IMG/VR virus record: IMGVR_UViG_3300029787_005267
Span: 1 to 22,931 of that record
Source of the DNA: a virus
Strand: one strand, 5' to 3'
Length of the DNA stretch: 22,931 nucleotides
Shown here: positions 1 through 22,931 of the stretch, in pieces
How positions within the stretch are numbered: position 1 is the stretch's first letter
Layout: the number at the start of each line of letters is the position of its first letter
Notes under the pieces: generated by a model
Database searches by the model: none
Told to the model about the DNA's origin: nothing
The model's input: only the letters and a program-made list of their open reading frames with translations
Translations under genes and position numbers: made by a program

Positions 1-7
1 CGGTGTT

Positions 8-295
8 ATGTTACACGGCCTTAAAGATAAGATATGGCCAGCATATCAAGAAGTACAAGCATCAAATTTATCGAAGTCTTGTAGCAATGAAAAAGAGGCC
101 ATGGAAACTGTCACCATCCGCTCTAAAGAACAAAATGAGCCATGTCACTTTGAAAAAGTGGGGGAAAGATACGTAGTATATAGAACACGAGATAAAAAGG
201 TAATGAAATCAATTAATTATTTTAGACCTGATTTACATCAATTCTTTACAGATGATGAAAAAATGAGGTTTAGAACTCAACATGTAGGCATTTAA
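8..295 (+). CDS. Hypothetical protein, possibly the C-terminal part of a longer gene
   Basis: I do not recognise this protein. The reading frame stays open up to the left edge of the window, so the ATG at 8 may be internal and the true start may lie outside. The visible 95 residues are polar and charged, with a basic stretch around residues 58-67 (RTRDKKVMK) and no membrane segment or catalytic motif that I can name. It ends in TAATG, sharing its last base with the start codon of the DNA polymerase gene, so the two are probably translationally coupled. Its place directly before the polymerase suggests a replication-region gene, but no function can be assigned. Confidence 0.6.
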   Translation: MLHGLKDKIWPAYQEVQASNLSKSCSNEKEAMETVTIRSKEQNEPCHFEKVGERYVVYRTRDKKVMKSINYFRPDLHQFFTDDEKMRFRTQHVGI

Positions 296-2103
296 TGTAT
301 CAATCTATATGGTCTATAAAAAATAAAAAAACAAATATTTCAAGGGTATGGGTCTGGGATGATAAGCATGGATTAATAGAAGATTATAAGTGGGAGAATA
401 AAGCTTATGTAGAAGATCCTAATGGAACTTATGTAGGTTTAAATGGTAAAAAGTTAAAAAAGACCTTAGATTATGTTTATGATGTTCCCACTGAATCCAA
501 TGGTTGGGGTCAGGCAACTGAAGTAACTTCTAAAGTAACAGGAAAAACATATTCAAGAATTCCTAATACTTTAGGTTTACACTATGCAGATGCTGATGAT
601 AAACAGAAATTTATATTAGAAGCTTATGGTGATGATGATGTCCCCTCTACAGGACATAGTGAAATGTTTTTTGATATTGAGTGTGAAATAGTAGGGGCAT
701 TAACAGAGGAAAATATACAAAATCCCAGAGGTAAAATTACTTCAATAGCATGGTACCATAGACAGGAAAAAAGATATGGGTGTCTTATTTTAGATAAACA
801 AAACCAAATAGAAAAAAGACCAGCATATAAGAAAGATGGTTATATTAAAGAAATCATACCTTGTGATTCAGAATATGATTTATTAGATAAGTTTTTAGCC
901 ATATATAGGGAAATTAATCCAAGAATACTAATAGGATACAACTCAGATTTTTTTGATGTTCCTTATCTTTATTATAGAATAATGAAAGTATTAGGGGAGG
1001 ATAGAGAAAAAGAATTATCTGAAGTTAATATAGTTGAATCCCAACTTGAATCTTATTATTGGAATAAACGAAATACTTATGTTAATATAGCTGGGGTTGA
1101 ATCCTTAGATTATATGAGATTACATAAAAAATTTGGTTGGAAAGATGAAGAAAGTTGGGCTTTAAATGCTATAGGAGAAAAATATGTTAATTTAGGTAAA
1201 GTAGATTATGAGGGTAATTTAGATGATTTATATAAAAAAGATATTAATAAATATATTGAATATAATTTTAGGGATGTTGAAATATTAGTTAAATTAGATG
1301 AAAAATTTCAGTATATAGATTTAGTTAAAAATTTATCACATAAAGGGAAACATAGATACCAAGAAGTATATTCTAATAGTCTTACTCAAGATGGGGCTAT
1401 ATCGGCTTATTTACTTAAAAATAATATTATACCTCCTAGTAAGGCAATTAAACCTATGATTAAAAAAAATTACGCTGGTGGTTATTTATTTTGTCCTAAA
1501 GCTGGCAAGTATGATTATGTTTTTGACTTAGATTATACTTCACTATATCCATCAATAATTATGGAATTAAATATAGGTAAAGAAACCTATAAAGGTCGCA
1601 TTATAGATGAAGGTGATGATAGGAATAATTATTTATCTTTTATAGATTTAAAAAAACGGGATCCCGAGGAATTATTATTAGTAGAAAATTCAAAAGGTAA
1701 AAAAATTGATTTAAAAGTAAGTGAAATACTTAATCTAGTAGAATCAAACAATTTATCAATTACTGCCAATGGAGTAATGTTTACCCAAGATAAACAATCT
1801 CTGCTATCAATAGTATTAGAAAGATGGTTTAATGAAAGAGTAGAATATAAAAATAAAATGAAGGAGGCCTATAAAGCAAATGATAAAGAAAAAGGTGAAT
1901 ATTATTTTTTAATGCAATATACAATGAAAATTTTATTAAATAGTTTGTATGGTGCAACTGCTTTACCTAGGTTTAGATATGGAAATGTTATTTTAGCGGA
2001 GTCTATTACATTGACAGGACAAAGATTAATACAGGCTAGTGCTTATCATGCTAATTATTATTTTAATAATATATTAAATGGCAAAGAAAAATTAGAATTA
2101 TGA
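295..2103 (+). CDS. 43: Family B DNA polymerase, N-terminal part (exonuclease, motifs A and B)
   Basis: This is the first 602 residues of a T4 gp43-type replicative DNA polymerase. The 3'-5' exonuclease is intact: Exo I is FFDIECE with D127 and E129, Exo II is GYNSDFFD ending at D221, and Exo III is YNFRD (Y323, D327). The polymerase part has motif A, DYTSLYPS, with metal-binding D413, and motif B, K545 to G553 (KILLNSLYG). The protein stops about 50 residues after motif B, before motif C (DTDS), which lies in a separate gene starting at 2844. The two parts add up to 913 residues, close to the 898 of T4 gp43. It overlaps the following cupin gene by ATGA. No intein sequence is visible at its end. 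The two products presumably assemble into one active enzyme. Confidence 0.95.
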   Translation: MYQSIWSIKNKKTNISRVWVWDDKHGLIEDYKWENKAYVEDPNGTYVGLNGKKLKKTLDYVYDVPTESNGWGQATEVTSKVTGKTYSRIPNTLGLHYADADDKQKFILEAYGDDDVPSTGHSEMFFDIECEIVGALTEENIQNPRGKITSIAWYHRQEKRYGCLILDKQNQIEKRPAYKKDGYIKEIIPCDSEYDLLDKFLAIYREINPRILIGYNSDFFDVPYLYYRIMKVLGEDREKELSEVNIVESQLESYYWNKRNTYVNIAGVESLDYMRLHKKFGWKDEESWALNAIGEKYVNLGKVDYEGNLDDLYKKDINKYIEYNFRDVEILVKLDEKFQYIDLVKNLSHKGKHRYQEVYSNSLTQDGAISAYLLKNNIIPPSKAIKPMIKKNYAGGYLFCPKAGKYDYVFDLDYTSLYPSIIMELNIGKETYKGRIIDEGDDRNNYLSFIDLKKRDPEELLLVENSKGKKIDLKVSEILNLVESNNLSITANGVMFTQDKQSLLSIVLERWFNERVEYKNKMKEAYKANDKEKGEYYFLMQYTMKILLNSLYGATALPRFRYGNVILAESITLTGQRLIQASAYHANYYFNNILNGKEKLEL

Positions 2104-2579
2104 ATGAAATAGATTATAGGCCATGGGGTAAGTTTGAAGTATTATTAAATGCTCCTGATGTTAAAGTTAAAAAAATAATAATTGATCCTAATAAAAGGCT
2201 ATCCTACCAATATCATGATAAACGAAGAGAACAGTGGGTTGTAGTTAAGGGCAATTTAACTATTATTTTAGACGGTGATAAAGTATTTAGATACCCAGGA
2301 GAATCAATACACATTCCTATGGGAACTAAACATAGAGCATGGAATGAAACTGATGAAATAGTTACTTTCATTGAAGTACAAACTGGAACCTATTTTGGAG
2401 AAGATGATATAGTAAGATTAGAAGACGATTATATGAGATCAGATGATGTACAAGAGTTTTTAGAGCATGTAGATAAACCAGGTACTTGGTCAGAAGAAGA
2501 CAGTAAAATAAACACAGTAGGAGGCTTAACTAATGATAAAGAAGGATCTTTTATGAAGTTTCAAAATAAAATAAAATAA
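2100..2579 (+). CDS. Cupin protein, mannose-6-phosphate isomerase type II-like
   Basis: This is a 159-residue single-domain cupin. It opens with RPWGKFEVL (7-15), the hallmark of the cupin domain in type II mannose-6-phosphate isomerases and GDP-mannose pyrophosphorylase fusions. H39, E44, EQWVVVKG (44-51), IPMGTKHR (72-79) and GEDDIVRLEDDY (100-111) follow the same family pattern. A second metal-ligand histidine of the usual HxH motif is replaced by aspartate (HDK). The family interconverts fructose-6-phosphate and mannose-6-phosphate or acts on related sugars. It fits the sugar genes from 11849 onwards but lies about 9 kb away, between the two halves of the DNA polymerase. Its start overlaps the upstream stop (ATGA). 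The acidic tail after residue 112 is not part of the usual domain. Substrate unknown. Confidence 0.8.
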   Translation: MNEIDYRPWGKFEVLLNAPDVKVKKIIIDPNKRLSYQYHDKRREQWVVVKGNLTIILDGDKVFRYPGESIHIPMGTKHRAWNETDEIVTFIEVQTGTYFGEDDIVRLEDDYMRSDDVQEFLEHVDKPGTWSEEDSKINTVGGLTNDKEGSFMKFQNKIK

Positions 2580-2580
2580 A

Positions 2581-2844
2581 ATGGCTTTAAAAAAACAATC
2601 AATAAGAAAAAATATGCTCATTTTAGTTAATGGACATGATATACCAAAAGAAGAACTAATTTTAATTAGTGAAAGCTGGTCTGAAACCCAAGAAAAGTTT
2701 TTTAGAAAAATGTTAAAACAGGGAGGTTCATTTACTTTAAATAAAGTTAAATACGAGATAAAATTAATAAAAGATCTAAGAACTAGATCTGATGGAACTA
2801 GAGATACAGGAATATTACAAATTCCTGGTGATACAAGATTTTAA
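2581..2844 (+). CDS. Small hypothetical protein between the DNA polymerase halves
   Basis: An 87-residue protein that I cannot place in a family. It has a basic N-terminus (ALKKQSIRKN), a helical middle (SWSETQEKFFRKMLKQGG, 32-49) and a beta-like, basic C-terminal part. I looked for GIY-YIG, HNH and LAGLIDADG signatures, since homing endonucleases often separate split phage genes, and found none. It starts one base after the cupin stop codon and its stop overlaps the start of the polymerase C-terminal gene (TAATG), so it is translated as part of this chain. Codon use looks like that of its neighbours. Confidence 0.75.
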   Translation: MALKKQSIRKNMLILVNGHDIPKEELILISESWSETQEKFFRKMLKQGGSFTLNKVKYEIKLIKDLRTRSDGTRDTGILQIPGDTRF

Positions 2845-3779
2845 TGAGATTTTTAGAACAAACACCACTTAAAATATCTAAACCAGAATGGGATAATTTC
2901 TGCATTTATATTGATACAGATTCAAATTATTTTGGGGTAGAAAAAATATTAAAACATTTAGTTCCTGATTTTGATAATCTTACAGATGAAGAAAAGGATA
3001 TTAAAACAGAAAAATTAGCCATTGCTACCCAAAATAAAATTAATAAGGATTTAAATACCTATATGGGGATTGAAGCATTTAAATCTAAAAATAAAGGAAG
3101 TAAATTTGATATTAAAACTGAATGTGTAATCAGAGCAGCTTATTATAGAGCCACTAGAAGATATGCTCAGTGGATTACTAAAGAAGAGGGATTAGATAAG
3201 GAATCTTTAAATATTAAAGGTCTTGAATTTATGAAATCTAATTTTCCTCCTATAATGGGTAAGTTTTTTAAAAATATGGTTTTTAAAGCATTAAAAAATG
3301 CTACTCAAAAAGAAATATTAAATGATGTTAAAGACTTTAAGGATAATATTTTAAATGGTAAAATTCCAATTTATGATTTAGGTAACCCTACATCAGTAAA
3401 AAAAATAAGAAACTATATTGATGTTCTACCTAGGGCTGGAGAAATGTTTACTATAATTAAAAAAGGAGCTCCTGCCCCTGTAAAAGCAGCTATTAAATAT
3501 AATGATTTATTAAGATTTTGGGGTTTAGATAAATATAATAAGCAAATTACTATGGCGGATAAAGTTAAATGGTTTTATTTAAAAGATAACCCATATAAAA
3601 TAGAATCTTTGGCATATATAGAAGGTGACACCCCAGATAAAATACAGGAATTTTTAAATACATATGTAGATAGACAAAAAATATTTGATAATGTATTACT
3701 CAATAAATTAGAAGGATTTTTTAATGATTTTGAATGGAGATTAGATTTAAACCCATATGCAGGTTTATTAGATTATTAG
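2844..3779 (+). CDS. 43: Family B DNA polymerase, C-terminal part (motif C and thumb)
   Basis: This 311-residue protein carries the missing catalytic motif C of the polymerase: CIYIDTDSNYF, with D24 and D26 as the metal-binding pair. RRYAQWI further on matches the KKRYA region of family B enzymes. The rest matches the palm-thumb part of gp43, and the short acidic-hydrophobic tail (NPYAGLLDY) could be the clamp-binding peptide, which is an inference. The first 20 residues cover the variable loop just before motif C, so the break falls in a tolerant place and both parts look intact. It cannot work alone because D413 and motif B are on the protein encoded at 295-2103. Its start overlaps the preceding stop (TAATG). 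Confidence 0.93.
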   Translation: MRFLEQTPLKISKPEWDNFCIYIDTDSNYFGVEKILKHLVPDFDNLTDEEKDIKTEKLAIATQNKINKDLNTYMGIEAFKSKNKGSKFDIKTECVIRAAYYRATRRYAQWITKEEGLDKESLNIKGLEFMKSNFPPIMGKFFKNMVFKALKNATQKEILNDVKDFKDNILNGKIPIYDLGNPTSVKKIRNYIDVLPRAGEMFTIIKKGAPAPVKAAIKYNDLLRFWGLDKYNKQITMADKVKWFYLKDNPYKIESLAYIEGDTPDKIQEFLNTYVDRQKIFDNVLLNKLEGFFNDFEWRLDLNPYAGLLDY

Positions 3780-3790
3780 GAAAATTAAAT

Positions 3791-3805
3791 TAGTTTTATT
3801 ATATT
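3791..3805 (+). promoter_or_regulatory. Promoter-like element before the sliding clamp gene
   Basis: The 32-base gap before the clamp gene contains TAGTTTTA followed by TTATATTA. TAGTTTTA differs in one base from the Bacteroidota -7 consensus TAnnTTTG, and the same TAGTTTT...TATATTA arrangement recurs before the gene at 5863. It lies 7-20 bases before the ATG at 3812, leaving almost no untranslated leader. This is pattern resemblance in very AT-rich DNA and is weak on its own. Confidence 0.3.
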
Positions 3806-3811
3806 ACAGTT

Positions 3812-4576
3812 ATGATTAGTAAAAATACAATCCAAAGTTTTGTTAACAAATATTATTTAGGAGAAACCCATAATGCAGTTGTATGGGAAGTTAAAGATAA
3901 TACTCTATCATTAGAAGCAGGAAAAAGTTCAGGTGGATGTTGTAGGATTAAGTTTGATAATTTTATATTTAATGATGTTAAATTGCCTATTTTTGATACT
4001 AGTAAACTAAATAAATTTTTAAGTGTTTTAACAGAAGATTTAGTTATTGAAGTTATAACTAATGTCAATGGTATTTCTAATAAATTAAAGTTGGCCGATT
4101 CAAATTTTGATTTAGAATATCAATTAGCAGCAGAAAGTGTTATACCTACTTCTAAAGTACCTACAGAGGAAGGCTTATTTAAGCATAATGAAATAGACTT
4201 GAAGGATATGGTAGTTGAAATTACTAATGAGGATATTACAAGATTATTAAAAGCTAAGACAGCATTACCAGAAAATGAAATTGTATTATTAAAAACTAAT
4301 ACAGATTTAGATGGTAATTACAATTGTGAACTAATATATGGTGCTGATACTAAATTCTCAGACAAAATTAGTTATCAATTACCCGCTACATTTATAAAAC
4401 CATTTGACTTTAAATTACCTTTTGATGTAAATATATTTTCAAAAATATTAAGTGCAAATAAAGATATGTCAAGTGGAAAAATAAAATTAAGTAAAAAAGG
4501 AGTAATACAAATATCTTTTACTTCTAATGATATGTATAGTGAGTACTATATGACTAGAAAAGAAACAACAAATTAA
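3812..4576 (+). CDS. 45: DNA polymerase sliding clamp (gp45-like)
   Basis: A 254-residue protein matching T4-type sliding clamps in length (T4 gp45 has 228) and in its alternating beta-strand pattern. The best-preserved part is near the C-terminus, LPFDVNIFSKILSANKDMSS (199-218) followed by GKIKLSKKGVIQISF, which resembles the last domain of phage clamps. The clamp forms a ring around DNA that tethers the polymerase and, in T4, also works as an activator of late transcription. It directly follows the polymerase, and the genes for the matching loader (gp44, gp62) are downstream, which supports the call. It is preceded by one of the few true gaps. No catalytic motif is expected. Similarity at single-residue level is low, so this rests on overall pattern plus context. 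Confidence 0.78.
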   Translation: MISKNTIQSFVNKYYLGETHNAVVWEVKDNTLSLEAGKSSGGCCRIKFDNFIFNDVKLPIFDTSKLNKFLSVLTEDLVIEVITNVNGISNKLKLADSNFDLEYQLAAESVIPTSKVPTEEGLFKHNEIDLKDMVVEITNEDITRLLKAKTALPENEIVLLKTNTDLDGNYNCELIYGADTKFSDKISYQLPATFIKPFDFKLPFDVNIFSKILSANKDMSSGKIKLSKKGVIQISFTSNDMYSEYYMTRKETTN

Positions 4577-4579
4577 ATT

Positions 4580-5242
4580 ATGAGAGAAATAGATTCATCC
4601 CCAAATACAGAGTATGGTTACATAAATTCAGATAGATTTAAAGTAAACCCTCAGGCAAATAAAAGAGTTCATGTTGTAGACGATTTTTATGAAGATCCTA
4701 TGGCTGTAAGGCAACATGCTTTAGAACAATATTATAATGATGATCCTGGTTATTTAGGATTGAGAACAAGGAAACAATTTTTCTTTGATGGAGTAAAGGA
4801 AAAATTTGAAGAAGTTCTTCAACGTAAAATTACTAAATGGGAAGATTATGGTATGAATGGTAGGTTTCAATCTAATATTGCTGGTACTAAATTAGTTTAT
4901 CATTGTGATTCACAAAGTTGGGCTGCTGCAGTTTATTTATCACCTGATGCTCCATATTGGACTGGTACTTCTTTTTATGCTGTTAAAAATTATGACGCAG
5001 GACCTTTAGGTTCAGCAAATTCAATCAGACATAATTCCCACCCAGATTTAGACTTAGCTTTTAACCAACATACATTTGTTGACAGATCTCCTTATGAGTT
5101 AGTAGACACAGTAGGAAACGTATTTAATAGATTAGTTATATGGGATGCGGGATTAATTCATTCAGCATCTGAATATTGTGGTTGGGATATAGCATCAAGT
5201 AGATTATTTCAAATATTCTTCTTTGATTCAGTAAAATATTAA
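4580..5242 (+). CDS. 2OG-Fe(II) oxygenase-like protein (DUF6445-type)
   Basis: A 220-residue protein with the layout of a 2-oxoglutarate/Fe(II) oxygenase: HxD at H108-C-D110, a distal histidine in WDAGLIHSAS (H194) and a likely 2-oxoglutarate-binding arginine at R208 (SSRLFQIFFFD). The N-terminal VVDDFYEDPMAVRQHAL (32-48) is typical of DUF6445-like proteins, several of which occur in marine phages. Such enzymes hydroxylate proteins, nucleic acids or small molecules; the substrate here cannot be read from the sequence. It sits three bases after the clamp gene and before a terminator-like hairpin, so it is probably transcribed with the clamp. The family name is from memory; the oxygenase fold is the better-supported part. 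Confidence 0.75.
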   Translation: MREIDSSPNTEYGYINSDRFKVNPQANKRVHVVDDFYEDPMAVRQHALEQYYNDDPGYLGLRTRKQFFFDGVKEKFEEVLQRKITKWEDYGMNGRFQSNIAGTKLVYHCDSQSWAAAVYLSPDAPYWTGTSFYAVKNYDAGPLGSANSIRHNSHPDLDLAFNQHTFVDRSPYELVDTVGNVFNRLVIWDAGLIHSASEYCGWDIASSRLFQIFFFDSVKY

Positions 5243-5251
5243 AGATTATTT

Positions 5252-5271
5252 GGAAGGGCGATTTTCCTTCC
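5252..5271 (+). terminator. Terminator-like hairpin after the oxygenase gene
   Basis: GGAAGG and CCTTCC form a perfect 6-bp stem around the loop GCGATTTT, 10 bases after the stop codon at 5242. The downstream run TTATATTATATTTATAATAG is T/A-rich rather than pure T. It is GC-rich against a very AT-rich background and sits at the end of the tight gene chain that starts at the left edge, which fits an intrinsic terminator. Confidence 0.55.
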
Positions 5272-5291
5272 TTATATTATATTTATAATAG

Positions 5292-5314
5292 AACAAAACA
5301 TTTAGCTAGGGCAC
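5292..5314 (+). repeat. Left arm of an inverted repeat flanking hsp20
   Basis: AACAAAAC, then five bases, then GCTAGGGCAC. The reverse complement of the same two blocks (17 of 18 bases, with three spacer bases) occurs at 5810-5830, downstream of hsp20. See the right arm and the matching finding. In the minus orientation this arm is followed by TATAAATA. Confidence 0.6.
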
Positions 5315-5339
5315 TTGTTATGTTTAAATTAAATTAACC

Positions 5340-5354
5340 GGAAGCTTCGGCTCC
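5340..5354 (+). promoter_or_regulatory. UUCG-tetraloop hairpin in the hsp20 leader
   Basis: GG, a bulged A, AGC, the loop TTCG, GCT and CC give a 5-bp stem with one bulge, closed by C-G around a UUCG loop, which is an unusually stable RNA tetraloop. It ends 15 bases before the hsp20 start codon. No T-run follows, so it is more likely a leader or processing structure than a terminator. T4-type phages are known to use UUCG hairpins between genes. Confidence 0.5.
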
Positions 5355-5369
5355 ACAAAATAAAATGAT

Positions 5370-5792
5370 ATGAGTACATTAGACATTTTTGAAAGGCATA
5401 TAAGTCCTTTCGACATCCTTTTTAGGAACCACTTTAAATCTGACAGCACATTTCAACCTGTTGGAAATTTCAAACTACCACATCCACTTAATATTTTCTA
5501 TGATGACGCAGGACTTCATTTTGAAGTTGCTTGTACTGGTCTAACTAAAAAAGACATAGTCATAGATATAGAGGGGGATATATTAAAAATTAGTTACACT
5601 AAACCAGATAAAGAAGAACTCCATCCAGGATTAATTCATAATGGTTTATCTAAAAAATCATTTGATTTAAGGTATAAAATAGCACCTAAATTTGATTTAG
5701 GTCATATTGATGCTACTTTAGCAAATGGTCTATTAGAAATATTTATACCCTTAGCTGAAGAAGCTAAACCAAAGTCAATTAAAATTAAATAA
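5370..5792 (+). CDS. hsp20: Small heat-shock protein Hsp20 (alpha-crystallin family)
   Basis: A 140-residue small heat-shock protein. The alpha-crystallin domain covers about residues 35-130, beginning at PLNIFYDDAGLHFEVACTG and ending with the diagnostic LANGLLEIFIPL, followed by a lysine-rich tail. Such ATP-independent chaperones bind unfolding proteins as oligomers and pass them to other chaperones. Hsp20 genes are common in marine T4-like phages, often thought to aid capsid or scaffold folding. It stands alone between the two largest gaps in the window, so it probably has its own transcript; a GroES-GroEL pair follows within 800 bases. The ATG at 5370 was chosen because the upstream ATG at 5365 is followed at once by a stop (ATG ATA TGA). 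No Shine-Dalgarno sequence is visible. Confidence 0.92.
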   Translation: MSTLDIFERHISPFDILFRNHFKSDSTFQPVGNFKLPHPLNIFYDDAGLHFEVACTGLTKKDIVIDIEGDILKISYTKPDKEELHPGLIHNGLSKKSFDLRYKIAPKFDLGHIDATLANGLLEIFIPLAEEAKPKSIKIK

Positions 5793-5795
5793 AAG

Positions 5796-5828
5796 TTTTA
5801 TCAAAAAGCGTGTCCTAGCGTAGTTTTG
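5796..5828 (+). promoter_or_regulatory. Candidate Bacteroidota-type promoter before the 5863 gene and groES-groEL
   Basis: TAGTTTTG at 5821-5828 matches the Bacteroidota -7 box TAnnTTTG exactly. TTTT at 5796-5799 stands 21 bases upstream, where the -33 TTTG box would be. Transcription would start near 5835 and read into the gene at 5863 and then groES and groEL. The -33 box is imperfect and the match could be chance in AT-rich DNA. Confidence 0.4.
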
Positions 5829-5830
5829 TT
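5810..5830 (-). repeat. Right arm of an inverted repeat flanking hsp20
   Basis: GTGTCCTAGC, three bases, GTTTTGTT. Read on the minus strand this is AACAAAAC-N3-GCTAGGACAC, matching the arm at 5292-5314 in 17 of 18 block positions. The blocks include a GC-rich decamer that is unusual for this AT-rich DNA. The arm overlaps the TAGTTTTG promoter candidate. Confidence 0.6.
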
Positions 5831-5848
5831 TGTATATTAACGTACAAA
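5829..5848 (+). promoter_or_regulatory. Short inverted repeat in the 5' leader of the 5863 gene
   Basis: TTTGTA and TACAAA form a perfect 6-bp inverted repeat around TATTAACG. It lies just after the promoter candidate, at the expected transcription start, so it could be an operator or a weak leader hairpin. Confidence 0.35.
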
Positions 5849-5862
5849 TAAATTAGTTATAT

Positions 5863-6183
5863 ATGGCAAGAAAACCTAAATCAATAACAACCATCTCGGA
5901 TCCTTTGTTAGACCCTTTTTATATCACTAAGGATGATGTCTGTTATACAGTAAACGAAAGAATTGAACCTAATAAAAACCACTTTAGATCTAAGGGTGGT
6001 GGTAAATCATATGCTAAACCACAGGGGTATTATCCTAACTTTGAACAAGCATTACAAAAAATAGCCCAGGAAAAGCTTCATACTAGAAAAAATTATGAAT
6101 CATTATCCTTATTTTTAGACGAATTTAAATCAATAAAATTAAATATTAAAAATTATACAGATGGAATTAGAAGCACTATTTAA
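5863..6183 (+). CDS. Small hypothetical protein upstream of groES
   Basis: A 106-residue protein I cannot assign. It has a conserved-looking core, DPFYITKDDVCYTVNERI (17-34), then a glycine/lysine-rich stretch (SKGGGKSY), GYYPNFEQALQKIAQEKL (55-72) and a helical lysine-rich end. There are no signal peptide or membrane segments. It is the first gene after the promoter candidate, and its 3' end overlaps the groES start by 23 bases, so its translation may influence that of groES. A regulatory or DNA-binding role is possible but not shown. The ATG at 5863 is the first in frame after the gap and has no Shine-Dalgarno sequence. Confidence 0.75.
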   Translation: MARKPKSITTISDPLLDPFYITKDDVCYTVNERIEPNKNHFRSKGGGKSYAKPQGYYPNFEQALQKIAQEKLHTRKNYESLSLFLDEFKSIKLNIKNYTDGIRSTI

Positions 6184-6538
6184 TGCCGTTATAGTTAAAC
6201 CCCAAGACACTGAGGAAACTACTTATGGCTCCATAATTGTACCTGACTTAGGTAAAGAAGTAAATGAAATAGGAGAAATTGTATCAGTTGGACCTGGTCA
6301 ATCTACTATTACAGGTGAATTAATACCTACTACTTTACAAGTAGGAGATATAGTAGTACTACCTACCCAAGGTTTTACTAAAATCCCATATGATGGGGAA
6401 GATTATTATGTTGGGCCTGAAAATCAAGTACTAGCAAAAATTAATAAAAGGTCAGACTTTAATGAAGCATTAAGTGAAACCTTAAAAAATATAAGTGAAG
6501 AAGAAATTAATAATTTAAAAGATATATCTAATGAGTAA
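6161..6538 (+). CDS. groES: GroES-like co-chaperonin
   Basis: A 125-residue GroES homologue. The N-terminal ALFNAVIVKP (5-14) matches the RPLHDRVIVKR start of bacterial GroES. The mobile loop that docks onto GroEL follows, with the hydrophobic tripeptide IIV in GSIIVPDLGKE (23-33), then GEIVSVGPG, VGDIVVLP and the closing beta strand (VLAKI). GroES caps the GroEL ring and times ATP-driven folding. It is about 28 residues longer than the usual 97: residues after 96 form a polar, acidic helical tail (SDFNEALSETLKNISEEEIN) not seen in host GroES. It begins inside the preceding gene and overlaps groEL by 8 bases, so the two are probably made together. T4 gp31 has the same role but is much more diverged. 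Confidence 0.9.
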   Translation: MELEALFNAVIVKPQDTEETTYGSIIVPDLGKEVNEIGEIVSVGPGQSTITGELIPTTLQVGDIVVLPTQGFTKIPYDGEDYYVGPENQVLAKINKRSDFNEALSETLKNISEEEINNLKDISNE

Positions 6539-8150
6539 ACAAGTAGAATTTGGCTCTGAAGCTAGAAATAATTTAGTTAGAGGTATAGATACATTAGCTG
6601 ATGCTGTAGTATCTACATTAGGACCTAATGGAAGAAATGTTGTAATATCTAATAGTGATGGACCCCAATCTACTAAAGATGGTGTCACAGTAGCTAAGTC
6701 TATTAGTCTAAAGGATCCTAATCAAGAATTAGGAATTCAGTTAGTAAAACAAGCAGCTATTAAAACTGCAGAAAAAGCAGGTGATGGTACAACTACATCT
6801 ACTTTATTAGCTCGAGAAATGATTAAAGCTGGTCTTAATGCTTTAAATAATAATGAAAATGCTGTTGAAATTAAAAGAGATATAGATAAAACAGTTAAAT
6901 CTGTAGTACACAATTTAAGAACTAATCTATCAGAGGATATATCTGGTGAAAAACAGTTAGAACAAATTGCTACAATATCATCTAATAATGATAAAGAAAC
7001 AGGTAAATTAGTAGCTACTGCTATAGAAAAAGTAGGAATGGAGGGGGTTGTCCACATTGAAGAATCCCGTACTGGTGAAACATATTTAGAAACTGTTGAA
7101 GGGTTACAGTTTGAAAGAGGTTATAAGTCACCATATTTCGTTACGGATAATAATAGTATGACTGCCGTCTTAGAGAGCCCCCTCATTCTTATTACTGAAC
7201 ATAAATTAACTAAAGTAAAAGAACTATTGCCCGTTTTAGAAGCTGTATCAGCTCAGGCTAAATCCTTACTAATAATAGCTGAAGATATAGATCAGGAAGC
7301 TTTAGCTACTTTAGTAGTAAATAAGATGAGAGGTACCATGCAAGTTTGTGCTGTTAAGGCACCTGATTTTGGTGATAGAAGAAAATTAATTCTTGAAGAC
7401 ATTGCTATAACTACTGGAGGTCAAGTTTTTAGTAGAGAAAAAGGAATGAAATTAGATAAATTTAGTTGGGAGTGGTTTGGTGAAGCTAGAACTGTTACAG
7501 TAGAAAAAGAACAAACTACTATTGTTGATGGTAAGGGTGAAGTTGAGGTAATAGAAAAAAGAATTGAGGAATTACAAACACAAATAGATAAATCTAATAC
7601 TCCTTTTGAAGTAGAAAAACTACAAGAAAGACTAGCTAAATTTGTTGGTGGGGTAGCTATTATTCATGTTGGTGGAAATACTGAAACTGAAATGAAAGAG
7701 AAAAAAGATAGAGTAGATGATGCATTACATGCAACTAAAGCTGCTATTGAAGAAGGAATAGTACCAGGAGGTGGTACAGCACTATTATATGCTTCATCAG
7801 GTTTAGAAGGTAAAACTACTGGAGCACAAATTGTAATTCAATCATGTGCTAAACCTTTTAATCAAATTTTGGTTAATGCAGGTTGGGATGAAGTTGATGG
7901 TAGAATTATGGCTGATAATTTAGTTAATTCTGGTAATGATACATGGACTGGATTTGATATTAAAACGGGGAAAAAAACTAATATGAAAAAAGCAGGTATT
8001 ATTGATCCTACTAAAGTAGCTAGGTTAGCATTAGAAAATGCAGCTTCTATTGCAGGTACAGTTTTATTAACTGAATGTACTGTAGTAGATGAACCCCAAG
8101 ATGATGATAAAAAACCACAAATAGATCCATCAATGATGGGGATGATGTAA
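6531..8150 (+). CDS. groEL: GroEL chaperonin (Hsp60), full length
   Basis: A full-length 539-residue group I chaperonin, which folds proteins inside a double-ring chamber using ATP. The nucleotide site is intact: LGPNGRN (30-36), D50 in [14 protein letters not shown] (85-89) and the catalytic D397 in VDDALHAT. The substrate- and GroES-binding face is preserved: Y198, Y202 and F203 in GYKSPYF. GIVPGGG and the C-terminal equatorial part are also normal. The tail is short (DPSMMGMM), instead of the repeated GGM of most hosts. Its N-terminal third departs from host GroEL in many surface positions, suggesting long residence in phages rather than recent capture. It overlaps groES by 8 bases. No Shine-Dalgarno sequence is seen. 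Confidence 0.97.
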
Positions 8151-8166
8151 AATAATTTCGTATATT

Positions 8167-8439
8167 ATGGCTAAAACAAAAATTGAAGAAAAAAATATAT
8201 TAATTGCAAGAAGGGTTCCACCTGGAGATAAATGGAGATTAGTTGCAAATGAACCAGATGGTCCTGTACATAAAACATTAACAGATACTTTAGAAGCCTA
8301 TATGATAAAAACTGGATTTAAAGGTAATTATAGATTAGAGCCACTTAAAAGTACACTATATGCAATTGATAGTAAAGAAACAATAGTTAAACCTGAACCA
8401 GTTAAAAAATATTCTATTTATGGTGAATACGGAGAATAG
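8167..8439 (+). CDS. Small hypothetical protein before the clamp loader
   Basis: A 90-residue protein that I do not recognise. The core DKWRLVANEPDGPVHKTLTD (21-40), followed by YRLEPLKSTLYAID, looks like a small mixed alpha/beta fold. There are no catalytic motifs, cysteine clusters or membrane segments. It follows groEL after 16 non-coding bases that contain TATATTA, and its last 20 bases overlap the start of the gp44 gene, which ties it to clamp loader expression. Confidence 0.75.
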   Translation: MAKTKIEEKNILIARRVPPGDKWRLVANEPDGPVHKTLTDTLEAYMIKTGFKGNYRLEPLKSTLYAIDSKETIVKPEPVKKYSIYGEYGE

Positions 8440-9334
8440 TTTATTAGTAGAAAAATATAGACCAACTAAATTGGAAAATTATGTTGGTAATGAGAGCATT
8501 AAAAAATCTATTACTAAATATTTAGACCAAAAAGATATTCAAAATTTAATATTTTATGGACCTGCAGGTACAGGTAAAACTACATTAGCTAAATTAATAG
8601 TAAAAAATCTAGATTGTGATTATTTATATATTAATGCTTCTGATGAACGTGGTATTGAAACAATAAGAGAAAAAGTAGTTAGTTTTTCTAGCTCAGCTTC
8701 CTTAGATGGTATTAAAGTAGTTATTTTAGATGAGGCAGATTTTTTAACTATACAGGCACAAGCATCATTAAGAAATGTAATAGAAACATTTTCACGTACT
8801 ACAAGATTTATTATGACTTGTAATTTTGTAGAACGTATTATAGATCCCTTACAATCTAGATGTCAAGTACTTAAAATTGTACCTCCTACTAAAAAAGATG
8901 TTGCTAAACATTTAAATTGGATTCTACAACAGGAATCTATTACACATGATATAAATGATTTAGTACCATTAGTTAATCAATACTATCCTGATTTACGTAA
9001 ATGTATTAATACAATACAATTATCTACACAAGATAGTACCTTAAAATTAGATCAATCAATATTAGTATCATCTAACTATATAGATAAAGTTATTACTTTA
9101 CTATCAGCACCAACTAATAATTTCAAAAATATTAGACAAGTAATAGCTGACGCTAATGTAGATGATTTTGATGAATTATTTAAATCATTATATAATAGAG
9201 CAAGTGAATATTTACCTAATAAAGAAGGTACAGCTGCTATTTTAATAAATGAACATCAATATAAAGCAAATTTCCGTATTGACAAGGAAATAAATACAAT
9301 GTCATTAATCCAAAATTTAATTAATAATAAGTAA
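8420..9334 (+). CDS. 44: Clamp loader large subunit, AAA+ ATPase (gp44-like)
   Basis: A 304-residue AAA+ ATPase of the clamp loader type (T4 gp44, 319 residues; related to RFC small subunits). It starts with the typical VEKYRPTKLENYVGNE (10-25). It then has Walker A GPAGTGKTT (47-55), Walker B ILDEAD (102-107), sensor 1 TCN (133-135) and the arginine finger SRC (146-148). Four copies with one gp62 subunit open the sliding clamp and load it at primer ends. The C-terminal third is the helical collar. In T4 the order is 45-44-62-regA-43; here the oxygenase, hsp20, groES, groEL and small genes separate 45 from 44. The start overlaps the previous gene by 20 bases. Confidence 0.94.
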   Translation: MVNTENSLLVEKYRPTKLENYVGNESIKKSITKYLDQKDIQNLIFYGPAGTGKTTLAKLIVKNLDCDYLYINASDERGIETIREKVVSFSSSASLDGIKVVILDEADFLTIQAQASLRNVIETFSRTTRFIMTCNFVERIIDPLQSRCQVLKIVPPTKKDVAKHLNWILQQESITHDINDLVPLVNQYYPDLRKCINTIQLSTQDSTLKLDQSILVSSNYIDKVITLLSAPTNNFKNIRQVIADANVDDFDELFKSLYNRASEYLPNKEGTAAILINEHQYKANFRIDKEINTMSLIQNLINNK

Positions 9335-9335
9335 T

Positions 9336-9587
9336 ATGAATAATGTAAACCAACCCCCACAAGGGCCGCAGATAGATTTAAATAATACTACTGCAATTAA
9401 AACTAAAAAAGGTAAAAGTATATTCCAACAAGGAGTACTTCTTAGACAAGTATCTAAATTTGTAGCAGGTACTGACGAAGATGCTTTACTACCTATTCCT
9501 GTTTTTTATGATCCTAATACTGGAAAAATATTAAAAGGTTCAGTACCTAAAGATCTAAGAGAGGAACTTGCTGACGAGATTATTTAA
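9336..9587 (+). CDS. Small hypothetical protein between gp44 and gp62
   Basis: An 83-residue protein of unknown function. The N-terminal 25 residues are rich in Asn, Pro and Gln and probably disordered. The middle, GKSIFQQGVLLRQVSKFVAG (26-45), looks ordered, and the C-terminus (PKDLREELADEII) is a short acidic helix. It starts one base after the gp44 stop and ends in a TAATG overlap with gp62, so it is part of the same translation chain and may belong to the replication machinery. I know of no T4 counterpart at this position. Confidence 0.75.
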   Translation: MNNVNQPPQGPQIDLNNTTAIKTKKGKSIFQQGVLLRQVSKFVAGTDEDALLPIPVFYDPNTGKILKGSVPKDLREELADEII

Positions 9588-10000
9588 TGAAAAATATTTT
9601 CGACTGGTTAAAATGTATAAATAAAACTAAACCCCCAGCTGAATCATTTAGTGACAAAGATTGGGATATTTGGAATAGTTATATGGTTCATAGATTTATG
9701 TCTATGAATCCTGATTTTATAGAAATTGTAAATTTAGTACAGGATTTTCCTCCTACGGAAAAGCAGGCAATTTATAAAGTTTATAGAGAATTTATACCTA
9801 AAAATACAAGTTGGAATAAATATATTAAATCTACTAGCAAAAATTATAACCCTGATTTATTAAAAATATTAACAAATTATTTTTATTGTTCTACAAGAGA
9901 AGTAAAAGAATATTTAAATATTTTGGAAGAATCAGTAGTTATTAGTATATTAAATAATATTGGCTATAGCCAAAAAGACGTAAAACAATTATTAAAATGA
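9587..10000 (+). CDS. 62: Clamp loader small subunit (gp62-like)
   Basis: A 137-residue, almost fully helical protein matching marine-phage gp62. The pattern WDIWNSYMVHRFMSMNPDF (28-46) resembles the region in that family where the single non-ATPase subunit has W-x3-N-x-Y followed by a run over S/N-x-x-P. Together with gp44 it forms the clamp-loading complex. It is shorter than T4 gp62 (187 residues). Position directly after gp44 and one small gene supports the call strongly, since sequence conservation of gp62 is poor. TAATG and ATGA overlaps join it to its neighbours on both sides. Confidence 0.75.
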   Translation: MKNIFDWLKCINKTKPPAESFSDKDWDIWNSYMVHRFMSMNPDFIEIVNLVQDFPPTEKQAIYKVYREFIPKNTSWNKYIKSTSKNYNPDLLKILTNYFYCSTREVKEYLNILEESVVISILNNIGYSQKDVKQLLK

Positions 10001-10224
10001 AATTAAAAGTATACAATTTTTTAAAATCCGAAGCTGAAGCGGATAAAAATAAGGCTTTAGCGAGTATAGAATTATTAACTAACCATCCTGCTGGAATTGG
10101 TGATCATTCAACTAAAGACTATTGGGATAACTGTAACGAGGCTCTTAGGTTGCTAGCTTCATCTGAAGAAAGATTAGAGATATTAGAAAAATATTTTCAA
10201 CCTAAAGGACAAGTTAATGGGTGA
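9997..10224 (+). CDS. Small conserved-looking hypothetical protein
   Basis: A 75-residue helical protein, acidic and without membrane segments. The centre, NHPAGIGDHSTKDYWDNCNE (29-48), resembles a motif I remember from other small phage proteins of unknown role (hPxGIGDHst), but I cannot attach a function. It is chained to gp62 by an ATGA overlap and overlaps the next gene by 8 bases. Confidence 0.7.
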   Translation: MKLKVYNFLKSEAEADKNKALASIELLTNHPAGIGDHSTKDYWDNCNEALRLLASSEERLEILEKYFQPKGQVNG

Positions 10225-10633
10225 TAGTATAAGTAAATATCACGAATTAATTAGTGAAGAAGAATTTGATAAGTTAGTTAATAAGGGGACCAAAGTGAGT
10301 AAAGCAGTAAAAATATTTGAAAACGAATACCCAGAATTATCCGAGGAATATAAAAGGATTTCTGAAGAAATGTATGAAATGTTTGCCCGCAAACATATGG
10401 ATTATGGTTTAAATAATATTGCTTTAGGAGGTGATTTAAAAAACCCCGAAGATAAAAAATTTTCACTAACTGGTCTTTGTATTAGACTCACTGATAAAAT
10501 TTCTAGACTAAAAAATCTTCTTATTAATGGCAAAAATTATGTTAAAGGAGAAGGAATGGAGGACACGTTTATTGATATAGCTAATTATGGAATTATTGGC
10601 TTATTAGTAGGACGTGATAAATGGAAAAAATAA
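10217..10633 (+). CDS. DUF1599 / MazG-like helical protein
   Basis: A 138-residue helical protein of the DUF1599 type. Diagnostic parts are KHMDYGLNNIALGG, then LCIRLTDKISRLKNLL and the acidic EDTFIDIANYGIIGLL near the C-terminus. The EDxxxDxANY pattern resembles the metal-binding helix of MazG-like nucleoside triphosphate pyrophosphohydrolases. DUF1599 proteins are frequent in phages and have been linked by others to nucleotide or DNA-base modification; that link is from memory. A role in clearing or altering nucleotide pools is an inference. It is preceded by AAAGGACAAG, one of the few purine-rich sequences before a start in this window. Confidence 0.75.
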   Translation: MGDSISKYHELISEEEFDKLVNKGTKVSKAVKIFENEYPELSEEYKRISEEMYEMFARKHMDYGLNNIALGGDLKNPEDKKFSLTGLCIRLTDKISRLKNLLINGKNYVKGEGMEDTFIDIANYGIIGLLVGRDKWKK

Positions 10634-10636
10634 ATT

Positions 10637-11611
10637 TTGGCTAAAAAATTACCTATTATTGTAAGGGGGATTAGAAATAATCCTCCTGAGCAAATAAATT
10701 TTGCTTACCAACAGAATATATCTTATTCTCAAATGTCTATTTTTAGAAGTTGTGCATATAGATGGAAATTACAATATAAGGATAAAATTAAAAAATTTAA
10801 TTCTTCTATTCATACTGTATTTGGAACAGCAATCCATGAAAGCATACAGAATTATTTAGATATAGCTTATGATAAATCATTTGCTGCAGCGGATCGAGAA
10901 ATTGATTTAAATGAAGATTTTCAACATAGGTTTATAAGTGAATATCAATCACAATATAAAAAAAATAATGATTCCCATTTTTCATCTGCGGAAGAAATGA
11001 GAGAATTTTATGAAGATGGAGTAGCTATTTTAGATTGGTTTAAGAAAAAACGTAGTAGATATTTTAGTAAAAAAGGTACTTATTTAGTGGGTTGTGAGGT
11101 ACCAATTGTAATAGCGCCAAATAAAATGTATAATAACGTATTATACATGGGGTATTTAGATGTTGTAACATATAATGAAAGAACAGATACCTTTAAGATA
11201 ATAGATATAAAAACCAGTACAAAAGGTTGGAACAGTTTTGCTAAAAAAGATGAAAATAAACATTTTCAATTAATATTATATAAAAAGTTTTTTTCTGAAC
11301 AATATGAAATACCTTTAGATAAAATTGAAATTGAATTTTTTATTGTAAAAAGAAAAGTATTAAGTTGGGATGATGAAAATATTATGTCTCCCCATCAAGC
11401 TTATAGGGTACAAACTTTTGTACCCCCAAGTGGAAAAATAAAAATAAATAGAGCTAAAACTGCTATTAATGATTTTATAGTAGAATGTTTTAGTCCAAAT
11501 GGAATTATTAAAGATATAGAGTATCCTAAATCACCTTCTAAATGGAATTGTACATTTTGTCCTTATGGAGAAGATAAAGAATTATGTGGAGCGGGAGCGC
11601 ATTTTGAGTAA
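10637..11611 (+). CDS. PD-(D/E)XK nuclease with Cas4/AddB-like cysteines
   Basis: A 324-residue RecB-family nuclease. The N-terminal part YSQMSIFRSCAYRWKLQY (30-47) and GTAIHE (H67) are typical. The catalytic core is D175 in GYLDVV, D190 and K192 in IIDIKTS, followed by a QxxxY-like helix (QLILYKKFF). Four cysteines, C39 near the N-terminus and C305, C308 and C317 near the end (CTFCPYGEDKELC), match the iron-sulphur staple of Cas4 and AddB. It is probably an exonuclease for phage recombination or host DNA breakdown; related genes are common in T4-like marine phages. The start is a TTG three bases after the previous stop. The next in-frame ATG would remove conserved residues, so TTG is preferred. 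Confidence 0.87.
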   Translation: MAKKLPIIVRGIRNNPPEQINFAYQQNISYSQMSIFRSCAYRWKLQYKDKIKKFNSSIHTVFGTAIHESIQNYLDIAYDKSFAAADREIDLNEDFQHRFISEYQSQYKKNNDSHFSSAEEMREFYEDGVAILDWFKKKRSRYFSKKGTYLVGCEVPIVIAPNKMYNNVLYMGYLDVVTYNERTDTFKIIDIKTSTKGWNSFAKKDENKHFQLILYKKFFSEQYEIPLDKIEIEFFIVKRKVLSWDDENIMSPHQAYRVQTFVPPSGKIKINRAKTAINDFIVECFSPNGIIKDIEYPKSPSKWNCTFCPYGEDKELCGAGAHFE

Positions 11612-11654
11612 TACTTATATATGTATAATAAATGTTTTAATTTAAATTAAGATT

Positions 11655-11843
11655 ATGAGTAATAAAAAACCAATGACACTAACTAGTGTAAAAGTCAAAA
11701 GTGACCTATTCGAGAATTTTAAAATTGAGTGTGTTAGAAGAAAATTTTCATTTCAAAAATTAGCTGATAGAGCTTTATTTTTGTATTTAACTGATGAAGA
11801 TTTCCGTTCAAAAATAACCAATCAAATTAACCTCGATTTATAG
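11655..11843 (+). CDS. Small ribbon-helix-helix-type protein
   Basis: A 62-residue protein with the ribbon-helix-helix outline: a short beta strand TSVKVKSDLFENF (10-22), then two helices around IECVRRKFSFQKLADRALFL. Such proteins bind DNA as dimers and usually repress transcription. It stands behind a 43-base gap rich in TATA-like steps and five bases before the first glycosyltransferase, which puts it at the head of the glycan genes as a possible local regulator. The DNA-binding role is inferred from fold and size; a structural replication accessory is also possible. Confidence 0.7.
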   Translation: MSNKKPMTLTSVKVKSDLFENFKIECVRRKFSFQKLADRALFLYLTDEDFRSKITNQINLDL

Positions 11844-11848
11844 GAACT

Positions 11849-13285
11849 ATGAAAGAACACTTTAAGTACATCCCTCAAAATAAGAGGAAAAAAATATTAT
11901 TAATCTGTGATGATATTAGAGTACACTCAGGCATAGCTACTGTAACTAAAGAGATTGTTGTACACACAGCACAACATTTTAATTGGATACAAATGGCTGG
12001 AGCTATTAACCACCCAGAAAAAGGTAAAGTATTTACTTTGGATCAAGAAATTAATAATTTAACTGGATTAAAAGATGCTTCTTGTAAATTATATCCTGTA
12101 GATGGGTATGGTAGTCCAGATATTTTAAGAGCTACAATTAGATCAGAAAAACCTGATGCTATAATGCTTGTTACTGATCCTAGATATTTCACTTGGGTAT
12201 TTAATATGGAGTCTGAAATTAGGAAAAATATACCTATTACATATTTAAATATTTGGGATGATTATCCTGCACCAATGTATAATAGAGCATTTTATGAAGC
12301 CTGTGATTTACTAATGGGTATCTCTAAACAAACAGTAAATATAAATAAGTTAGTATTAAAAGACTGTAATAAACCAAGATTATTTGAATATGTACCTCAT
12401 GGTTTAAATTCAAATATTTATAAACCTTTACCTGAGGATAATCCCGAATTGTTAAAAATGTATAATGAAACCTTTCCTAATGGAACTGATTTTGTTTTGT
12501 ATTTTAATTCTAGAAATATTAGAAGAAAACAAATACCAGATTCTTTATTAGCGTTTAGAGCATTTTTAGACTCTTTACCTATTGAAAAAGCTAAAAGGTG
12601 CTATTTTGTTTTACATACAGAATTATCTCATGAAGCAGGTACTAATTTATTAAAGGTAAAAGAATATCTATTTGATGAAAAATACCCAGATCAAATTAAA
12701 TTTTCATTAACTAAAATGACCCAGGAACAACTTAATTGTCTTTATAATATAGCTGATGCTCAAATTTTATTAACTTCTAATGAAGGTTGGGGTTTAACTA
12801 TTACTGAAGCTATGTTAGCTGGTACTCCTATAATTGCCAATGTAACTGGTGGTATGCAAGATCAAATGAGGTTTGTAGACGATAAAGGCGAATGGTTTAC
12901 TCCAGATGATAAAATACCTTCTAATCATAGAGGTACATTTAAAGAACATGGTGAATGGGCTTTCCCAGTTTACCCTTCTTCTAGATCTGTTCAGGGTTCA
13001 CCTCCTACCCCTTATATATTTGATGATAGGTGTAGATGGGAAGATGCTGTAGAACAAATTAAAAAATTATATAAATTAGGTAGAAAAAAAAGAAAAGAAT
13101 TAGGATTAAAAGGTAGGGAATGGGCTCTATCTGATGAAGCAGGATTTACTTCTAAACATCAAGCTGAAAGAGTAATAAATATTTTTGATGAATTATTTGA
13201 CACTTGGAAACCTAAAGAAAAGTACGAAATCATTAATGCTACTGAATATAAAGGTAGATTGTTAAACCATGAATTAATATACTAA
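11849..13285 (+). CDS. Glycosyltransferase, GT4-type (GT-B fold)
   Basis: A 478-residue glycosyltransferase with the two-domain GT-B fold. The N-terminal acceptor domain begins with KILLICDDIRVHSGIA (19-34), a Rossmann strand plus glycine loop. The C-terminal donor domain has the E-x7-E motif EGWGLTITE (E312, E320) and GTPII, diagnostic of GT4 retaining enzymes that use nucleotide-activated sugars. It has no signal peptide or membrane anchor, so it works in the host cytoplasm. It begins the long glycan chain and overlaps the next glycosyltransferase by TAATG. An insertion around residues 345-395 (proline- and serine-rich) is not part of the common core. The upstream AGGA is one of the few Shine-Dalgarno-like sequences here. 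Substrates unknown. Confidence 0.9.
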   Translation: MKEHFKYIPQNKRKKILLICDDIRVHSGIATVTKEIVVHTAQHFNWIQMAGAINHPEKGKVFTLDQEINNLTGLKDASCKLYPVDGYGSPDILRATIRSEKPDAIMLVTDPRYFTWVFNMESEIRKNIPITYLNIWDDYPAPMYNRAFYEACDLLMGISKQTVNINKLVLKDCNKPRLFEYVPHGLNSNIYKPLPEDNPELLKMYNETFPNGTDFVLYFNSRNIRRKQIPDSLLAFRAFLDSLPIEKAKRCYFVLHTELSHEAGTNLLKVKEYLFDEKYPDQIKFSLTKMTQEQLNCLYNIADAQILLTSNEGWGLTITEAMLAGTPIIANVTGGMQDQMRFVDDKGEWFTPDDKIPSNHRGTFKEHGEWAFPVYPSSRSVQGSPPTPYIFDDRCRWEDAVEQIKKLYKLGRKKRKELGLKGREWALSDEAGFTSKHQAERVINIFDELFDTWKPKEKYEIINATEYKGRLLNHELIY

Positions 13286-14604
13286 TGAATAAACCAAGAT
13301 TTGTAATTTCTTGCCCATTTGATACCTACTCAGGTTATGGTGCAAGATCAAGAGATATAATTAAAGCTATAATTGAATTAGATAAATATAAAGTTGAACT
13401 ACTTTCACAAAGATGGGGTGAAACTTCATGGGGATTTTGTAATGATAATCCTGAATGGAAATTCTTATTAAATTATGCAGTAGCACCTAATTGGCAAAGT
13501 ACTAAACCAGATATTTGGATGCAAATAACTATCCCTAATGAATTTGCTCCTGTTGGAAAGTATAATATTGGTTGTACAGCTGGTATTGAATCTACTGCTT
13601 GCCCTGCAGAATGGGTTGAAGGTTTAAATAGAATGAATATAAATTGGGTATCATCAAAACATAGTAAAAATGTATTTGAGGGTATGCAATATGAAAAGAA
13701 AGATAAAAATACTAATCAAACTATCGAAGTAATTAAAAATACTAAACCTATACATGTAGTATTTGAAGGTGTTAATTTAAATAAATATAAACCTATATTT
13801 CCTTCGGAAATTAAATCTGTTAAATTAGATGAAATTAAAGATCACTGGTGTTATCTTTTTGTAGGGCATTGGATGCAAGGTGAGTTAGGACATGATAGAA
13901 AGAATGTAGGTTTGATGATTAGAACTTTTTTTGAAACATTTAAGGATAAAAAGAAAAAACCAGCTTTAATTTTAAAAACTTCTGTTGGAGTGGATTCTTA
14001 TATTAGTAGAGATGAAGTATTAGATAGAATTAAAGGTATTAGACAACAAGTTAAATCTAAAGATTTACCTAATATTTACTTATTAAGTGGTAATTTTAGT
14101 GATGAAGAAATGAATGAATTGTATAATAATAAAAAAATTAAATCTATGATTAGTTTTACTAAAGGTGAGGGTTATGGTAGACCTTTATTAGAATTTAGTT
14201 TAACTGGTAAACCTATTATAGCTTCAGGTTGGTCAGGTCAGGTTGATTTTTTAAATAAAAACTTTTCTATTTTAGTAGGTGGTCAATTAGAAAGTGTACA
14301 CAGTTCTGCTGCTAATAAGTGGTTAATAAAGGAAAGCCAATGGTTTAAACCGGATTTAAACCACATAAATCATTATTTACAAGATGTATTTAATAGATAT
14401 AATTTTTATAAATTAAATTCTAAACAACAAAGTAAATTTTCTAAAGGTAAGTTTAGTTTTGATAAAATGAAAGAACTTTTAGATAATATATTAGATGCTA
14501 ATTTACCTAAATTTGCTGAACAGGTTAGTCTAAAATTACCTAAGTTAAAAAAGGCTAAACCTGAATTACCTAAGTTACAGTTACCTAAATTAAAAAAAGT
14601 ATAA
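13285..14604 (+). CDS. Glycosyltransferase, GT4-type, with LPK-repeat tail
   Basis: A 439-residue GT-B enzyme. Its N-terminal part contains SGYGARSRDIIKAI (16-29) as the acceptor-domain glycine loop. The donor domain has E-x7-E as EGYGRPLLE (E295, E303), followed by GKPII. It is related in layout to the preceding glycosyltransferase but clearly diverged, so this is an old duplication or two separate gains. The last 35 residues are a low-complexity basic tail of LPK units (LPKF, LPKLKK, LPKLQ, LPKLKK), encoded by repeated TTACCTAA. The tail may bind an acidic polymer or membrane, which is speculative. It overlaps its upstream neighbour by TAATG. Confidence 0.88.
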   Translation: MNKPRFVISCPFDTYSGYGARSRDIIKAIIELDKYKVELLSQRWGETSWGFCNDNPEWKFLLNYAVAPNWQSTKPDIWMQITIPNEFAPVGKYNIGCTAGIESTACPAEWVEGLNRMNINWVSSKHSKNVFEGMQYEKKDKNTNQTIEVIKNTKPIHVVFEGVNLNKYKPIFPSEIKSVKLDEIKDHWCYLFVGHWMQGELGHDRKNVGLMIRTFFETFKDKKKKPALILKTSVGVDSYISRDEVLDRIKGIRQQVKSKDLPNIYLLSGNFSDEEMNELYNNKKIKSMISFTKGEGYGRPLLEFSLTGKPIIASGWSGQVDFLNKNFSILVGGQLESVHSSAANKWLIKESQWFKPDLNHINHYLQDVFNRYNFYKLNSKQQSKFSKGKFSFDKMKELLDNILDANLPKFAEQVSLKLPKLKKAKPELPKLQLPKLKKV

Positions 14605-14605
14605 T

Positions 14606-15046
14606 ATGCAACACGATGAAATAATAAATTGTCCTAAATCTGGAGGTGATTTATGTTATAAAATTGAAGTAAATAAAGATATTACTAATTATTATAGTTT
14701 ATCCTGTGGGTTTTGGACTAATAGTTTAATGAAAAAAGATAGTGAGTTTTATAATGAACAGATGCAACTATTACCTGAGTTATATAAAGATTTAGCCTGG
14801 GAAGACCCAGAAACTGAGTTAATTTGGTTACCTCATACCATAAATGATTCTATTAATGGTATGGTTTATGCTGCTGGTACAGATAAAGATAATTGGCAAT
14901 GGGCAGCAGTTAAAACTATAGAATTACCTGAAGAGGAAAAAGAACGTTTTAAAACAACACATAAAGCGGATATGAGCACAATAACATATTATCCAGAACG
15001 TGATTATATGGATGCTCTTTCGTATATTGGTGTATTACCTGAATAA
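14606..15046 (+). CDS. Conserved-looking phage hypothetical protein
   Basis: A 146-residue soluble protein. Striking parts are CPKSGGDLCYK (9-19), YYSLSCGFWTNSLM (29-42), LPELYKDLAWEDPET (56-70) and WLPHTIN. I recall near-identical patterns in hypothetical proteins of cyanophages and other marine T4-like phages, but with no known function. C9, C17 and C34 do not form a clear zinc site. The composition (many Trp, Tyr, acidic residues) looks structural or binding rather than catalytic. It lies between glycosyltransferases but may be a separate phage core gene rather than a glycan enzyme. Confidence 0.75.
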   Translation: MQHDEIINCPKSGGDLCYKIEVNKDITNYYSLSCGFWTNSLMKKDSEFYNEQMQLLPELYKDLAWEDPETELIWLPHTINDSINGMVYAAGTDKDNWQWAAVKTIELPEEEKERFKTTHKADMSTITYYPERDYMDALSYIGVLPE

Positions 15047-15047
15047 T

Positions 15048-15671
15048 ATGAAAATAAGTTATGCAATTACAGTTTGTAATGAATTAAACGAAATTACTAA
15101 ATTAATAAATTTTCTTTTAGATAAAAAAAGAATAGATGATGAGATAGTAATTCTATTTGATAAAAAAAATGGAATACCTGAAGTTTGGAGTTTATTATCT
15201 GAACTTAAAGGTGAACCTAATGTTTCTTATCATGCTGCTTCATTTAAAAATCATTTTGCAGATTGGAAAAACCATTTAACTAGTCTTTGTAGTGGAGATT
15301 ATATATTCCAAATAGATGCAGATGAAATTCCAAATGAACAGTTATTAATCAACTTACCTCATATTTTAAAAGATAACTCTAATTGTGAAGTTTATTTAGT
15401 TTCTAGAGTTAATACTGTTAAAGGTATGACCCAAGAACATATTAAAGAATGGCATTGGAATGTAAATGAAGAAGGATGGGTTAATTGGCCTGATCCTCAA
15501 TGGAGAATATATAAAAATAAACCCGAAATAAAATGGAAAAATAAAGTCCATGAAAAATTAGAGGGATATGATTCCTGGGCCTTTTTACCTCATGAAGAAG
15601 AATATGCCCTTTATCATCATAAAGATATAAAACGACAAGAAAAACAAAATAAATATTATGCAACACTCTAA
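15048..15671 (+). CDS. Glycosyltransferase, GT2-type (GT-A fold)
   Basis: A 207-residue GT2-family enzyme. The start MKISYAITVCNELNEI is the classical GT2 opening, a strand followed by NE. The nucleotide-sugar and metal site is QIDADEIP, whose DAD matches DxD. The acceptor part has the tryptophan-rich WHWNVNEEGWVNWPDPQWR and HEKLEG, typical of GT2 enzymes. An in-frame ATG at 15000 would add 16 hydrophobic residues inside the preceding gene. I chose 15048 because the family pattern begins exactly there and it follows the upstream stop by one base. It overlaps the next gene by 14 bases. It is short for GT2, so only the catalytic domain is present. Donor and acceptor unknown. Confidence 0.85.
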   Translation: MKISYAITVCNELNEITKLINFLLDKKRIDDEIVILFDKKNGIPEVWSLLSELKGEPNVSYHAASFKNHFADWKNHLTSLCSGDYIFQIDADEIPNEQLLINLPHILKDNSNCEVYLVSRVNTVKGMTQEHIKEWHWNVNEEGWVNWPDPQWRIYKNKPEIKWKNKVHEKLEGYDSWAFLPHEEEYALYHHKDIKRQEKQNKYYATL

Positions 15672-16815
15672 AAAAATATGGTATGCTCCCTATAAATTTG
15701 AATCATATGGGGAGGAAGAAATTAAAGCAGTAGAAGAATCATTAAGATCAGGTTGGTTAGGAGGACAAGGACCAAAATGTATTGAATTTGAAAAACAAAT
15801 AGCTAAACGATTTGGTAAAAAATATGGCGTATTTGTTAATTCGGGTTCATCAGCTTGTTTATTATCTATAGCGGCCTTAGATTTACCTAAAGGTAGTAAA
15901 ATCATTACTCCTGCTTGTACTTTTGCTACTACCTTAGCTCCCATTATTCAATTAGGTTTCATTCCTATATTTGTAGATGTTGGATTAAATGATTATGTTG
16001 CTAACATAGAAGATGTTATTAATGCTATAGATGATGAAGTTAAAGCCATTATGTTACCTAATTTAATAGGTAATAAACCTGATTGGGATTTATTAAAAGC
16101 TGGTTTAGATTTAATTGACAGAGATGACATTTACTTAATAGAGGATTCAGCGGATACTATTACTGAAACTAATATTACTGATGTTTCAACAACTAGTTTT
16201 TATGCCTCACATGTTATTACTGCTGGTGGTGTAGGAGGTATGGTAATGTTTAATGATAAAAAACATGTAACCAAATGTTTACAATATAGAGATTGGGGTA
16301 GATTAGGTGATGACTCCGAAATTATGGATGATAGATTTAACCATTCAGTAGATGGTATAGCTTATGATCACAAATTTTTATACAGCGTATTAGGTTACCA
16401 TATGAAAGCATGTGAGATGAACGCAGCATTTGGGCTTGTACAATTAGATAGATTTAAAAAATTTGAAAAAATAAGAAGAGCTAATGTTGAAAGATATTTA
16501 GAATTATTAGATGGTGTTGGTGATTTAATCTTACCTGATGATAAAATTAAACCTAATTGGTTAGCTATACCTTTACAAACTGAACGTAGATTTGAATTAT
16601 TAACATTTTTAGAAGATAATAATGTACAAACTAGAGTTACATTTGCTGGAAATGTTACTAGACATCCTGTATATAGAGAATATTTACAAGATTTCAAAAA
16701 CTCTGATATAATAATGAAGAATGGATTTTTATTAGGTGCTCATCATGGAATGACTATAGATGATGTTGAACATGTATGTGGTTTAATTAAAATTTTCTTT
16801 AATAAAGATAAATGA
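15658..16815 (+). CDS. DegT-family PLP/PMP sugar enzyme with histidine at the lysine position (dehydratase-like)
   Basis: A 385-residue DegT/DnrJ/EryC1-fold protein. SGSSACLLS (62-70), the EDSAD motif with D163 and the closing RDWGR region are typical. The residue that normally is the PLP-binding lysine is H185, in SFYASHVITAGG. The same Lys-to-His change defines sugar 3-dehydratases: ColD (GDP-4-keto-6-deoxymannose to the 3,6-dideoxy sugar) and the E1 enzyme RfbH. The part YDHKFLYSVLGYHMK resembles RfbH, but the RfbH iron-sulphur cysteines just after RDWGR are absent (RDWGRLGDDSEIMDDRF), as in ColD. It probably removes the C3 oxygen of a nucleotide 4-keto sugar. An RmlD-like reductase is encoded next, overlapping by ATGA. 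Transamination is unlikely without the lysine. Substrate unknown. Confidence 0.87.
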   Translation: MQHSKKIWYAPYKFESYGEEEIKAVEESLRSGWLGGQGPKCIEFEKQIAKRFGKKYGVFVNSGSSACLLSIAALDLPKGSKIITPACTFATTLAPIIQLGFIPIFVDVGLNDYVANIEDVINAIDDEVKAIMLPNLIGNKPDWDLLKAGLDLIDRDDIYLIEDSADTITETNITDVSTTSFYASHVITAGGVGGMVMFNDKKHVTKCLQYRDWGRLGDDSEIMDDRFNHSVDGIAYDHKFLYSVLGYHMKACEMNAAFGLVQLDRFKKFEKIRRANVERYLELLDGVGDLILPDDKIKPNWLAIPLQTERRFELLTFLEDNNVQTRVTFAGNVTRHPVYREYLQDFKNSDIIMKNGFLLGAHHGMTIDDVEHVCGLIKIFFNKDK

Positions 16816-17489
16816 AAGTACTAATTTTTGGTGATGGTTTATTAGGTAAGGAACTAGCGGATAAAACTGGTTGGGATGTTGTATCTAGAAAAACTACAGG
16901 TTTAGATATAACAGATTATGATTCTATAGATAATTTAGTTTCTAAATATGATACCATAGTAAATTGCATTGCCAATACAGATACTTATTCCGAAGATAGA
17001 ATAGAGCATATGAAAGTAAATTATGAATTTGTTGCTACATTAGCTGATATGGTTGAATTTCATGATAAAGTTTTAGTGCAAATATCTACTGAATTTGTAT
17101 ATGCCTTTAATAAAAAACCTGCTAATGAAATAGATTTACCTTTACCTGCTCATAATTGGTATTCTTATAGTAAATTACTTGCAGATGAATATATTAAAGT
17201 AACTGTTCCAAAACATTTAATTTGTAGAACTTTATTTAAACCCATAGATTTTAGTCCTGAAGAAGTTTGGGATGTAAAAACAACAGGAGATAAAGTAGAT
17301 AAAATAGCTGATTTAATTATAGATTTAATTAAAAAACAAGCTCAGGGTGTGTATAATGTTGGAACTGGAAAGAAAAAATTATATAAATTGGCTCCTAAAG
17401 GTACACCTGTTATTAAGGCACCTAAATATGTACCAACAGATACTACTATGGATTTAACTGATCTAAATGAAATAATAGGATTAGATTAA
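16812..17489 (+). CDS. RmlD-like nucleotide-sugar reductase (extended SDR)
   Basis: A 225-residue short-chain dehydrogenase/reductase of the RmlD type. The Rossmann motif is FGDGLLGKE (6-14), the middle has QISTEFVY, and the catalytic pair is Y117 and K121 in YSYSKLLADEY. The C-terminal part has NVGTGKK. RmlD-like enzymes reduce 4-keto groups of dTDP-, GDP- or CDP-sugars using NADPH. It is shorter than RmlD (about 290 residues), with a reduced substrate domain. It directly follows the DegT-type dehydratase, a plausible next step after 3-deoxygenation. Overlaps at both ends (ATGA, TAATG) place it firmly in this chain. Confidence 0.85.
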   Translation: MKVLIFGDGLLGKELADKTGWDVVSRKTTGLDITDYDSIDNLVSKYDTIVNCIANTDTYSEDRIEHMKVNYEFVATLADMVEFHDKVLVQISTEFVYAFNKKPANEIDLPLPAHNWYSYSKLLADEYIKVTVPKHLICRTLFKPIDFSPEEVWDVKTTGDKVDKIADLIIDLIKKQAQGVYNVGTGKKKLYKLAPKGTPVIKAPKYVPTDTTMDLTDLNEIIGLD

Positions 17490-17791
17490 TGAATATATTT
17501 GTAGACATAGATGAGACTATTTGCCATTATGAAGATAAAAGAGAATATCATTTAGCAGTCCCCTCTAAATGGGCAATAAATAAAATTAATGATTTATATG
17601 ATAAAGGAAATACAATTACTTACTGGACAGCTAGAGGATCTGTTTATAAAGATAGAAGGGATGAATATTATAAATTAACTAAAAAACAACTTAAAAAATG
17701 GGGATGTAAGTACCATTATTTAAGTGTTGGAGAAAAACCTGCATATGATTTATTAATATGCGATAAATCTAAAACAATATACCAAATATGA
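17489..17791 (+). CDS. Minimal HAD-family phosphatase
   Basis: A 100-residue HAD-fold hydrolase without a cap domain. The nucleophile motif is FVDIDETIC (D6, D8), motif II is T47 in WTARG, motif III is K83 and the acidic end is D87 and D92 (YDLLICD). It is about half the length of common HAD phosphatases and resembles the small ones in capsule and LPS clusters. A likely role is dephosphorylating a sugar phosphate, for example before the sialic acid steps downstream, but the substrate cannot be read. Overlaps at both ends (TAATG, ATGA). Confidence 0.85.
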   Translation: MNIFVDIDETICHYEDKREYHLAVPSKWAINKINDLYDKGNTITYWTARGSVYKDRRDEYYKLTKKQLKKWGCKYHYLSVGEKPAYDLLICDKSKTIYQI

Positions 17792-18489
17792 AACAAGAAA
17801 TATTAGAAAATTTAGCCACCACAGGAATATGTGTAATTGAAGATTATTACGATAAAGAATTTTGTGAACAAGCAGTAAAAGATATAGAAGATGGGTTAGT
17901 TAAATACCCAGATAAAGTACAATCCGAATCTAAAGAAGGCACATCAGGTGATTTTAGGCTATTTAAAATGGAGAATAGATATGATACAGCCAAAAAATTT
18001 GCTAATGATGAATTATTATTATCTACTGTATCTGAATATTTTGGTTATCCCCTATTAAGTCATTTTGTATTAGGTGGTAAAGTTACTTATAATCCTAATC
18101 AACAAACTAATAGTGGAGGTGGTTGGCATAGAGATAATAGAGCTAAACAAGTTAAAACTTTAGTTTATCTATCAGATGTTTCGGAAGAAAATGGTCCTTA
18201 TTTATTCTTACCTAACTCTGATAAGTTTGATTTGCCTACTAGAGATGGTATTGGTAAAGTTACTAGATATGAAGATAAAGTAATTAATGAATTTTGTAAA
18301 GAAAATAATTTTCAACCATTTAGAGTAGCAGGTAAAGCAGGAACAGTTATATTTTCAGATACTTCATTTATACATAGAGGTGCTAATATTAATTCTGGTA
18401 CTAGATATACTTACACTAATTATTATTTTGAAAACCACCCTCAAAGAATTGCTATAACTGAAAATGATTGGGGTAAAAGTTTTATTTAA
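17788..18489 (+). CDS. PhyH-type 2OG-Fe(II) dioxygenase
   Basis: A 233-residue dioxygenase of the phytanoyl-CoA hydroxylase family. The iron triad is H114-x-D116 in GGGWHRDNR and H196 in SFIHRGAN; R206 is the likely 2-oxoglutarate ligand. VYLSDVSEENGPYLFLPNS (126-144) matches the conserved core. PhyH-type enzymes in glycan clusters hydroxylate sugars, lipids or small molecules. Here it is framed by a HAD phosphatase and a glycosyltransferase, so hydroxylation of a sugar or a carrier is a reasonable guess. This is the second oxygenase in the window; the one at 4580 is only distantly related. Confidence 0.85.
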   Translation: MKQEILENLATTGICVIEDYYDKEFCEQAVKDIEDGLVKYPDKVQSESKEGTSGDFRLFKMENRYDTAKKFANDELLLSTVSEYFGYPLLSHFVLGGKVTYNPNQQTNSGGGWHRDNRAKQVKTLVYLSDVSEENGPYLFLPNSDKFDLPTRDGIGKVTRYEDKVINEFCKENNFQPFRVAGKAGTVIFSDTSFIHRGANINSGTRYTYTNYYFENHPQRIAITENDWGKSFI

Positions 18490-19550
18490 TGGCTCATATT
18501 TTTAAACAACCAACTAATACTAATAAAGGTATTATAGTATTTACACATAAGGAATGGCCTTGGTTATTTCAAAATGCTGTGGAACTTATCCAGGGATTAA
18601 AACAACATTTTTTCTTAGGTTGGAATCAAGGAATATTTTTTGGTAATATAGGACAAATGTCTCCCTTAGTTGATTTTACTTTTGCTAGTCCATCCGCTTT
18701 AGATTATCAAGATAATGGGCATACTTTAAAAATAGAATTAATGGATAGAAATTTTCTAACTGATGATTATAAAGATTTAGGTATAGCACATAAACATTAT
18801 GATATTATCTGTATTAGTAGAGTAGTAAAATGGAAAAATGTTCCTTCATTATTAAAGGCACTAAGAAAACTTTACGATAAAAATAAAAAATACAAGACAT
18901 TACTAATAATCCCAAAACCAGAAAATGAAACTGTAGAACATTTTGATACTGATATAGTTAAACAATATGAGGAAATGTTTGATTATGAAGAAAGAAAAAA
19001 TATTACATTATTAAGGTTATCCAGTGAATTAGGATTTTTAGGAATGTCACCACAAACTATTAACTGGTTATATAATAATTCTAAAGTTTTATATATTGGT
19101 TCTAAATCTGAAGGTGGGTGTAGAGTAACACATGAAGCTTTACTTTGTGGTTGTGATATAGTTTATTACAAACAACATCAAGGTCCTATGGTTGATTATT
19201 TAAATGCTTCTAATAGTATACCTTTTGATGATTATGATAGTATAGATATTGCACTAGAAAGAGCGGTTAGTTCTTATTCTTATACTAAAACAAGAATTAA
19301 TAAATATGAAAAATTATTAAGTGAAAGATATGCTAAAGAAAAACTAATACCTCATTTTAATAAGTTATATGAAAAGCATAATATGAAGTTTGATGGCCAA
19401 CTAATCAATTGTGATAATTTATCAAATAGACTGCCAGCACATTATTTAGATGTTCCTTGGAATCACCCTACTGAACCTACTGCAGATATTAAATCAAATG
19501 AACAATTAAATAAATTTATAACTTATATTAACAATGAAAATAATAGATAA
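18489..19550 (+). CDS. Glycosyltransferase, GT4-type
   Basis: A 353-residue glycosyltransferase. The donor domain has CISRVVKWKNVPSLLKAL (113-130) and E-x7-E as EGGCRVTHE (E208, E216), followed by LLCGCDIV, all typical of GT4. The N-terminal acceptor half is short and hardly recognisable, so the usual first Rossmann domain is reduced. The C-terminal 70 residues (helical, ending PTEPTADIKSNEQLNKF) are extra to the family. It overlaps the dioxygenase by TAATG and the methyltransferase by 17 bases. Donor and acceptor unknown. Confidence 0.8.
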   Translation: MAHIFKQPTNTNKGIIVFTHKEWPWLFQNAVELIQGLKQHFFLGWNQGIFFGNIGQMSPLVDFTFASPSALDYQDNGHTLKIELMDRNFLTDDYKDLGIAHKHYDIICISRVVKWKNVPSLLKALRKLYDKNKKYKTLLIIPKPENETVEHFDTDIVKQYEEMFDYEERKNITLLRLSSELGFLGMSPQTINWLYNNSKVLYIGSKSEGGCRVTHEALLCGCDIVYYKQHQGPMVDYLNASNSIPFDDYDSIDIALERAVSSYSYTKTRINKYEKLLSERYAKEKLIPHFNKLYEKHNMKFDGQLINCDNLSNRLPAHYLDVPWNHPTEPTADIKSNEQLNKFITYINNENNR

Positions 19551-20127
19551 GGAAAAAGAAAAGTATCAAAAAGTACATACTGATGATTATCAATACGGTT
19601 TAGGTATGAGACAAGTTTATGATTTAATGAATGAAAATTTTGATTTCTCAAAAAGATTTAATGATTTAGCTAAACAGTCTAAAACATCTTTAGATATTGC
19701 TTGTGGTGGAGGTACAGTAATGGATTATATAGATGGTTTGGGTTGTAAACCTAGTGGAATAGACATCAGTGAGGCAGCTATAGAAAAGGTTGATGATAAA
19801 TTTGAATCTAAAGTAGCTTATAGTCATGAATTACCTTTTGAAGATAATACATTTGACTTAGTATATTTTCTAGATGGTATGGAACATATCCCAGGGGGAG
19901 ATATAGAAGAACAATCAATAAGAGAAGCTTTTAGAGTAGCAAGTAAATATGTTTGTCATGGTATTGCTCTAGGGGATAGTTTTAGAGAAGGAACACAACT
20001 TCATATAAATCAAAAATCTGCTGAAAGTTGGAAGGATATAATAGGAAAAATAGCAAGTGAACTTGGATGGACTGAGGATTTGTATTATCTTAGAAATAAT
20101 ACTGTGTATTTAATTTATTTAAAATGA
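19534..20127 (+). CDS. Class I SAM-dependent methyltransferase
   Basis: A 197-residue methyltransferase. Motif I is LDIACGGGT (about 53-61), the acidic ribose-binding residue is in GIDIS, and LPFEDNTFDLVYFLDGMEH carries motifs II and III. The nearest general relatives are small-molecule and sugar methyltransferases of the UbiE/Methyltransf_11 type. It may O-methylate a sugar made by this cluster. It overlaps the glycosyltransferase before it by 17 bases and joins NeuB by ATGA. No DNA-binding domain, so DNA methylation is unlikely. Confidence 0.9.
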   Translation: MKIIDKEKEKYQKVHTDDYQYGLGMRQVYDLMNENFDFSKRFNDLAKQSKTSLDIACGGGTVMDYIDGLGCKPSGIDISEAAIEKVDDKFESKVAYSHELPFEDNTFDLVYFLDGMEHIPGGDIEEQSIREAFRVASKYVCHGIALGDSFREGTQLHINQKSAESWKDIIGKIASELGWTEDLYYLRNNTVYLIYLK

Positions 20128-20942
20128 GTGTAAAAATAATAGCCGAAATAGGTATTAACCATAATGGAGACATTAATACCTGTAAATATTTAATTGATGC
20201 AGCTGTTTTAGCTGGTTGTGATTATGTTAAATTCCAAAAACGTAATCCTGATATTTGTGTCCCAGAGGAACAAAAATCTAAAATTAAGTCTACTCCTTGG
20301 GGTGAAATGACTTATTTAGAATACAAACATAAAATAGAATTTGGAAAAGAAGAATATGATATAATAGATGAGTATTGTAAAGTAAGAAAAATAAAATGGT
20401 TTGCATCAGTATGGGATAAGGATTCTGTAGATTTTATGGCTAATTATGTAGATATAGCTAAAATACCATCAGCTCTAATTACTGACAATGAATTAACTAA
20501 ATATGCTAGAGATAAATTTAAAAAACTAATAATATCTACTGGCATGTCTACTCAAAAACAAATTGACGAATGTGAAAGAAATTGTATGCCTGATGTTATA
20601 ATGCATACTAATTCTACTTATCCTTCTCCTATAGAAGAATTAAATTTAGGTTATATTAGTTATCTTAAAAAGAAATTTTGGGATTTAGATATAGGCTATA
20701 GTGGCCATGAATATGGTTTAGTTACTACATTTGCTACTGTACCTTTAGGTGTTAATTGGATAGAAAGACATATAACATTAGATAGAACTATGTGGGGTTC
20801 AGATCAATTAGCATCTATTGAACCAGCGGGATTATTTAAATTAGTTAAAGGTATTAGAGATATAGAAAGTTGCCTAGGCGGAAATGAAGATAGAACTATA
20901 TTACCTAGTGAGAAGATGAAATTAAAATCTCTTAGAAAATAA
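20124..20942 (+). CDS. neuB: Sialic acid synthase NeuB-like, without SAF domain
   Basis: A 272-residue NeuB-family synthase, which condenses phosphoenolpyruvate with N-acetylmannosamine (or a related amino sugar, as in PseI and LegI) to give a nonulosonic acid. The TIM barrel is complete: AEIGINHNGD (7-16), VKFQ, ISTGMST, HTNSTYPSP and IGYSGHEYG all match. The protein stops at DRTILPSEKMKLKSLR, where usual NeuBs (about 345 residues) continue into the antifreeze-like SAF domain. In the Neisseria enzyme that domain supplies an arginine to the partner active site, so substrate handling may differ. The stop overlaps the next start (TAATG), and no reading frame for the SAF domain is nearby. NeuA follows at once, which fixes the pathway as CMP-nonulosonate formation. 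NeuC is not in the window. Confidence 0.92.
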   Translation: MSVKIIAEIGINHNGDINTCKYLIDAAVLAGCDYVKFQKRNPDICVPEEQKSKIKSTPWGEMTYLEYKHKIEFGKEEYDIIDEYCKVRKIKWFASVWDKDSVDFMANYVDIAKIPSALITDNELTKYARDKFKKLIISTGMSTQKQIDECERNCMPDVIMHTNSTYPSPIEELNLGYISYLKKKFWDLDIGYSGHEYGLVTTFATVPLGVNWIERHITLDRTMWGSDQLASIEPAGLFKLVKGIRDIESCLGGNEDRTILPSEKMKLKSLRK

Positions 20943-21589
20943 TGATAGCAGTATTACCTATTAGGTGTGGTTCAAAGGGAATTAAAGATAAAAATATTAG
21001 GCATATTGCAGGTAAGCCTTTATTTTATTGGACAATTAATTCCTTAGTAAAGTCTAATGTAGATAGAATTATTGTAGCTACTGATTTACCTTATGTTGAT
21101 TATATTACTGCTTATAATTTCCCTAAAGTAGATGTTTATGTAAGGGATCCTAAAAACTCTAGAGATGAATCATCAACTGAAGATGTTTTATTAGAATTAA
21201 TAGATAAATGGAAATTAAATGATGATATATTATTAGCCCAAGCTACATCTCCTTTAACTACTAGTGAGGATTATAATAAAGGAATAACTATGTATTCTAA
21301 TTATGATAGTATTGTTTCTGTAGTTAGGCAAAAAAGATTTATTTGGGATGATAATGGTTATCCTTCTAATTATAATCTATTTGATAGACCCAGAAGACAA
21401 GATTTTAAGGGTTATTTAGTGGAAAATGGTGCGTTTTATATTAATAATTCTAAATATATAAAAGGATACAAAAATAGAGTATCAGGCAAAATTGGTTTAT
21501 GTGAAATGAATGAAAGTACCTATTTTGAATTGGATACTGAAGAAGATTTTAAAGTTATAGAAAATTTATTATATGAAATTCGAGATTGA
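20942..21589 (+). CDS. neuA: CMP-sialic acid synthetase (NeuA-like)
   Basis: A 215-residue cytidylyltransferase of the NeuA family, which activates sialic acid with CTP to form CMP-sialic acid. The nucleotide-binding signature is LPIRCGSKGIKDKNI (5-19), a variant of IPARGGSKGIKNKN. LLAQATSPLTTSEDY and ENGAFYI further on are also typical. The length fits the catalytic domain alone (about 220 residues). It lies between NeuB and a GT29 sialyltransferase, giving synthesis, activation and transfer in consecutive genes. Related nonulosonate activators (PseF, LegF) cannot be excluded. Confidence 0.92.
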   Translation: MIAVLPIRCGSKGIKDKNIRHIAGKPLFYWTINSLVKSNVDRIIVATDLPYVDYITAYNFPKVDVYVRDPKNSRDESSTEDVLLELIDKWKLNDDILLAQATSPLTTSEDYNKGITMYSNYDSIVSVVRQKRFIWDDNGYPSNYNLFDRPRRQDFKGYLVENGAFYINNSKYIKGYKNRVSGKIGLCEMNESTYFELDTEEDFKVIENLLYEIRD

Positions 21590-22238
21590 GGGACAAAAAC
21601 ATAATTTATTATTAAATTATGATGCCAAAATATTAAATTTATTTGTTAATAAATCTGTTGCTATAGTAGGTAGTAGTGGTATTTTGCTAAATAAAGAATA
21701 TGGTAAATTAATTGATTCTTTTGATATAATAGTTAGGTTTAATGTAGCTAGAGTAAAAGGATTTGAAAAACATGTGGGTTCTAGAACTGATGTAAGATTT
21801 TTTAACGGTCATGCATTTTCAGGTACATCTGATCCAAAAAGATTTCTAGGTAATGATCCTAATTTTGTATCTAATTTAAAGAAAGAAATATTAATAGTTA
21901 AATCCTGGAATGAAAGAGAGTTTATGTTAGGTACTATAAAAACAACACCTCAAAATACAGCATTATTTTTGAATCCTCATTTTACTAACTATTGTAACCA
22001 ATTAACGGGAGGAGAAGCTACTTGTGGTTTATTAGGTGTTATTTTTATGACTTTATTTTCTAAAAATATTTCATGTTTTGGTTTTAATCATTATAAAGAT
22101 GATCTTAAATCCATTCATTATTGGGAAGAAATACAAGATGCAGAAAATTGGAAAACTGGTCAAAGCCATGGTTGGAACAATGAAGAACAATTATTTCAAC
22201 AATATATAGATAATAAAATAATTAAAATGCATAGATAA
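21573..22238 (+). CDS. GT29-type sialyltransferase (eukaryote-like sialylmotifs)
   Basis: A 221-residue protein whose first third matches the large sialylmotif of GT29 enzymes: VAIVGSSG (29-36), YGKLIDSFDIIVRFNVA (43-59) and GFEKHVGSRTD (63-73). The small sialylmotif corresponds to about 147-171 (GEATCGLLGV to CFGF), and HYWEE (182-186) corresponds to the last sialylmotif with its catalytic-type histidine. GT29 transfers sialic acid from CMP-sialic acid to glycans, and the two genes just before make that donor. The first cysteine of the usual L-motif (CAVVGNSG) is valine here, so the disulfide of vertebrate enzymes is absent. There is no membrane anchor, which fits a cytoplasmic enzyme. It overlaps neuA by 17 bases. 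Acceptor unknown. Confidence 0.85.
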   Translation: MKFEIEGQKHNLLLNYDAKILNLFVNKSVAIVGSSGILLNKEYGKLIDSFDIIVRFNVARVKGFEKHVGSRTDVRFFNGHAFSGTSDPKRFLGNDPNFVSNLKKEILIVKSWNEREFMLGTIKTTPQNTALFLNPHFTNYCNQLTGGEATCGLLGVIFMTLFSKNISCFGFNHYKDDLKSIHYWEEIQDAENWKTGQSHGWNNEEQLFQQYIDNKIIKMHR

Positions 22239-22906
22239 TGAATTTAACTATTGCTATTGATGATGTTAATCCATTAAAGGATTGGAGGATATTAGGTGAT
22301 ATAACTGAAAAATATTTATTTGATTTAAATAAAAAATTTGGAGCTAAATTTACATTATTTATACCTTCTAATTATCATAATGAAGCACCTATATCAGAAC
22401 ATAAAGAGTGGATAAATGAATTAAATAATAGTGGTATATTTGAATTAGCTGCTCATGGACATTTTCATCAAACAATAAACCCAGAACGCTTTGGCGAATG
22501 TGAATTTTATGAATTAGCTGGTGATGAAATAATAGAACATAGAATTAATTTAATGCTAGAGGAATGGGATAAAGTAGGAATTAAACCTAAAGGATGGAGA
22601 AATCCAGGTTGGTTATGTAGTTGGAGAGCGAGCGAATTATTAAGTAAACATTTTGATTGGGCTGCTTTACATTATGAACATAATAGAGGATTAATATGGA
22701 ATGGATGTAAAGAAATATTTGGTTCAGATGGTATACATAAAAATGATATTACTCTACATAGTGAAAGAGTAATGTTACACTCTCATATTTTTGGAGATTG
22801 GAATGATAATGTCTGGAATGAGGATAATTATAAACAAGCTAATTTAAGTTTAGAATTTCTTTGTAAATATCATGATATTGAATTTAAAACTATGAGTGAA
22901 TTATGA
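22238..22906 (+). CDS. Polysaccharide deacetylase-like protein (NodB/CE4-like)
   Basis: A 222-residue protein with the pattern of polysaccharide deacetylases. The start MNLTIAIDDVNP carries the DD metal/catalytic pair (D8, D9). ELAAHGHFHQT gives the H-x3-H metal site, GWRNPGWLCSW gives the RxPG-like motif 3, and MLHSHIFGDW near the end gives the last histidine. Such enzymes remove N- or O-acetyl groups from sugars. It follows the sialyltransferase by a TAATG overlap, so it could trim acetyl groups from the same glycan or precursor. No signal peptide, so it acts in the cytoplasm. The family is diverged and the substrate is uncertain. Confidence 0.75.
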   Translation: MNLTIAIDDVNPLKDWRILGDITEKYLFDLNKKFGAKFTLFIPSNYHNEAPISEHKEWINELNNSGIFELAAHGHFHQTINPERFGECEFYELAGDEIIEHRINLMLEEWDKVGIKPKGWRNPGWLCSWRASELLSKHFDWAALHYEHNRGLIWNGCKEIFGSDGIHKNDITLHSERVMLHSHIFGDWNDNVWNEDNYKQANLSLEFLCKYHDIEFKTMSEL

Positions 22907-22931
22907 CTATAGCTTTTTTTACAGAAATGGG
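22903..22931 (+). CDS. Start of a further gene, cut by the window edge
   Basis: An ATGA overlap with the preceding stop opens a reading frame, MTIAFFTEMG, that runs to the window edge. The short hydrophobic strand followed by a glycine is how many GT4 glycosyltransferases begin, so another glycosyltransferase is likely, but ten residues prove nothing. Confidence 0.6.

What the first reader, a model, noticed from the sequence alone, without database searches (positions are those of the whole stretch)
295..3779. Replicative DNA polymerase split into two genes between motifs B and C
Seen directly: exonuclease and motifs A and B are in one frame ending at 2103, motif C (DTDS) and the thumb in another starting at 2844, with two complete genes in between. 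Together they total 913 residues, close to T4 gp43, so nothing seems lost. The cut falls in the variable loop before motif C. Split gp43 genes are known in some Aeromonas T4-like phages, where a homing endonuclease separates the parts; here no such gene is present. The active site must be formed by two proteins.
Basis: partly seen in the sequence, partly recalled or inferred. Interest (0 to 1): 0.75.

Follow-up and report, generated by a model that had tools for sequence, protein, structure and literature searches.

The report
Two-piece DNA polymerase of marine phages
In a large group of uncultured, mostly marine T4-like phages the enzyme that copies the phage genome is made as two separate proteins, cut through the middle of its active-site domain, and has stayed that way across the whole group, apparently without any self-splicing element to rejoin the pieces.

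Summary
The window encodes a T4-type family B DNA polymerase as a 602-aa and a 311-aa protein, with a cupin gene and an 87-aa orphan between them and overlapping or abutting stop/start codons. It is not an assembly error: two close contigs, 111 non-redundant IMG/VR loci and five GenBank MAG contigs all carry the cut at the same place, after motif B and before motif C (RB69 residues ~606-612). All exonuclease and polymerase motifs are intact and both halves are under strong purifying selection.

The split most likely has a single origin; 8 fused loci are its closest unsplit relatives. In about 37% of split loci the halves are adjacent (mostly an ATGA overlap). The rest carry 1-6 genes in the gap, so frameshift fusion cannot be the general route. 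No intron, no split intein and no second intact polymerase was found. One lineage has a GIY-YIG endonuclease in the gap.

Best explanation: a stable two-subunit replicase whose palm sheet and catalytic site are completed in trans. It works like Aeromonas phage gp43A/gp43B, but those are cut before motif B. Assembly of the two chains is inferred, not shown.

The parts
295..2103 (+). PolB large subunit (gp43-N): N-terminal domain, 3'-5' exonuclease (DIE, NSDFFD, RDVE), motif A DLDYTSLYPS, motif B KILLNSLYG; ends ...NGKEKLEL
   Evidence: Pfam/PHROG; PDB profile = RB69 29-612; AF2 pLDDT 89.5 and Foldseek to RB69 gp43 TMq 0.68-0.77; dN/dS 0.13 vs L003
2100..2579 (+). cargo gene in the gap: cupin (mannose-6-phosphate isomerase C-terminal type), 159 aa; relatives have 113-115 aa
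   Evidence: PF01050 E 1.7e-28; in 9 occupied gaps of the clade
2581..2844 (+). 87-aa orphan, the commonest gap gene in the clade
   Evidence: no Pfam/PHROG match, no phage match; in 63 of 71 occupied gaps; elsewhere in contigs where the halves are adjacent or fused
2844..3779 (+). PolB small subunit (gp43-C): motif C YIDTDS, RRYAQW palm strands, thumb
   Evidence: PHROG 262 positions 564-842; PDB profile = RB69 606-885; AF2/Foldseek to RB69 TMq up to ~0.7; dN/dS 0.08
2100..2103 (+). ATGA overlap: stop of the N half / start of the cupin (coupling junction)
   Evidence: sequence; the same ATGA overlap directly joins the two polymerase halves in 37 of 111 relatives
2842..2846 (+). TAATG junction: the last A of the orphan's stop TAA is the first base of the C-half start ATG
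   Evidence: sequence
3812..4576 (+). probable sliding clamp (gp45-like), next replisome gene
   Evidence: position and length match the ORF after polB in L115, L114, L004 and L005; no direct profile hit
8420..9334 (+). clamp loader (gp44) large subunit
   Evidence: PHROG 168 E 1.9e-76; AAA and Gp44_lid

Best explanation
This is the replicative T4-type PolB of an uncultured phage clade, made as a two-subunit enzyme. The large subunit carries the N-terminal domain, exonuclease, fingers and palm motifs A and B. The small subunit carries the motif C hairpin, the rest of the palm and the thumb. They are made from one operon by coupled translation, directly coupled in adjacent relatives and through two small genes here. 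They bind non-covalently, so that the palm beta-sheet and the metal site (Asp411 of the large chain with Asp24/Asp26 of the small chain) are completed in trans. Shown: the split, intact motifs, selection, clade-wide fixation, position of the cut, absence of detectable splicing elements. Inferred: binding, activity, translational coupling, stoichiometry. The split most likely arose once, from a fused ancestor; the gap then became a site where cargo genes enter and leave.
For: Same break in all 112 non-redundant clade loci classed as split, window included. Conserved new ends: N-tail ANRHMNKV..., C-head MKHLExTPWxIC with Pro8 and Asn18 invariant and Trp9/Ile11/Cys12/Asp16 at 93% or more. Catalytic residues invariant. 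dN/dS 0.13 (N) and 0.08 (C), like the neighbouring clamp at 0.16. 11 clade contigs of 56-164 kb each hold one PolB place, never a second intact gene. Occupied gaps (70 of 111 with 100 nt or more) rule out frameshift fusion there; the 37 ATGA junctions have no canonical slippery heptamer and the C frame is open only 3-30 nt upstream. AF2: the one segment below pLDDT 50 in the isolated N half is 398-412, the motif A strand; the weak part of the C half is 94-121, the palm strands. Both halves match RB69 gp43. Clamp-like and clamp-loader genes lie downstream. Precedent: phage 25 gp43A/B co-purify and are active (PMC2988022).
Against: No structure of the complex could be predicted here (only single unaltered chains accepted), so docking is untested. 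AF2 low confidence at palm strands may also reflect shallow alignments (57 and 65 sequences). No expression or proteomic data. The window's own record is 24 kb, so a second polymerase outside it cannot be excluded for this very phage. The window's C-head has lost several residues conserved in the clade (W9L, C12S, D16W).
Confidence: 0.86

Rival explanations
1. Programmed ribosomal frameshifting or bypass at the junction makes a full-length fused polymerase; the separate ORFs are apparent only.
For: The halves overlap by ATGA in about a third of the clade, in a -1 relation; frameshift fusions are known in phages (established knowledge).
Against: No X-XXY-YYZ heptamer in any of 37 overlaps, and the C frame is closed by a stop 3-30 nt upstream. 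Impossible in 70 of 111 loci, and in the window, where 0.1-4 kb of genes lie between.
Confidence: 0.04
2. RNA or protein splicing joins the halves: the gap is an intron, or the ends carry a split intein ('fractured gene').
For: Fractured PolB genes with split inteins exist (MIJ3, PMC6892783), and the jumbo phage LR756508 has its PolB broken near this place with an intein in motif B and another at DTDS.
Against: No Rfam match anywhere in the window at E up to 0.5. Gaps are 96% coding on the same strand, with conserved genes. N-tail and C-head are far too short for intein halves and show no intein blocks. Gap length varies from -4 to 4,214 nt.
Confidence: 0.03
3. A point of history only: the split is old and the 8 fused members are a secondary re-fusion rather than the pre-split state.
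For: In the N-half tree the fused group nests inside split lineages and is sister to split loci 70-75% identical to it. The fused linker is 50 aa against a usual 33-34 in unsplit relatives, about as long as the two split ends together.
Against: Monophyly of all split loci is not rejected (delta lnL 10.4, p-AU 0.348). The fused linker does not visibly keep the conserved split ends.
Confidence: 0.35
4. A point of history only: a homing endonuclease caused the original split and was later lost, as considered for Aeromonas phage 25.
For: A GIY-YIG endonuclease gene (L219 7665-8342) sits directly after the N half in one lineage.
Against: Only one lineage among 71 occupied gaps has it. Directly adjacent halves are widespread and parsimony needs only about 9 changes between adjacent and occupied, so the endonuclease is as easily a late invader.
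Confidence: 0.25
5. Decayed polymerase or assembly artefact.
For: Metagenomic contig with no reads available.
Against: Identical arrangement in independent IMG/VR contigs and the same split in GenBank assemblies; dN/dS around 0.1; invariant catalytic residues.
Confidence: 0.01

Closest known systems
Split gp43A/gp43B of Aeromonas T4-like phages 25 and 44RR (Petrov 2010, via PMC2988022)
   Same: T4-type PolB in two genes; for phage 25 the parts co-purify and have polymerase activity
   Different: Break in the fingers before motif B (43A ends ...KKILASRGIKTDH, 43B starts before KILINSLYG), with a homing endonuclease (25) or an untranslated insert (44RR) at the break and a group I intron in 43B. 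Here the break is between motifs B and C, clade-wide, with cargo genes or nothing between.
PolB of Microcystis phage Mel-JY01 (nearest annotated phage, 33% identity)
   Same: Same PolB lineage and nearest annotated relative of both halves
   Different: One unsplit 848-aa chain
PolB of uncultured jumbo phage LR756508.1 (484 kb)
   Same: Two genes, broken between motifs B and C, with other genes between
   Different: Carries inteins at motif B and DTDS; falls in the mostly fused Mel-JY01 group, so probably an independent split
Split PolB of Pseudomonas phage MIJ3 (PMC6892783)
   Same: Phage PolB in two genes
   Different: Split intein plus HNH gene; splicing proposed by its authors
Split PolB3 of Methanobacteriales and the split-intein PolB of Nanoarchaeum equitans (PMC4104785)
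   Same: Family B replicase in two genes; [quoted passage not shown]
   Different: Archaeal; origin attributed to intein loss or trans-splicing; break position not compared here
Split family A polymerase of OM43 phages MEP401/402 (PMC10580990)
   Same: Two ORFs with a small gene between
   Different: Family A enzyme, unrelated; authors suspected an intron

Membership tests
T4-type PolB replicase (gp43) | 3'-5' exonuclease motifs I-III intact | tested here: met
   D127, E129, D221, D327 invariant in the alignment of N halves
T4-type PolB replicase (gp43) | polymerase motifs A, B and C intact | tested here: met
   D411, K545/N549 in N; DTDS 24-27 in C, invariant
T4-type PolB replicase (gp43) | fold of RB69/T4 gp43 | tested here: met
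   Foldseek of both AF2 models: RB69/T4 gp43 throughout the listed top 50
T4-type PolB replicase (gp43) | T4-type replisome neighbours (clamp, clamp loader) | tested here: met
   gp44 by PHROG/Pfam; the clamp only by position and length
T4-type PolB replicase (gp43) | single polypeptide | tested here: not met
   two genes in the window and in all 112 split loci
Aeromonas-type gp43A/gp43B | break in the fingers, upstream of motif B | tested here: not met
   here the break is downstream of motif B
Aeromonas-type gp43A/gp43B | homing endonuclease or untranslated insert at the break | tested here: not met
   cupin and orphan in the window; one GIY-YIG gene in one other lineage
Aeromonas-type gp43A/gp43B | parts bind and polymerise | not testable with these tools
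   needs biochemistry
Split-intein / fractured gene | intein halves on the facing ends | tested here: not met
   the C half has only 23 residues before DTDS and the N half stops shortly after the motif B helix (...KEKLEL): no room for intein blocks
Group I/II intron-interrupted gene | intron RNA in the gap | tested here: not met
   no Rfam match in the window; gaps in the clade 96% coding
Archaeal split PolB (Methanobacteriales) | same break position | not tested

The most novel reading that the evidence does not exclude
A replicative PolB has become an obligate two-subunit enzyme with a single origin and has been kept as such through the radiation of a large uncultured marine phage clade. The cut goes through the palm, between catalytic motifs B and C, and a newly evolved conserved N-terminal segment of the small subunit (MKHLExTPWxIC...) acts as docking element. 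The gap between the genes is an exchange site for cargo genes.
Probability: 0.6. Interest if true: 0.72.

Novelty: new variant of a known kind. Interest (0 to 1): 0.62.

Why it matters
Split replicases are usually seen as accidents of introns, inteins or homing endonucleases, known from a few isolates. Here a split replicase looks ancestral and stable in a whole phage clade that has no annotated phage relative above about 34% identity, and its break puts the catalytic aspartates on two chains. That gives a natural test of how a palm domain can be assembled from two proteins, and a natural split point for two-part family B polymerases. In practice, gene callers and marker-gene surveys that expect one full-length gp43 may miscount or discard these phages.

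Tried and rejected
Assembly artefact: rejected by independent contigs. Intron: Rfam search of the window empty. Frameshift: no slippery sites. Split intein: none seen in this clade; inteins only in LR756508. Second full-length polymerase: none in 11 long clade contigs. Re-fusion versus pre-split state of the 8 fused members: AU test inconclusive. The 87-aa orphan as an obligatory third subunit at the split: weakened, because it also lies outside the gap in other members, including a contig with a fused polymerase; its function stays unknown. Host: GenBank MAG bins named Flavobacteriaceae/Flavobacteriales and Pelagibacter hold clade contigs, but binning of phage contigs is unreliable, so no host is claimed. 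Literature: nine full-text searches found no report of this split; most subscription papers are not in that library, and Petrov 2010 was read only through a review. Structure of the two chains together: not possible with the tool.

Full report
1. Observation. The four ORFs are as described: 295-2103 (602 aa), 2100-2579 (159 aa), 2581-2844 (87 aa), 2844-3779 (311 aa). Junctions overlap or nearly abut: ATGA at 2100-2103, one base between 2579 and 2581, and TAATG at 2842-2846, where the last base of the orphan's stop codon is the first base of the C-half start. The N half carries exonuclease and polymerase domains, the C half motif C and the thumb. Profiles built from clade members align to RB69 gp43 residues 29-612 and 606-885 respectively. 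The cut is therefore at about RB69 606-612, between the long helix after motif B and the strand of motif C. In T4 the stretch from the Gln after motif B to the DTDS motif is 34 residues; the two split ends together add roughly 20.

2. Not an artefact. L002 and L003, two other IMG/VR contigs, have the same four genes in the same order at 87-95% amino-acid identity for the polymerase halves. Both halves are under purifying selection (dN/dS against L003: N 0.13, C 0.08, neighbouring clamp 0.16). Five junction-spanning contigs in GenBank MAGs, assembled outside IMG/VR, also show the split.

3. A clade, not a single phage. In L115, the fused locus that was read gene by gene, a gene like the window's 8-295 ORF precedes polB, and a clamp-like ORF and GroES/GroEL follow, as around the window's split gene. 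A DNA pattern for the split C-head MKHLE(D/E)TPWW matched at least 120 stretches, again capped. No annotated phage comes nearer than 33-34% identity; the closest, Mel-JY01, is unsplit.

4. One origin. The N-tail (...ANxHMNKVxRGELKLEL) and the C-head (MKHLExTPWxICDxxDxNxCAYVDTDS) are alike across split lineages, and recognisable in the nine (L183-L193) that are 70-75% identical to the fused L115 in the N half. This argues for one split rather than several. The trees place the fused group next to those nine, which would also fit one split followed by a re-fusion; the AU test does not reject all split loci forming one clade (delta lnL 10.4, p = 0.348). I leave this open. L114 and LR756508 fall among fused relatives and are probably separate splits.

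5. What lies in the gap. Of 111 split loci (window not counted), 37 have the two halves overlapping by ATGA, 4 more are within 100 nt, and 70 have more than 100 nt between them. Occupied gaps are on average 96% coding on the same strand. The 87-aa orphan is in 63 of 71, a cytidylyltransferase-like family in 27, the cupin in 9; others include aminotransferase, epimerase, PLP-dependent enzyme and methyltransferase-like genes. At least 9 changes between adjacent and occupied states are needed on the tree, against 34 for shuffled labels. One lineage has a GIY-YIG endonuclease directly after the N half.

6. How it works. Covalent rejoining is not supported: no intron match in the window, no intein sequence at the ends, no slippery heptamer and almost no open overlap at the ATGA junctions, and frameshifting is impossible where genes intervene. 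No second polymerase appears in 11 contigs of 56-164 kb. The halves should therefore assemble as proteins. The structure predictions fit this without proving it. The isolated N half is confident throughout (mean pLDDT 89.5) except residues 398-412, which is the motif A strand, and the isolated C half is confident in the thumb but poor at 94-121, the palm strands. Both match RB69 gp43. In intact gp43 these elements pack with each other in the palm sheet (established knowledge of RB69 gp43). The conserved C-head, not seen in fused relatives, is a candidate docking element (inference).

7. Comparison. It works like gp43A/gp43B of Aeromonas phage 25, whose parts co-purify and polymerise (PMC2988022), but is not of that type. 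There the break is before motif B, with an endonuclease at the break and an intron in 43B. Fractured PolB genes with split inteins (MIJ3, PMC6892783) and archaeal split PolB (PMC4104785, PMC7776575) are other members of the general kind. I rate this a new variant of a known kind: new break point, clade-wide fixation, no splicing element.

Noticed in passing
window ~3700 onward vs L002: Window and L002 differ by 5-12% per 250 nt through most of the polymerase locus but are 97-100% identical over the next ~4.5 kb, with a sharp edge near the end of the C half; a recombination boundary at the split-polymerase locus is likely.
   Followed up: partly
L004 (LR756508.1) 12001-15054 and 18060-19925: Jumbo-phage PolB in two genes with an intein in motif B (KILIN/S) and another inside the C-half gene at YTD/TDS; the N-half tail (VMRDGMKMKVKGKELQEEDELVIED) resembles that of L114 (VIRNGVQMNIIGNELQEGDDLI) although the two are not sisters in the tree.
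   Followed up: partly
L114 5787-5890: The second polymerase gene of L114 reads MKIKKI...YIDT, then stop; the frame is shifted inside motif C by what looks like a short insertion. Sequencing error, bypass or decay not resolved.
   Followed up: no
window 2444-2579: The window's cupin has a ~45-aa C-terminal extension that relatives' gap cupins lack; similar sequence lies upstream of the polymerase in other loci (e.g. L007 874-1026, 57% identity), suggesting a fused or moved fragment.
   Followed up: no
window 11849-22906: A long run of glycosyltransferases, DegT aminotransferase, RmlD/epimerase, cytidylyltransferase, methyltransferase and polysaccharide-deacetylase-like genes: apparently a surface-sugar biosynthesis cluster carried by the phage.
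   Followed up: partly
window 5370-8150: Hsp20 and a GroEL chaperonin gene lie between the sliding clamp and clamp loader genes; the fused L115 locus has GroES/GroEL in the corresponding place.
   Followed up: partly
L219 7665-8342: GIY-YIG endonuclease gene directly after the polymerase N half: possible relic or late invader of the split site.
   Followed up: partly

Follow-up and report, generated by a model that had tools for sequence, protein, structure and literature searches.

The stretch of DNA analysed here (the window, 22,931 bases) is bases 1-22931 of a 24,172-base virus contig in IMG/VR, and it carries the predicted ulosonate genes of an uncultured virus with a bacterial host. They stand at the end of a chain of 14 glycan genes, given here in order:

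11849..13285, + strand: GT4a glycosyltransferase, frame gene (PF00534, 1.6e-12)
13285..14604, + strand: GT4b glycosyltransferase, frame gene (phrog_2170 glycosyltransferase, 1.2e-17)
14606..15046, + strand: 146-aa protein, frame gene (41% to gp179 of Flavobacterium phage immuto)
15000..15671, + strand: GT2 glycosyltransferase, last frame gene 5' of the variable cassette (PF00535, 5.6e-8)
15658..16815, + strand: DegT-family protein (PF01041, 2.8e-65; best NCBIfam match PRK15407 RfbH, 247.8 bits, cut-off of 423 not reached)
16812..17489, + strand: RmlD-like NAD-dependent sugar reductase (PF04321, 5.5e-18)
17489..17791, + strand: HAD small sugar phosphatase (phrog_1238, 3.5e-21)
17788..18489, + strand: PhyH 2-oxoglutarate dioxygenase-like protein (PF05721, 3.7e-9)
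18489..19550, + strand: GT4c glycosyltransferase (PF00534, 1.6e-10)
19534..20127, + strand: SAM methyltransferase (PF08241, 5.8e-12)
20124..20942, + strand: NeuB-family ulosonate synthase without SAF domain, 272 aa (PF03102, 1.8e-61)
20942..21589, + strand: CMP-nonulosonate synthetase (NeuA-like), 215 aa (PF02348 CTP_transf_3, 9.5e-18)
21573..22238, + strand: GT29 sialyltransferase-family enzyme, 221 aa (PF00777, 6.6e-27)
22238..22906, + strand: DUF2334 deacetylase-like protein, 222 aa (PF10096, 1.2e-10)

A preliminary description of this DNA had placed NeuB, NeuA, GT29 and a deacetylase-like protein in one overlapping chain, with glycosyltransferases, a methyltransferase and a phosphatase upstream. 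The four ORFs are indeed there, with spacings of -4 (methyltransferase/NeuB), -1 (NeuB/NeuA), -17 (NeuA/GT29) and -1 (GT29/DUF2334) bases, and family matches confirm the upstream enzymes as members of the chain. The same gene order, minus the DegT-RmlD pair, is found in two more contigs, L116 (= L003) and L117 (= L005), so that the arrangement is more than chance; the extra pair is a gap in the alignment of the window with L116, on either side of which the DNA is 72.4 and 73.4% identical.

The NeuB-family protein clears the cut-off of its superfamily profile (PF03102, 208.1 bits versus 22.1) and scores 199 bits against N-acetylneuraminate synthase (TIGR03569) and 150.8 bits against pseudaminic acid synthase (TIGR03586), under the equivalog cut-offs of 399.65 and 340.25, respectively. 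Residues E8, K36, Q38, K113, T139, Y166, H195, H216, D227 and E263 are among those invariant in a 22-row phage alignment. The protein ends at SLRK, and no C-terminal SAF domain (PF08666) was found in the window's record (G000). The search for NeuC (PF02350) that had been recommended gave nothing in that record and a mixed result among 32 related ones, three of which have a PF02350 gene, namely NeuC in L120 and the non-hydrolysing WecB type in L051 and L065; the SAF domain occurs in one of the 32 (L120). L145 (= L083) has a NeuB with SAF and no NeuC that could be seen. The NeuA-like protein passes the cytidylyltransferase family cut-off (PF02348, 65.2 bits versus 22.6), matches PpNeuA (PDB 9t4z, 1.6e-31) and CMP-Neu5Ac synthetase (1qwj, 3.1e-23), and reaches 64.8 bits against PseF (TIGR03584), under the equivalog cut-off of 205.7. 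In the sequences compared, the CMP-synthetase motif PNGA[LI]Y follows the synthase type, being present in 7 of 10 KdsA-linked versus 0 of 65 short-NeuB-linked synthetases.

The phosphatase is best matched, by profile (2.6e-20) and by Foldseek with its model (pLDDT 91.9; 2.2e-6), to PDB 9iqw, the D-arabinose 1,5-diphosphate phosphatase AfhF of phage HY126; matches to Kdn-9-P and Kdo-8-P phosphatases are weak (E 0.03-0.16; Kdn-9-P alone, 0.03-0.12). Within this frame, a hand count finds it with all 7 short-NeuB/KdsA cassettes, versus 1 of 33 others with at least 4 kb downstream (Fisher 4e-7, a value to be read with the relatedness, hence non-independence, of the phages in mind), and it is absent from L120, which has a NeuB-NeuC cassette. 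The family is widespread among phages (376 records), and loci outside this frame frequently lack it: it is present in 10 and absent in 12 of 22 KdsA loci (in the stretch examined, near-copies included), and among 79 distinct short NeuBs it lies in the stretch for 60 and at most 100 bp away for 22.

The product of the window's cassette is predicted to be a nonulosonate, and is not called Neu5Ac specifically because NeuB lacks SAF and scores low, NeuC is absent and a phosphatase is present. That this chain includes a sugar phosphatase is a hint of a phosphorylated route, and a Kdn-type sugar made via a phosphate is our guess. NeuB-cupin/lyxose-isomerase fusions, seen in three phages, would suit a non-acetylated aldose; mannose-6-phosphate isomerase cupins exceed their cut-off in 5 of 42 records, with no link to NeuB. 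A rather doubtful alternative, biochemical in nature and compatible with the other alternatives considered below, is that NeuB, though lacking SAF, produces Neu5Ac or a sugar of Leg/Pse kind, starting from a host sugar that carries no phosphate, while the phosphatase serves another sugar. It would agree with N-acetylneuraminate synthase being the best NCBIfam score, above PseI, with the resemblance of NeuA to CMP-Neu5Ac synthetases, with the loose association of the phosphatase with ulosonate genes in general, and with 6ncs, a 290-residue chain too short for SAF (and maybe a partial protein) that is named N-acetylneuraminic acid synthetase. However, both synthase scores fall far under their equivalog cut-offs, the record has neither SAF nor NeuC, and in this frame the phosphatase goes with short NeuB/KdsA and is absent with NeuB-NeuC.

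The GT29 protein scores 95 bits against PF00777 (cut-off 23). Sialylmotifs L (33-76), S (145-171), III (182-185) and VS (H199-E204) were placed by eye, with names and roles as given in a passage of PMC10225777; H182, Y183, H199 and E204 are invariant in 17 phage rows, which includes the catalytic His of motif VS. With the predicted model (pLDDT 83.8), all 30 Foldseek matches at E<=0.001 were mammalian GT29 chains (best, 1.9e-10), and superposition on 2wnf (Z 17.8, rmsd 2.7, 185 aligned) assigns the model a GT-A variant sialyltransferase fold. It differs from mammalian 2wnb in that Val29 and Ser163 align to the cysteines of motifs L and S, which are expected in a vertebrate-type enzyme with an L-S disulfide. 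Since GT29 genes sit beside KdsA and NeuB alike, the donor may differ from CMP-sialic acid, and the window's enzyme is predicted to attach a CMP-activated ulosonate. The claim that the module can make and attach a CMP-nonulosonate thus holds for a predicted operon of synthesis, activation and transfer, but not for Neu5Ac from an N-acetylmannosamine-type precursor, which the NeuB score and the missing SAF leave unsupported.

The DUF2334 protein passes its own cut-off (PF10096, 41.8 bits versus 26) and stays under that of polysaccharide deacetylases (PF01522, Polysacc_deac_1; 19.6 bits versus 23.1); its stretches IDD, HGHFH, RNPGW and LHSH are presumably metal-site motifs. The 'trimming' proposed earlier finds no support, since DUF2334 is also present in cassettes without NeuB, in L253 and L281 (seen to the cassette end) and in L258 (seen in part). 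The DegT-family protein carries SFYASHVITAGG from residue 180, with a His in place of the expected PLP lysine, and we take it to be an RfbH/ColD-like 3-dehydratase. The PhyH and GT4c proteins are 69.5 and 60% identical, respectively, to those of L120.

The best 80 IMG/VR relatives of the window's GT4b retain a frame that encloses a variable sugar cassette. GT4a is present in all 80 of the GT4b loci kept, and GT2, the true start of which probably lies inside the ORF, in 55 of the 55 that extend 1.5 kb or more downstream, an inserted gene preceding it in some of them; the 146-aa protein, for which a Pfam search gave no match, is replaced by a different protein in L118 and L120. The frame is shared with immuto (NC_055915, gp181-gp169), where GT4a (50.5% to gp181), GT4b (51% to gp180), the 146-aa protein, GT2 (57% to gp178) and GT2end occur in the same order at 41-57% identity (GT2end over 122 residues), with GroES/GroEL and PD-(D/E)XK upstream as in the window. 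In contrast, the immuto cassette consists of aminotransferases, a methyltransferase, a pilin-glycosylation-like protein and an epimerase; none of its genes is annotated as NeuB, NeuA or GT29, and tblastn with the window's three proteins gave no match. One 336-base immuto gene is labelled LptF permease. Among 17 records, the Gp23 capsid gene turned up in two, immuto and G051, and not in the 24-kb fragment G000; by the matching frame, the window's phage is related to the immuto group at the glycan locus.

The module is one exchangeable cassette of a wider phage glycan locus. L118 and L120 are 93.2% identical over 2647 bp on the upstream side and over the adjoining 1128 bp on the downstream side, and 84.9% over 6 kb farther downstream, whereas their cassettes are almost unrelated, 155 bp of GT29 being the sole alignment between the flanks. 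The L118 cassette contains a Kdo-type KdsA (PRK05198, 267 bits, cut-off 242; the TIGR01362 cut-off is not reached). That of L120, known from one contig and possibly misassembled, contains NeuB-NeuC-NeuA-GT29, with NeuC at 401 bits (TIGR03568, cut-off 236) and a SAF-bearing NeuB at 389.7 bits (cut-off 399.65), and is predicted to be a full set to make and attach Neu5Ac. By gene content the window's cassette is a third type beside these two. In other phages, the NeuB-NeuA-GT29 chain is present in L116 and L117 and the NeuC-containing version in L120; in a quick GT29 tree the donor synthase type needs 9 changes. Among the 34 GT4b loci that reach 4 kb or more downstream, one has a ulosonate cassette, so that this version is rare in this set. 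Such patchy presence is what a newly acquired host polysaccharide block, of no function for the phage, would produce, but this explanation is extremely improbable, as the ORFs are intact and overlapping, key residues are kept across divergent phages and two relatives retain the chain, with DNA about 73% identical. The lineage may instead, although we think this less likely than not, have a serotype-like system, in which hypervariable cassettes are swapped whole between close relatives within a fixed frame; L120 would then encode every step of a viral de novo pathway that starts at UDP-GlcNAc and ends in a sialylated product. The cassette types in this scheme are Neu5Ac, Kdo-type, Kdn-type and deoxysugars, and particles of one species would wear different, often acidic, glycans.

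Gene families, gene order and the kept and exchanged parts are results of the computed comparisons; what substrate the window's cassette uses, how its steps are ordered, which acceptor it serves and how the phage gains from it we infer as follows. Tentatively, with a chance only somewhat below even, it would be the ulosonate version of the exchangeable locus, setting a Kdn-type sugar on a cytoplasmic, likely virion, protein. The frame enzymes GT4a, GT4b, GT2 and GT2end would build a short oligosaccharide, for which the cassette between them would supply strain-specific sugars. The SAF-less NeuB would condense PEP with a sugar, likeliest a phosphorylated non-acetylated hexose; the HAD protein would take off the phosphate, NeuA form the CMP-sugar and GT29 attach it. 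Further residues would be added or modified by GT4c, the methyltransferase, PhyH and DUF2334. With a cytoplasmic, probably virion, protein as acceptor, the particle would obtain a changeable acidic coat.

Such an acceptor is mildly favoured because the initiating transferase, flippase and ligase families (PF02397, PF13440, PF04932) were found in 0 of 17 records, with working positive controls; 16 of these are possibly incomplete IMG/VR contigs, and immuto, which has no NeuB, is the only complete annotated genome. The same result weighs against an unlikely alternative, that the phage enzymes extend a lipid-linked glycan or LPS of the host, exported by host transporters, so that the changed cell surface would exclude rival phages or hide the infected cell, although the host could supply the families in question. 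The immuto annotation likewise names no flippase, polymerase or ligase, many genes being hypothetical. For the host envelope speak a gene content like that of O-antigen and capsule sugar cassettes, the action of GT29 and NeuA on surface glycans elsewhere, and the swapping itself, which is typical for surface antigens and established for O-antigen loci. It is quite improbable that the transferases put sugars on the bases of phage DNA as protection from host nucleases. The locus lies among replication genes, near a nucleotide-modification-associated DUF1599 protein (10217-10633), and the solved structure nearest to the HAD protein is the HY126 enzyme, which we assume to be connected with arabinosylated DNA. 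However, the thymidylate-synthase-family proteins of three relatives exceed the ThyA cut-off (TIGR03284) and that of immuto is annotated ThyA (13 of 17 records, G000 included and most maybe incomplete, have none), immuto has 7-deazaguanine genes instead, and a CMP-nonulosonate pathway with many sugars per locus would be unusual for DNA.

As to known systems, NeuB and NeuA adjoin as in bacterial NeuC-NeuB-NeuA clusters, and L120 has NeuB-NeuC-NeuA, but the phages use GT29 and the window lacks NeuC and SAF. The best-known bacterial sialyltransferases belong to GT42, GT52 or GT80. The vertebrate-type pathway, described in part of PMC10225777 as NANS, NANP, CMAS and GT29, is resembled by the joint presence of synthase, phosphatase, CMAS-like synthetase and GT29, the latter with shared fold and sialylmotifs; it differs in that the window has a phage operon, a NeuB without SAF and a HAD protein nearest to AfhF, of another small family. 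The uncultured jumbo phage LR756508 also has NeuB (54.6%), HAD, NeuA-like and GT29 genes, but in an unannotated 484-kb genome with other surroundings and with five GT29 frames in the stretch examined (seven profile matches in the whole record, some being parts of one frame). The full-text literature searches made listed no account of a nonulosonate synthesis-activation-transfer operon in a phage, in keeping with the earlier remark that no described phage system of this composition was known. Phage glycosylation is known mainly as one or few transferases. Mycobacteriophages carry glycans on capsid and tail tube proteins (Freeman et al. 2023, as cited in PMC12619734), the citing passage mentioning no ulosonate or exchangeable sugar-synthesis cassette.

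Here, whole predicted ulosonate pathways, together with transferases of the animal sialyltransferase family, are swapped at one site in phages. That GT29 genes are numerous in phages and occur in diverse bacteria bears on the origin of animal sialyltransferases, and the isolate immuto and its Flavobacterium host make the frame testable now. If the glycan is on virions, such a changeable coat could determine how particles adsorb, how other organisms recognise them and how phages compete.

The source record, an IMG/VR virus entry, is 24,172 bases long, of which bases 1-22931 form the window, with a G+C content of 25-34% per kilobase and all named genes on the + strand. The left part carries T4-like replication genes (a split polymerase and clamp loader subunits) along with GroEL, while the glycan chain extends from 11849 to 22906 and comprises 14 genes, neighbours overlapping or lying one base apart. 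The NeuB, NeuA, GT29 and deacetylase-like (here DUF2334) genes named in the preliminary description are indeed present, as the last genes of the chain inside the window; beyond it, the record continues with a putative glycosyltransferase (a distant match to gp173 of the isolated Flavobacterium phage immuto) and a GT2-like ORF truncated at the record end. The neighbouring features are:

295-2103 and 2844-3779, +, two ORFs that together make up a split family B DNA polymerase
2100-2579, +, mannose-6-phosphate-isomerase-type cupin between the polymerase ORFs, TIGR01479-like with a score below its cut-off
5370-8150, +, heat-shock-like small ORF, GroES-like ORF and GroEL (GroEL 60.6% and GroES 45% to immuto)
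10217-10633, +, protein of the nucleotide-modification-associated family DUF1599, close to the glycan locus
15658-17489, +, DegT-family protein and RmlD-like reductase pair, absent from the otherwise collinear relatives L116 and L117

An 87-aa ORF also lies between the two polymerase ORFs. The DegT-family protein, in which His replaces the PLP lysine, is probably RfbH/ColD-like, and a DegT-RmlD pair is also found at this locus in L253, L258, L259, L309 and L323.

The survey with the frame gene GT4b matched at least 599 stretches, with at least 596 relatives, the best 80 of which were kept. GT4a was present in all 80, and GT2 in 55 of the 55 loci whose stretch extends at least 1.5 kb downstream; in some of these an epimerase-like gene is inserted ahead of GT2, and in L323 a DegT-RmlD pair is. 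GT2end was seen in 12 of 34 loci with at least 4 kb downstream. Gene content varies between GT2 and GT2end, the top Pfam families among 54 ORFs of 11 such loci being, with overlapping counts, Epimerase (11), RmlD (9), GDP_Man_Dehyd (8), Polysacc_synt_2 (7) and DegT (6). Phage immuto, isolated in culture and completely sequenced, shares the window's frame but carries a different cassette. According to the accessible part of PMC11348598, the 14-phage group of immuto_3-5A and relatives has 155-190 kb genomes and a regular polymerase belonging to family A, B or C; the family B polymerase of the window would agree with this.

A difference of this kind is seen between two relatives, L118 (KdsA type) and L120 (NeuB-NeuC-NeuA-GT29 type), which are 93.2% identical over the 2647 bp covered up to where GT2 ends and over 1128 bp just downstream of GT29, and 84.9% identical over the next 6 kb. 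Between these flanks the only DNA that aligns is 155 bp of GT29, the GT29 proteins being 45.5% identical. The L118 cassette encodes the HAD (a small sugar phosphatase), a DHDPS-family protein, KdsA, PhyH, further genes, a CMP-sugar synthetase and GT29, whereas that of L120 encodes PhyH, GT4c, a NeuB with the SAF domain, NeuC, NeuA and GT29. A DHDPS/NanA-superfamily protein lies immediately 5' of KdsA in L118 (2939-3832), L119, L122, L130, L134, L136-L138, L146 and L240-L245. Window and L120 proteins share 69.5% (PhyH), 60% (GT4c) and 42.5% (GT29), and the window has a short NeuB, without SAF, and the HAD where L120 has NeuB-NeuC. A NeuC, for which a search had been proposed, is absent from the window; among 32 hand-picked records searched for SAF and the NeuC family it occurs in L120 alone, the epimerases of L051 and L065 being of the WecB type. 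Scans with the single L120 NeuC and full-length NeuB proteins, which reach no further than close relatives, returned no contig besides that of L120. L116 and L117 are of the window's cassette type, and in L241 KdsA and a short NeuB occur alongside two CMP-synthetase-like and three GT29-like frames.

The assignment of the sialyltransferase-family protein to GT29 is a firm prediction from sequence and a structural model. It matches PF00777 with E 6.6e-27, and a 17-row phage GT29 profile finds mammalian alpha-2,3-sialyltransferase 2wml at 7.8e-32; its match to 1ro8 from Campylobacter, which we take to be CstII, a GT42 enzyme, is weak (6.5e-5). All four sialylmotifs are readable, with H182, Y183, H199 and E204 invariant across the 17 rows. 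The model (pLDDT 83.8, pTM 0.85) gave 30 fold-search matches at E<=0.001, all mammalian sialyltransferases, with a structural Z of 17.8 to 2wnf and 10.7 to 1ro8. PF00777 was present in 20 of 52 records searched whole, these being taken from the 83 loci L003-L085 after 31, mostly near-copies or short stretches, had been omitted by eye with no fixed rule. In answer to the proposed search for NeuB-NeuA-GT29 in other phages, 28 of the best 80 of 173 GT29 relatives, near-copies included, hold the trio in one locus, and in 38 of the same 80 neither NeuB nor NeuA was seen. In the jumbo phage stretch L084 (LR756508, 306769-339581) one NeuB is surrounded by five GT29 frames. Among the GT29 matches are also contigs assigned to Planctomycetota, Spirochaetota, Verrucomicrobiota and other groups; several of these are metagenome bins, in which contamination is possible. 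Contigs of bacterial genomes hold 42 GT29-like loci (L196-L237), many of them with non-Proteobacteria labels. Prokaryotic GT29-related sequences are ascribed to Proteobacteria (23) and one archaeon in the accessible part of PMC10225777. A quick tree, from which frames <150 or >420 aa, weak matches, L001 and L002 were dropped, has 34 of 86 forks open, long branches and no eukaryotic rows, so that the origin of phage GT29 is not readable from it.

The nearest matches of the window NeuA are PpNeuA (9t4z) and the CMP-Neu5Ac synthetase 1qwj. NeuB clearly belongs to PF03102 but scores half of the Neu5Ac-synthase cut-off, and it terminates at SLRK, where the SAF domain would probably start; in Neisseria NeuB, SAF contributes a substrate-binding residue. 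An IMG/VR pattern scan gave 97 NeuB relatives (best 80 kept). The loci fetched, counting also the window's own and two phage-collection records, contain 84 distinct viral NeuB, 79 short and five long, distinctness being defined by the last 200 residues, pieces <230 aa dropped and, where a locus has a weaker second NeuB-like protein, this one scored as short. The fetched stretches of the 79 hold a NeuA-like gene in 65 cases, the HAD in 60 and GT29 in 34. A C-terminal cupin/D-lyxose-isomerase-like domain extends three of the long phage NeuBs (L132 9314-10795, L142 9153-10685, L154 8612-10111), and in L145 9168-11093 (= L083 7168-9093) NeuB-SAF continues into a TIM barrel resembling xylose isomerase. 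NeuB hits in the annotated phage collection were three: LR756508, MH319754 (a single-cell record) and, at 23.6%, a Moritella viscosa record, the last being the sole NeuA match and LR756508 the sole GT29 match; no cultured phage among these matches has the trio. A PHROGs search at E 0.01 gave no family for the window NeuB, NeuA or GT29. LPS gene clusters are known in marine cyanophages. The remark that no described phage system of this composition is known agrees with searches of full-text literature from which subscription papers are mostly absent: no paper was recognised as dealing with nonulosonate synthesis encoded by phages or with GT29 in phages, and in the accessible part of PMC7824862 the relevant terms do not occur.

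As for the sugar, the HAD is found in 7 of the 7 cassettes in this frame that carry a short NeuB or KdsA (a count entered by hand), as opposed to 1 of 33 other loci with at least 4 kb downstream, and is missing from L120. L245, on the same contig as L119, was excluded from the 33 non-ulosonate loci, the 4-kb cut excludes L249 and L260, which carry the HAD with less DNA downstream, and L250 (PhyH and GT4c, no HAD, at a contig end) was left unclassed. The KdsA product is a phosphate that requires a phosphatase; therefore, on the simplest reading, the HAD would dephosphorylate, and the short NeuB product would also be a phosphate. The D-lyxose-isomerase-like cupin fusion of NeuB would suit an aldose without an acetamido group. 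Against the phosphate reading, the HAD resembles AfhF, the D-arabinose 1,5-diphosphate phosphatase of phage HY126 (9iqw), is spread over 376 phage records and is missing from the fetched stretches of 12 of 22 KdsA loci. On the latter two grounds, and as the fold search led to another sugar phosphatase, the HAD was given up as a dedicated Kdn-9-P phosphatase, a role that we at most infer. The Kdn-type phosphate route, whose rating was lowered slightly because of those 12 loci, is a tentative proposal; a Neu5Ac-like product made from the free sugar is equally possible, neither being probable, and some other product takes the remaining probability. A supply of mannose-6-phosphate to NeuB by the upstream cupin (2100-2579) was rejected, PF01050 being over cut-off in just 5 of 42 hand-picked records. 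By sequence, DUF2334 had one PDB match, a polysaccharide deacetylase (E 0.15).

With regard to the host, GroEL is nearest to that of immuto, and Shine-Dalgarno-like 4-mers precede 3 of 30 window starts (11 of 88 internal ATGs), similar to 5 of 49 starts in immuto and unlike 15 of 34 in the Microcystis cyanophage Mel-JY01; together these sequence features suggest a Bacteroidota host. Judged by coverage and identity together, however, the polymerase is best matched by that of Mel-JY01 (32.5%), a phage which also carries GT4b (45%) and GT2 (36%) of the frame, so that the host is not settled.

Glycosylation of DNA through a dCMP-hydroxymethylase route was discarded as the enzymes of three relatives score as ThyA. 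The families PF02397, PF13440 and PF04932 were found in none of 17 hand-picked records, 16 of them possibly incomplete, with control genomes positive in 9, 14 and 9 of 14; the immuto annotation, in which many genes are hypothetical, names no such export gene, one gene of 336 bases labelled 'LptF permease' aside. Therefore, although the host could supply export, these results favour an acceptor in the cytoplasm for the sugar that the phage enzymes are predicted to make and transfer.
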